47,204 nt of DNA from NCBI RefSeq assembly GCF_011059185.1, contig NZ_JAALFE010000024.1, positions 1-47,204 of the forward strand, in the 5' to 3' direction. The DNA comes from Paragemmobacter kunshanensis. Lineage in GTDB: Bacteria; Pseudomonadota; Alphaproteobacteria; Rhodobacterales; Rhodobacteraceae. Of the stretch, positions 1-47,204 are shown in pieces. The notes under the pieces are model-generated. The model made no database searches. It saw only the letters and a list, made by a program, of their open reading frames with translations, and was not told the DNA's origin. The stretch's first letter is position 1; each line of letters opens with the position of its first letter. The translations under genes and the position numbers were made by a program.

Positions 1-77
1 GCCGTCAACGCCATGATTTATATGCGAAATATCACGATTACGACAGCGAAATCAGCGACTTACTTGGAGAATGTGGG
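1..77 (+). repeat. Left copy of exact 77-bp terminal inverted repeat
   Basis: Positions 1-77 are the exact reverse complement of 47128-47204. Identity stops sharply at 77/78 (next base g here, t on the other side). The repeat has an open frame from position 3 that runs across the boundary to a stop at 123-125, too short to identify. Sequences just inside the two copies differ, so no target duplication is seen. It is probably the edge of a multicopy element whose body lies outside the window. The length 77 equals a k-mer size commonly used by short-read assemblers, so the window probably equals a whole contig. Confidence 0.9.
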
Positions 78-321
78 GTTAAGATCCTTGGATGTAGCGC
101 GGCGGGACATCGCAAGACCTCCTGAGGTGGGTGACGGTTTAGTTCTAAAATAGCCAAGTATAACTTTCAAATTATTTCATCTACCGGATTTTCGTCGATC
201 GTCCCGGGTATTTCATGGAAGCCTTGGGCACGATACGCGGCGGCCGTTCAAATCATATCCGGTAGACGAGCAATGAAACAAATGACTGAGCCTTGTAGTC
301 ACGTTCCGCCAGTCTCGGGAA
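78..321. other. AT-richer non-coding region left of tauA
   Basis: No convincing gene is seen. The stretch is AT-richer than its surroundings. It contains a 9-bp inverted repeat, CTACCGGAT at 181-189 and ATCCGGTAG at 257-265, with a 67-bp spacer. It may hold the distal part of the tauA promoter region. Confidence 0.4.
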
Positions 322-346
322 GGTCAGGCCGACCCAGGTCCTGACC
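322..346. promoter_or_regulatory. Inverted repeat upstream of tauA (possible operator)
   Basis: GGTCAGG at 322-328 and CCTGACC at 340-346 form a perfect 7-bp inverted repeat with an 11-base spacer, ending 82 bases before the tauA start. It could be an operator or a leader hairpin. I did not find the repeated CTGGAC-type box reported for the MocR-like regulator TauR, so the binding factor is unknown. Confidence 0.3.
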
Positions 347-428
347 GAACTCCAGTCAAGGCGCCAAGTGATACACTGCCTTGGCGATGACGCAACCTCA
401 GCACCAGGATCAAACAAGGAGGATCACG

Positions 429-1430
429 ATGAAAAACAGAACCAAACGGATGTCAATTCTGGCGAGCGTCGTCGCCGCGCTTGCCGCGCAGGGCGCGGCG
501 GCCCAGCAGCAGATCACGGTAGGCTATTTTCAGGAATGGCCGATGCCGTTCCAATACGCCAAGGTCGAAGGCATGTATGACGAAGCCCTGGGCATGGAAG
601 TTCAGTGGCGTGCATTCGATACCGGCACTGCAATGAGCGCAGCGATGGCATCGGGCGATGTGCAACTGTCCGTCAGCCAAGGCGTGCAGACTTTTGTGGT
701 GGCGACAAGCGCGGGCCAGGACTTGCAGATCGTGGATGTCGCGTTGACCTACGCCGAAAACGAGAATTGCGTGGTGCGCGAAGCGCTCGAGATCGACAAG
801 GACAATGCCGCTGAGCTTGCCGGCAAGAAGGTCGCCGTGCCTATGGGCACTCCTGCGCATTTCAGCTTCATCAAGCAGATGGAACATTTCGGCGTCGACA
901 TCGGCTCGATGCAGGTCATCAACATGTCCCCGCCGGAAGGTGCGGCTGCGCTGTCGCAGGGTTCGGTAGACATGGCCTGCGGCTGGGGCGGAAGCTTCCG
1001 GCGCATGTTGGAACACGGGAACACCCTGATGACCGGCGCGGAAAAAGAGGATATTGGTATCCTGATCTTTGACGTCACCACCGGACCCAGCGACTTTATC
1101 GCCAAAAACCCTGACGTCGTGGCGACCTTCCTCAGCGTGACAGCCGAGGCGAACAAGATGTGGAACAGCGGCGAGAACACCGACAAGATGCTGCCCGTCA
1201 TCGCCAAGGATGCCGGGATGGACGAAGATGCCGCCGCTGCTTCGATGGAAACTTTCGAATTTCCTACGATTGAAGAACAACTTGGCGAGAAATGGCTTGG
1301 CGGCGGCGCACAATCCTTCATGAAGGACGTGGCCGATGTGTTCGTGGCGTCCGGGAGTATCGACGCCGCCAAGGATGATTACTCCGGCAACGTCAACACC
1401 GGCCCGCTGGAGCAGGCCGGAAACATGTGA
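429..1430 (+). CDS. tauA: Taurine ABC transporter substrate-binding protein
   Basis: Periplasmic solute-binding protein of 333 residues, the first gene of a tauABC uptake operon. An ideal AAGGAGG ribosome site at 416-422 selects the ATG at 429 over an in-frame upstream start at 381. Residues 1-25 form a signal peptide (basic start, alanine-rich core, AAA before QQQITVGYF). The mature part has the NMT1/TauA-like fold, with the FQEWPMPFQYAK opening and a GTAMSAAMASGDVQLS segment typical of sulfonate and taurine binders. The permease and ATPase follow directly. Taurine is the best family match; another small sulfonate is possible. Neither the regulator tauR nor taurine catabolic genes (tpa, xsc) are in the window. 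Confidence 0.9.
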   Translation: MKNRTKRMSILASVVAALAAQGAAAQQQITVGYFQEWPMPFQYAKVEGMYDEALGMEVQWRAFDTGTAMSAAMASGDVQLSVSQGVQTFVVATSAGQDLQIVDVALTYAENENCVVREALEIDKDNAAELAGKKVAVPMGTPAHFSFIKQMEHFGVDIGSMQVINMSPPEGAAALSQGSVDMACGWGGSFRRMLEHGNTLMTGAEKEDIGILIFDVTTGPSDFIAKNPDVVATFLSVTAEANKMWNSGENTDKMLPVIAKDAGMDEDAAAASMETFEFPTIEEQLGEKWLGGGAQSFMKDVADVFVASGSIDAAKDDYSGNVNTGPLEQAGNM

Positions 1431-1509
1431 CGACCCGAATTGAGCGGGTGCGTATCAATGCGCACCGGTTCTTTCTGACATTGATGCAATCAAGGGTGCG
1501 TGGTGCCTT

Positions 1510-2319
1510 ATGTCGACACTTTCAATCAATAACCTGTCCATGCGGTTCGATCTTCCCGGTGGCAGTTACGTGCAGGCGCTCAAGGACGTGTCGTTGGACA
1601 TCAACAGCGGTGAGTTGATGAGCGTTCTGGGGCCGTCGGGCTGTGGCAAGACAACACTGCTCAATATCCTTGCCGGGTTCCTCGCCACGACCCAGGGCAG
1701 CGTGACGCTCGACGGCCATGCCGTGACCGGCCCAGGTGCCGAGCGCGGGATGGTTTTCCAGCAAGGCGCGCTGTTCGAATGGATGAGCGTGCGTGACAAT
1801 GTCAGCTTTGGGCCGCGCATGGCGGGCCGCAAAAAGAAAGACTACACGGATAATGTGAACCACCTGCTCGACGTGGTTGGCCTCAGAGATTTCAAGGACA
1901 AGTCGGTATACGAGCTTTCGGGCGGCATGCAGCAGCGCGTCGCCCTCGCGCGGTGCCTGGCGAACGAGCCGGATGTGATCCTGATGGACGAGCCATTGGG
2001 AGCGCTGGACGCGCTGACCCGCGAGAAAATGCAGGGGCTGGTCCTGCGGCTGTGGAAAGAGACCGGCAAGACGATCATCCTGATCACCCATTCGGTCGAG
2101 GAGGCGCTGCTCTTGGGTGAGCGGCTCTTGGTGATGGCGCCGCGACCGGGACGCATCCACAAGGAATACCGCCTGCCATTCGCAGCAGAGGGCGTGGGCA
2201 AGGACCTGCGCACCGTCAAGCGCGATCCGGAATTCGGCCAAAAGCGCGAGGAGATTCTGTCTATGATCTGGGACATGGAAGAAGAGATCATGGGCCGCAC
2301 CGAGGAGGCAACGGCATGA
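1510..2319 (+). CDS. tauB: Taurine ABC transporter ATP-binding protein
   Basis: Cytoplasmic ATPase of 269 residues powering sulfonate import. Walker A GPSGCGKTT is at residues 41-49, the signature LSGGMQQRVALARC near 136-149, Walker B VILMDEP near 157-163, with a D-loop and the switch histidine in LITHSVEEAL. It resembles the SsuB/TauB branch, and the extended C-terminus (through EEEIMGRTEEATA) is common in this branch. The start is 79 bases after tauA; the ribosome site is weak. The stop overlaps the tauC start as ATGA, so the two are translationally coupled. Confidence 0.93.
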   Translation: MSTLSINNLSMRFDLPGGSYVQALKDVSLDINSGELMSVLGPSGCGKTTLLNILAGFLATTQGSVTLDGHAVTGPGAERGMVFQQGALFEWMSVRDNVSFGPRMAGRKKKDYTDNVNHLLDVVGLRDFKDKSVYELSGGMQQRVALARCLANEPDVILMDEPLGALDALTREKMQGLVLRLWKETGKTIILITHSVEEALLLGERLLVMAPRPGRIHKEYRLPFAAEGVGKDLRTVKRDPEFGQKREEILSMIWDMEEEIMGRTEEATA

Positions 2320-3581
2320 TCGTTCTCATCATCTACATCGCCGCCTTCAGCGCGGCATTTGTCACGGTGCGTCTGGTCATGAGCAGGATCAATGTCCGAA
2401 GCGATTTCACCTCGCTCAAGACAGTGACCTTCGGTGACGAAAGCGCGGTGCGGCCTGACAGGTGGGCCAGTATCCTGTCAGTCCTGACGCTCTTTCTGCT
2501 CTGGGGGGCCTTTACCGGCTCGAATTGGGTGCCATTCCACGCGCCGGGACCGTTCACCGGCGACACGAAATTCACTTACACGGTGGAATCCGCGGATGGC
2601 ACACGCGACGATGCCACAGTCTATGCCCGCGTCTTTCCTGCCGGGCAAAAGGGCGAACCGCAAGAAGTGGAGCCGGGCACTGGTTTCGCCAGGAATGATT
2701 CCATCGCGGTTGCTGCCTGGCGTTCGGGCCTGATCCTGGTCGACAAGAATGACGAGATCACCCGCAGCGACGGTGCCCGGGTCGTCGGGATCGACGGCCA
2801 GCCCGTATCGCCCGGAAGCCGGGTCGAGGTTGCGCACGGGACAGTGGCCGTCACGTCCAAGGGATCGCTGAACTTCGTTCCCTATGCCGGCATGCAGATG
2901 GAGCCGATCTGGTTGCCAGCACCCGAGGCCGTGGTGGCCCGGATCAAGGAGATCTTGACCCAAGGTTACCAGAACTTCACCCTGTGGGAGCATCTTTACT
3001 GGTCGCTGTTCCGCGTGATCGTCGGCTTCCTTTGCGGCACGCTCATCGGCATCCCGCTGGGCTATGCCATGGGACTCAGCGGCTGGTTCCGCGGCTGGTT
3101 CGATCCGATCGTGGAATTCATGCGCCCGGTGCCTCCATTGGCGCTGATCCCGCTGGTCATTATCTGGGCGGGTATCGGAGAAAGCGGCAAGATCATCCTG
3201 CTGTTTCTCGCGGCACTGTGGATCATGGCGATCTCGGCCCGTGCGGGCGTGTCTGGCGTGGCGATCGCCAAGGTACATGCTGCCTATTCTTTGGGTGCAA
3301 GCCGCTGGCAGGTTCTGCGACACGTGATCGTTCCGAACTCCCTGCCAGAGATATTCACCGGTGCGCGTGTCGCCATGGGTGTGTGCTGGGGAACGGTGGT
3401 CGCGGCAGAACTGGTCGCAGCCGAGAAGGGGGCGGGCATGATGATCATGGTCGCCAGTCGCTTCCAACTGACCGATATCGTCCTCATGGGGATCATCATG
3501 ATCGGTGTGATCGGCTTCAGCATCGACATCCTGATGCGCAAGGCAGAGGATTGGCTGGTGCCATGGAAGGGCCGGACGTAG
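2316..3581 (+). CDS. tauC: Taurine ABC transporter permease, long form
   Basis: Inner-membrane permease of 421 residues, clearly longer than the usual TauC/SsuC of about 250-280. Residues 1-20 and 50-68 are membrane segments; residues 70-195 are a hydrophilic, beta-rich insert likely exposed to the periplasm. The canonical BPD_transp_1 core begins near residue 200 (IWLPAPEAVVARIKEIL). The EAA-type loop that contacts TauB is in the SLGASRWQVLRHVIVPNSLPEI region. The start overlaps tauB by 4 bases. From memory, long TauC forms occur in Rhodobacterales, so the insert is probably lineage-typical rather than an assembly fault; its function is not known to me. Confidence 0.88.
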   Translation: MIVLIIYIAAFSAAFVTVRLVMSRINVRSDFTSLKTVTFGDESAVRPDRWASILSVLTLFLLWGAFTGSNWVPFHAPGPFTGDTKFTYTVESADGTRDDATVYARVFPAGQKGEPQEVEPGTGFARNDSIAVAAWRSGLILVDKNDEITRSDGARVVGIDGQPVSPGSRVEVAHGTVAVTSKGSLNFVPYAGMQMEPIWLPAPEAVVARIKEILTQGYQNFTLWEHLYWSLFRVIVGFLCGTLIGIPLGYAMGLSGWFRGWFDPIVEFMRPVPPLALIPLVIIWAGIGESGKIILLFLAALWIMAISARAGVSGVAIAKVHAAYSLGASRWQVLRHVIVPNSLPEIFTGARVAMGVCWGTVVAAELVAAEKGAGMMIMVASRFQLTDIVLMGIIMIGVIGFSIDILMRKAEDWLVPWKGRT

Positions 3582-3879
3582 GCTGTATCAAGCGTCAGTA
3601 ATTCAAGGCTCGGAGCCGAGCGACAGCCGCTCGACTGGCAGATGCTGCGCAAACCAATGTCTGTTCTCAGGCAGCTGCACTGCGACGCAGGCAACCCTGA
3701 TGAGCGGCGGCTCCGCGCCGTTCGTGTTGAGTGACATCGCTCCTCTGGGTACAGTATTGCTGCACCGAGGCATGTCGGCTTAGTCCCTATCAGTCACGAA
3801 TGTCTTTGACAGGCAAAGCTGTTATAGTTGATCTTTAGTTGGCTGTAGAGTGCCGAAGCGCTTCGGAGGGTCGTTGAAC
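3582..3879. other. Non-coding spacer after tauC
   Basis: About 300 bases without a supportable gene. Right after tauC lies a GGCTCGGAGCCGAG hairpin-capable stretch without a T-run, so it is not a clear terminator. The end of the region (about 3800-3845) is AT-richer and may hold the promoter of the next gene, although no well-spaced -35/-10 pair is evident. Confidence 0.4.
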
Positions 3880-4326
3880 ATGCTGAAGCTTCCGCCACCG
3901 ATATGGGCCCTCCTTATCTTGATCCTCACGGCGGGCGCGAGCTACATGGCCCGGTGGCCCATCGTGCCTTGGGCTCATAGCCTCTCCGTTGGCATCGGGC
4001 TCATCGCGATCAGTTTCATTGCTCCGGTTTGGGCCTTGATATTGTTCCGTCGCGCAGGCACCCAGATCAATTCCACTTCGGCTACCAACAACAAGCTGGT
4101 CACCGACGGACCATTTCGGTTCACCCGCAATCCTATGTATCTGGGACTCGTTCTCCTCAGCCTCGGAGTAGCTGTGGCGACAGGCGCTATACTTATGTTC
4201 GTCGCCCCAATCTTGGTATTCGCTATTGCGAATTGGGTCCACGTCCCTTTCGAGGAAGCCAAGATGCGCCGCCAGTTTGGCCCGGCTTTCGACGCCTACG
4301 CGCGCAACGTGAGACGGTGGCTTTAG
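3880..4326 (+). CDS. Isoprenylcysteine methyltransferase-like membrane protein
   Basis: Small integral membrane protein of 148 residues in the ICMT/PEMT superfamily. The ATG at 3880 is preferred over an in-frame ATG at 3850 because GGAGGG lies at 3865-3870. It has three to four hydrophobic segments, then the family hallmark GPFRFTRNPMYLG, in which the RNPMY part belongs to the SAM-binding motif, and the typical C-terminal end EEAKMRRQFGPAFDAYARNVRRWL with the E..L...FG..Y..Y pattern. Members use S-adenosylmethionine to methylate membrane or lipid substrates; the bacterial substrate is generally unknown. It stands alone between longer spacers. Confidence 0.8.
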   Translation: MLKLPPPIWALLILILTAGASYMARWPIVPWAHSLSVGIGLIAISFIAPVWALILFRRAGTQINSTSATNNKLVTDGPFRFTRNPMYLGLVLLSLGVAVATGAILMFVAPILVFAIANWVHVPFEEAKMRRQFGPAFDAYARNVRRWL

Positions 4327-4846
4327 CACCTCGCTCCGTATAGCTGCATAGCTGCGCGGAAAAATCGGCTCCGCGATCCGGCGTCCGGACTGCCCGAGGG
4401 GCAGTCCTTCGCTTCTGGAAAATCCTGCGCAATCCATGAACGGCTGTTCTGGTGAAGCTGCAATCTGGCGTAGACAAGCCCGGTGAATGTCTCCTGTGGG
4501 CCGTTCAAGTCAATCAGAGGGGCGGGGCACTTAGGAAAGCATGCCGCACTGCCGCAAGGCGGCTCTAAGCCCCTTTTTACCGTTATTTGGCATTGCAGCG
4601 ACTGATGATATCAAAAGTACGAAACCCACCTCGGATCAAAATGCGACCTGCACCTTGAAAGAGGGTGTAGTGTTGTCAGGCGCTTAGGTTTCTTGGTCAG
4701 GCCTGCTCTTTTGCGGCGGTCCTTTGGCTCGCAGATTGCTGCTCGGCAAGATCGCTCATCAGTCCGCCACTTGGTCTGGTGTCATCATAAGACAAAACGC
4801 CTCAATTATTGAGAATGGATGGTTTGGTTATCATGTGGTGGGCAAC
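4327..4846. other. Non-coding region between convergent genes
   Basis: About 520 bases with no supportable gene on either strand. A 13-bp palindrome CTCAATTATTGAG sits at 4801-4813, just beyond the 3' end of the convergent FUSC-like gene. No T-run follows a stable stem, so I do not call a terminator. Confidence 0.45.
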
Positions 4847-5872
4847 TTACGGCACCACACCGATGCGGCGGAACAACGCCGTGCACAAGACCGCGCTCAG
4901 AACCAGCGCGATGCCGCCTTGGAAATGCGCGCTGAACCCATGTCCCGCAGCGCCTGCCTCGGCGGCGAGTAGGAAACACATGTTTGCATCAAGTCCGATC
5001 GCGGCGGTGCGCGGATGGCTGCGCAGCGCGGCGCCAATAGCTATGAAGGGCACAGCCAGTAGTGCCGCCATACCGACCGGGTCGTGCAGGATCATGTCGA
5101 GCGCGCGATAAGCCAACGCGGCTGCAACCCCGATCGTGGCGCCCACTGGCATGTGCCGCAGGATCGGCGCCGGGTTGCGGCTACCCGCAATAAGCATGCT
5201 GAAGATGCACAGCGCCATCGCCGCCGAGATCCCTGCAGGCCCGCTGATCAGCTTCAACAGCCCCAATCCAAGCAGAGCGGCACCTGCGGCAATGGCGCCG
5301 TGCCTCAGGGTTACCCACGGCGGCGGGGCGACGCGCTTGGGCGGCGGCTCGGGACGACGCGGGGTGAAGGCAAAGGTAATCGCGGTGACCATGACAACGC
5401 CGATAAGCGTGCACCAGATCCGATCGGCGGCGAGCTGTGTGGTATCGACCGAATGATCCAGCGCCGGGATTAGCACCACCGCCACCGTGATCGCGGCCAG
5501 CAACACGCCATAGCTGTAGACCGTTCCGATCCAGAAAGTCGCGGCAGCACCGGCGCCGACCGAGACAACCAACACGAGGATGCTGACCGCCGAATCTCCG
5601 ATCATGGTCAGGGTGAACCAACCGATGGCCGCGCCAAATATCGTTCCGGCAATTCGCAATGCTGCCCGCAGCATAAGGTCTTCACGATAAGGTTGCGCCA
5701 CTACCCAGACTGGCATCGCTGCCCAGAACGGGTATTGCAAGCCAAGCTGCGCCGCAAGGATCAAGGCGATCGAGGCAGCTGTAAAAAGTTGAAGTGCTTG
5801 GTAAAACCAAGGCGCAGCACGTATCATGACGGGATAAACTGACCATTCCATGTGGATTGTCTTATCCAGCAT
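4847..5872 (-). CDS. FUSC-family (fusaric acid resistance-like) membrane protein
   Basis: Polytopic inner-membrane protein with two hydrophobic blocks separated by a basic, proline-rich cytoplasmic linker (FTPRRPEPPPKRVAPPP), the layout of FUSC/aromatic-acid exporter-like proteins. About ten membrane segments can be outlined. The N-terminal motif FWAAMPVWVVAQPYREDLMLRAALRIAGTI matches the FUSC pattern in which a hydrophobic segment is followed by a conserved basic/arginine helix. Length (341 residues from ATG 5872; ATG 5851 or GTG 5914 also possible) matches the short FUSC forms. Such proteins are linked to efflux of aromatic acids or related toxins; the substrate cannot be read here. It is monocistronic. 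Confidence 0.7.
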   Translation of the reverse strand: MLDKTIHMEWSVYPVMIRAAPWFYQALQLFTAASIALILAAQLGLQYPFWAAMPVWVVAQPYREDLMLRAALRIAGTIFGAAIGWFTLTMIGDSAVSILVLVVSVGAGAAATFWIGTVYSYGVLLAAITVAVVLIPALDHSVDTTQLAADRIWCTLIGVVMVTAITFAFTPRRPEPPPKRVAPPPWVTLRHGAIAAGAALLGLGLLKLISGPAGISAAMALCIFSMLIAGSRNPAPILRHMPVGATIGVAAALAYRALDMILHDPVGMAALLAVPFIAIGAALRSHPRTAAIGLDANMCFLLAAEAGAAGHGFSAHFQGGIALVLSAVLCTALFRRIGVVP

Positions 5873-5913
5873 CTTGTCGCTGTAATCTTCGCAAATCAAG
5901 CTGATCGGTCCCA

Positions 5914-5929
5914 CTGTATCGTTATACAG
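5914..5929. promoter_or_regulatory. Perfect palindrome CTGTAT-N4-ATACAG upstream of FUSC-like gene
   Basis: CTGTATCGTTATACAG is a 6+6 perfect inverted repeat 42 bases upstream of the ATG at 5872. It fits the enterobacterial LexA pattern CTGT-N8-ACAG, but alphaproteobacterial LexA normally uses a GTTC-N7-GTTC direct repeat, so a TetR-, GntR- or MarR-type operator is at least as likely. If the GTG at 5914 were the real start the site would overlap it, which argues for a downstream start. Confidence 0.4.
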
Positions 5930-6521
5930 GCATCAGATTTGCCTCCTGATCGCGTTTCTCGGCGCTTGAGGCATCATGGCGATATATTCAAATGCATATG
6001 GTGCAAGCGGTCACCAGATGGATTTCGACTCAATGATCGAATTTGGGCCGAAAGAGGGTCCGTGTATTCCAAGCGGAAAGGCAGAATTGTCCGCACACCG
6101 ACGATCAAGCCGCCAAAATGCTGCGCGATGCACGAAGGGCTGCAATGACGGGCCGCATTGCGGCATTGTGACAGCGAGTGAGCGTCCGGTCTGGGCCGTT
6201 AGGACCAATGTCACGATTGCATCGGCAAGCATGGCACCGGTGGCATGCGCCGAACCTGCGGCGCTTGTGAGCGGGAGGCTGGTAGCATACGGTCGTTGGG
6301 GGGATGCGCCAAGCGTTACTCTTTTTTCGGCTGCTGCGAACGAATGTGTGTGAAAGTATTCATTCTGTATTCGGCTGAGTTTTGATAGGAGGTTTCTTCA
6401 AACTTGGTGTATTTAACAGCGCGAAACATTAATAGCTTGGCGGGTATGCGGTAAGCCGATTTGTGGTGGTTTACAGCGATTGGCCGCTTGTTTTCTGTCC
6501 AGGATAGTATTCCATAAGAGC
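5930..6521. other. Non-coding region with degenerate intergenic repeat sequence
   Basis: About 590 bases without a supportable gene. The part around 6112-6200 resembles the degenerate repeat family seen in other spacers (AAAATGCTGCGCGATG here, and the same string near 30344). The final part before the HNH gene (6340-6520) is AT-richer and likely carries its promoter. Confidence 0.4.
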
Positions 6522-7445
6522 ATGACAAAGCTCGTGCTGCTACATAAAGCGGACTCTATTTACGATGACGAACCTGACGTCGTCTACGACTTTCCGCGCA
6601 GCTATCTCAGGGCTGTCCAAGAAGCCGTGGGCGACTGGGTCATTTACTATGAGCCAGTGAAAGCTGGGCCACGTGGGTATTTCGCGGTTGCGAAGATCGA
6701 GCATGTGATCCCGAAGCCCGGATTTGAGGGTCGGTTCCTCGCCATGATCGAACCGGGCAGCTTCCTGCCGCTTGATACTGAAGTTCCAAGGCTGATCAAC
6801 GGCAGTCCATTGGAACAGGCTCTCACGGAGCCAGATGGAACGCCGAAGAAAGGTGGGGCCGTGCAGCTCGCGGTGCGGCGTCTCCCGGATGAGGATTTCG
6901 CTCGGATTGTGCGACTAGGGCTTCCTGAAGACCTCGAGAGGCAAGAGGCATCACGATACGATCCAAAGGGGGCGGAGGTGGCCGAGAAGGCGGCGATCTT
7001 CGAGCGCCCGGTCTTGGAACGCCTCACACGGCGCCCATACCGGGACGTCGCGTTCCGCCGGAAGGTGCGCGAGGCTTACGACTACCGCTGTGCCATGTCC
7101 GGGCTAATGCTCAGAAACGGCGGAGGGCGCCCGGAGGTGCAAGCAGCCCATATCCGCCCCGTCGAACATAACGGCAGCGACTCCGTAAGGAACGGGCTGG
7201 CTCTGTCAGGCACATTGCATTGGATGTTCGATCGTGGGCTGATCTCGGTCGCCGATGACGACGAGACAATCCTCGTTTCGCGCAACAAAGTTCCGGGCGA
7301 CGTCGTTGACCGGCTTTTACGTCCGGATGGAAAAATCCGGATGCCCGAAGACGAGAGAAACTGGCCGCACCCTGCAAATCTGGCATGGCATCGAGAGAAC
7401 ATCTTTGGTCAAATGTCGTCTGAAGATCTCGTTCCTTGGGAATAA
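6522..7445 (+). CDS. HNH endonuclease, first gene of a two-gene DNA module
   Basis: Protein of 307 residues. The ATG at 6522 (MTKLVLLHK) is preferred over an in-frame start at 6480. The C-terminal third carries an HNH_2-type nuclease: YRCAMSGL, AAHIRPVEHNG, then NGLALSGTLHWMFDRGLISV, which supplies the catalytic histidine, asparagine and histidine. The N-terminal 150 residues (YDFPRSYL, GDWVIYYEPVK, GYFAVAKIEHVIPKP) have the look of a PUA/EVE-like fold, a group that includes readers of modified bases; this is inference from pattern only. The gene ends 10 bases before the giant helicase start, so the two are probably one operon. Possible job: a sequence- or modification-dependent nick or cut that loads the helicase. 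Confidence 0.82.
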   Translation: MTKLVLLHKADSIYDDEPDVVYDFPRSYLRAVQEAVGDWVIYYEPVKAGPRGYFAVAKIEHVIPKPGFEGRFLAMIEPGSFLPLDTEVPRLINGSPLEQALTEPDGTPKKGGAVQLAVRRLPDEDFARIVRLGLPEDLERQEASRYDPKGAEVAEKAAIFERPVLERLTRRPYRDVAFRRKVREAYDYRCAMSGLMLRNGGGRPEVQAAHIRPVEHNGSDSVRNGLALSGTLHWMFDRGLISVADDDETILVSRNKVPGDVVDRLLRPDGKIRMPEDERNWPHPANLAWHRENIFGQMSSEDLVPWE

Positions 7446-7455
7446 ACCTGCCAGT

Positions 7456-10400
7456 ATGAAAAAAATGATTTCCCGAGGCATATCGAAAGCCCTTGCCCGC
7501 GGTCGACCACAGCAGCCCGAAAAACCAAAGGCTGATGCGCCGATCAATAAGGGTATTCAAAGGACGCGGGACCAATATGAAATCCTTTCGCGCTGCCTGT
7601 CGGTTGATTTGGAGGTCAATCCCAAAGAAGCCCGGATATTCGCCTTCGCCGCCGTGCCCGAAGGTGAAGGAGAGGGGATCGTTCATCGGAAAGGGGATCC
7701 GAGGGCGTCGCTTGGAAAACTCGACCTGTTCTGCGCAGGCTTCGCGCATGTCATCGGGCACAATATCCTACGCCACGACTTGCCGCATCTCATGGCGGTG
7801 TCGCCGCGCTTCGCAAAGCTCGCGGATGGACCGATCGACACGCTGTGGCTTAACCCCTTGGCTTTTCCGCGCAATCCCTATCACCGTCTGGTCAAACACT
7901 ACCACGATGGGCGGCTTCAAAGTGGTCACGTCAACGATCCCGAGTTCGACGCGCGTCTTGTGTTCGAGGTTCTTCGCAAACAGATCGACGCCTTGGTATC
8001 GCTGAACACGTTGTCGCCCGAGACGATGTTGGCCTATCACTGGCTCTGCTGCCGAGGGCCCAGTAGCGATGGATTTGATCGGTTGTTCAGCGACATGCGT
8101 GGGGCGTCCATTCCGACGGAAGAGGAAGCTCACAGGGCTATTCGGGCGCTGCTAAAAGAGGCAGCCTGCGGCGCCCAGGTGGAGGCTGTGCTCGAGCGGC
8201 TCTCGGACACTGGGCTGGGCTGGCCGATGGCATATGCTCTTGCCTGGATTTCGGTGGCTGGCGGGGATTCTGTCATGCCGCCCTGGGTGCGGGCGCAATT
8301 TCGGGACGCCGCACGGCTCGTCAAAGACTTGCGGGACACGAATTGCCGTGATCCGTACTGTGCTTATTGCGCAGAGCACAACGATCCCACCCGTGCCCTC
8401 AAACGCTGGTTCGGCTTCCCGAGTTTCCGCCCGGAACCGGTCGACGAGGACGGACGCCCGCTTCAGGAAAAGATAGTTGCGGCGGCCATGGACGGCGAGA
8501 ACCTGCTGGGCATCCTGCCGACGGGCACGGGCAAATCCATCTGCTATCAAATCCCCGCGCTGTCTCGGTTCGACAAGACCGGGGCCTTGACCGTCGTTAT
8601 ATCGCCGCTCGTGGCGCTGATGGCAGACCAGGTTCAGGGCTTGGCGCGGGCCGGAATTTCCTCGGCGGTTACGATTAACGGGCTATTGTCCTTGCCCGAG
8701 CGTCAGGATGCGCTCGACAAGGTGCGGCTTGGGGATGCCGCGATCCTTTTGATCTCGCCCGAGCAACTGCGCAGCACAACAGTCCGGTCCGCTCTGGCAC
8801 AGCGCGAGGTGGGGCTGTGGGTGCTGGACGAGGCGCACTGCGTGTCCAAATGGGGGCACGATTTCCGACCCGACTATCGCTACGTTTCGCGGTTTATCAA
8901 GGAAAGCTCAGACGACGAACCGGCTCCGGTGCTTTGCTTGACCGCAACGGCGAAACCGGACGTGGTGCAGGACATTCGCAGCCACTTCAGAGAGCGATTG
9001 GGGGCCGAGCTGGCCTTAATCGACGGTGGCGCATCGCGGTCGAACCTGAGCTTCCAAGTATTGCCAACGCAGCGGGCAACCAAGATGACGGATATCCTCG
9101 ACACGATCGAAGCGCAGCTTCCGCGCGAGGGTGTCTCTGGGGCGGTCGTCTATTGCGCGACCCGAAACGCTACCGAGCGCGTGGCGGAGTTCTTGAAACA
9201 ACAGGGCATCGCTGCCGAACGGTATCATGCCGGCCTCAGCGCCGATGACAAACGTGAGATCCAGGAGGATTTCCGTGTCGGCAATCTGCGCGTTATCGCG
9301 GCCACCAACGCTTTTGGTATGGGGGTCGACAAGCCGGACATCCGTCTGGTGGTTCACGGGGACGTGCCGGGGTCGCTGGAAAACTACCTGCAGGAGGCAG
9401 GGCGCGCCGGACGGGACCGCGATCCAGCAAATTGCGTCCTTCTCTATAACACTGAAGACGTCGATCGTCAGTTCAGCCTCAGCGCGCGGTCACGGCTTGC
9501 GCGGCACGAAATCGGTGCGATCCTGAAAGCGCTTCGGCGCCTTGATGCAAGGACCGGAAAAGGTGGTGAGATCGTTGCTACGCCGGGTGAGATTGTCCAC
9601 GAGGAAAAAGACCGGGATTTCCAGCGAGACAGCAACACCGACGATACGCGGGTAAAAACGGCCGTTGCCTGGCTGGAAGAGGCGCATCTTCTCAATCGCG
9701 AGGAAAACCGGGTGCAGGTGTTTCCCGCCTCGCTTCGGATAAAGAGCATGCAGGAGGTCCGCGAAATCCTTGCCTCCGCCGAAATCACCGAGCGGCGCCG
9801 CCAGGATCTGGCCGCCATCGTGCAGCATATCATCAACGCGCCGCAGGAAGAGGGCATCACCACCGACGAGCTTTGCGGGGTCAGTGGGCTCGCGGTGTCG
9901 GGCGTGCGCAAGGCCCTGGCGGATCTCGAGGCACTGGGGATCGCAAAGGATGATACAAACATCACAATCTTCGTGCATGTGCGTATCAAGAATGCCTCCC
10001 CGAAACGGTTCGAGGCTGCATCCCGCCTTGAAGCCGACCTGATCGCGACCCTGAGAGAGCAAGCGCCAGACGCGGAGATCGGCGAGGCTTGGCCGTGTCA
10101 TCTGGCCTCGGTGGCGCAGGCTCTGCGAGAGCAGGGACACGCCTCCGTGCGACCCGATATTGTCGAGGGGCTGCTCCGCGGAATTTCGCAGGATGGCCGG
10201 GACATGGATGGCGGCAAAGGCAATATCGGCCTGCGCAAGGCCTCCAAAGGCAGTCTCATGGTGCGACTGCAAAGATCTTGGGCGGTCATCGAGCAGACCG
10301 CTCAGCTGCGCCGCCAGGCGGCGGAACGTCTGGTGTCATACTTGATCGACAAGGTTCAGGCCGGCCTGCAGGGGAAAGACATTCCTGTCGAGACCACGCT

Positions 10401-12708
10401 TGGCGACCTTCTTGCTGCAATCAACAGCGACGCGCTCTTGCGGGCGTCCGTGAATGATCCGTCGAAGCTGATGGATCGCGCGCTTTTGTGGCTGCATGAA
10501 CAGCAGGTCGTAACCCTGGGTAAGGGATTGTCCATATTCCGCTCGGCCATGACGTTGCACATCAATCCAAAAGGGGGCAACTTTACCGCCCAGCATTTTG
10601 CGCCGTTGGAAGACCACTACAGCGAACAGACCGTCCAGACCCACGTGATGGCTGCCTATGCGACCAAAGGCATCGACGATATCGATCAGGCGCAGCGGTT
10701 CGCATATGACTATTTCGTATTGGAACAGTCCGACTTCATGAAAGCCTGGATGTCGGGGAAGATGTCGGAGTTCAGACGGCAGGCGACGCCCCGGTCCTAT
10801 GCCGAGATCGTCGACAATCTGGGGAATTCGACACAAGAGCAGATCGTGCGTGACGACCGCGAACAGACCAATGTGCTTGTGCTTGCGGGGCCGGGATCGG
10901 GCAAGACACGGGTGCTCGTCCATCGTGTCGCCTATCTGGTCAGGATCAAGCGCGAAGATCCAAACGGTATATTGGTGCTCGCCTACAATCGTCATGCGGC
11001 CGCCGAGATTCGGGAGCGCTTGCGTCTACTGATTGGCGAGGATGCTCGCTTCGTGACGGTCCTGACCATCCATGCCCTGGCCATGCGGCTGGTTGGCGCG
11101 AGCTTCGCCGGACAGGCAGGAGCGGATGAGCCTGATTTCAAGACGCTTCTGACCGATGCGGCACGTCTCTTGCGTGGCGACGGTCTGGACAAGGTCGAGG
11201 CCGAAGCCTTGCGAGAGACCTTGATTCAGGGGTTTCGCTGGATTCTCGTGGATGAATATCAGGACGTGGGGCCCGAGGAATACGCCTTGATCGCGGCTGT
11301 GGCGGGGCGCAGCATCGACGATCCGGATCAACGGATCAGCCTCTTCGCCGTCGGTGATGACGACCAGAACATCTATGCCTTTGCCGGTGCATCGGTGCGA
11401 CACATCCGGCAATTTGAACAGGATTATTCAGCCAGGCCGATCTTTCTGACCGACAATTACCGCTCGTCGAAGCACATCATCAGCGCAGCGAACGCGGTGA
11501 TCGAAGGATCTCGGGAACGTATGAAAACAGGGCATGGTATTACCGTCGATCAATCGCGGCAAAGGGGCCCGGCCGGGGGGCTCATGGAAAGCCTCGATCC
11601 GGTTGCGCAGGGGCGGGTCCAGATTTTGGGTTGCCCGGCAGGGAATGACGCTCAGGCGCTTGCGGCGGTTGGCGAGATGCTCCGCCTGTCCAAACTGATC
11701 CCGGATTGGAGCTGGAAGGGTGCGGCCATCATTTCTCGTGATTGGCGCAAGCTTTTGCCGGTCCGCGACTTTGCCGAGGCGCATGGAATTCCTGTCGAAA
11801 TGGCGAACGAGAACTTGCCCAGCTTGTGGCGCACTCGTGAGATGCAGGGGTTTATCGGCGGCCTTCGCGAAATGCGCGGGGCCATGGTCAGCTTGGACGA
11901 TCTGACCGAAATCCTGAACGCGATACCCGCCAGCCGTTGGACTGACCGGATCGGCGAGGGACTTGGCCAGCTTGCGCGCGAAGTTGACGGAAAGGCGCTC
12001 CCGACCCCTGACGTGATTGAATGGTTTGCCGAATGGTCGAAGGATTCATGGGGCGAGCAGCGCGGCCTCAAACTGTTGACGGCGCACCGCGCCAAGGGCC
12101 TCGAATTCGACGATGTCGTGATCATGGATGGCGGCTGGGAGCGGCCCTCGCGAAACGAAGATCAGGACGCACCGAGGCGATTGTTCTATGTCGCCATGAC
12201 ACGTGCGCGGCGCAATTTGATCGTCATGAGCAACGACAATCACGAATACCTTCCCAACGAGTCGCCCTCCGTGATCACGCGGCATGTGGTGCCCGACCTG
12301 GCGACAGTCCCCGGCCCGCGCCGGTTCTTTCAATCGCCCGAAATGAAGATGGTCGACCTGTCATTCGCAGGACGCCAAGGTGATCGGCACATTGTTCATG
12401 CTGCGATCTCCGAAGCAGAGGTCGGCGCGCCGGTCAGGCTCTCCCAGGTCGGGGATCGCTGGCAGATCGAGGATGCCCGGGGGCGGGCCCTCGGGCGGAT
12501 GTCAAAAGCGTTCGCGCCACCCGCCCGCACGAAATTCGTCACCGGCGAGATCGCGGCCATCATATATTGGCGCAAAGAGGATGCCGATGAGCGTTTTCAT
12601 CATTTGCTGAAACGCGATGATTGGGAAGTTGTTGTGCCTGAGATCGTTTTCGAAGAGGTCAAGGGAGCTTCCGAAATGGTTATTGGGAGAGATCAGAACG
12701 GTAAATAG
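7456..12708 (+). CDS. Giant exonuclease-RecQ-UvrD fusion helicase
   Basis: 1750-residue protein with three catalytic modules. Residues 45-175 look like a DEDD 3'-5' exonuclease (D51-x-E53, GHNILRHD with D108, NDPEFDA with D165). A CRDPYCAYC cysteine cluster follows at 297-305. The RecQ-like SF2 helicase has Walker A LPTGTGKS (354-361), DEAH box plus RecQ-specific HCVSKWGHDFRPDY (458-474), and QEAGRAGRDRDP (646-657), then a winged-helix-like segment near 700-760. The UvrD-like SF1 helicase has Walker A GPGSGKT (1145-1151), DEYQD (1266-1270), VGDDDQNIYAF (1299-1309), TAHRAKGLEFDDV (about 1543-1555) and YVAMTRARR (about 1578-1586). ATG 7456 is chosen because an earlier in-frame start would overlap the HNH gene deeply. 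Likely DNA defence or repair; exact role unknown. Confidence 0.85.
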   Translation: MKKMISRGISKALARGRPQQPEKPKADAPINKGIQRTRDQYEILSRCLSVDLEVNPKEARIFAFAAVPEGEGEGIVHRKGDPRASLGKLDLFCAGFAHVIGHNILRHDLPHLMAVSPRFAKLADGPIDTLWLNPLAFPRNPYHRLVKHYHDGRLQSGHVNDPEFDARLVFEVLRKQIDALVSLNTLSPETMLAYHWLCCRGPSSDGFDRLFSDMRGASIPTEEEAHRAIRALLKEAACGAQVEAVLERLSDTGLGWPMAYALAWISVAGGDSVMPPWVRAQFRDAARLVKDLRDTNCRDPYCAYCAEHNDPTRALKRWFGFPSFRPEPVDEDGRPLQEKIVAAAMDGENLLGILPTGTGKSICYQIPALSRFDKTGALTVVISPLVALMADQVQGLARAGISSAVTINGLLSLPERQDALDKVRLGDAAILLISPEQLRSTTVRSALAQREVGLWVLDEAHCVSKWGHDFRPDYRYVSRFIKESSDDEPAPVLCLTATAKPDVVQDIRSHFRERLGAELALIDGGASRSNLSFQVLPTQRATKMTDILDTIEAQLPREGVSGAVVYCATRNATERVAEFLKQQGIAAERYHAGLSADDKREIQEDFRVGNLRVIAATNAFGMGVDKPDIRLVVHGDVPGSLENYLQEAGRAGRDRDPANCVLLYNTEDVDRQFSLSARSRLARHEIGAILKALRRLDARTGKGGEIVATPGEIVHEEKDRDFQRDSNTDDTRVKTAVAWLEEAHLLNREENRVQVFPASLRIKSMQEVREILASAEITERRRQDLAAIVQHIINAPQEEGITTDELCGVSGLAVSGVRKALADLEALGIAKDDTNITIFVHVRIKNASPKRFEAASRLEADLIATLREQAPDAEIGEAWPCHLASVAQALREQGHASVRPDIVEGLLRGISQDGRDMDGGKGNIGLRKASKGSLMVRLQRSWAVIEQTAQLRRQAAERLVSYLIDKVQAGLQGKDIPVETTLGDLLAAINSDALLRASVNDPSKLMDRALLWLHEQQVVTLGKGLSIFRSAMTLHINPKGGNFTAQHFAPLEDHYSEQTVQTHVMAAYATKGIDDIDQAQRFAYDYFVLEQSDFMKAWMSGKMSEFRRQATPRSYAEIVDNLGNSTQEQIVRDDREQTNVLVLAGPGSGKTRVLVHRVAYLVRIKREDPNGILVLAYNRHAAAEIRERLRLLIGEDARFVTVLTIHALAMRLVGASFAGQAGADEPDFKTLLTDAARLLRGDGLDKVEAEALRETLIQGFRWILVDEYQDVGPEEYALIAAVAGRSIDDPDQRISLFAVGDDDQNIYAFAGASVRHIRQFEQDYSARPIFLTDNYRSSKHIISAANAVIEGSRERMKTGHGITVDQSRQRGPAGGLMESLDPVAQGRVQILGCPAGNDAQALAAVGEMLRLSKLIPDWSWKGAAIISRDWRKLLPVRDFAEAHGIPVEMANENLPSLWRTREMQGFIGGLREMRGAMVSLDDLTEILNAIPASRWTDRIGEGLGQLAREVDGKALPTPDVIEWFAEWSKDSWGEQRGLKLLTAHRAKGLEFDDVVIMDGGWERPSRNEDQDAPRRLFYVAMTRARRNLIVMSNDNHEYLPNESPSVITRHVVPDLATVPGPRRFFQSPEMKMVDLSFAGRQGDRHIVHAAISEAEVGAPVRLSQVGDRWQIEDARGRALGRMSKAFAPPARTKFVTGEIAAIIYWRKEDADERFHHLLKRDDWEVVVPEIVFEEVKGASEMVIGRDQNGK

Positions 12709-13059
12709 CTCGCTCGTTGGGCAGTTGGGATCGTATAGATTGTGCGGATGCAGCGAATGTCCGGTCTGACGGCCGCACCGCAACATCCGTGGTAATTAAC
12801 GAACGGCAGCAATGGGCCGGGAGCGACGGCCAAAGTCCAACCCGAACGAGCGTTCCCGCCGCGCTGCCGCAGGTCCGCTTCGAGCCCATTACGGAAGAGC
12901 CAATTTTGCGCTGCGCGCGCACGCAGCGAAATGTTTGCTTCGGCGCAGCAAACATTCATGCCGCATCGCAGCTGTGGATCCTGTCGTTCGTGCGTAATGT
13001 AGAAAATTTCTCAGAAGCAGTGGCTGCACAGCGGACCAAGCTGTCGTTTCCAATGAGCG
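12709..13059. repeat. Non-coding spacer made of degenerate intergenic repeats
   Basis: About 350 bases between convergent genes, with no supportable gene. It holds one of the best copies of the dispersed motif (GAACGGCAGCAATGGGCCGG at 12801-12820), fragments such as CGAATGTCCGGTCT near 12757, and a strong hairpin at 12930-12956. Related sequence recurs in other spacers of this window. Confidence 0.55.
12930..12956. repeat. Strong hairpin in intergenic repeat
   Basis: AATGTTTGCT at 12930-12939 pairs perfectly with AGCAAACATT at 12947-12956 across a 7-base loop. It lies between the convergent helicase and argP genes. With no T-run it is not a standard terminator, but it could stop or protect transcripts from either side. 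Confidence 0.6.
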
Positions 13060-13959
13060 TCATGCTTGCGAGCTGAGCTCCCGCCGCGCTACCGTGAGTA
13101 TTAACCGGGACAGCTCGTAAAGCTGGTCGGCGGCCAGCCGATTGATCTGCCAGAACAGGTGCCGCTCCAGCATCTGTCCGGGGGCGAGCTCGACCAGATC
13201 TCCGCGCTCGAGATGGCGTCTGGCGAGCTGTACCGGATTGAGCGCCCACCCCATGCCGGCGAGGCTTCCCTCAAGGAAGCTCTGCGTCGAAGGAAGCCAG
13301 TGCGTGGGGAATGACATGTCTTGCCCGAAAACCTCGCGCGCCCAGACGTTCTGGAGCCGGTCCTTCTGGTCGAAGGTGAGAGCGGGCGCGCGTTGGAACG
13401 CCTCCTTCGTGAGGCCGTCAGGGAAGTATCGGGCAACGAAGTCGGGGCTCGCCGTCGCCTGGTAGCGCAGCGCACCGAGCGGCGTGACACGACACCCCTG
13501 CACAGGACGTTCCAGCGAGGTAACGGCGGCAAGCACGCGACCGCGCCGCAGCCAGTCGGCGGTATGGTCCTCGTCGTCGATCGCCACATTCACGAGATAG
13601 TCGGTGGCCCTGGTGAAGGAGGCGATGGCCTCGAGAAACCAGGTCCCGAGGCTGTCGGCGTTCGTCGCCACGTTGAGGGTTACCTGTCCGGCACCTTCCG
13701 CCCCGGAAAGTTCAGGCAGATGTTCCATGAGATCCTTTTCGAGCATCCCCACGCGGTCCATGTGCCGGCAAAGCGCAAGGCCTTTGTCCGTGGCGGTGCA
13801 TGGCGTTCCACGCTCGATGAGCACCGCGCCGAGGCGTTCCTCGAGATGCTTGATGCGCTGCGAGACAGCCGACGGGGTCACGTTGAGAGAAGCGGCGGCT
13901 CTTTCGAAGCTGCCGGTCCTGACGACCGCGGCGACGGCGCGAAGAGCTGGATAGTCCAC
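13060..13959 (-). CDS. argP: LysR-family regulator ArgP/LysG
   Basis: Transcription regulator of 299 residues. The N-terminal winged helix reads MDYPALRAVAAVVRTGSFERAAASLNVTPSAVSQRIKHLEERLG, the ArgP (IciA)/LysG form. The effector domain follows, with the family-typical TPLGALRYQATASPDF and LVELAPGQ segments. It is divergent from the LysE/ArgO exporter 101 bases away, the classic arrangement in which the regulator senses lysine or arginine and activates the exporter. The ATG at 13959 fits the family's N-terminus exactly. Confidence 0.9.
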   Translation of the reverse strand: MDYPALRAVAAVVRTGSFERAAASLNVTPSAVSQRIKHLEERLGAVLIERGTPCTATDKGLALCRHMDRVGMLEKDLMEHLPELSGAEGAGQVTLNVATNADSLGTWFLEAIASFTRATDYLVNVAIDDEDHTADWLRRGRVLAAVTSLERPVQGCRVTPLGALRYQATASPDFVARYFPDGLTKEAFQRAPALTFDQKDRLQNVWAREVFGQDMSFPTHWLPSTQSFLEGSLAGMGWALNPVQLARRHLERGDLVELAPGQMLERHLFWQINRLAADQLYELSRLILTVARRELSSQA

Positions 13960-14060
13960 AGCTATTTAGTTTTCCTTTATTGGCATCAGCGTCTTTAATT
14001 TGTCTAATCTACTGCGACCGAATAGTCCAAGGGCAGTTTTTTTGAACCAGAGGCCCACAT
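13960..14060. promoter_or_regulatory. Divergent argP-lysE promoter region
   Basis: A 101-bp AT-rich spacer between the LysR-type gene and its presumed target. It is expected to hold the ArgP binding site and both promoters. No single T-N11-A box stands out clearly by eye, so the site is not placed more precisely. Confidence 0.45.
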
Positions 14061-14672
14061 ATGGATGTCGCAGTTTTTTTCACCGGCATGATGATGAGCC
14101 TCAGCCTCATCGTGGCGATCGGCGCGCAGAACGCCTTCGTGCTGCGACAGGGGTTGCGCGGCGAGCACGTCCTGGCTGTCTGTCTCACTTGCGCGGTCTC
14201 GGACGCGATCCTGATCACCGTCGGGGTGACCAGCTTCCACACCGTCTCGGAGTGGTTGCCCTGGCTCGAGCCGGTGATGCGCTACGGCGGCGCGGCCTTT
14301 CTGATCTGGTATGGCGTGAAGAGTCTTCTGTCCGCGTTGCGCTCGAATGAGGCGTTGGCCGCGGATTCCTCGCTGCCGATGACCGATCTCTTCCGCACGC
14401 TGATCGCCTGCCTCGCGATCACTTGGCTGAACCCCCATGTGTATCTTGACACGGTCGTCCTGCTGGGGACCATTTCCACGCAGTTCACCGACAGCCAAGG
14501 GTCTTTCGCGATCGGCGCGATTTTGGGGTCGTTCGTGTTCTTCTTCGCTCTCGGCTACGGTGCCACCAAGTTGAGACCGGTGTTCGAGCGGCCAGCGGCC
14601 TGGCGCGTCCTGGAGACGCTCATCGCGCTGGTAATGTGGCTCATCGCCTTCAAGCTGCTGGCCGGAACCTGA
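14061..14672 (+). CDS. argO: LysE/ArgO family basic amino acid exporter
   Basis: Six-segment inner-membrane exporter of 203 residues. It shows the family motifs IGAQNAFVLRQGL near residues 21-33 and WLNPHVYLDTVVLLG near 121-135, which closely match LysE/ArgO rather than the broader RhtB group. It expels surplus lysine or arginine. It is divergent from the ArgP-type regulator and heads a three-gene operon with 11- and 13-base gaps. Confidence 0.9.
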   Translation: MDVAVFFTGMMMSLSLIVAIGAQNAFVLRQGLRGEHVLAVCLTCAVSDAILITVGVTSFHTVSEWLPWLEPVMRYGGAAFLIWYGVKSLLSALRSNEALAADSSLPMTDLFRTLIACLAITWLNPHVYLDTVVLLGTISTQFTDSQGSFAIGAILGSFVFFFALGYGATKLRPVFERPAAWRVLETLIALVMWLIAFKLLAGT

Positions 14673-14683
14673 GAGGACACGTC

Positions 14684-15319
14684 ATGGAGAATTTCAACCA
14701 CCTGCTCGTCGTCTTCACCGCCTATGTGATCGCGGCCGGGAGCCCCGGTCCGAGCACCCTTCGGATCATGGGCGTGGCGATGAACCATGGTCGCCGGGCC
14801 GGGCTGGCCCTGGCGGCGGGCGTCATCTCCGGATCGCTGTTCTGGGGGCTGTCTGCGGCCACCGGTGTTTCCGCGCTGCTCGCGCGCTATGCCGAGGCCC
14901 TGATCCTCCTGAAGATCTGCGGCGGCCTATACCTGCTCTACCTCGCGGGGCGCGCAGCCCAGAATGCGCTGTCTTCCAACCCGGCAACCTCAACCGGACC
15001 GGCACGATCCGATACTCCTCCGTCCTCGGCCGCGCTCTACCGTCATGGATTGATCATGCATCTGGCGAACCCGAAAGCCGTGTTGGCCTGGATCGCCCTC
15101 GTCACGCTTGGCCTCGGTGCTGAGCCATCCTGGCATGATGTGGCCACCATTCTGGCAGGTTGCGCAATCCTGAGCGTGATGATCTTCACCGGCTACGCGG
15201 TCGTGTTTTCCACGGAACCGATGATCCGCCTCTACCGGCGGGCCCGACGCGGAATCGAGGGCGTTCTGGCCGCCTTCTTCGGGTTCGCCGGCCTGCGCCT
15301 GCTCATGTCACGCTTTTGA
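14684..15319 (+). CDS. LysE/RhtB family transporter
   Basis: Second exporter of the cluster, 211 residues from the ATG at 14684 (GAGAGGA ribosome site just upstream; an in-frame ATG at 14636 lies inside the previous gene). It has the LysE-superfamily layout of six membrane segments, opening AAGSPGPSTLRIMGVAMNHGRRAGL and carrying NPKAVLAWIALV near the middle. This sequence is of the RhtB type, so the substrate may be a neutral or modified amino acid instead of lysine or arginine. Confidence 0.85.
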   Translation: MENFNHLLVVFTAYVIAAGSPGPSTLRIMGVAMNHGRRAGLALAAGVISGSLFWGLSAATGVSALLARYAEALILLKICGGLYLLYLAGRAAQNALSSNPATSTGPARSDTPPSSAALYRHGLIMHLANPKAVLAWIALVTLGLGAEPSWHDVATILAGCAILSVMIFTGYAVVFSTEPMIRLYRRARRGIEGVLAAFFGFAGLRLLMSRF

Positions 15320-15332
15320 AGGAGATGTTCAC

Positions 15333-16232
15333 ATGACCTTGTTCACCGGCCTCTCGGCCTTCCCGCTCACGCCCATTGATGACGAGGGGCAGCTGAAATC
15401 CGAGCTTCTGCAACGGTTCCTCGAGCGGATCGTGGCTGCGGGAGCGGATTCCATCGGACTGCTCGGCAGCACCGGTGGATACGCCTACCTGACACCGGAA
15501 GAGCGCAAGCGGACCCTCCGGGCCGCCGTAGATTGCGTGGCGGGACGGACACCGCTTGTCGTCGGTGTCGGCGCTCTCACGACCGATGTTGCCGAGGACC
15601 TCGCGCGAGACGCCCGGAAAGCCGGGGCGGACGGCCTGCTTCTTGCGCCCATGTCCTATCAGCCGTTGACCGATGATGAGGTCTTTCGCCATTTCGAGGC
15701 CGTCGCCGCGGCCGGCGAGCTGCCCCTGTGCATCTACAACAACCCGGGCACCACCAAATTCACCTTCAGCCCGGACCTGATCGCGCGTCTGGCCGAAATC
15801 TCGAACGTGGCCGCGGTCAAGATGCCTTTGCCGGCGGACAGCGATTACGCGGGCGAGATGCGGAGCCAGCGGGCCGTGACGCCGGATGGCTTCGCCGTGG
15901 GCTATAGCGGCGACTGGGGGGCGAAGGACGCGCTGCTCGCCGGCGGTGCCTGCTGGTATAGCGTCGTGGCCGGCCTCTTGCCGGAACCCGCTCTCGCGCT
16001 CACCCGCGCGTCTCAGGCCGGGAATGCGGCCGAAGCCGAGCGCATCGATCACGCTTTCGCTCCCCTTTGGGCGCTGTTCCGCGAGTTCGGCAGCTTCCGC
16101 GTGATGTTTACCATCGCGGAGATCCTCGGTCTCGGGCGCATCACCCCGCCGCGTCCGATCCTGCCGCTCGAGCCTGCCTCCCGCGAAAGGGTCGAGGTGG
16201 CGCTGCGTCCGCTGCTCCAGGACGCCGTCTGA
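15333..16232 (+). CDS. DapA-family aldolase/synthase
   Basis: TIM-barrel enzyme of 299 residues in the dihydrodipicolinate synthase/N-acetylneuraminate lyase family. The Schiff-base lysine is K163 (AAVKMP), the catalytic tyrosine Y135 (IYNNPGTTKF), and the substrate-carboxylate loop reads GSTGGYAYL (45-53), where classic DapA has GTTGE. The altered loop and the partner genes suggest it is not the housekeeping DapA; a keto-acid aldolase or lyase acting on an exported or degraded amino acid is possible. A clear AAGGAGA ribosome site lies before the ATG. It ends 36 bases before an insertion sequence that may have separated it from later operon genes. Confidence 0.82.
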   Translation: MTLFTGLSAFPLTPIDDEGQLKSELLQRFLERIVAAGADSIGLLGSTGGYAYLTPEERKRTLRAAVDCVAGRTPLVVGVGALTTDVAEDLARDARKAGADGLLLAPMSYQPLTDDEVFRHFEAVAAAGELPLCIYNNPGTTKFTFSPDLIARLAEISNVAAVKMPLPADSDYAGEMRSQRAVTPDGFAVGYSGDWGAKDALLAGGACWYSVVAGLLPEPALALTRASQAGNAAEAERIDHAFAPLWALFREFGSFRVMFTIAEILGLGRITPPRPILPLEPASRERVEVALRPLLQDAV

Positions 16233-16268
16233 TCAGGGGACTGTGCTTACGCCGGGAATGTCTTGAAA

Positions 16269-17819
16269 GGGCTTATTCTGTTGAAAAACGCAGCTTGCGT
16301 GAAGCCTTGGTCGCTGATTCAATTTCCACGTGGCAGGTGGAGATGAACGGCGATGATGGGATCGCGACAGCAAGCGCAGGGCGCTCTTTTCTACGAGTTC
16401 TCGATCGAGACACATGTCCCGGCCGACCATATGCTCCGGGCGGTGGACCGGTTTGTCGATCTGGCCGATATCCGGCAGCATCTGGCCCCGTTCTACAGCT
16501 CCACCGGGCGACCGTCGGTTGATCCCGAACTGATGATCCGGATGCTACTTGTTGGCTACATCATGGGTATCCGTTCGGAACGTCGGCTGTGCGAAGAGGT
16601 CCATCTCAACCTCGCCTACCGCTGGTTCTGCCGCCTCGATCTGACCGCCCCGGTGCCGGACCACTCGACCTTCTCCAAGAACCGACATGGCCGTTTCAGA
16701 GACAGCAATCTGCTGCGCCATCTGTTCGAAACGGTGGTTGCCCGCTGCATCGCGGAGGGATTGGCAAGCGGCCAGCGCTTTGCGGCAGACGCCAGCATCA
16801 TTAAAGCGGACGCGAACCGGCAGAACTCAACGCCCAAGGCGGATTGGCAGCCTGACAAGATCGATCCCGAGGAGGTGCCCAAGGCGGTCAGGGAATACCT
16901 GGCTACGCTCGATGATGCGGCGTTCGGCGCGGCAAGCCCGGTCGAGCCGAAGTTCACCTCGCATTCCGATCCCGCGTCACAATGGACCGGGGCACGGGGT
17001 GGACCAGCCTATTTTGCATATTCCACCAACTACTTGATCGATACCGACAATGGCGTGATCCTTGACGTAGAGGCCTCCCGTTCGATCCGCCAGGCTGAAG
17101 TCGGGTCGGTGCGCACCATGATTGATCGTGTGAGCGATACCTTCGCTCTACAACCAGAATGCCTGATCGCCGACACTGCCTACGGCACGGGCGAGATGCT
17201 GGACTGGCTGGATCGCCAGCGCGGGATCGCGCCTCATATCCCGGTGTTTGACAATTCGACTCGCCGGGATGGAACATTTGAACGCACCGACTTCACCTAT
17301 GACGCCGAGCAGGACACCTACACCTGTCCGGGCGGCAAGGAGTTGAAACAGAACCGTCGGGCCTTCACGACGGCCAGAGAGCAGAAGCCGGACGAGCATG
17401 GGATGCTGCGCTACCGGGCCAGCAAAGCCGACTGCGATGTCTGCGAACTGAAAGCACGCTGCTGCCCGAAGGCGCCTGCGCGCAAGGTGCTCCGGTCGAT
17501 CTACGAGCCATCCCGCGATCGGGCCCGTGAGATCGCTCAGACCACGGAATACGCGATCTCCTGCAAACTGAGGAAGAAGGTCGAGATGCTGTTCGCCCAT
17601 CTGAAGCGGATCCTGGGGCTGAACCGTCTTCGATTGCGGGGCCCTCTCGGCGCGCGCGACGAATTCCACCTCGCAGCCACCGCCCAGAACCTCCGGAAGC
17701 TCGCAAAGCTCCTACCCCCACCACAAATCGCCTGCTGAATAGAGGCCGGCCAACACGCGCTCAATTTCGGGACACACCCACAGAGGCTACTGGGGCGAGT
17801 TTTTCAACGGAATAGGCTC
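16269..17819 (+). mobile_element. IS1182-type insertion sequence
   Basis: An element of about 1.55 kb bounded by imperfect 21-bp inverted repeats. The left end reads GGGCTTATTCTGTTGAAAAAC (16269-16289) in 21 positions with three mismatches to the reverse complement of 17799-17819. One transposase gene fills it and is intact. No convincing target duplication is visible, so the ends may be off by a few bases. Confidence 0.75.
16353..17738 (+). CDS. IS1182-family transposase
   Basis: DDE transposase of 461 residues that cuts and moves the surrounding element. The N-terminal DUF772-type region (HMLRAVDRFVDL, GRPSVDPELMIRMLLVGYIMGIRSERRLCEEV, VPDHSTFSKNRH) is typical of IS1182. The catalytic acids are in FAADASIIKAD, LIADTAYGTGEMLDWL and KKVEMLFAHLKRILGLNRLRLRG. 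A CxxC-type cluster (CDVCELKARCCPK) lies between them, as is usual. The frame is complete, so the element could be active. Confidence 0.92.
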   Translation: MMGSRQQAQGALFYEFSIETHVPADHMLRAVDRFVDLADIRQHLAPFYSSTGRPSVDPELMIRMLLVGYIMGIRSERRLCEEVHLNLAYRWFCRLDLTAPVPDHSTFSKNRHGRFRDSNLLRHLFETVVARCIAEGLASGQRFAADASIIKADANRQNSTPKADWQPDKIDPEEVPKAVREYLATLDDAAFGAASPVEPKFTSHSDPASQWTGARGGPAYFAYSTNYLIDTDNGVILDVEASRSIRQAEVGSVRTMIDRVSDTFALQPECLIADTAYGTGEMLDWLDRQRGIAPHIPVFDNSTRRDGTFERTDFTYDAEQDTYTCPGGKELKQNRRAFTTAREQKPDEHGMLRYRASKADCDVCELKARCCPKAPARKVLRSIYEPSRDRAREIAQTTEYAISCKLRKKVEMLFAHLKRILGLNRLRLRGPLGARDEFHLAATAQNLRKLAKLLPPPQIAC

Positions 17820-17954
17820 GGTGCGGCCTTGCGGCAGCGCGGCGGCGGCGGCCCGGAGCCAATCTTCTTCACCGGTCCTTCGCGACATCGCTTAATATCT
17901 CGGGGTCACGCGATGTTGACGCCTGGGCCGGGAGGGACGGATGGAGAAAGTCTC

Positions 17955-18587
17955 ATGTCCAAAATCCAACTCCCCGCCATCAAGCCGAAGCGACGCCCTT
18001 GGAACCGTGGCAGGCTCGTTGGCCAGAAACGGCCTCTGCTGCCGAAACAGGTCTGGGCGATCCGTGCGCGCCTCGAACTCGCGAGCAACCTTCGCGATCT
18101 CGCTCTGTTCAATCTCGCCATCGACAGCAAGTTGCGGGGCTGCGACCTCGTCGGTCTGAGGGTCGCCCAGCTCGTTGTCGGCGATCGTGTCCGCGAACGC
18201 GTATCGGTCATCCAGAGCAAGACGCGCCGCCCCGTTCAGTTCGAAGTCACGGAAAACACCCGAGCTTCGATCTCGGAGTGGGTGAAGCGGCCGGAGATGA
18301 TCGGCTGCGCCTTCCTGTTCCCGAGCCGGTTTCACGCCAGGCCGCACATTTCGACGCGACAATACGCGCGGCTCGTCCGAGAGTGGGTGACGGCGATCGG
18401 TCTCGAGCCGAGCGGCTACGGTACGCACTCGTTGAGGCGCACCAAGGCTGCACAAATCTACCGCAAAACAGGCAATCTTCGCGCGGTCCAGCTCCTGCTC
18501 GGTCACACCAAGGTGGACAGTACGGTCCGGTACCTGGGCGTTGAACTTGAGGATGCTCTGAGCATCGCGGAGTCGGTCGACATTTGA
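17955..18587 (+). CDS. Short tyrosine recombinase (integrase)
   Basis: Site-specific recombinase of 210 residues, about the size of FimB-type proteins, with a catalytic domain and almost no core-binding domain. Visible catalytic residues: Arg in SKLRGCDLVGL, His and Arg in THSLRRT, His in LLGHTKVDSTVRY, where the final tyrosine is part of that box or of a nearby position. The ATG at 17955 follows an AGAAAG-like site; the in-frame upstream extension overlaps the insertion sequence flank. It lies 135 bases after the IS1182 element and 7 bases before a perfect palindrome, a candidate recombination site. Confidence 0.87.
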   Translation: MSKIQLPAIKPKRRPWNRGRLVGQKRPLLPKQVWAIRARLELASNLRDLALFNLAIDSKLRGCDLVGLRVAQLVVGDRVRERVSVIQSKTRRPVQFEVTENTRASISEWVKRPEMIGCAFLFPSRFHARPHISTRQYARLVREWVTAIGLEPSGYGTHSLRRTKAAQIYRKTGNLRAVQLLLGHTKVDSTVRYLGVELEDALSIAESVDI

Positions 18588-18594
18588 TACCTTC

Positions 18595-18618
18595 GGCGAA
18601 CGGCGTACGCCGTTCGCC
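18595..18618. repeat. Perfect 24-bp palindrome after the integrase
   Basis: Twelve bases, GGCGAACGGCGT, followed directly by their reverse complement, with no spacer, starting 7 bases after the integrase stop codon. No T-run follows, so it is a poor intrinsic terminator. It could be a recombination or attachment site for the integrase, or a protein-binding palindrome. Its left half shares GAACGGC with the dispersed intergenic repeats. Confidence 0.7.
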
Positions 18619-18735
18619 AGCCGAGACCGGACGTGCGAAGACCTACCTGCCGACGTGGGCTTCGAGCCCAGACTCACCGATGCTGCGGGGCGCGCGAATG
18701 TCGGCTTTCGTCCGGCGCGTCGCACCATGATGGAG

Positions 18736-19587
18736 TTAGTCAGCTTCCACCAAGTCACTCCGGGCATCGCGGATGATCATCCACGACGAATGCAGGAAAA
18801 GCCCCGCGATCGCGAACGCGACGATCAGGTCGGGCCATGCACTGCCAAGCCACGCGACCAGCCCGGCGGCGATGACCACGGCGAGGTTGCCGATGGCGTC
18901 GTTGCGAGAGAACAGCCAGACGGCTCGCATATTGGCATCACCCTTGCGGTGCTTTAGCAGCGGCAGCACCGCGAGGATGTTTACGATCAGCGCACCTACC
19001 GCGAAGGCTCCCATCAACCCGGCTTCTGGCGTGGTCTGGTTGAGGACACGCCAGAGCGTGCTGCCGACAACGCCAAGGCCCAGAAGGCCCAGAAACACGC
19101 CTTGGATCATCGCCGACCGCGCCCGCCATGTCAGGCTCCAGCCGATGGCGAGCAGGCCCAGAAACGTGATCGCACCATCGCCCAGAAAATCGAGCGCGTC
19201 TGCCTTCAGCGCCTGCGAACCGGACAGGAACCCGCCGAACATTTCGACCACGCCGTATCCGAGATTGAGCGCGACCACGATCCAGAGCGCGCGGCGATAG
19301 CTCGGGTCCTTGTAGGCCGGATCGGACGATGTATCGCCGTCCTCGATCTTCTCGAAACCGTAGCCGGTCGCGTCGAGCGCGGGCCGCACTTTCGGCAGAT
19401 CGCCGTCCGCGATCCGCAATGTCATGATGTGGGTGGCGGCGGACACTTTCACGTCGCCTTCGGCCACGCCCGCAGACCGGGCCGCGCGCTCGATCTCGGC
19501 GGCATCTTTCGCGCAGTCCATGCCTTGCACCCGCATTCGGATCGGGGAGGAGGCTGTCGCCAACTTGCTGTTATCGGGCTGGCTCAT
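18736..19587 (-). CDS. HMA-domain/CDF-type heavy metal exporter
   Basis: Protein of 283 residues. Residues 15-85 form a heavy-metal-associated-like domain (RMRVQGMDCAKDAAEIERAA; the usual CxxC is reduced to one cysteine). A cation diffusion facilitator membrane part follows, with about six segments: ADALDFLGDG in segment 2 (acidic metal site instead of HxxxD) and SRNDAIGNLAV in segment 5. The cytoplasmic C-terminal CDF domain is missing and the protein ends soon after the last segment. It likely expels Cd, Zn, Co or Pb. AAGGA lies before the ATG. It is divergent from a CmtR-like sensor 63 bases away, its likely repressor. Confidence 0.85.
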   Translation of the reverse strand: MSQPDNSKLATASSPIRMRVQGMDCAKDAAEIERAARSAGVAEGDVKVSAATHIMTLRIADGDLPKVRPALDATGYGFEKIEDGDTSSDPAYKDPSYRRALWIVVALNLGYGVVEMFGGFLSGSQALKADALDFLGDGAITFLGLLAIGWSLTWRARSAMIQGVFLGLLGLGVVGSTLWRVLNQTTPEAGLMGAFAVGALIVNILAVLPLLKHRKGDANMRAVWLFSRNDAIGNLAVVIAAGLVAWLGSAWPDLIVAFAIAGLFLHSSWMIIRDARSDLVEAD

Positions 19588-19650
19588 GTGCGATCCTTTT
19601 TGTGGTGGCGGGCGAAAAGGTACGCTGCTAACGTATCAGTGGATAATGAT
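19588..19650. promoter_or_regulatory. Divergent metal-resistance promoter region
   Basis: A 63-base spacer between the exporter and the ArsR-type sensor. An imperfect dyad TATC-AGTG-GATA and the AT-rich TAATGATAT lie right before the sensor start, a normal place for an ArsR/SmtB operator. The exact site is not certain. Confidence 0.4.
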
Positions 19651-20001
19651 ATGACAGCGCAAAACATTCAAGACGATCTTTCGGCACCCGATACACTGGA
19701 ACTGCGGGCAAAGCTCTTCCGGGGCCTAAGCGATCCCAGCCGTCTGACGATCCTCGATGCGCTGGTGTCGGACGAACGCAACGTGCAGGAAATCGTCGGG
19801 CATACGGGTTTGGGTCAGCCCAACGTCTCGAACCATCTGCGCTGTCTGCTGGAATGCGGGCTGGTCAGTCGCCGCAGCAAAGGCCGCTTCGTTCGGTATC
19901 GTCTGGCGGACAGGCGGGTCGCCGATCTCATCCGTGATGCAGATCAGCTACTTGCCTCGACAGCCAACGGAGTTGATGCCTGCCAAAGCTATACGGACTA
20001 A
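19651..20001 (+). CDS. cmtR: CmtR-like ArsR-family metal sensor
   Basis: Winged-helix repressor of 116 residues. The recognition-helix segment PNVSNHLRCLLECGLVSRRSKGRFVRYRLAD closely parallels CmtR, in which Cys57 and Cys61 (C-x3-C) bind Cd or Pb. The same C-x3-C is present here (RCLLECG), and a further cysteine near the C-terminus (VDACQSY) matches the third CmtR ligand in position. It should release DNA when Cd or Pb binds, freeing the divergent exporter gene. ATG 19651 matches the family length; a long in-frame extension upstream runs through the exporter gene and is rejected. Confidence 0.85.
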   Translation: MTAQNIQDDLSAPDTLELRAKLFRGLSDPSRLTILDALVSDERNVQEIVGHTGLGQPNVSNHLRCLLECGLVSRRSKGRFVRYRLADRRVADLIRDADQLLASTANGVDACQSYTD

Positions 20002-20217
20002 CCGGCGCGACCTGCTGCAATGTCCTATCGGTGCGCCAAACCTGAAGCAGCCATCTGCGCATCCGCAGCGAATGCACCCTTTGTCCCGCATTGCCGACCT
20101 CCGCCTGCCTGCCCGTGCAGCGCGGGGCCTTGAATGAACGGTTTGGGGAAGCCGCGCTGCGGCGTTGGTGCTCCTGGCGAACGGAGGCTATGGGCCGTGA
20201 GAGACTTGGGCGATCGG
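20002..20217. repeat. Degenerate intergenic repeat between convergent genes
   Basis: No gene is seen. A divergent copy of the dispersed motif reads GAACGGAGGCTATGGGCCG at 20179-20197, close to the 3' end of the convergent SEC-C gene. GCAGCGAATG near 20068 also recalls the repeat flanks seen at 12755. Confidence 0.5.
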
Positions 20218-20901
20218 TCAGTTCCGACCGCAACATTGCTTGTATTTGCGGCCCGACCCACAGGAGCATGGGTCGTTCCGCCCGGGCCGGGGACCGGCGT
20301 TGAACGGCATCTCGGAACGATTTGCGGGCTCCATGCGGGAAAGCTCGGGACGAGACTGATAGAGTATCGTCGCAACGCAGTTCGGGATCAGATTGGGTGC
20401 TTCAAGGTCGATTTCGTCGATCTCCTCATCCGTGAACTTGCTGTGGCCAGTGTATATTTCCTGAAGCGCCATCAAGAAGATCATCGTCGTCCGCGTCTCT
20501 TCGTCGGCCTGAGCGAGCAGTCGATCCCAAGCATCCGGTCTTAGCCCCAAAGCGCGAGTGAAGCCATCGATCCAAGGCTCCCACATCACCTCATCACTGT
20601 TGGGGTCAACCTCGTAGATGGGTTCGATCCAAGGTGAGAGGGTCATCGCCTCCGCAACCGAGTTGTAGTGAGCCATGACCGCACCGACCGTGGCTTCGGC
20701 GGTTTTCTGATCGGGAAAATTTGCCTCACCTGTCTCTCCCCAGACATGGGACATCCATTCCGAGGGCGGGATCATATCCGGGCAGGCAAGAACACCGACT
20801 ACGTAGCCATCAAGTTCACTGAGCGTCATGGGCATGTTCTCGATGGGCAGCGCATGCAACAGCGCGCTGAGACGCTCGAGTTCCTGATCGGACTGGTCCA
20901 T
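20218..20901 (-). CDS. UPF0149/YecA-like protein with C-terminal SEC-C metal motif
   Basis: Protein of 227 residues from the ATG at 20901, which has GGGAGGT in front; an in-frame extension to 20949 is rejected. The N-terminal 190 residues match the all-helical UPF0149 (YgfB/YecA) family ([26 protein letters not shown] at the start). The last 22 residues are a SEC-C zinc motif, [13 protein letters not shown] then KYKQCCG, like that at the C-terminus of SecA. Such proteins may bind ribosomes or SecB-type partners; the function is not established here. Confidence 0.85.
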
Positions 20902-21250
20902 AAATACCTCCCGGTGTTGCTCGGAGTTTTTTACTCTGCGCGACGCCAACCCGCAATCCGCGCGAAGCCTGCTTCAAGCTCGGACAGGAAGATTGCTGCA
21001 GGCACCCCGAATGTCCGCAGTGGTGAAGCCGCGACGTAGCATCAGATCGTCGCGCCAACGTCTGCAAAGGGCCGTTCGTTGGTCTGGCTGCCTCACTTTG
21101 GCCTCGAGCGCGTCGCAGTGCCCCAGTTCGGCATGGAACTCAAAGCGATCTGTCGCAACGAAGCTTGAGCCTTCGTTTAATTGAAGCGGGAGATTGACAG
21201 GCCGAGTGAAGGACGCCCCTATCACCATATTTAAACAAGGCAGGTGGGGC
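20902..21250. other. Non-coding spacer with reversed repeat fragment
   Basis: About 350 bases without a supportable gene. GGGCCGTTCG near 21070 is a reversed piece of the dispersed GAACGGC...GGGCCG repeat, and CGAATGTCCGCAGTGG near 21009 recalls its flank. It contains the promoters of the divergent neighbours. Confidence 0.4.
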
Positions 21251-23383
21251 ATGGTGTTTGGCGTTTTCAGGAAGATGTTCGGGGGAAAGAACGCTGCAGG
21301 GCGGAACAAGGATCTTCCTGTGATTAGCGAGGCGGCCGGCTCAGGCGATGATGGCGTGGACAGTGAGCGCCGCAGCCGTTTTGAGGACTTTGAACGGGAA
21401 ACGAGGGAGCGCCTTGAGGCACAATCCCATGAAATGCCAGGGCAGGCTTACTTCAGCCAATTACAGGCCCTGCAAGAAAGTATATCGGATCGCAGGTACA
21501 TGGACGCAGCAACCGCGGCGCGCAAGAGCCTGCCACTCATTCGCAAGTGGCTCGAGGATCCCAGAGGCAACGGCAAGAGGCTCAGCCTGAGCATGCCCGC
21601 GCTCACTCAAGGCGGCACCATGCTGGCCATCACCGGTGACCGGAAGGGACTGGCGATGCTGCATGATCTGGTATCAGAATTCGATCATCTCGAGGAATAC
21701 CGCGCCGATGCCGAAAAGCATCTTGCCGCCATCGACCTCTTCAACGCTATTCGCAAGGCTGTCGCAGCGAAGCCTGGCATCTTGCAGAACAAGATGAAGT
21801 CGGAGGTGGGCGCCGAGGATGGCCGCCTTGTCAGCAACCTGATCTCGTGGCTGGAGAAGGCTGGCGAGATCACCCGCGCCAAGAACGGAAAGACCTACGC
21901 GCTCTACGTAGATGGCGTCGAGATGAGTGCCAAGGACGCTTCGGCAATCTACACCGAGCCGCCGCGTCCTGGGTCTCATCAGGCCAGATCCAAGCCGGGC
22001 AAACTCATCGAACTCAACCTCGACAAGCTGACCTTGTTGCCGCTGCCACCATCCCCGGAGGCCTGGAGCAGCCAGTTTACGCTGCCTGCGACCTCTGAGA
22101 CATTCGAGGATGCCGAAGGCGTTTGGCGTGAACTTACTGTAGAGGCGATCGCACCCGCGGATCGCCCGGACCCTGCCTTCCGGAAACACTTCACCACGCG
22201 CGGCGGTGTCCTTTCCTTTGATGATCTTGCAAAGTCCGAGGCAAGTCTCGGTGCGCCGGGTGCAGTGATGTTCACCTCCGAGCAGGACGGCACCCCGATG
22301 ATCGAACGACTGGAGCGTCCGATCTATGCGCTTGATGTTCATCCCGAGGGCCAAGGCTTCGCGACACGGTCGAAAACGAATATTCTGACCGTCTATGGTG
22401 AGGACCTGAAGGTCGATTTCGAGACCGACCTTTCCGCCACGCCCGAAGTCGCAGCAGGGCGCCGCCGTCTCGATCTTGACGGGGAAGGTGGTATCCTTTG
22501 GGGCGAACCCCACTTGGCGCTCAACTGCATCGCGCTTAGCCCTAACCGAGACCGCTACCTTTACACACATGTGGATGAAGCGTGGTGCATCGACCGGGAC
22601 GGAAAGCCCCTCTGGGGTGTCCGCATGCCCGAGCGTCCGGTAGAGGCCTATCATCAGACCTTTGAATTGGGCGGCATAGGCGGACATACGGGAACCGCCG
22701 TGGAAATCGAGGAGGCCCTCGGAGAGTTTGGGCTTGCGCTGCCGGTAACGCCGGATGAGATCCGGCGGCAATACCGCGGTCTAGTGCGTAAGCTGCACCC
22801 GGACCTCAGCCCAGGCAACGAGGAGCGGATGAAGGCGGTCAACGCGGCTTACGAGACGCTGACTGGGGCCAGCCACGATGATCTGCAGGGTAAGGGAAGT
22901 GCCAAGGACTTGCTGACGTTCTCCGCCACCGTGACGTTCATGACCGGCGGCGGTCCTGACCGCCTTCAGGCTGCGGCCTTCTCGGGGCGTGGCGACTCGG
23001 TGTTGCTGGGAACCTCCCAGGGACGGGTCCTGCGCATTGATGCTTCCGGCAAGCCGATCGCTCTATACGATGTGGGCAGCGCGCCGATCCGGGTCCTGGA
23101 GACGGATCGCTACCTCTACATCCAGACATTCACCCGGCTTTACGTGCTTGAAGGAGACCGCCTAGTGGGGCTGCAGGACTGCACGACCAAGTGCGACTTG
23201 CTGGTCGACGAAGGCTTGGTCTTGCTAGTCGAGAATAAGGGCGTGCGGGTGCTAACGGAGGCGGGCCGACTGCTGGGCGTTGCGCTAACCAAGGCACCGA
23301 TCCGCCGGGCTGGGATCGAGGATGGCGTGCTTGTCGTCGAAACGCGAACTCATCGCGGCCGGTTCAGCGGTCTCGTTGCGTAG
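21251..23383 (+). CDS. J-domain protein within a beta-propeller-like protein
   Basis: Protein of 710 residues from the ATG at 21251 (GGTGGGG upstream); a TTG at 21194 is an alternative. After a charged start, residues about 160-215 look like a winged helix (KPGILQNKMKSEVG, NLISWLEKAGEITRAKNGKTYALY). Residues about 350-480 and 550-700 are beta-rich repeats like a WD40 or PQQ propeller (IYALDVHPEGQGFATRS, AAAFSGRGDSVLLGTSQGRVLRIDASG). Between these halves sits a J-domain (VTPDEIRRQYRGLVRKLHPDLSPGNEERMKAVNAAYETL, HPD near residue 515), which would recruit DnaK. Bracketing of a J-domain by propeller halves is unusual. No partner gene is adjacent; the role is unknown. Confidence 0.75.
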   Translation: MVFGVFRKMFGGKNAAGRNKDLPVISEAAGSGDDGVDSERRSRFEDFERETRERLEAQSHEMPGQAYFSQLQALQESISDRRYMDAATAARKSLPLIRKWLEDPRGNGKRLSLSMPALTQGGTMLAITGDRKGLAMLHDLVSEFDHLEEYRADAEKHLAAIDLFNAIRKAVAAKPGILQNKMKSEVGAEDGRLVSNLISWLEKAGEITRAKNGKTYALYVDGVEMSAKDASAIYTEPPRPGSHQARSKPGKLIELNLDKLTLLPLPPSPEAWSSQFTLPATSETFEDAEGVWRELTVEAIAPADRPDPAFRKHFTTRGGVLSFDDLAKSEASLGAPGAVMFTSEQDGTPMIERLERPIYALDVHPEGQGFATRSKTNILTVYGEDLKVDFETDLSATPEVAAGRRRLDLDGEGGILWGEPHLALNCIALSPNRDRYLYTHVDEAWCIDRDGKPLWGVRMPERPVEAYHQTFELGGIGGHTGTAVEIEEALGEFGLALPVTPDEIRRQYRGLVRKLHPDLSPGNEERMKAVNAAYETLTGASHDDLQGKGSAKDLLTFSATVTFMTGGGPDRLQAAAFSGRGDSVLLGTSQGRVLRIDASGKPIALYDVGSAPIRVLETDRYLYIQTFTRLYVLEGDRLVGLQDCTTKCDLLVDEGLVLLVENKGVRVLTEAGRLLGVALTKAPIRRAGIEDGVLVVETRTHRGRFSGLVA

Positions 23384-23663
23384 CACGTGAGCGATGCAGC
23401 TGTTCCGCTTGCACCGCATCGCCGCCGGTCGACCCACAGCGAGCAGCACCTTTAGGGACCGGCAGGAACGTCCTGCATTGTTGAGGTTGGCTTGCCGGAC
23501 CACGCTACACAGTGTCACCAATGACCGGTCTAGGGACGTCGCAGCGCAGCATTGGCCAACCCGGTGAACGGCACCAACGGGCCGAAGTCAACAGATGACA
23601 CCGGCGCTTTGGGGAGCCGAGGCAGATCTGACAGAGGCCAGTTTAATCAAGCCACAGGCTTTG
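23384..23663. repeat. Spacer with dispersed intergenic repeat copy
   Basis: 280 bases between convergent genes, with no gene. A good copy of the repeat motif reads GAACGGCACCAACGGGCCG at 23566-23584; ATGACCGGTC at 23521 is shared with the copy near 30364. Confidence 0.55.
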
Positions 23664-24356
23664 TCAGTCTTCTCCCGGTCGAGGGCGGGCCACGTTCGCC
23701 TGGGCCTTCGGGAGGTTGAAGAGCGCGACGAAGTCTCGGCACAGCGCGGCATCGCCGTAAACCTGTACGCCAACAGTCTCTGGCGCCACGTCCCCGTAGA
23801 AGACAGCCGCGAGGGGTGGCGCGGCTTGCGCTTTGAAGCGGAGGCCAGCCCGTTCCGCCGCGCCGCGTTCCACTGGCATGGCGCCGTCATCCAATCGTGC
23901 GGTGAACTGCGCCGTCCCGATTTCAAAGACTATGACCAGGGAGGTGCCGCGTGCGGCTGCCGTATCCAGCATGGTGCGCAATGACAGCATGAAGGAGACA
24001 GGGGAGAGTGGCAGCGTCGGGTCGTGCAATGGCGATGCGGCGGCCCAGCGACCGATCGCCTGCAGGATCGGCTCGGCCGCGTATCCCCATTCCGTCAGGC
24101 CATAAAGCTGCGCCGGAGTTGGCTGGGGGGCGGTGGACCGAACAACGACACCATTGGCCTCCAGGCCGGCAAGGCGTTCTGTCAGCACCTTGGCGCTGAT
24201 CCCAGGCAGATCTGCGCGGATGCCACTGAAACGGCGTGGCCCGAACATGAGTTCCCGCACGATCAGCATCGCCCAGCGTTCACCGAGAAGTTCAAGCCCG
24301 AAGGCAGTGCCGCAGGCATCTGCATACCACCGTCCGTGGGGGGATTTCGCCGACAT
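23664..24356 (-). CDS. HxlR-family regulator with C-terminal SCP2-like domain
   Basis: Regulator of 230 residues from the ATG at 24356 (MSAKSPHGRWYADACGTAFGLELLGERWAMLIVRELMFGPRRFSGI). The N-terminal 110 residues are a classic HxlR winged helix (GERW, FGPRRFSGIRADLPGISAKVLTERLAGLEANGVV). The remainder has the pattern of an SCP2-like sterol/lipid-binding fold often joined to HxlR in Rhodobacterales and relatives, a possible ligand pocket. It is divergent from the seven-gene operon starting at 24445. Longer in-frame starts (24377, 24431) would place operator-like repeats inside the gene and are less likely. Confidence 0.82.
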   Translation of the reverse strand: MSAKSPHGRWYADACGTAFGLELLGERWAMLIVRELMFGPRRFSGIRADLPGISAKVLTERLAGLEANGVVVRSTAPQPTPAQLYGLTEWGYAAEPILQAIGRWAAASPLHDPTLPLSPVSFMLSLRTMLDTAAARGTSLVIVFEIGTAQFTARLDDGAMPVERGAAERAGLRFKAQAAPPLAAVFYGDVAPETVGVQVYGDAALCRDFVALFNLPKAQANVARPRPGED

Positions 24357-24357
24357 G

Positions 24358-24390
24358 GTTACTTTTTGTTTCTTCATAGTTGCTTTTTGT
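24358..24390. promoter_or_regulatory. Direct-repeat operator for the HxlR regulator
   Basis: GTTACTTTTTGT at 24358-24369 and GTTGCTTTTTGT at 24379-24390 are 12-base direct repeats with one mismatch, 21 bases apart, so on the same face of the helix two turns apart. They lie just upstream of the regulator start and about 55 bases before the divergent operon. A repeated site of this kind suits an HxlR dimer controlling both genes. Confidence 0.6.
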
Positions 24391-24444
24391 AATCTCATGC
24401 CGCTACGCTGTCCATAATTACGATACGGCAAGGGAGGAATGGCA

Positions 24445-24879
24445 ATGTCGCAAATGATCTTCGTGAACCTGCCGGTCGCGGACCTGAGGCGATCTGTCGA
24501 ATTTTACGAGGCCATCGGCTTTTCCCTGGACCCGCGGTTCAGCAACGACCAGGCGGCCAGCATGGTCCTGTCGGACACCATTTGCGTGATGCTGCTGACC
24601 CATGAGTTCTGGGCAACTTTTACGGATCGTCGCCGCGTCGATCCGGCGCAGGAGGCGCAGGTGCTGCTTTGCATCAGCCGTGAAGACAGGGCAGCCGTTG
24701 ATGCCATTACTGAAGCGGCGGTTTCTGCCGGAGGCATGGCCGACCCATGCCCGGCGCAGGACCACGGCTTCATGTATGGACGCAGTTTTGCGGATCCCGA
24801 TGGCCATATCTGGGAGCCCATGTGGATGAGCGCCGAGGCCGTCGAGAATGGTCCGGCGGAGGTGTCCAATGCCGGTTGA
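24445..24879 (+). CDS. VOC-family protein (glyoxalase/bleomycin resistance fold)
   Basis: Protein of 144 residues, first gene of a tightly packed operon. The start is ATG 24445, with GGGAGG 7 bases upstream; ATG 24439 is too close to that site. It has the two beta-alpha-beta-beta-beta repeats of the VOC fold (MIFVNLPVADLRRSVEFYEAIGF at the start; FADPDGHIWEPMWM at the end, with the metal-ligand glutamate). The CFAEDPDGH-like end and the lack of an N-terminal metal histidine suggest a lactoylglutathione lyase relative of unknown substrate. Its stop overlaps the next gene by 11 bases. Confidence 0.85.
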   Translation: MSQMIFVNLPVADLRRSVEFYEAIGFSLDPRFSNDQAASMVLSDTICVMLLTHEFWATFTDRRRVDPAQEAQVLLCISREDRAAVDAITEAAVSAGGMADPCPAQDHGFMYGRSFADPDGHIWEPMWMSAEAVENGPAEVSNAG

Positions 24880-25588
24880 TCCCGAAGCCGCCATCACCAT
24901 CACCGCCTACGACTGGGTGCCGGACTTTGCCCAAGGACAGGTCCGTGACCTGCGGGTTCGATGGGCACTTGAGGAAACGGGCCAGAACTACGCCGTTCGC
25001 TATCTCTCACAAGGGCAACAGAAGGAAGCCGCGCACCGCGCGCTGCAACCGTTCGGCCAGGTTCCGACCTACGAGGAAGGTGATCTCACGCTGTTCGAAA
25101 GCGGGGCGATCGTCTGGCATATCGCAGAGCGGTTCCCGGGTCTGCGGCCGACGGAGCCAGCGGGTCAGAGCTTGTCGCTGGAATGGCTGTTTGCCGCGCT
25201 GAACACTCTGGAGCCGCCGATCATGGATCGGGCACAGATGACGATTTTTGAAGTGGCCGAGCCCTGGGCCAAGCCGCGACTTCCCGGCGTCGATGAGCGG
25301 ATCAACGAACGCCTGCAGGAAGCGTCCGATCGCCTCGGCACAGCTGAATGGTTCGGCGGCGGTTTCTCCGCCGGCGACTTGATGATGGTCAGCGTTCTGA
25401 GAATCATCGAGGGCGCGGGCCTCGTCGAAGCCTTCCCCAATCTTGCCGACTATGTCGCGCGTGCCACCGAACGGCCGGCCTTCCAACAGGCCCTGACCGA
25501 TCAGCTTGCCGGCTTCACGGGCAATCCGCCGCCCGGCTTCGATGAATGGATGGCGGAGCTTAAAAGGAAACAAGGAGAACTCGCATGA
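24869..25588 (+). CDS. Glutathione S-transferase family protein (1)
   Basis: Protein of 239 residues from the ATG at 24869, after GGCGGAGGTG, overlapping the VOC gene. The N-terminal thioredoxin-like part shows the cis-proline region FGQVPTYEEGDLTLFESGAIVWHIAERF; the C-terminal helical domain follows (GGGFSAGDLMMVSVLRI, the N-capping box with S and D). Conjugation of glutathione to electrophiles is the family reaction; the residue activating glutathione is not obvious. It is a clear paralogue of the gene at 25943 (shared YDWVPxxxxGxVRDLRxRWA-type opening). Confidence 0.88.
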   Translation: MPVDPEAAITITAYDWVPDFAQGQVRDLRVRWALEETGQNYAVRYLSQGQQKEAAHRALQPFGQVPTYEEGDLTLFESGAIVWHIAERFPGLRPTEPAGQSLSLEWLFAALNTLEPPIMDRAQMTIFEVAEPWAKPRLPGVDERINERLQEASDRLGTAEWFGGGFSAGDLMMVSVLRIIEGAGLVEAFPNLADYVARATERPAFQQALTDQLAGFTGNPPPGFDEWMAELKRKQGELA

Positions 25589-25938
25589 CCTACGTTGCCG
25601 GATTTCTGACTCCCGTGCCGAACGGGAACAAGCAGGCCTACATCGAAAGCGCCCGCAAGGCCTGGCCGCTCTTCAAGGAATATGGGGCCCTGCAAATCAT
25701 GGAGACCTGGGGCGATCAAGTTCCCGCGGGCGAGCACACCGATTTCAGGCAGGCCGTCGCGTTAGAAGACGGCGAGACGGTCTGTTTCTCGTGGATGATC
25801 TGGCCCGACAAGGAAAGCCACGACAGGTGCGGCGCCAGCATGGCAACCGATCCGCGCTGGCAGGAGATGGACATGCCCTTCGATGGCAAGCGCATGATGT
25901 GGGGCAGCTTCACGCCGATCTTCGAAGACAAGGCCTGA
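25585..25938 (+). CDS. DUF1428-family protein
   Basis: Protein of 117 residues matching the DUF1428 (dimeric alpha-beta barrel) family, seen in MTYVAGFLTPVPNGNKQAYIESARKAWPLFKEYGALQIMETWGD and in WMIWPDKESHDRC. Its biochemical role is not known. The start overlaps the previous stop as ATGA, so it is translationally coupled. Confidence 0.85.
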   Translation: MTYVAGFLTPVPNGNKQAYIESARKAWPLFKEYGALQIMETWGDQVPAGEHTDFRQAVALEDGETVCFSWMIWPDKESHDRCGASMATDPRWQEMDMPFDGKRMMWGSFTPIFEDKA

Positions 25939-25942
25939 CGCC

Positions 25943-26596
25943 ATGAACCAGACGGCACCAGAGCAGCTGACGATCTGGACCTTCGACTGGGTGCCGGAGG
26001 GGCCGCGGGGCTATGTGCGTGACCTGCGGCTCCGCTGGGCCTGTGAAGAAGCCGGACTGAGCTATCGCGTCGGCTCCGTCCCCTTCGAGGATCGCGGGGC
26101 CGAGCATCGTGCCATGCAGCCCTTCGGGCAGGTGCCTTACTTGACGGACGGGGATGTCAGCCTGTTCGAAAGCGGCGCCTGCCTGCTGCACCTCTCGGAG
26201 AAGAGCGAAACGCTCATGCCGCGGGAGAGGGCACTGCGGGCGGAAACCTTGTCCTGGGTCCTCGCGGCCCTGAACTCGGTCGAGATGGTCAGCGTGCCCT
26301 GGTGGTTCGTCGGACTGTCGTCCCCGCCGGAGAACCCCTTGGAGGGCTGGCTGCGGGCCCGTCTTACCGTGCTGGAAGACGTCCTGACAGCGCGCGACTG
26401 GCTGGTGGACGATCGCTTTACTGCGGCGGATCTGATCATGGCCGATGTCCTGCGTCCGCCTTGGATTCGCGCGATCGGCGACTATCCCGCAACCGAGGCC
26501 TACATCAATCGGATTTGCGCGCGGCCGGCCTTTGCCAAGGCGCATGCGGATCAGATCGCGCATTTCTCCAGGGCCGACGAGACCCGCGAGGCATGA
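25943..26596 (+). CDS. Glutathione S-transferase family protein (2)
   Basis: Protein of 217 residues, second GST of the operon and paralogous to the one at 24869: both open with a DWVP motif, then VRDLRxRWAxEExG and xHRAxQPFGQVPxxxxGDxxLFESGA. The C-terminal helical part has the FTAADLIMADVLR box. Two diverged copies in one operon suggest a two-step or heterodimeric conjugation, or a recent duplication with specialisation. The start is 5 bases after the DUF1428 stop. Confidence 0.88.
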   Translation: MNQTAPEQLTIWTFDWVPEGPRGYVRDLRLRWACEEAGLSYRVGSVPFEDRGAEHRAMQPFGQVPYLTDGDVSLFESGACLLHLSEKSETLMPRERALRAETLSWVLAALNSVEMVSVPWWFVGLSSPPENPLEGWLRARLTVLEDVLTARDWLVDDRFTAADLIMADVLRPPWIRAIGDYPATEAYINRICARPAFAKAHADQIAHFSRADETREA

Positions 26597-26646
26597 ATGG
26601 CGGCTTGCCGTTCCCGGGGAATGACCACAACGCATGGGAGGAGGAA

Positions 26647-27570
26647 ATGATGACACTGACCTCGACTTCACGGTCCTGCATGGGGGCCCTGCAGGCCTCG
26701 GTTCTTGTCGGCGCGATGGCCGCCCCCGCGCTGGCGCAGGACAGGGAGGGCCGGGCCATGTCCGGGGACCTCGGGATCTATTATCAGGTTCACGGCGATC
26801 TTGGTTCGGGCATGGTGCCATTTCTCGTGCTCCATGGGGGCATGGGCACCATCGAAGGGGACTTCGGTGCCCTCTTGCCGTCCCTCGCCGCAAGGCGCCC
26901 GGTGATCGGGGTGGAACAGCAGGGCCATGGGCGGACGGGCGGACGTGACACGCCGGTCTCCCTGGCGGCAATGCGGGCAGACACCCTGGCCGTGCTGGAT
27001 GCGCTCGATGTCGAGCGGGTGCACGCGGTGGGCTTTTCCATGGGCGGCATGCTGGCGCTGGACCTGGCATTGTCCGCACCCGAGCGGCTGGCCACGCTCA
27101 CGGCGATCTCGGTCAGCCAGAACCTCGACGGAATGCATCCGGCCATCGCGGAGATGAACCGGAATCCGACGGCCGAGCCCTCGCCGGACGCGCTGGAGCA
27201 GCTGCCGAGCGAAGAGGATTTCGCACGCATGCAGGCAGGTTTCGCGGACAACCCGGATGGCCCGGAGCAGTTCGGGCGCACCTTTGCGCAGCTGCAGGCC
27301 TTCATGGTCAGCGGCTGGGGCTGGAGCGATCAGGAGCTTGCCACGCTCCCTGTGCCGACCCTGCTTGTCCTTGGCGACAGTGACTTCACCCCGGTCGACC
27401 ATGGCGCGCATATGGCAGCGCGCACCGGGGCACAGCTGGCGGTTTTGCCGGACACCACACATCTCTCGATCACGAGCCGCTCGGATTGGCTGTTGCCCCT
27501 TGTCGACCACCGGATCACCACATCCGGAACCGGCGATGAAACATTTGACCGGAAAGGGGATAGGCCATGA
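26647..27570 (+). CDS. Exported alpha/beta hydrolase
   Basis: Protein of 307 residues from ATG 26647 with a purine-rich GGGAGGAGG site in front. Residues 1-31 form a signal peptide ending ALAQ, so the enzyme probably works in the periplasm. The fold shows the oxyanion HGGMGT strand region, the nucleophile elbow GFSMGGM (Ser about residue 129), the acid in LVLGDSDFTP, and the histidine in TTHLSI. It is similar to esterase/haloperoxidase-type hydrolases. An upstream in-frame extension to 26302 overlaps the GST gene and is rejected. The stop overlaps the next start as ATGA. Confidence 0.85.
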   Translation: MMTLTSTSRSCMGALQASVLVGAMAAPALAQDREGRAMSGDLGIYYQVHGDLGSGMVPFLVLHGGMGTIEGDFGALLPSLAARRPVIGVEQQGHGRTGGRDTPVSLAAMRADTLAVLDALDVERVHAVGFSMGGMLALDLALSAPERLATLTAISVSQNLDGMHPAIAEMNRNPTAEPSPDALEQLPSEEDFARMQAGFADNPDGPEQFGRTFAQLQAFMVSGWGWSDQELATLPVPTLLVLGDSDFTPVDHGAHMAARTGAQLAVLPDTTHLSITSRSDWLLPLVDHRITTSGTGDETFDRKGDRP

Positions 27571-28061
27571 CAGGGCGCAAGGCCGCCGTATTCCTCTGGT
27601 TCGACACCGAGGCCGAAGCGGCCGCCGAATTCTATGCGGCCACCTTTCCGGACAGCCATGTGGACCGGATCGTGCGATTGCGGGGCGAGACGCCGAGCGG
27701 GCCCGCAGGCAGCGTTCAGGTGGTTGAGATGACTCTGCTGGGCTTGCCCTATGCGTTGCTGAATGCCGGCTCGCATGTGCGGCCCAACGATGCCTACTCG
27801 CTCCAGGTCTATACCGAGGATCAGGCCGAGACGGACAGGCTGTGGGATGCGATCGTCGACAATGGCGGTGAAGAGATCATGTGCGGCTGGTGCAAGGACC
27901 GCTGGGGCTTTCGCTGGCAGATCACACCCCGTGTCCTGATGGAGGCGCTGTCGCACCCGGACGCTGCAGCCTCGGCCCGCGCACAAGCAGCCATGATGGA
28001 AATGCGCAGGATCGACATCGCGGTGATCGAGGCTGCCTTGCGTGGCAAGGCGGCACCATGA
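27567..28061 (+). CDS. PhnB-like VOC protein (3-demethylubiquinone-9 methyltransferase-type)
   Basis: Protein of 164 residues of the PhnB/3-dmu-9_3-mt group in the VOC superfamily: AVFLWFDTEAEAAAEFYAATFPDSHV at the start, LNAGSHVRPNDAYSLQVYTEDQAETDRLWDAI in the middle, CGWCKDRWGFRWQITP towards the end. Despite the domain name, members are rarely methyltransferases and the substrate is unknown. It overlaps both neighbours by 4 bases. Confidence 0.85.
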   Translation: MTGRKAAVFLWFDTEAEAAAEFYAATFPDSHVDRIVRLRGETPSGPAGSVQVVEMTLLGLPYALLNAGSHVRPNDAYSLQVYTEDQAETDRLWDAIVDNGGEEIMCGWCKDRWGFRWQITPRVLMEALSHPDAAASARAQAAMMEMRRIDIAVIEAALRGKAAP

Positions 28062-28426
28062 CCACGGGCCCGACGGAGATCATCGGGAGCGCGGATTGCG
28101 GAAACTCCCCCAAGAATGCATTCGTGCAGGACATCGCAATTGCCCTGGAGACCGGCGTCGCCTCGGTCGAAATCTTCGATCCGGAGATCACGTGGGCCCG
28201 GACTTCGACAAAGACGCTCGAGGGGCAGGCCGGGGTCCTTCAGGCGTTGTCTTCCACCCCTCAGGTGATCAGGGTCGTTGTCCAGCACGCAATCTCCCAC
28301 GGCAAGATCGGCGCAGCCAACGGAGATACACTCCTGGCCAATGGGGTGAAGCGCCCATTCTGCCATGTCTTCGAATTCACCAACGGCAAGGCCAGAAGTG
28401 TGGTGTCGATCACGACCTACAGGTGA
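28058..28426 (+). CDS. NTF2/SnoaL-like small protein
   Basis: Protein of 122 residues whose pattern (IAIALETGVASVEIFDPEITWARTSTKTLEGQAGVLQAL and HVFEFTNGKARSVVSITTY at the end) fits the cone-shaped NTF2/SnoaL fold. This fold includes small hydrolases, isomerases and binding proteins. It is the last gene of the operon, coupled by ATGA to the PhnB-like gene. An in-frame longer start at 27881 is inside the previous gene and is rejected. Confidence 0.75.
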   Translation: MTTGPTEIIGSADCGNSPKNAFVQDIAIALETGVASVEIFDPEITWARTSTKTLEGQAGVLQALSSTPQVIRVVVQHAISHGKIGAANGDTLLANGVKRPFCHVFEFTNGKARSVVSITTYR

Positions 28427-28869
28427 AGTTGCCCATGCCCAGTTGCCAACGGCTCAGGGCGAAGTCTGCGACCGGGCCTGTCCCGACCATGAGCACGATT
28501 ATCAGCAGAGGATGAGGCGATAGTTGAACGGCTGCAGTGCGAAGCACACCAGCCTTTCGTCGCGCTTGTCTCGAATGTCAGCTCCGGGCCGAGAGCGTCA
28601 TGGCGTCCTGCTTGGGAGGCCACGATTTCTGCCGCTGTGCCGCATGACCGATTCGCGCCCGGACTGACCACGCCGATCTCAGGTGGGTTTGCAGTGGCAG
28701 GCATGGGCGCGCCCGTCGGTACCGGCCCTCACCGGACATTCGAGCCAAGCGCGGCGAACGGCACGAAAGAGCCCATTCTTCCGGATGCTGCGGTCGCGGC
28801 CAATGGCCGCTGAGTGGAACTTTGAAGACGGTTGCCAGCGTTGCACTGCTTCTTGCGCCTCCTCAAATA
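28427..28869. repeat. Non-coding region of degenerate intergenic repeats
   Basis: About 440 bases with no supportable gene. It contains a partial repeat copy (GAACGGCACGAAAGAGCCC near 28756-28774), another GAACGGCTGCAG fragment at 28526, and CTCGAATGTCAGCTCCGGGCCG near 28571, which recalls the flank of the 12.7-kb copy. Confidence 0.5.
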
Positions 28870-28889
28870 TAGGTATACCGATCTACCTA
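28870..28889. promoter_or_regulatory. Palindromic operator before the TetR gene
   Basis: TAGGTA at 28870-28875 and TACCTA at 28884-28889 form a perfect 6+6 inverted repeat with an 8-base spacer, 17 bases before the regulator start. The left arm also lies in the 8-base palindrome GGTATACC. Position and symmetry suit autoregulation by the TetR-type protein downstream. Confidence 0.55.
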
Positions 28890-28906
28890 CATTCAGGAGA
28901 TTCGAT

Positions 28907-29497
28907 ATGGCCGCGCCAAGTAAGACACCAAAAGGATCTGCACATGATCGTCTCATGCAAGCGGCCATGATCCTGTTCTACAACCACGGCATCAGCGGAA
29001 CCGGCATTGATGCCATTGTGGAACGCGCAGGCGTGGCGAAAAAGAGCCTCTACAACAATTTTGCTTCCAAGGCGGATCTGGTTAACCAGTATCTTGAAGC
29101 ACGGCATGCAGAATGGTTGGCGCTCTATGATAACCGTGTGGCGACGGCAAGGGAGCCCTGTCAGCGTATCCTTGCGGTGTTCGATGCCTATCAGGATCAC
29201 GCTGAATTTGCATATGAGCGGGGGTTTCGCGGTTGCGGATTATTGAACGCGGCGGCTGAACTTGAGGCCGGCGATGTTGGGCGGGCCGCTGTCAGGCGAC
29301 ACAAAGAACAAGTCGAAAGCATTCTTGCGCAGCATCTCTCGGAACTGTTGCCCGAAAAACCCGATCGTGTGGTGGCTTTGGCGGCGCAGATTGCCTTTCT
29401 GCTGGAAGGTTCGATGGCACGGGCGGGACTGGAGGGCAGCAGCGCGCGGGTGATCACAGCACGGGCGATGGTCGACGACATGTTGAAGGCGCTTTGA
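28907..29497 (+). CDS. TetR/AcrR-family regulator
   Basis: Repressor of 196 residues from the ATG at 28907 with CAGGAG upstream. The N-terminal helix-turn-helix reads LFYNHGISGTGIDAIVERAGVAKKSLYNNFASKADLV, the typical TetR form. The C-terminal ligand domain contains FRGCGLLNAAAEL, the pattern of the YcdC/YjdC-like TetR group. Two bases after its stop starts an EamA-type transporter, its probable target, co-transcribed. Confidence 0.88.
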   Translation: MAAPSKTPKGSAHDRLMQAAMILFYNHGISGTGIDAIVERAGVAKKSLYNNFASKADLVNQYLEARHAEWLALYDNRVATAREPCQRILAVFDAYQDHAEFAYERGFRGCGLLNAAAELEAGDVGRAAVRRHKEQVESILAQHLSELLPEKPDRVVALAAQIAFLLEGSMARAGLEGSSARVITARAMVDDMLKAL

Positions 29498-29498
29498 A

Positions 29499-30257
29499 AT
29501 GATGCAGGGACAAGCTTGGGGAGTGGTCGCAATCCTGTTTTCGGCCGTCGTCTGGGGCACGACTGGAACGGCAGCAACATTTGCGCCCGATGTCAGTGCT
29601 GCCGCGATTGGTGCTGCTGCAATGGGCGTTGGGTCTGCTCCATTACTCTCGGCGCTTATCGAATACCTGCTGGACCGAAGAAATCTGACTTTACGGTGGT
29701 CCGCTGGGGCGCTTGTCGGGCTGATCGGAATGGGGCTGATCTGCGTCGCAGAAAATCTCTCCCACGGCGAAGTGGTTGGTGGAGACTCCGTCCCTTTAGG
29801 GGTTTTTCTGGGGCTGATTGGCGGGCTAACCTATGCTCTCTATTCTTGGAGCGCGCGGAAAATGATGCTGCAAGGCACGCGGTCATCGGTCGCAATGGGT
29901 GCTACATTCGGTCTCGGTGGCCTGTTGCTGATGCCGGTCCTGATCCTGACGGGGGGCACGTTTCTTGCATCTTGGACGAATGTGGCCGTTGGGATTTACA
30001 TGGCCGCCGTGCCCATGTTTCTTGGCTACCTTGCTTTTGGGTTCGGGCTTGCCCGTGTGCAGGCGAGCATGGCGACAGTCATCACGCTGCTTGAGCCCGT
30101 CGTGGCAGCTGTTTTGGCTGTTCTAATTGTAGGGGAGCGGCTTCCCAACCTTGGATGGATTGGTGTGGCTATGGTTGTTGGGTGCCTTGTAATCATTGCG
30201 ATGCCTATTTCGCTGGGCGGACGGTTCCGTGCAGGGCCTCAATTCGAGCAGCCCTGA
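29499..30257 (+). CDS. EamA/DMT-family transporter, apparently internally deleted
   Basis: Protein of 252 residues; DMT transporters usually have about 290-300 residues and ten membrane segments as two EamA repeats. The first repeat here passes directly from IGAAAMGVG to SAPLLSALIEYLLDRR. From what I know of the family, about 45-50 residues (membrane segments 2-3 and their loop) belong between these, so only about eight segments remain. The frame is intact. The second EamA repeat (SSVAMGATFGLGGLLLMPVLIL through VIVGERLPNLGWIGVAMVVGCLVI) looks complete. Substrate unknown; transport by this form is doubtful. Confidence 0.7.
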   Translation: MMQGQAWGVVAILFSAVVWGTTGTAATFAPDVSAAAIGAAAMGVGSAPLLSALIEYLLDRRNLTLRWSAGALVGLIGMGLICVAENLSHGEVVGGDSVPLGVFLGLIGGLTYALYSWSARKMMLQGTRSSVAMGATFGLGGLLLMPVLILTGGTFLASWTNVAVGIYMAAVPMFLGYLAFGFGLARVQASMATVITLLEPVVAAVLAVLIVGERLPNLGWIGVAMVVGCLVIIAMPISLGGRFRAGPQFEQP

Positions 30258-30427
30258 ACAATTGCTTAGGACTGGTAAGCGGTCACTGTGAGCTGGACTA
30301 TGAACGGCAGAAAGGTCCCGCTCTGCCGACCTTCACCCTCCGAAAATGCTGCGCGATGGACGAATGACCGGTTCGACGAAGCTGCGCCGCAGCGCCCGGC
30401 TAAGAAGCGAACGGCAGCAACGGGCCG
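30258..30427. repeat. Spacer made of dispersed repeat copies
   Basis: 170 bases between convergent genes with two motif copies: GAACGGCAGAAAGGTCC at 30302-30318 and GAACGGCAGCAACGGGCCG at 30409-30427. The second ends directly at the virB6 stop codon. AAAATGCTGCGCGATG near 30344 is shared with 6115. Confidence 0.6.
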
Positions 30428-31504
30428 TCACCGTCGCCCAAGCCGTCCCAGTCTCGCCAGCTGCGCCAGCATTTTTGATCCCGAGTCTGCGGATCCTGTG
30501 CCGCCTCCGGAACCCGTCTGTCCCATGCCTTGCCGTACTGGCATTTGCTGTACGCCAAAGAACTGCCGCGCCCTGAGGGCTGCGTATTCTGCTCCACTGG
30601 CCCCGCCGATGAGGTAGCGATTGTAGGCCTGCTGGCTTCCCATGGCGGCGCGAGCGAAGCTGTAGCCGCCGCCGAGGCCACCGGAGAGGGCGGGCATCAT
30701 GATGTTGCCGGAGATCGCGCGGACGATGAAGGGTGTTGCGATTATGAACCCTTTGGCCATGAGCACCATCATAAAGAAGGGTATGAGCGCGCCGATGTTG
30801 GAAGCTCCTTCCGGATCACCCAACTCGCCTATGAGAGCCGAGGCCACCCCGGTGATGGTCGCGAAGACCCCTGCGACCACGATAGGGTAGATCGCGAAGG
30901 AGATAAGCGCGGATAACCAGCGCGCGAAATAATCCTTGGTGACCTCGAAGAGGGTCAGGAAAATCATCACCGGGGCGATCCCGATCAGAAGCGCGATCAT
31001 CAGTCGGGAGGCCACGAGGATGAAGGCGGCCAGTCCGCCGAGGATCGAGAGCAGAAGCACACCGACGATGTCGAGCATGGCGCCAGCCATCCAGTTCAGC
31101 TCGGACCCGGCAGCGTTCAGATAGTCGCCCAGCTCCGCGATCAGCCGGTCGAATTCTTCGGCGAAGGTGCCTGAGGGGCCAGGGCTGCCGCCGCCGACGG
31201 AGGCTACCAGCGCACCCGCGATACTGTCGATCCCATAGAGAATGGCAGACGAGAACGCGTTGAACTGCATCCAATTGGTCGCGAATATCCCGATGAGCCC
31301 GATCTTGGCCGCGAGCCAGAAGGCTGTGTGCCCATCCATGGCCCGGTATTGATAGATCATGTTGATTCCGACGAGGATCACCACCAACGTTGTCCCCAAA
31401 ACCAGGAGCGTGCCGACCGTTGCCGCAACCGCACCAAACTGGGTCTCAGCGGCGGTGTCGAGATAGGCCTGGGAGGTTTCAACGAAGTAGGTGACGACGC
31501 TCAT
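30428..31504 (-). CDS. virB6: VirB6/TrbL-type inner-membrane channel protein
   Basis: Polytopic protein of 358 residues, last gene of the VirB operon. It has about seven hydrophobic segments and the family-typical central stretch LLLSILGGLAAFILVASRLMIALLIGIAPVMIFLTLFEVTKDYFARWLSALISFAIYPI. VirB6 forms part of the inner-membrane pore of type IV secretion. The C-terminus is glycine/serine- and basic-rich. Its place at the operon end, instead of between virB5 and virB8, differs from the Agrobacterium order. Confidence 0.88.
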   Translation of the reverse strand: MSVVTYFVETSQAYLDTAAETQFGAVAATVGTLLVLGTTLVVILVGINMIYQYRAMDGHTAFWLAAKIGLIGIFATNWMQFNAFSSAILYGIDSIAGALVASVGGGSPGPSGTFAEEFDRLIAELGDYLNAAGSELNWMAGAMLDIVGVLLLSILGGLAAFILVASRLMIALLIGIAPVMIFLTLFEVTKDYFARWLSALISFAIYPIVVAGVFATITGVASALIGELGDPEGASNIGALIPFFMMVLMAKGFIIATPFIVRAISGNIMMPALSGGLGGGYSFARAAMGSQQAYNRYLIGGASGAEYAALRARQFFGVQQMPVRQGMGQTGSGGGTGSADSGSKMLAQLARLGRLGRR

Positions 31505-31516
31505 CGCGGGGCTGCC

Positions 31517-31927
31517 TTACCAATTACCTGCGGCGTCGCAGATGGCCCGGGCTTCCGGACGGGCGGCGTTGGCGCGGCGGTTGTAGCCTTCCGAGGCTTC
31601 GAGCATTTCCCATCGTTCGTCGCTCGCGTAGCTCTCCCGAAACACGGCCTCGGCCGCGTCCCAGGACGGGAACCGGGTCGCGCAGTCGCAGTTGCCGATC
31701 TCGACGACCCGCTCGAGATTCTGGGCGCGATAGATGTCCTGAACCAGAACCCGCTGATAGGCTTGGCGCAGGGGGATCTCCTGCATCCAGACGGGCTCGG
31801 CGGGCCGGTCCAGACAGACGTCAAAGCTGCGATCGAGGGTTGGCACTAGGTTGCGCTCGGCAACGGCGAAGGCAGGCGTCAGGCTTAGGGCCAGTGCGGC
31901 CAAGGCGAGGTGCTGCGCCTGCCTCAT
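31517..31927 (-). CDS. Small exported protein of the VirB operon (unknown)
   Basis: Protein of 136 residues with a signal peptide (MRQAQHLALAALALSLTPAFAVAE). The mature part contains four cysteines: one in FDVCLDRP, two in GNCDCATRF and one in AICDAAGNW, so disulfides are likely. I do not recognise a family. It sits between the DUF4177 gene and virB6, overlapping the former by 4 bases. Candidate periplasmic helper of the secretion channel or adhesin-like factor. Confidence 0.75.
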   Translation of the reverse strand: MRQAQHLALAALALSLTPAFAVAERNLVPTLDRSFDVCLDRPAEPVWMQEIPLRQAYQRVLVQDIYRAQNLERVVEIGNCDCATRFPSWDAAEAVFRESYASDERWEMLEASEGYNRRANAARPEARAICDAAGNW

Positions 31928-32118
31928 GCCGTGGCTCCAGCGGGTGTGGTTTCGCGTTTCAGGAAAACGGTGTGCCCGATATTGGCGAATTCTGAAGTGC
32001 TGATCGACACCACCTCCCAGCCTTCTGCACCTTTGGCATTCAGGCTGGCCTGCATGTCGGCAAGGCTGGTCTTACGAGTCATGGGAAAGGACAGGATATC
32101 GTATTCAAAGGTCTTCAT
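31924..32118 (-). CDS. DUF4177-type small protein
   Basis: Protein of 64 residues: MKTFEYDIL, then ADMQASLNAKGAEGWEVVSIS and TVFLKRE. This beta-alpha-beta pattern with the LNxxGxEGWEVV box is typical of DUF4177. Function unknown. It overlaps the virB11 end and the next start by 4 bases each, so it is a true member of the operon. Confidence 0.8.
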   Translation of the reverse strand: MKTFEYDILSFPMTRKTSLADMQASLNAKGAEGWEVVSISTSEFANIGHTVFLKRETTPAGATA

Positions 32119-33101
32119 GGGGAAATTCCAATCTCAGTTGCGCCGGGCAGGTAGAATTCGGTGATGCCGCGTTTGCCGTCATGGCGACCGGCCTGGATGA
32201 TCACATCGATGGAATTTTCGATGTACTGGATCATGTCGGCATAGGTCATCGGGATCTCGGTCTTGAGTGCTGCGATCGCGAGGCGCTGCACGGCCAATTG
32301 CGGGGTTTCGGCATGCAGTGTGGTCATGGACCCGCCATGGCCGGTGTTGATGGCTTCCAGAAAGGTCATGGCCTCCTTGCCGCGCACCTCGCCCAGGATG
32401 ATCCGGTCGGGGCGCATGCGCAGCGTGGCGGTGAGAAGCACATCGGCGGTCTGGAATTCCGCGTCACGATTGGCGATGAGGGTCACGGCATTTGGCTGGG
32501 TCGGTAAAAGCTCGGCGGCTTCTTCGATGGTCACGATGCGTTCCTCGGCCGGTACGTGAGAGAGGATCTTGCGCGCGGCGACGGTCTTGCCAGTGGAGGT
32601 GCCACCCGAGACGATCATGTTGAGTTTGTTCTCGACGCAGAAGGCCAGCGCATCATCGATCAAACCCGCGGCCACCACTGCGCGCAAGGCGCGCTTTTTT
32701 TCGACGCGCAGGTCTTCGAGCTTGCGCTCTTTTCCGTAGAGGAAATCGAGCGCAATGCCCTCGAGTGGCAGGCTTGAGAAGAACCGCAGGCTGATCGACA
32801 TGGCCGAGAGCACGGCGGGCGGGGTGATGACCTGTGCGCGGATCGGGCGCCCCTTGTAGGTGATCGAAACCGAGACGATGGGGCGGTCCTTGCTCATCGT
32901 GGTATTGGCCGATGAGGCGATCTGGTTGCCGAGGTCCCTGACCTGAACGCCGGTCAGCCTCTGGTCCAGCGCGCGCATGAAGTGATCGCCCTGGAATTCG
33001 CCCCAGCAGGTGCCATCAGGGTTGATGCAGATCTCGATGACATCGTCGCGAGCGGCGGCGTCGATCCGGTCGAGCGAGGTTTCGAGATAGCTCAGCGACA
33101 T
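32115..33101 (-). CDS. virB11: VirB11 secretion ATPase
   Basis: Cytoplasmic traffic ATPase of 328 residues, hexameric in the family. Walker A GGTSTGKT is at residues 166-173; TIEEAAELLP (Asp/Glu box) and the LRMRPDRIILGEVRGKEAMTFLEAINTGHGGSMTTLHA region follow with Walker B and the His box. ATG 33101 (MSLSYLETSLDRI) is chosen; a longer in-frame extension overlaps virB10. It powers pilus assembly and substrate transfer with VirB4. Confidence 0.93.
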   Translation of the reverse strand: MSLSYLETSLDRIDAAARDDVIEICINPDGTCWGEFQGDHFMRALDQRLTGVQVRDLGNQIASSANTTMSKDRPIVSVSITYKGRPIRAQVITPPAVLSAMSISLRFFSSLPLEGIALDFLYGKERKLEDLRVEKKRALRAVVAAGLIDDALAFCVENKLNMIVSGGTSTGKTVAARKILSHVPAEERIVTIEEAAELLPTQPNAVTLIANRDAEFQTADVLLTATLRMRPDRIILGEVRGKEAMTFLEAINTGHGGSMTTLHAETPQLAVQRLAIAALKTEIPMTYADMIQYIENSIDVIIQAGRHDGKRGITEFYLPGATEIGISP

Positions 33102-33105
33102 GGGC

Positions 33106-34485
33106 TCAGAATATCTCCAGATCGCGGTCGACCATGACCGTGACGCGGGCGCCCTGGTCGACATAGATGACGGGGCCGATGGAGAGGTAATCGCCGATGA
33201 CGCTGTCCGTCGCATCTGCCAGATCATCGCCCACGTCTTCGAGAACGTCGACGGCAGTCTCATCCTGGACCTCGGAGGCGGCGGCACCAGGTGCTGCCGA
33301 AATAAGCGAGATCAGGGCGGCCGACCCGAAACGCTCGGCGAAGCGTGTGTCTATGAGGCCGGTGACGCCAGAACGGCCCAGTTCGTCACCTCCGAATGAG
33401 CTGATCTGGACGGTCTGGCCCGCGGGCAGGATTATCCGGTCCCAGGCGATCGTGACGCGGCGCTGCGCGATATCGACGCCAGCGCGGTAGCGCCCGATGA
33501 GACGGGATCCGCGGGGGATCAATAGGCGCGCGCCATCGACGCTGTAGACATCCTCGGACACCACGGCACGGGTCTGGCCGGGCAGCGAGCTGTCGAGGGC
33601 AGTTTCCATGACGGCCTGGATCATGGTGCCCTGTAGAATCGTGTTGGAGGGATTGGCGATCACCTCGGCCTGCGTCACGGTGGAGGGCAACGCACCGTTC
33701 AGCACGAAATCCGTCACCTCGCCAAAAGTGCGTTCAGTCAGAGCCGTTTCATTCGCTCCGGATGCACCGCCAAAAGCGATGGTGGGCGAGGTGATGCGCC
33801 GCTCCTGGAAGGCGCGTTCCTCCGCGGCGCGGCGCTCCAGCTCGGCCATGCGCCGGGCTTCTTCCTCGCGGCGCAGTCGCTCTTGCTCGCGTGCGCGCAG
33901 CTCATCTTCCGTGGGGCCCGCTGGGGCGTGTTGGGGTCGGCTGGCCTCGAGTTGGGCCAGTTCCAGATCCATGCGGAGTTGCTCAAGGCTGCGATCCCGC
34001 GCCGTCAGTTCGTCCTGAAATCGTTGCTGTGCGGCTTCCGAGGCGGCTTGTAGCGCCGCGATCTGAGCGGTCAGCGCGTCGATCGCCTCTGCGGCGGCGG
34101 TGTCTTCCTCGACGACCGGTTCGGGGGCGTTGCGCAACTCCTCGATCTGAGCCTGCAGGGCGGTGATCTGCGCCAGAAGCTCCGCGTTGGGCTCGACGGG
34201 GTCTGGTCCGACAAACACAACCTCGGGCTCGGGCGGGGGCAAGGTCTCGATAGCGCCAAAGCCGTCCCCCTCGTTTTGGAAGACGTCCGGGGTGGCCGTC
34301 GGCAAGGCTTCCTCTTCGTCGGGCTGTGAGAGGAGATAGAGCAGGGCACCACCTGCGCCGATGACGAGGACCACGATCAGCGCGAGAAAGGGCGACCGGC
34401 GCTGCGCCGCTATGGGCGCGCGGGCACTGCCTTTCTCAAGGGCGGCGAGGCGTTTTTCCAGCTCGGTGTTCTCAGTATCGCTCAT
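33106..34485 (-). CDS. virB10: VirB10/TrbI channel protein
   Basis: Protein of 459 residues spanning both membranes. One membrane helix is at residues 31-50 (SPFLALIVVLVIGAGGALLYLL), then a proline-rich stretch and a long coiled coil (about 95-225, glutamate/alanine rich, EELRAREQERLRREEEARRMAEL). The C-terminal TrbI domain follows: ILQGTMIQAVMETALDSSLPGQTRAVVSEDVYSVDGARLLIPRGSRLIG. The very long coiled coil is larger than in Agrobacterium VirB10. The start overlaps virB9 as ATGA. Confidence 0.92.
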   Translation of the reverse strand: MSDTENTELEKRLAALEKGSARAPIAAQRRSPFLALIVVLVIGAGGALLYLLSQPDEEEALPTATPDVFQNEGDGFGAIETLPPPEPEVVFVGPDPVEPNAELLAQITALQAQIEELRNAPEPVVEEDTAAAEAIDALTAQIAALQAASEAAQQRFQDELTARDRSLEQLRMDLELAQLEASRPQHAPAGPTEDELRAREQERLRREEEARRMAELERRAAEERAFQERRITSPTIAFGGASGANETALTERTFGEVTDFVLNGALPSTVTQAEVIANPSNTILQGTMIQAVMETALDSSLPGQTRAVVSEDVYSVDGARLLIPRGSRLIGRYRAGVDIAQRRVTIAWDRIILPAGQTVQISSFGGDELGRSGVTGLIDTRFAERFGSAALISLISAAPGAAASEVQDETAVDVLEDVGDDLADATDSVIGDYLSIGPVIYVDQGARVTVMVDRDLEIF

Positions 34486-35177
34486 GAGGCGGCCTCCGCG
34501 GGCGGGATCGCCTCGATGCAGACCACCTCTTCGCCAAGTCGCAGGACCCATTGGCGGTTTACGCCGCTGACGCGGATCACGCCGTCTTCAGGGGTTTGCG
34601 TGTTGACCGTGCGCTCGCGGCCGCCCGCGTAGCGGAAGATCGCTGGCACAGGTGCGTTTCGCGGAAACGCGAAATATGTAAACGTCCCGTCATCCCAGAT
34701 GCGGGTTGGCGTGAACTCGGTCCGCGCGCTGGCACCGTAATTGTAGTTCGGCGCTTGGGCGGCGATGGCCCGGGTCGGGCGCGCAGCGTCGTCAGGATAG
34801 CGGAACTGCACCACGTAGAAGGTCGGGCTGCGGACCTCCTGGACGTTGAAATAGTAGCTGCGCCTGTTCGTGTAGACGGTCACATTGGTATGGACGCCGC
34901 GCGCCACAGGCTTGATCGCGAAGGCCTGACCGCCCGGCACGCCATCGATCTCAAACCCTTCCGTGTCGCCCGCGATGATCGAGCGGATGCTTTCACCCTC
35001 ACCGAATTCGACCGTGGTCACATGGGTAAGCGAGACGCTGAGGCGGTAGACCTGACCTTCTTGATATGTTGCCAGCCGCACGCGGCTGTCATTTGGACCA
35101 CCGCGCGGGATCGCTTCGGCAAAGGCAAGGGCAGGCAGCAAAACAAATATGGCAGCAACAAAGACCTTATTGATCAA
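34482..35177 (-). CDS. virB9: VirB9 outer-membrane complex protein
   Basis: Periplasmic protein of 231 residues with the start at TTG 35177, set by a GGAG site and by the signal peptide (INKVFVAAIFVLLPALAFAEA); the in-frame ATG at 35252 lies in virB8. It contains the VirB9/CagX domain: YQEGQVYRLSVSLTHVTTVEFGEGESI, then TPTRIWDDGTFTYFAFP and RVSGVNRQWVLRLGEEVVCI. With VirB7 and VirB10 it builds the outer-membrane core of the channel. Confidence 0.9.
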   Translation of the reverse strand: MINKVFVAAIFVLLPALAFAEAIPRGGPNDSRVRLATYQEGQVYRLSVSLTHVTTVEFGEGESIRSIIAGDTEGFEIDGVPGGQAFAIKPVARGVHTNVTVYTNRRSYYFNVQEVRSPTFYVVQFRYPDDAARPTRAIAAQAPNYNYGASARTEFTPTRIWDDGTFTYFAFPRNAPVPAIFRYAGGRERTVNTQTPEDGVIRVSGVNRQWVLRLGEEVVCIEAIPPAEAAS

Positions 35178-35178
35178 A

Positions 35179-35832
35179 CTAATTCTCCAATCTGTCGGAG
35201 CGGATGGAATATTCGAGGACGGTGAAGCCGAATGGATTGGTCCAGACCTCATCGATGGAGCGGCGGGTCTCCGGGCGGAACTCGAAGAGAAGCGTCGCAG
35301 TGAAGAGGCCGGTCTGGGTGCCGTTAATAGACGTCAGGCGCTTGCGCAGGCGGACCGTCGCGCGGTTGGTTCCGATCCGGTTGATGCTAAGGATTTCCAC
35401 GTCGAGCCGAGCATTGGGGCCATAGACCGTCGGCGGGTAATTCTCGTTGGCGCTGTTCCAGATCTGGCGCAGACCGCTCTCGGCGGCCCCATCCGAGCGG
35501 CGCAGGACGCTGCGGATGCGCAGATCGTTGTCGAGCTGGTTATAGACCTCCCGGTCGGTCACATAGCGGAACACCTCCGCCTCGATGATCGCCTGGTTGG
35601 CGGTCACCGAGGAGGCGCCCACCGAGGCTTCGGGGAGTGCAAAGCCGGTGGCGGGATCATAGGGGACAACGACGGGGGGCGGGTCGACATCGAGGATCGA
35701 GACAGCCGCGGCACTCAGACAGCCGATGATACCGAAGACAAGGCCCATCAGGCCAAGGCGTTGCCAGAGCCGTTCGCGGCGTAAGGCACCATAGACCAGT
35801 TCTTCCTCGATGATTTCTTGTTCAGTCGCCAC
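35179..35832 (-). CDS. virB8: VirB8 inner-membrane scaffold
   Basis: Protein of 217 residues with one N-terminal membrane helix (residues about 25-46, LGLMGLVFGIIGCLSAAAVSIL) and a periplasmic NTF2-like VirB8 domain (REVYNQLDNDLRIRSVLRRSD, YPPTVYGPNARLDVEILSI, RVRLRKRL-type, then FRPETRRSIDEVWTNPFGFTV). The NPFGF end motif is characteristic. It nucleates channel assembly with VirB9 and VirB10. Confidence 0.92.
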   Translation of the reverse strand: MATEQEIIEEELVYGALRRERLWQRLGLMGLVFGIIGCLSAAAVSILDVDPPPVVVPYDPATGFALPEASVGASSVTANQAIIEAEVFRYVTDREVYNQLDNDLRIRSVLRRSDGAAESGLRQIWNSANENYPPTVYGPNARLDVEILSINRIGTNRATVRLRKRLTSINGTQTGLFTATLLFEFRPETRRSIDEVWTNPFGFTVLEYSIRSDRLEN

Positions 35833-35849
35833 CCGTCATGCCCCCACGA

Positions 35850-36662
35850 TCAGTCTGCCCGGAGGTCCGGTAGCGTGAAATCCATGAAGCGCTGCTCTTC
35901 GGCGATGGTGGCGGCATCGATCACGCCGCCCGTGCCATCGCCCACGGTTTGAATCGCTTCCAGCTGCCACATTGCCACGAGGGCGATGGCCAATTCAGCT
36001 GTCACGCGCGTGTTGAGATCGACGCTTTGCTTGAGCTCTTCCATGTCGTCGATGAGCCCGACAAGGCGGTCTACCCGCTCGAGCGACTGGCCGGCATCTT
36101 CATAGCTGTTCTGGGCGGCGGCTGAGACGAGTGCGCCGGTTGTTGCCTGCGTGGCCACACGGTTGGCCCCGGGATTGCCGCTGGTGGCCATTTCCGAGAG
36201 CGTGTCTTCATCGAAGCCGAGATCGGCCAGCACCCGGTCCATCTGGGTTTCGATCTCCCCCGCGCCGGAGCCCGAGAGGCCCGAGAAATCCCCAGTCTTG
36301 ATCGCCTCAATCGTGGCTAGGATGTCCCCGAACTCCTGGTCGAGCAGACCGTTCAATTCATCTTCCATTTCCGTCCGGATGATTTCGGGAAGCTCGGCAA
36401 GTCGGGTGAGGGCCTCGTAGGTTCGTTGCAGCTCCGCGAGTTGGTCCGTGAGAAGGCCGAGCTGTTCGCGGAGCTGCGTCAGCTGCTCGTTTTGCAGGAT
36501 CTCGTCTTCGATCATCTGTCGCAGCTGCTGGATATTTTGCGCGATGTTCTGGGTGTCGACGACCGGTACACCTTGTGCTGCGGCAGGGGGTAGGGCGCTG
36601 AACTGCAAGCCAACGCCAAGTGCCGTGGCCAAAGCTGTCCTCAAGAGCAGATGTCCCATCAT
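35850..36662 (-). CDS. virB5: VirB5/TrbJ-like pilus-tip protein
   Basis: Protein of 270 residues with a signal peptide (ending PAAAQG) and mainly helical mature region: QNIAQNIQQLRQMIEDEILQNEQLTQLREQLGLL, typical for TrbJ/VirB5. The end (EEQRFMDFTLPDLRAD) resembles the end of the adjacent transglycosylase (MAEGAFMDFTIREIE), suggesting both carry the same VirB5-like tail. It overlaps the preceding gene by 4 bases. Confidence 0.8.
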   Translation of the reverse strand: MMGHLLLRTALATALGVGLQFSALPPAAAQGVPVVDTQNIAQNIQQLRQMIEDEILQNEQLTQLREQLGLLTDQLAELQRTYEALTRLAELPEIIRTEMEDELNGLLDQEFGDILATIEAIKTGDFSGLSGSGAGEIETQMDRVLADLGFDEDTLSEMATSGNPGANRVATQATTGALVSAAAQNSYEDAGQSLERVDRLVGLIDDMEELKQSVDLNTRVTAELAIALVAMWQLEAIQTVGDGTGGVIDAATIAEEQRFMDFTLPDLRAD

Positions 36663-37813
36663 TCAATCTCCCTGATCGTAAAATCCATGAACGCGCCTTC
36701 GGCCATGCGGGCGCTGGCCTGGGCCAGCTCTTCGGCAGAGAGGACGCGGGTGCGTGCCGCCTGAAGCCGGATGCGGGCGGCCACGAGACGCACCAGTTCG
36801 GCGCGGGCATAGGTGTTGAGTGCGACGCTCTCCTGCACGTCCTCGGTTTCGGAAATCCGTTCGACGATATCGCGGATGCGCATGGCGGCTTGCCTGATCG
36901 TGGCTGGTGAGTTGCTGCCATAAAAGGCCGCGCCGTGCCCAGTGAGCGAGAGGTTGGCATTGGCCAGAAGCGCGGGGTCGATCGTGCCAAGCGCTTCGAT
37001 TCCGCCGATACGAGTCAAATAGAGGTTATAGCGTTCGGGGATCACCTGGACGTAGTGCTGGGTCTCGCGGAAGGGTGGCACGCCGCCATACTCGAAGACC
37101 CGGCCGGGTCCGGCGTTATAGGCCGCAAGGGCGTTGATGATGTTGCCATCGAAGGTGTTGAGTTGTGTCGCGAGATAGCGTGCACCGCCATGCACCTGCA
37201 GGTAGGGGCTGTCATAGTATTCCGGATTGATGCCCAGATCGCTGGCGGTACCGGGCATGATCTGGGTGAGACCATAGGCGCCGACGGGAGACCGTGCCCC
37301 AATCGTAAACCGGCTTTCCTGCCAGATCAGCGCTTGCAGCAACGCGCGCCACTGGACGGGCGAGAGCCCTGCGCGGCCAACACCCGCAAAGCCGCTGGTC
37401 TCCTGGGCGACCCGGATGATGAGCTGCTCGATGGTCTCAGACGCATCCCCGAACATCTGCGCACCGCCGCGATTGGGATCGATCTCGCCCGTTCCATAGA
37501 CGGCTTCCACGGCGCGGTCGGGATCGCCGCTGCCGCTTTCCAGCCCCGAGACCATAGCCGGCAATCCCTGACCGCCGAAGCTGGTCTGGGCATCGAGGAT
37601 GCGTCGGAGGGTTTCCAGCTGCTCCCGTTCGATCTCGGCGATGAGTTCGCGCACTGCAAGCTTGTCGGCCTGAAGGGCCAAGTCTGCTTCGCGATCGCCG
37701 GTCTCGACGATGTCACGCGCGGTCAGCCCACTGTCATTGGTCGGCACACCTTGGGACAAGGCGAGACCGGGCAGCAGGCAAAACGCCAGGATATGAGGCA
37801 GGCTAGACTTCAA
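36659..37813 (-). CDS. Lytic transglycosylase fused to a VirB5-like tail
   Basis: Protein of 384 residues starting at TTG 37813, with GGAGGG 5 bases upstream; the in-frame ATG at 37879 lacks such a site. A signal peptide (KSSLPHILAFCLLPGLALSQ) is followed by a helical stretch. An SLT domain then appears around residues 150-265 (ALIWQESRFTIGARSPVGAYGLTQIMPGTASDLGI with catalytic Glu, later LNTFDGNIINALAAYNAGPGRV). A C-terminal helical part ends FMDFTIREIE, like the TrbJ-type neighbour. It should open peptidoglycan for the channel, in addition to the VirB1-type enzyme of the same operon. Confidence 0.82.
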   Translation of the reverse strand: MKSSLPHILAFCLLPGLALSQGVPTNDSGLTARDIVETGDREADLALQADKLAVRELIAEIEREQLETLRRILDAQTSFGGQGLPAMVSGLESGSGDPDRAVEAVYGTGEIDPNRGGAQMFGDASETIEQLIIRVAQETSGFAGVGRAGLSPVQWRALLQALIWQESRFTIGARSPVGAYGLTQIMPGTASDLGINPEYYDSPYLQVHGGARYLATQLNTFDGNIINALAAYNAGPGRVFEYGGVPPFRETQHYVQVIPERYNLYLTRIGGIEALGTIDPALLANANLSLTGHGAAFYGSNSPATIRQAAMRIRDIVERISETEDVQESVALNTYARAELVRLVAARIRLQAARTRVLSAEELAQASARMAEGAFMDFTIREIE

Positions 37814-37970
37814 TGTCGCCCTCCGGGGTGCCAAGGGGCGTGAAGTCACAATCAGGCGCGACGGTTGCCGTGGACGCAAGGAATGTGAAGCAGTTCGCCT
37901 GCGGCTCCCGGTACTGGGTGCAGGAGGCCAGTGCGCCGAGCGCAGCCAAAGCGATAAGAATACGGATCAT
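37803..37970 (-). CDS. virB7: VirB7-like small lipoprotein
   Basis: A 55-residue frame on the minus strand: MIRILIALAALGALASC then TQYREPQANC. The LASC lipobox predicts cleavage and lipidation at Cys17, with two further cysteines at 27 and 41. The ATG overlaps the virB4 stop as ATGA, and the end overlaps the TTG start of the next gene. Size, lipobox and place in the operon match VirB7, the lipoprotein that anchors VirB9 in the outer membrane. Sequence similarity beyond this cannot be claimed. Confidence 0.8.
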   Translation of the reverse strand: MIRILIALAALGALASCTQYREPQANCFTFLASTATVAPDCDFTPLGTPEGDIEV

Positions 37971-40342
37971 GAAAGCCTCCAGAAGTCTGGGCGGTCGCGG
38001 TAATCGGGGCCGACGAGCGCTTCGCCCTTTTCCATACCGCCAAGGATGGTGAGATTGGGTCCAAGCGCGCTCAGATCGGCATCGACGACGATCGAGCCCT
38101 GATCGTCGCGGATCAGCGCCAAGCGGCTGTTGCTGCCCGTGTTGAGAAGGACGTCGAGCTCCTTCTCCGTGAGGTTCAGCATGGCGTAATCCGCAGGCTG
38201 CGCGCGGATATTGGGCAGCAGGATCTGCGTCGGAACGGCTTCGACGATGGTCTTGCCGGTCCGGGTGCGCTCAAGCTGGCTGGCATATTGCGTCATCATC
38301 ACCGCGACGGTGTTCTGCTTGCGCGCAGTCACGAGCCAGTTCGACAGCCGTTCGGCGAAATATGCGTTGTCGAGCGCCTTCCAGGCCTCGTCGATCACGA
38401 TGATGGTGGGGCGGCGATCCTCGATCTCGCGCTCGACCCTGCGGAAAAGATAGGAAAGGACCGCCATCCGCTCCTTGTCGGCCTCGCTGTCGAGAATGCC
38501 GGTCAGATCGAAGCCCACGACATCGCCTTTGAGCGAGAACGTGTCCTCGAGGCTCTGCCCGAAGATCCAGCCGTAGCGGCCGTCTTCGGTCCATTCGATC
38601 AGGCGCTGATGCAGATCGCCGTCATCGTCGGTGGAGACAAAGAGCGATGCGAAATCCCGCCAGTTCCGCAGGGCCGGATTGGTGGCCTGTGCATTCTGGC
38701 GCACCACTTCCTGGATGCGATTGGTCTGTGCCGGTGTGAGCGGCTTGTCAGCGCGGTAAAGAAGCGTAGCAAGCCAGTCCGAGAGCCAGGCGGTGCCCCG
38801 CGCATCGGTCTCGGTCCAGAGCGGATTGAGACCCGTGGGCTGACCGGCGTTCAGGGAGGCGTAGCGCCCGCCATTGGCGCGCACCGCCATCTCCATGCCT
38901 AGGCGGTAGTCGAAGACGAAGATCCGAGCGCCTGCACGACGGGCTTGGGTCATCAGGAAGGCCGACAGCACCGATTTGCCCGACCCGGGCCGCCCCATGA
39001 TCAAGGTATGACCGCTGGTCGGTTCTTTGTCGGGTGAGCCTTGTTCGTGATAGGAAAACCGGTAGGCGCTCTGCTCCGGCGTGGGGAGATATGTGACGAC
39101 CCGACCCCAGGGGGTTGTCGCGGCAGGTTTGCCAAGCTGTGTCCGGTGGAAGGCCGCGAAATCCGCGAAGTTGCGATTGGTGACGGCGCTGGCGCGGACG
39201 CGCTTGGGCTGGTTGCCGGGATGCTGGCTGAGGTAATGCGCCTTGGCCGCGACCCGCTCGCCGATCATCTTCACGCCTTCGGTCGCGGCGGCATTCACGA
39301 TCTCGGCGCTGAGCGTTTGCAGCTCTTCGAGCGTTTCGCAGAAGAGCGTCACGACCATGTGGTGCTCGCCAAAGCTCTGGCGCTTGGCCTCGAGATCATC
39401 GGCGGCGATGTCGAGCGCTTCCAGGAGCGAGAGGGCCGCATCCTGGCTGGCCTGCATCTGGCGCTTTTGCCGCTTGATGCGGCCCGCCATGAGGTTCGAA
39501 TTGATCGGTGTAAAGGAATGGGTGACGATCATGTCGACCGGCAGGTTCAGCATGTCGAACATGGTGCAGGAGGTGGCCTCAGCATATTCCCCGATGGTGA
39601 AACTCTTGCCGTAGCGATGGCCCACGACGCCTTCGGAAAGCTCGAAATGGTCGCCGTGGAACGTCACGCGGGTATTGGCGACGTTGAAGGACAAAAAGCC
39701 ATAGGTATTGGCAGGGTAAAGCGGCAGCTCTTGCCCCGTGTTAAGCGCGCCCAGAAACCCCACCAACTCCCCTGATGCGGCTGACAGCAGGCGCGGTTTG
39801 AGTTCTGCGAGGCCGGACAGGAAGACGTTCACGGCCTCGCCCAGGCGCTGCAGGCGTTTGCGGGTCTCCTCTCTCAGCCGGTCCGGCGCGCTGCGGCTGA
39901 GGAACGGGAGGAGGCTTTTCGGAGGCGGGCGGTGAATGACGGTGAGCGTCAGCGTCTTGTCGCGCAGCCCGCTGGTCTCGAGTTTCGCGCGCCAGCGCCG
40001 GTCGACCTCGCCTGCGAAGCTGTCCTCACGAATTGGGTCCAGATCCGGTCTGATGGCCTTGGAGACCTTGTGGACGTAATAGCTGAATTCCGGCCCGAGC
40101 TGCGCGACGATGCGGGCAAAAAGTGCCGTCAACTTATCGAGATAGGCATCGTCGGTCGTGTAGCTGTTGATCCCCTCGAGCCGGATGCACCGGAAGAGCT
40201 CGTTCACCCGTGTCCGCACGGTCTGGTCGTCAACGAGGCTCACATAGGGCAGCATATGCGCGAGGCGGGTCTCGCGCGCATACCAGTCCGGCGTCATTGT
40301 GCGGGGGTCGAGCGCAGCATCCCGAGCTTTATCAGGGCGCAT
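37967..40342 (-). CDS. virB4: VirB4 secretion ATPase
   Basis: ATPase of 791 residues (ATG 40342; 40357 possible). The N-terminal half is the CagE/VirB4 domain (DDQTVRTRVNELFRCIRLEGINSYTTDDAYLDKL, FTPINSNLMAGRIKRQKRQMQ). The C-terminal half has Walker A MGRPGSGKSVL near residue 450, Walker B IIVIDEAWKAL near 647, and the RKQNTVAVMMTQYASQL sensor region. It energises pilin extraction and channel assembly. It overlaps virB3 by 11 bases and the lipoprotein gene by 4. Confidence 0.94.
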   Translation of the reverse strand: MRPDKARDAALDPRTMTPDWYARETRLAHMLPYVSLVDDQTVRTRVNELFRCIRLEGINSYTTDDAYLDKLTALFARIVAQLGPEFSYYVHKVSKAIRPDLDPIREDSFAGEVDRRWRAKLETSGLRDKTLTLTVIHRPPPKSLLPFLSRSAPDRLREETRKRLQRLGEAVNVFLSGLAELKPRLLSAASGELVGFLGALNTGQELPLYPANTYGFLSFNVANTRVTFHGDHFELSEGVVGHRYGKSFTIGEYAEATSCTMFDMLNLPVDMIVTHSFTPINSNLMAGRIKRQKRQMQASQDAALSLLEALDIAADDLEAKRQSFGEHHMVVTLFCETLEELQTLSAEIVNAAATEGVKMIGERVAAKAHYLSQHPGNQPKRVRASAVTNRNFADFAAFHRTQLGKPAATTPWGRVVTYLPTPEQSAYRFSYHEQGSPDKEPTSGHTLIMGRPGSGKSVLSAFLMTQARRAGARIFVFDYRLGMEMAVRANGGRYASLNAGQPTGLNPLWTETDARGTAWLSDWLATLLYRADKPLTPAQTNRIQEVVRQNAQATNPALRNWRDFASLFVSTDDDGDLHQRLIEWTEDGRYGWIFGQSLEDTFSLKGDVVGFDLTGILDSEADKERMAVLSYLFRRVEREIEDRRPTIIVIDEAWKALDNAYFAERLSNWLVTARKQNTVAVMMTQYASQLERTRTGKTIVEAVPTQILLPNIRAQPADYAMLNLTEKELDVLLNTGSNSRLALIRDDQGSIVVDADLSALGPNLTILGGMEKGEALVGPDYRDRPDFWRLS

Positions 40343-40607
40343 AGCTGTCCCCGCCATGGATGCTGCGGTTTCGCGTGGGTGGCGTCTCCTGCAGCGCGGT
40401 CATCATCAGGTCGATGAAACGCGGGTCCCAATCGGCGGCCTTCCAAAGCACCGGGTAGAGCAGGGCGGCCACGCCCAGCACCGCGATGTGCTGGACCCAG
40501 ACGAACAAGAGTACCGAGCCGAAGAGCCAGACCATCGCGTACATGATGGGCAGGCCCAGAAGCTTGGGCGGGCGCACGAGGCCGAGGAAGAGAGGCGCGC
40601 GCTCAGC
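40332..40607 (-). CDS. virB3: VirB3 inner-membrane protein
   Basis: Protein of 91 residues beginning at GTG 40607 (VAERAPLFLGLVRPPKLLGLPIMYAM), which overlaps the virB2 stop by a few bases; an in-frame ATG at 40652 would overlap virB2 by 50 bases and seems too long. Two membrane segments, LFLGLVRPPKLLGLPIMY and VLLFVWVQHIAVLGVAALLY, match VirB3. The start RAPLFLGLVRP is the family hallmark. Confidence 0.88.
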   Translation of the reverse strand, partial: AERAPLFLGLVRPPKLLGLPIMYAMVWLFGSVLLFVWVQHIAVLGVAALLYPVLWKAADWDPRFIDLMMTALQETPPTRNRSIHGGDSYAP

Positions 40608-40896
40608 CACCGGCAAAGACTGCGGCAACGATGGTGGGGGCGGCCGCGACACCAGCGATGCCCACGAGGACCCAGAGCGCCTGACGCAGGTCGATGATGT
40701 TGAAGAACCAGCTCAAGAAAATGCCGAGGACCGCGAGTGTGGCGATGACCACACCAAGAGGTCCGGTCAGCGCATCGACAATGCCTTGCAACAAGCTTTG
40801 GATCGGGGAGAGATCGATGCTTTGTGCAAGGGCGGGCTCGGCAATGAGCAGGAATAGCGCCAGCGAGGCGACAAAGAGGTTTGAAATCTGTCTCAT
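40603..40896 (-). CDS. virB2: VirB2/TrbC pilin subunit
   Basis: Protein of 97 residues with a signal peptide (ending PALAQS) and two hydrophobic segments separated by a short loop (IVDALTGPLGVVIATLAVLGIFLSWFF and LWVLVGIAGVAAAPTIVAAVFAGG), the standard VirB2/TrbC prepilin form. It builds the conjugative pilus. ATGA coupling to virB1. Confidence 0.9.
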   Translation of the reverse strand: MRQISNLFVASLALFLLIAEPALAQSIDLSPIQSLLQGIVDALTGPLGVVIATLAVLGIFLSWFFNIIDLRQALWVLVGIAGVAAAPTIVAAVFAGG

Positions 40897-41603
40897 GAAT
40901 TTGTTCCTTCCAATCGGGCCGCGACGGCCATGACGCGGGTCACGTGGTTCTGGGTTCCTCGGTAGGGGGGAATGCCGCGGTACTGGCGCACCGCGTCGGG
41001 TCCGGCGTTGTAGGCCGCCAGCGCCAGGCGCGGATCGCCGAAGCGCTCCAGCATCATCGCGAGGTAGCGGGCGGAACCGTCAAGGTTCTGCAGCGGTTCA
41101 TGTGGATCGACGTCGAGATCACGCGCGGTTTCTGGCATCAATTGACCCAGACCAATGGCACCTGCACTTGAAATCGCATCCTGCCGGTAGGCGCTTTCCA
41201 CCTCGATATTGGCCCGGTAGAGAGCCAGCCAATCCGTGACGGACAGTCCCGCGCGGCGCAAACCGGGATGGCTGGCATAACGCAGGGCCGTTGCCTCGAT
41301 GCCCAAGAGAACGTCTGCGCGGGGCAAGGGCGCTGGCTGGGCGAACGCCGCAAACCTCAGCGCGTCAGGCTCGTAACCTTCTTCAGTCTCACCAAGAATG
41401 GCCAAACCATCGGACGCCGATCCCTGACCAACGCCGTCATTGTAGTTCCGGGCAAAACCGCTCTGAGACCGGGACGGGGTCAGAGAGCCGTCGCTCTCCA
41501 TGACCAGAACCATTTGCGCTGAGGCTGGCGCGGCGACCAGCCAGAGACAGACGAGATTAGTTGCCAGTGCCCTTGTCTGATGGGGCTTTGTCTGACGGCG
41601 CAA
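40893..41603 (-). CDS. virB1: VirB1-type lytic transglycosylase
   Basis: About 236 residues if started at TTG 41603, which gives a signal peptide (basic start, then NLVCLWLVAAPASAQ). The in-frame ATGs at 41648 and 41900 overlap the previous gene more deeply. The SLT domain holds YRANIEVESAYRQDAISSAGAIGLGQLMPETARDL with the catalytic Glu, and the LALAAYNAGPDAVRQYRGIPPY motif. It is a second peptidoglycan opener in the operon beside the gene at 36659. Confidence 0.85.
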   Translation of the reverse strand: MRRQTKPHQTRALATNLVCLWLVAAPASAQMVLVMESDGSLTPSRSQSGFARNYNDGVGQGSASDGLAILGETEEGYEPDALRFAAFAQPAPLPRADVLLGIEATALRYASHPGLRRAGLSVTDWLALYRANIEVESAYRQDAISSAGAIGLGQLMPETARDLDVDPHEPLQNLDGSARYLAMMLERFGDPRLALAAYNAGPDAVRQYRGIPPYRGTQNHVTRVMAVAARLEGTNS

Positions 41604-41937
41604 GTTTGTGCGTACGGCTTGTACCCGCCTCAAGCGGCAGGTCGACATGTGCAAAGCCAAGGCCAATGAAGAAAGACACCACGCCGGAGATCGTCTTGAA
41701 CTCGCGGATCTTGATATCGTTGTAGGTCGTCCGCGTGCGGGCGGTGACGAGGAGCTTTTCCACCCCGTCATCAGAGACAACGCGCATGATCCAGACCCCG
41801 TAATAGCTGGGGCCTTTTTTGTGTGCCGCCTCCTGGCACAGGATTTCTGCGCTATAGCCGCTTTCCACGAGCTCGCGGAACCTGGCTTCCGTAACCACAT
41901 TTGGTGCTTCGATGTCCCAGTTCATGGCCCGGCTCAC
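41557..41937 (-). CDS. Hypothetical protein at the head of the VirB operon
   Basis: Protein of 126 residues with no signal peptide or obvious domain; sequence such as EILCQEAAHKKGPSYYGVWIMRV and EKLLVTARTRTTYNDIKIREFKTISGVVSFFIGLGF is mixed alpha/beta. It is first in the operon and overlaps the virB1 start. A cytoplasmic regulator or accessory factor of transfer is possible. The promoter of the operon must lie between it and the divergent gene at 42094. Confidence 0.7.
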   Translation of the reverse strand: MSRAMNWDIEAPNVVTEARFRELVESGYSAEILCQEAAHKKGPSYYGVWIMRVVSDDGVEKLLVTARTRTTYNDIKIREFKTISGVVSFFIGLGFAHVDLPLEAGTSRTHKLAPSDKAPSDKGTGN

Positions 41938-42093
41938 GCTATCTCCAATGGCGTAACCCCGGGCATTCCCACTTGAAGCCCAGAGTTACGATAGTATATT
42001 AACAACCGCAAGATGTAATATCGTGCTTTGGCTGTAGTTTAGTCACGCAGACACTAGTCACGGGCAGTGTCCGCGATCAAGGAGATAACAGGT
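41938..42093. promoter_or_regulatory. Divergent promoter region of the VirB operon
   Basis: 156 bases between the operon head and a divergent small exported-protein gene. The AT-rich stretch GATAGTATATTAAC near 41990 is a likely promoter core. No clear operator is visible. Confidence 0.45.
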
Positions 42094-42387
42094 TTGAGAA
42101 ACCCAAGGTTGACATGCATGCCCCCATTGCAAGCTGTGGCCGTCCTGATCTGCGTTCCCGGGCCGGTTTTGGCGGAATCCTGCGTCGCGCCACCCCGTCC
42201 ATTCCTGCCAAGCGATTCGCAGGCGGCGCGGGACTATGCGGACATCATCCGCGGTGACTTCGAAGATTACATCCAGGATATCCAGAGCTACTTCCGTTGC
42301 CTCGACGGCGAACGGGCCCGCGCCTTCGAGGAAGCGCGCGAAGTCAGCGAGGACTATGGCCGATTTCTGCAATTGGTTGGGGATTGA
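42094..42387 (+). CDS. Small exported hypothetical protein
   Basis: Protein of 97 residues with start at TTG 42094, about 11 bases after AAGGAG; a GTG at 42067 is an alternative. Signal peptide (LQAVAVLICVPGPVLAES), then two cysteines (SCVAPP and FRCLDGER). I do not recognise a family. It lies divergent to the VirB operon and is probably linked to conjugation or surface exclusion. Confidence 0.65.
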   Translation: MRNPRLTCMPPLQAVAVLICVPGPVLAESCVAPPRPFLPSDSQAARDYADIIRGDFEDYIQDIQSYFRCLDGERARAFEEAREVSEDYGRFLQLVGD

Positions 42388-42451
42388 TGGGCTACCTCGG
42401 GAGCATCAGACTTGCAGCCCATGGAAACCAGACGCCGATAACACCCTCAAC

Positions 42452-42468
42452 TATCTATTTTTTAGATA
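42452..42468. promoter_or_regulatory. TATCTA-N5-TAGATA palindrome before the XRE gene
   Basis: A perfect 6+6 inverted repeat with a TTTTT spacer, 44 bases upstream of the regulator start, in an AT-rich stretch. It is a good candidate for the operator of the XRE protein. Confidence 0.5.
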
Positions 42469-42511
42469 ACAGATTTCATCCGCTAGCGACGTCACAAAAG
42501 GTATGTGACGC

Positions 42512-42769
42512 GTGGCAAAGACAATCAGAAGCACGGGACAGGTGGCACTCTGCCAGGCTTTGGTCGACGCCCGCATTAAAGCGGGCCTCGGTCAGGAAGA
42601 CTTGGCGATCAGGCTCAAGTGCCATCAATCCCTCGTGGCGCGCATTGAAAGCGGCCAGCGCCGCGTGGACGTCGTTGAACTGGTCGTTCTCGCCCGCGCC
42701 ATCGGCTTTGACCCTTTCGAGGTTCTGGCGATCGTTGAAGCCGCCACGGAGCCCGACCACCGAATTTGA
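42512..42769 (+). CDS. XRE-family helix-turn-helix regulator
   Basis: Protein of 85 residues, start at GTG 42512. The HTH_3 domain covers almost the whole protein: LCQALVDARIKAGLGQEDLAIRLKCHQSLVARIESGQRRVDVVELVVLARAIGFDPFEVL. It resembles small autoregulators of plasmid or restriction-modification systems. The AT-rich palindrome upstream suggests self-repression. Confidence 0.85.
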   Translation: MAKTIRSTGQVALCQALVDARIKAGLGQEDLAIRLKCHQSLVARIESGQRRVDVVELVVLARAIGFDPFEVLAIVEAATEPDHRI

Positions 42770-42939
42770 GCTATTTCATCTATCGAGATCACGGGGGCTG
42801 ACTTCTCCCAGTTTGAATATCGGAACCATGAGGAAGAACAGTTAACCGATATTAACGAAAACCGGCATGGCGCTGCAGCAAACGCTTTTGAAGCCTAAAC
42901 TGCGATCCGCAAAGCCCATTTGCAGGAAGTTAATAAACA

Positions 42940-43164
42940 GTGAATGAAGAAAAGGTCGAAGGCGTCGCAATTGCCAATTTGATTGCAGCCGATGAAGAAA
43001 CCATTGTCGGCTGGGTTTATTGCTGGAACACAGGTGCTCTGGCAATCCGGTGGGACATGCATGGCCCACAGCGCGTCTCAAAGATATACCCGGATCTCTG
43101 CGATGCCGATAAAGCTGAAATCGACTTCGCGTCTCTCACGCAGCTGCCCTGTCGCAAAGGCTGA
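42940..43164 (+). CDS. Small hypothetical protein
   Basis: Frame of 74 residues from GTG 42940 with a loose GGAAG site. Sequence EETIVGWVYCWNTGALAIRWDMHGP and CDADKAEIDF shows no known domain. Evidence is frame length and context only; it may not be real. Confidence 0.4.
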   Translation: MNEEKVEGVAIANLIAADEETIVGWVYCWNTGALAIRWDMHGPQRVSKIYPDLCDADKAEIDFASLTQLPCRKG

Positions 43165-43266
43165 CATGATAGAATATGGCCTTTATGGCCCTCGATTGTG
43201 TGGTTTTTCCTGCATTCCAGGTTTGATTTCATACAGGCTCTGCGCGACGTCGCTGCGCCTCAACAG

Positions 43267-44022
43267 TCAGTAATTGACCTGCTCGAAGCCGTAATTTCCG
43301 CTATAGTCACGCCACTCCACGAAGACGGATCTGTGATAAATGCTCGGGCAGTGCTCGCCCCACCGCTCGAGACCGGCATGCGCAGCAGGCAGCGCTGCGG
43401 GTGACGACGTATTCCAAGAAAAATCGCCCTGGATCCCGTAGGTGCCGAGGACAACGACGGCACTGCGGTTGCAGTCGCCATCTCGCCCGGATTCGTGCTG
43501 TCGGGCATAACGAACGTCAAAAACGCGAATGGAGCGCACGAAATTGAATTCCGGCCCGCTGATATCGATGTCGGCGCGGTCTTCTACGAGCTGGAGGGCG
43601 TAATCAGCCCGCACGAGGTTCCCCCAGACAGCGTCGGAGCCTTTCAGCCCGAGCATTCCGCCTGCCTCGGCTGCCTGATCGAAGAGCGGGGCTGAAGAGT
43701 TTGGTGGGGTTCCTGAACCACCATATAGGGCATCGAAGATCCGGTCCGTGGGGCGCGACCTGGCAGGCCCATCGTAAGACGCACCCATGGGGCAGCGCCA
43801 AATCTGCAGCGGCGGCTCCACCGGCCAAGGTGTGATGCGCCGGATGAACTCGGCCCGCGCGCGTGCGCATGGCACGGAAGCCGGCCACCCACCGGACAAA
43901 CACAGCAGGATGGCGCAATCGATCTGATAGGTTTGAGCGCGGGCTTGCGTCGGAACTGTTGGCCCGGTCAAGGCGAGAGCTAAAAAGGCCGCCAGAGGGA
44001 GGTTTTTGAATTCGAAACGCAT
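43267..44022 (-). CDS. Exported hypothetical protein, plasmid-type
   Basis: Protein of 251 residues from ATG 44022 with a signal peptide (FKNLPLAAFLALALTGPTVPTQARAQ). The mature start has three cysteines (IDCAILLCLSGGWPASVPCARARAEFIRRITPWPVEPPLQIW). The VRSIRVFDVRYARQ, GDCNRSAVVVLGTYG and FVEWRDYSGNYGF segments are well ordered and look like a conserved beta-rich protein, but I do not know the family. Its neighbourhood with the VirB operon suggests a conjugation-associated periplasmic factor. Confidence 0.72.
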   Translation of the reverse strand: MRFEFKNLPLAAFLALALTGPTVPTQARAQTYQIDCAILLCLSGGWPASVPCARARAEFIRRITPWPVEPPLQIWRCPMGASYDGPARSRPTDRIFDALYGGSGTPPNSSAPLFDQAAEAGGMLGLKGSDAVWGNLVRADYALQLVEDRADIDISGPEFNFVRSIRVFDVRYARQHESGRDGDCNRSAVVVLGTYGIQGDFSWNTSSPAALPAAHAGLERWGEHCPSIYHRSVFVEWRDYSGNYGFEQVNY

Positions 44023-44182
44023 CGCAAGGACCCTTGACAATCTTCACCCAGCATACATACGAAAATATACTATTGCAACATTGATGATGCGTGTTGCGGT
44101 TGCGGCGGTCAGCAAGATCGCGAGGTGACAACGTCGCCCAGCAAACCTTGGGAAAATCCATGCGTTCCAGCGATTAGCCTTG

Positions 44183-44199
44183 ATCGCATTGATTGCGAT
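44183..44199. promoter_or_regulatory. ATCGCA-N5-TGCGAT palindrome before fitA
   Basis: A perfect 6+6 inverted repeat ending 27 bases before the antitoxin start. FitA/VapB-type antitoxins usually repress their own operon through such a site together with the toxin. Confidence 0.55.
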
Positions 44200-44225
44200 G
44201 ATTACACTCCTTTCAGGAGGAGATC

Positions 44226-44474
44226 ATGGCAAGCATTACCATCCGGAACCTTGACGATGACGTGAAGCGGCGCCTTCGCATCCGCGCGGCCGAACATGGC
44301 CGTTCGATGGAAGAGGAGGCGCGCGAGATCTTGCGCCACGTCGTCGGCGAAGCGAAGCCCTCCCACGATCTTGCCGCGGCCATCCGCGCACGGGTCGCGC
44401 CTCTGGGCGGCATTGATCTGGACCTTCCGCAGCGAGAGGCCATGCGTGAGCCACCCGCATTCGACCGGGCCTGA
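44226..44474 (+). CDS. fitA: FitA-like ribbon-helix-helix antitoxin
   Basis: Protein of 82 residues with a strong CAGGAGGAG site. The N-terminal ribbon-helix-helix reads MASITIRNLDDDVKRRLRIRAAEHGRSMEEEAREILRHVV, the FitA/StbC form. The C-terminus (ARVAPLGGIDLDLPQREA) is the toxin-binding part. It represses its operon and neutralises the PIN toxin 3 bases downstream. Confidence 0.92.
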   Translation: MASITIRNLDDDVKRRLRIRAAEHGRSMEEEAREILRHVVGEAKPSHDLAAAIRARVAPLGGIDLDLPQREAMREPPAFDRA

Positions 44475-44477
44475 CGC

Positions 44478-44900
44478 ATGATCATCCTCGACACGAACGT
44501 CATCTCCGAGCTGTTGCGCCCGGCCCCGGAGCCCAGGGTCGAGCAATGGCTGTCGGCCCAGGACGGGTTCAACGTCTATCTGACCTCGATATCGGAGGCG
44601 GAGTTGCGCTACGGTCTCGCGATCATGGGGAACGGCAAGCGCCGCGCCGCGCTGGTTGACGCCGTGGACCGGATCTTGCGCGAGGACCTGGCCGGTCGGA
44701 TCCTGCCCTTCGACAGCGCCGCCGCGCTGTCCTACGCCTCCATCGCCGCTGCACGACGGTCCGCCGGGCGACCGATCGCCCAGGCCGATTGCCAGATCGC
44801 ATCCATTGCCCACGCCTGCGGCGCCACGGTCGCCACACGCAATACGCCTGACTTCGAGGGTTGCGATATCGACCTCATCAACCCCTGGACTGCCGCATGA
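44478..44900 (+). CDS. fitB: FitB/VapC-type PIN-domain toxin
   Basis: Ribonuclease toxin of 140 residues. PIN acids: D5 (ILDTNVISEL), E42 (SISEAELRYGLA), D104 (AQADCQIASIA) and D125 (NTPDFEGC). The ISEAELRYG and RPIAQADCQIA motifs are those of the FitB subgroup. It cuts RNA when free of FitA. Its stop overlaps the methyltransferase start as ATGA. Confidence 0.92.
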   Translation: MIILDTNVISELLRPAPEPRVEQWLSAQDGFNVYLTSISEAELRYGLAIMGNGKRRAALVDAVDRILREDLAGRILPFDSAAALSYASIAAARRSAGRPIAQADCQIASIAHACGATVATRNTPDFEGCDIDLINPWTAA

Positions 44901-47167
44901 ACGCCGTTGAAATCGAACAAGCCATTTCCGAACTTGCCGAGCAGCCCTTCGACGCGGCAGAGTTCCCCTATGCCTTCCTCATGGCCTTCGGCAACAAGGA
45001 CACGACCATCAAGCGGCTGCGTACCGGCGCTTCGAACAAGTCCGACCTTGGCGGCGTCCTGCAGACCAACAACATCCATCTTGCGACCTGTGCCACGGGT
45101 GACATCGCGGCGACGCTCACCGCCCTTCGCGACAGCCCCGCCACCACCCGCGCCAAGGCGAAGTTTATCCTCGCCACCGATGGCATCGACCTCGAGGCTG
45201 AGGACATCACCACCGGCGAAACCATCGCCTGCCGCTACTCCGATTTCCCCGACCATTTCGGCTTCTTCCTGCCGCTCGCCGGTATCTCCACCGTCAAACA
45301 AATCCGCGAAAGCGCCTTTGACATCCGCGCGACCAGCCGCCTCAACCGGCTCTATGTCGAGCTGATCAAGGACAACCCCGACTGGGGCAGCGCCGAAAAA
45401 CGCCACGACATGAATCATTTCATGGCGCGGCTGATCTTCTGCTTCTTTGCCGAAGACACCGACATCTTCGTCAGCGACAACCTGTTCACCGCCACCATCG
45501 ACCAGATGGCGAACCGCGACGGGTCGAACACGCACGAAGTCATCGGCGAGATCTTCCGTGCGATGAACACCGCCATCCCCAAACGGGCCGAGGCCAAGCT
45601 GCCCCGCTGGGCCGACACCTTTCCCTATGTGAACGGTGGCCTCTTCTCGGGCAGCACCGATGTGCCGCGCTTTTCCAAGATCGCGCAGCGCTACCTGTCC
45701 CATATCGGCAGCCTCGACTGGACGCAGATCAACCCCGACATTTTCGGGTCGATGATCCAGGCCGTCGCGGATGAGGAGGAACGCAGCGTCCTCGGGATGC
45801 ACTACACGTCCGTGCCGAACATTCTGAAGGTGCTGAACCCGCTCTTCCTTGATGATCTGCGGGCAGAGCTGGAGGCGGCGGGCGACAACGCGCGCAAGCT
45901 GGCCAATCTGCGCGCCCGCATGGCCAAGATCCGCGTGTTCGATCCCGCCTGCGGGTCGGGCAACTTCCTTGTCATCGCCTATAAGGAAATGCGCGCACTG
46001 GAGTATGAGATCAACAAGCGGCGAGGAGAGCCGTTGCGGCGCACCGACATTCCCCTGACAAACTATCGCGGGATCGAACTGCGGGATTTTTCGGCCGAGA
46101 TTGCGCGACTGGCGCTGATCATTGCGGAATACCAGTGCGACGTGACCTATCGCGGCCAGAAAGAGGCGCTGGCCGAGTTCCTGCCGCTGGACGCGCAGAA
46201 CTGGATCACCTGCGGCAACGCCCTGCGGCTGGACTGGCTGTCGGTCTGCCCGCCCACGGGGACGGGGGTGAAGTTTCAGGCCGACGACCTTTTCATGTCG
46301 CCGCTGGATCAGGCGCAGATCGACTTCGCGAATGAGGGGGGCGAAACGTATGTTTGTGGAAACCCCCCTTATGTCGGCGACAAATATCAGACCAAGGAGC
46401 AAAAGGACGATCTGAACGCGCTGCTACCAGGAAACAAAAAAGTACGTGCAATTGACTACATCGCGGGTTGGTTCTGGAAGGCATCGGACTTCATCAAGTA
46501 TGGCGGCTGTTTCGCGTTTGTTTCTACAAACTCGATTTGCCAAGGTGTCCAAGTTCCGTTGATCTGGCCCCGAATTTTTCAGAACGGACAAGAAATATTT
46601 TTCGGACATCAGAACTTTCTTTGGGGCAATAATGCGAGCAAGAATGCTCAGGTCACCTGTGTGATCGTTGGGATCGCCGCTGTTGGTGAACGGTCCAAAG
46701 CTATTTATGGAGCTGACTTCATGAAGTCAGTCGAAGCCATAAATGCATACCTCACCGAAGGGGCCAATATTATTGTTGAACGTGCCTCTGAACCAATTGC
46801 AGAGATAGCGACAATGTTCGGCGGCAACATACCGCGGGATCAGGGCAACCTGTTACTGTCGCCTGACGAAGCGAACGATCTCTTGGAAGCCTTCCCTCAG
46901 GCATCTCCTCTCGTGAAGCCAATTGTAGGATCGAGCGAGTTCATCAATGGGCAACAAAGATATTGTCTTTGGATTGAAGATCACCAAGCAGAACTTGCAT
47001 TCTCAATACCTCCGATTGCGGAACGTTTGGAGCGCATTCGAATCTACCGACAGGGTGGGAGCGAGCGCGGCAAAGCGGGCTTGCTGACGCCGTACAAGTT
47101 CGAGCGAACAATCATTGGAGAAGTAAACCCACATTCTCCAAGTAAGTCGCTGATTTCGCTGTCGTAA
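44897..47167 (+). CDS. Type IIG/MmeI-like DNA methyltransferase-endonuclease, 3' end replaced by the 77-bp repeat
   Basis: Frame of 756 residues; about residues 1-744 are native and the last dozen are read from the 77-bp repeat. The start ATG 44897 overlaps the fitB stop. The N-terminal part matches the MmeI-like family (EFPYAFLMAFGNKDTTIKRL, DLGGVLQTNNIHLA, DHFGFFLPLAGI). Adenine-methyltransferase motif I is DPACGSGNF (349-357) and motif IV NPPY (489-492). Relatives I know continue well past 900 residues, so the recognition/C-terminal domain is probably truncated. GC drops after about 46430, in the target-recognition half. Such proteins methylate and often also cut DNA. Confidence 0.85.
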   Translation: MNAVEIEQAISELAEQPFDAAEFPYAFLMAFGNKDTTIKRLRTGASNKSDLGGVLQTNNIHLATCATGDIAATLTALRDSPATTRAKAKFILATDGIDLEAEDITTGETIACRYSDFPDHFGFFLPLAGISTVKQIRESAFDIRATSRLNRLYVELIKDNPDWGSAEKRHDMNHFMARLIFCFFAEDTDIFVSDNLFTATIDQMANRDGSNTHEVIGEIFRAMNTAIPKRAEAKLPRWADTFPYVNGGLFSGSTDVPRFSKIAQRYLSHIGSLDWTQINPDIFGSMIQAVADEEERSVLGMHYTSVPNILKVLNPLFLDDLRAELEAAGDNARKLANLRARMAKIRVFDPACGSGNFLVIAYKEMRALEYEINKRRGEPLRRTDIPLTNYRGIELRDFSAEIARLALIIAEYQCDVTYRGQKEALAEFLPLDAQNWITCGNALRLDWLSVCPPTGTGVKFQADDLFMSPLDQAQIDFANEGGETYVCGNPPYVGDKYQTKEQKDDLNALLPGNKKVRAIDYIAGWFWKASDFIKYGGCFAFVSTNSICQGVQVPLIWPRIFQNGQEIFFGHQNFLWGNNASKNAQVTCVIVGIAAVGERSKAIYGADFMKSVEAINAYLTEGANIIVERASEPIAEIATMFGGNIPRDQGNLLLSPDEANDLLEAFPQASPLVKPIVGSSEFINGQQRYCLWIEDHQAELAFSIPPIAERLERIRIYRQGGSERGKAGLLTPYKFERTIIGEVNPHSPSKSLISLS

Positions 47168-47204
47168 TCGTGATATTTCGCATATAAATCATGGCGTTGA
47201 CGGC
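47128..47204 (-). repeat. Right copy of exact 77-bp terminal inverted repeat
   Basis: Exact reverse complement of 1-77. It interrupts the methyltransferase gene at codon 744; the frame runs 40 bases into the repeat before a stop at 47165-47167. The element body would lie to the right of the window. Confidence 0.9.

Follow-up and report, generated by a model that had tools for sequence, protein, structure and literature searches.

A DEDD exonuclease-RecQ-UvrD fusion protein, candidate DNA-degrading defence effector, encoded beside a putative modification-dependent endonuclease in Paragemmobacter kunshanensis

The stretch of DNA considered here (the window) comprises 47,204 nucleotides, contig NZ_JAALFE010000024.1 of assembly GCF_011059185.1, from Paragemmobacter kunshanensis, a marine-type bacterium. 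Two genes lie in tandem on its plus strand. The first (6522..7445) encodes a 307-residue HNH protein, and the second (7456..12708) a 1750-residue protein, hereafter the giant, in which a DEDD exonuclease, a RecQ-type helicase and a UvrD-type helicase are fused. With the HNH stop codon closing at 7445 and the giant starting from an ATG at 7456, the intergenic gap amounts to 10 bases. An earlier, sequence-only reading had described just this arrangement, and the coordinates, profile matches and intact motifs bear it out. Both genes are under purifying selection, with dN/dS values of 0.08-0.09 for the HNH gene against loci L009 and L025 (dS is saturated against L044 and L156) and, in comparisons of the giant with five relatives, of 0.09-0.115, so neither open reading frame is a product of chance.

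The same 47-kb contig carries a transposase and Trb/VirB-type conjugation genes, in keeping with the mobile, accessory setting proposed for the locus at the outset. By blastn, a two-gene cassette at 6461..12708 (no strand assigned) is common to the window and L009, and its extent in common with L025 is 6467-12707; homology in both relatives sets in a little before the HNH gene and stops at the giant's stop codon. Across 41 genomes, the LysR and FUSC genes that flank the cassette lack an orthologous pair (the best LysR matches elsewhere are 45-55% identical, and FUSC is found at E 1e-60 only in its own genome), so no empty insertion site can be demonstrated.

The HNH gene belongs to an already described kind, the EVE-HNH endonucleases. 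Residues 1-146 of its product (6522..6959, plus strand) are predicted to fold as an N-terminal EVE/PUA-like domain, a putative reader of modified bases, in a model of moderate confidence (pLDDT 70.8); this domain was absent from the sequence-only reading. Residues 171-306 (7032..7439, plus strand) form a C-terminal HNH nuclease domain that scores 42.7 bits with PF13391 (HNH_2; cutoff 21) and carries the three moniker residues of the class. H210, N224, H233 and D237 are invariant among 20 aligned homologues, as is P25. Profile searches matched VcaM4I (1.9e-8) and TagI (1.1e-8), the sequence match to VcaM4I spanning the HNH half only. VcaM4I likewise joins an EVE/PUA-like domain to an HNH domain in about 300 residues, and its named HNH residues are H224, N241 and D250 (PMC7897488). 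On these the alignment places H210, N224 and H233, respectively, so that the third position is His in the present protein and Asp in VcaM4I. The base-flipping pocket of VcaM4I includes P24, W82 and Y130. Judged from sequence and predicted fold, the HNH protein is probably a modification-dependent endonuclease of the VcaM4I type that cuts modified DNA; the gene of this lineage, unlike that of VcaM4I, is placed 10 bases before a giant.

The real find of the locus is the giant, rather than the two-gene pair. Its modules follow one another along the plus strand, beginning with the DEDD (DnaQ-like) exonuclease at residues 43-180 (7582..7995). This region had no Pfam match at E 0.001 and, searched as a single sequence against the PDB, returned nothing; a PDB profile search gave 16 weak matches, of which only DinG is relevant (E 0.095). 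The assignment comes from the predicted fold, that of a DnaQ-like DEDD exonuclease (best Foldseek E 6e-3), together with four acidic residues: D51 and E53 are found in 72 of 75 alignment rows (3 gaps), and D108 and D165 in 74 of 75 (1 gap). The last acidic residue is lost in L216, a point that weighs against the reading favoured below. Membership of the DEDDh class can be dismissed, since the histidine five residues before the last Asp is replaced, by Asn in 71 of the 74 rows with a letter at that position and by Ser in 3.

Beyond the exonuclease lies a three-cysteine motif, C297-x4-C302-x2-C305 (8344..8370), a possible metal site that is invariant in 68 aligned rows (C262, C267 and C270 in A3 numbering), missing in the cyanobacterial loci L221, L222 and L225, and incomplete in L224. 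There follow the RecQ-type SF2 helicase module at residues 309-700 (8380..9555; Walker K360), a middle region at 701-1110 (9556..10785) that is conserved in the 75-row alignment, the UvrD-type SF1 helicase module at 1111-1600 (10786..12255; Walker K1150), and a poorly conserved C-terminal tail at 1601-1750 (12256..12705). Pfam matches in the giant include UvrD-helicase (3.9e-39), DEAD (2.4e-33), Helicase_C (2.2e-21) and UvrD_C (1.8e-15). With 303.7 bits, the RecQ family profile TIGR00614 (cutoff 219.8) places the SF2 module in the RecQ family; the giant is not an orthodox RecQ, scoring 359.3 bits with the equivalog model TIGR01389 (cutoff 640.2) over residues 315-672 only. RecQ- and UvrD-type motors both usually travel 3' to 5', so that helicases of "opposite families" need not have opposite polarity.

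The giant family is patchy, accessory and widespread. The same three modules are kept in relatives down to about 30% identity, which are carried on plasmids of cyanobacteria, Bacteroides and Aliarcobacter and on prophage-like contigs. A search of 50,697 phage records gave matches in 25, each of them short of 80% coverage of the giant, and the 15 listed of these 25 match the RecQ part only; IMG/VR supplied 15 loci, with L217 and L218 partial and L219 and L220 matching a short part only. No model covering the fusion was found in PADLOC 2.0 (best 25 of 93 matches), NCBIfam, Pfam or PHROGs, and no description of the family was found in the literature. The plasmid records listed either call the giant a RecQ- or UvrD-type helicase and no more, or leave it unnamed. 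The original suggestion of an undescribed system fails for the HNH gene, which is of the described EVE-HNH kind.

How closely are the two genes tied? An obligate two-component machine for defence, along the lines of the sequence-only proposal, would be suggested by the 10-base gap, by the cassette limits in L009 and L025 and by the presence of HNH genes near giants at four places of the tree. Yet an HNH gene lies within 2 kb of the giant in only 5 of 80 fetched relatives (2 of the 53 loci with at least 2 kb on both sides) and in none of 36 further loci. Viewed from the other gene, 385 genomes of the class include 25 with HNH, of which 22 lack a giant; 3 genomes hold both, adjacent only in the window's own, and 20 fetched HNH regions contain no giant. 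In the close relatives L010 and L050 the HNH gene is reduced to a 3' stub while the giant is still under purifying selection (dN/dS 0.11). Two other cases match the HNH half only (35-36% identity) and are left out of the EVE-HNH counts: in L095 a gene annotated as an HNH endonuclease, 7 kb from the giant and beside a type I R-M system, and in L073 an HNH-domain fragment 7.5 kb away. The pairing counts and the stubs rule out a conserved two-gene system, a claim of the sequence-only reading that has to be given up, and they leave the obligate machine, already disfavoured, very improbable. HNH is an optional partner of the giant. Its absence from the great majority of giant loci was also counted against the reading favoured below.

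Giants occur in unrelated contexts, with no constant neighbour family, and restriction-type genes recur near them: DUF3427 helicases, PDC-S37, NOV_C, EVE-HNH and R-M. The PADLOC tally, which lists families rather than members and so yields no enrichment P value, covers 132 of 141 nearest neighbours (left out were two HNH genes, four shorter genes and three very long ones, of L022, L026 and L053); the most-shared family takes in at most 3 of these neighbours with PADLOC and 4 with Pfam, and metabolism or transport accounts for many of the Pfam families shown. A control tally, again of families, covers 129 of 140 genes (the 11 left out are mainly long) from regions that represent few host genomes and are not matched for mobility; its matches include one of Csx1 type (1.5e-41) and a gene that hits Cas12f models. 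Genes were called as simple ORF picks. Among eight hand-picked neighbours, five matched restriction- or defence-helicase models, one a subtilase and two nothing, and 4 of 10 in a second hand-picked set found a match. The contrast in restriction families between giant flanks (1129 kb) and control (398 kb) is partly circular, because the families were picked from the giant loci themselves, and the flanks are the larger of the two samples. The interpretation offered by the sequence-only reading is partly supported: the restriction-type neighbours of homologues speak for it, whereas the rarity of the HNH gene beside homologues of the giant is a result that the reading itself had named as refuting.

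Other neighbours invite a different explanation, in which the giant would be a DNA-repair or replication factor of a mobile element or host, acting in WRN-like fashion at forks or recombination ends, with the HNH gene incidental. Its modules resemble the repair enzymes RecQ, UvrD and DinG; on Bacteroides and Aliarcobacter plasmids it lies near ParA/ParB, replication (Rep) or SSB genes, and on prophage-like contigs its neighbours include a gene for phage replication (L206) and phage ParB-methylase genes (L206, L207). A repair factor would sit less easily with the accessory distribution (375 of 385 genomes of the class have no match at E 1e-120), the unrelated contexts and the recurring restriction-type genes, and we regard this explanation as unlikely, if still a serious contender. 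The ParA/ParB, replication and SSB neighbours fit plasmid maintenance and were counted against a role in defence.

The explanation that we favour, with modest confidence, is that the giant is a stand-alone DNA-degrading defence effector, fed at this locus by the cuts of a modification-dependent nuclease. The enzymatic activities, the polarity, the coupling of cutting to degradation and the antiviral or anti-plasmid role of the locus are what we infer, the defensive role from context. Two separable DNA-attacking modules would meet here. The EVE/PUA-like domain would read a modified base and the HNH domain cut nearby, while the giant would serve as a self-contained DNA-processing effector, its RecQ- and UvrD-type motors, both expected to run 3' to 5', loading on foreign DNA at ends, gaps or forks and unwinding it, and the DEDD domain degrading the strand laid bare, starting at the 3' end. 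In the present lineage both genes are probably co-transcribed as an optional cassette, and the HNH cut could thus make the giant's entry site; elsewhere the giant would act alone or beside other restriction-type systems.

Phages with modified DNA escape ordinary restriction, and a cutter that depends on modification, once coupled to a helicase-exonuclease in a single chain, would amount to a complete pathway from recognition to destruction. More tentatively, and with rather less than even confidence, the giant may be a single-protein antiviral or anti-plasmid machine, representing an unrecognised defence family that spans several phyla and has no fixed partner; the nuclease captured here would make the entry cut in a two-step "cut then shred" attack on such phages. 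Should the giant prove instead to be a plasmid or repair factor, its three-module exonuclease-RecQ-UvrD architecture would remain unusual for an enzyme and worthy of study.

Comparison with described defence systems yields no full-length match among the best 25 of 93 PADLOC 2.0 matches, as had been anticipated from the sequence. Gabija is rejected: the HNH protein has no GajA match (the only GajA hits, weak at 0.0017 and 0.0062, fall in an ABC transporter ATPase at 1510-2319), and the listed GajB matches sit in the UvrD part of the giant. Dpd is rejected as well, with DpdF at 201 bits against an NCBIfam cutoff of 550; the matches listed for nine scanned proteins of the window include no further Dpd component (for the giant, the best 25 of 93 matches). 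GajB and DpdF are, respectively, UvrD-like and RecQ/SF2-like defence motors that match the giant's helicase cores in PADLOC, but the cores only. Against the RecQ part, the PsyrT model of PADLOC scores 319.5 bits, as might be expected if the giant were a toxin-like or abortive-infection helicase, like PsyrT of PsyrTA, restrained by varying neighbours. That match is limited to residues 334-697, however, PsyrA is not listed for the nine window proteins scanned, and the giant keeps no constant neighbour family; PsyrTA itself is rejected, and a toxin-like giant is improbable.

For the favoured DNA-degrading effector, the likenesses are to enzymes that combine nuclease and helicase. The DinG proteins of S. 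aureus and B. subtilis join a DEDD exonuclease to an SF2 helicase, whereas in the giant that helicase is RecQ-type and a second, UvrD-type motor has been added. In WRN, as in the giant, a single polypeptide carries a DEDD exonuclease and then a RecQ helicase, but WRN is eukaryotic, of the DEDDy type and without a UvrD motor. The giant could be a WRN- or RecBCD-like machine recruited to defence. RecBCD and AddAB are likewise helicase-nucleases that degrade DNA from its ends, but they use another nuclease type, whereas the giant places SF2 and SF1 motors in a single polypeptide and is accessory rather than core.

The window is the complete contig C35 (47,204 bases) of genome G000, which is 4.46 Mb in size. 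As the sequence-only reading had it, a gene for a 307-residue HNH protein (EVE-HNH; Pfam HNH_2; 6522-7445, plus strand) is followed by the gene for a 1750-residue fusion protein, here called the giant (7456-12708, plus strand), whose ATG at 7456 lies 10 bases past the HNH stop. The RecQ-type and UvrD-type modules proposed for the giant are likewise confirmed, both by its Pfam domains (DEAD, Helicase_C, UvrD-helicase and UvrD_C) and by an above-cutoff score with the NCBIfam RecQ family model. In the HNH protein it is H233, not D237, that corresponds to D250 of VcaM4I. The suspected mobile setting is real, since the same contig carries a DDE transposase (DUF772, DDE_Tnp_1_6; 16353-17738) and a conjugation cluster (30428-40357, -) with TrbL/VirB6, TrbI, CagE/TrbE/VirB-type and lytic transglycosylase genes; given this cluster, a plasmid or integrative element is a possible identity for the contig. 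A second EVE-HNH copy in G000, 74% identical to the first, lies at C30:180234-181151 (loci L129 and L156), with no giant within the fetched 18 kb.

The association between the two genes is optional and recurring rather than obligate. A conserved two-gene system had been proposed, and wider sampling does not bear this out. Among the best 80 giant loci fetched by searching genome contigs, at least 5 have the HNH gene no more than 2 kb from the giant, a lower bound because only 53 loci have 2 kb or more of flank on both sides (2 of these 53, L033 and L044, carry it); none of 36 additional giant loci, drawn from plasmids, whole genomes and IMG/VR with possibly overlapping genomes, contains it. Its placement also varies: L009 and L025 have it immediately before the giant, each with a stop-to-ATG gap of 16 bases, L033 and L044 have it upstream at distances of about 0.1 kb and 1.5 kb, and in L018 it lies downstream in convergent orientation. 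A quick tree built from the RecQ part of 75 giants requires 6 changes of HNH state and scatters the giants with the HNH gene over four places (the window's clade, L018, L033 and L044). Within the window's clade, L010 and L050 retain a decayed 3' stub of the HNH gene (about 9816-9990) immediately before a conserved giant, and in L011 homology begins only at the giant; all three giants are still under purifying selection (dN/dS 0.110-0.115).

Searched from the other side, 385 genomes of the class hold the HNH gene in 25 (E 1e-25) and the giant in 10 (E 1e-120), with both in three (G000, G034 and G357) and on one contig only in the window's own genome. No giant turns up in any of the 20 HNH gene regions that were fetched, and the neighbours in 17 of them appear varied on a by-eye reading, with open reading frames that are partly spurious. 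With the HNH gene present in just 25 of 385 genomes, its co-location with the giant in four places of the tree probably exceeds chance expectation, and could reflect either shared islands or real cooperation. A separate by-eye observation is L164 (216-5570), where an EVE-HNH gene sits beside genes that appear to encode an OLD-type ATPase and a UvrD helicase, a Gabija-like arrangement.

In an alignment of 47 diverse giants, restricted to open frames above 1400 residues with shorter or cut homologues excluded, every row has intact Walker motifs in both the RecQ and the UvrD part, and the exonuclease region is present in 46, of which 45 keep all four acidic residues; in L216 the last is Cys. Residues 160-165 of the window's giant form a conserved N-[DN]-P-x-x-D where DEDDh exonucleases usually have His-x4-Asp. 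Between the exonuclease and RecQ modules C297, C302 and C305 (8344-8370) are invariant, a possible metal site that is absent from cyanobacterial plasmid homologues.

The closest homologues among the best 80 loci come from roseobacters and related alphaproteobacteria, which suggests that the window's host belongs to this group, and record titles extend the hosts to beta- and gammaproteobacteria. Giants also occur on plasmids of cyanobacteria, Bacteroides and Aliarcobacter, and in metagenome-assembled genomes labelled, possibly wrongly, Binatia, Chloroflexota, Latescibacterota, Elusimicrobia, Acidimicrobiia and Bryobacterales. The distribution is patchy at close range: 10 of 385 genomes in the class and 5 of 19 in the genus (own included), the other four copies being 60-63% identical. 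Close copies in different genera share about 87-93% protein identity and their shared DNA stops at gene or cassette edges, which indicates horizontal spread. Two giants lie in prophage-like contigs, L207 with a terminase gene and L206 with a phage replication gene, each also holding a ParB-methylase gene.

Restriction-type genes recur around the giants. Flanks of up to 10 kb at the best 80 loci (1129 kb) contain EVE-HNH in 5, DUF3427 ResIII helicases in 4, PDC-S37 in 4, NOV_C/PDC-S36 in 4 (three forming one tight clade) and SNF2 in 3 (two sisters and a weak third), versus none of these in 20 control regions (398 kb), a contrast that is only descriptive because the five families were picked from giant loci. 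PADLOC models (E 1e-10) from 155 families, the best 25 of which are displayed, match the 132 nearest neighbours, versus 25 for 129 control genes, though many models may match one gene; the control matches are to ABC (mad3, mad8), Cas12f, cyclase, Csx1 and C3a models, with 1-2 genes each. By Pfam, ResIII and Helicase_C lead the neighbour families with 4 each, followed at 3 each by NOV_C, DUF3427, PLDc_2, DEAD and the two LysR domains; HNH_2 occurs in 2 of the 132, and many of the remaining displayed families are metabolic or transport families. Hand-picked long neighbours include PDC-S37/Hhe-type proteins (L022, L026), SNF2 helicases (L056, L057), a DUF3427 type IV-like enzyme (L024) and a subtilase (L085); those of L012 and L014 have no PADLOC match. 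Type III and IIG restriction-modification genes lie within 4 kb of the giant in L208 and L064.

The PDC-S37/Hhe-type protein in L026 (3972-9860; 1963 residues, DUF4011 and MTES_1575 nuclease) ends abutting the giant's reading frame, and has relatives near giants in L022, L053 and L073. A WYL-domain regulator stands immediately upstream of a distant giant homologue on a Pseudanabaena plasmid (L225, 7324-8529), and WYL-like regulators were seen by eye near the giants of L014, L015 and L053.

Taken together, this context modestly favours a defence role for the giant. Plasmid giants have IS, toxin-antitoxin or restriction-modification genes in their vicinity, or Cas genes about 4 kb off; two further plasmid copies lie in unannotated records. 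Those of Bacteroides and Aliarcobacter have genes for partition, replication or SSB nearby, which keeps alive the main rival, a repair or plasmid-maintenance factor, a reading we regard as rather unlikely. Under the defence reading, a mechanism can be sketched beyond the established layout, motifs, folds, selection, patchy spread and optional HNH gene. EVE-HNH would cut modified DNA, the RecQ and UvrD motors would open forks or free ends of the DNA, and one strand would be degraded 3'->5' by the DEDD domain. Helicases of both the RecQ and UvrD families usually move 3'->5'.

No model spanning the whole exonuclease-RecQ-UvrD fusion is among the NCBIfam, Pfam and PHROGs matches listed. A literature search turned up no recognisable description of the fusion, which is weak evidence since its coverage takes in few subscription papers and no bioRxiv collection; the RecQ and UvrD passages of PMC9122126, PMC5512222 and PMC11078745 do not concern the giant. 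The expectation that no described defence system fits the giant agrees with PADLOC 2.0, where, among the best 25 of 93 matches, likeness to known systems is confined to the helicase cores, with DpdF at 387, PsyrT at 319 and GajB at 182 bits.
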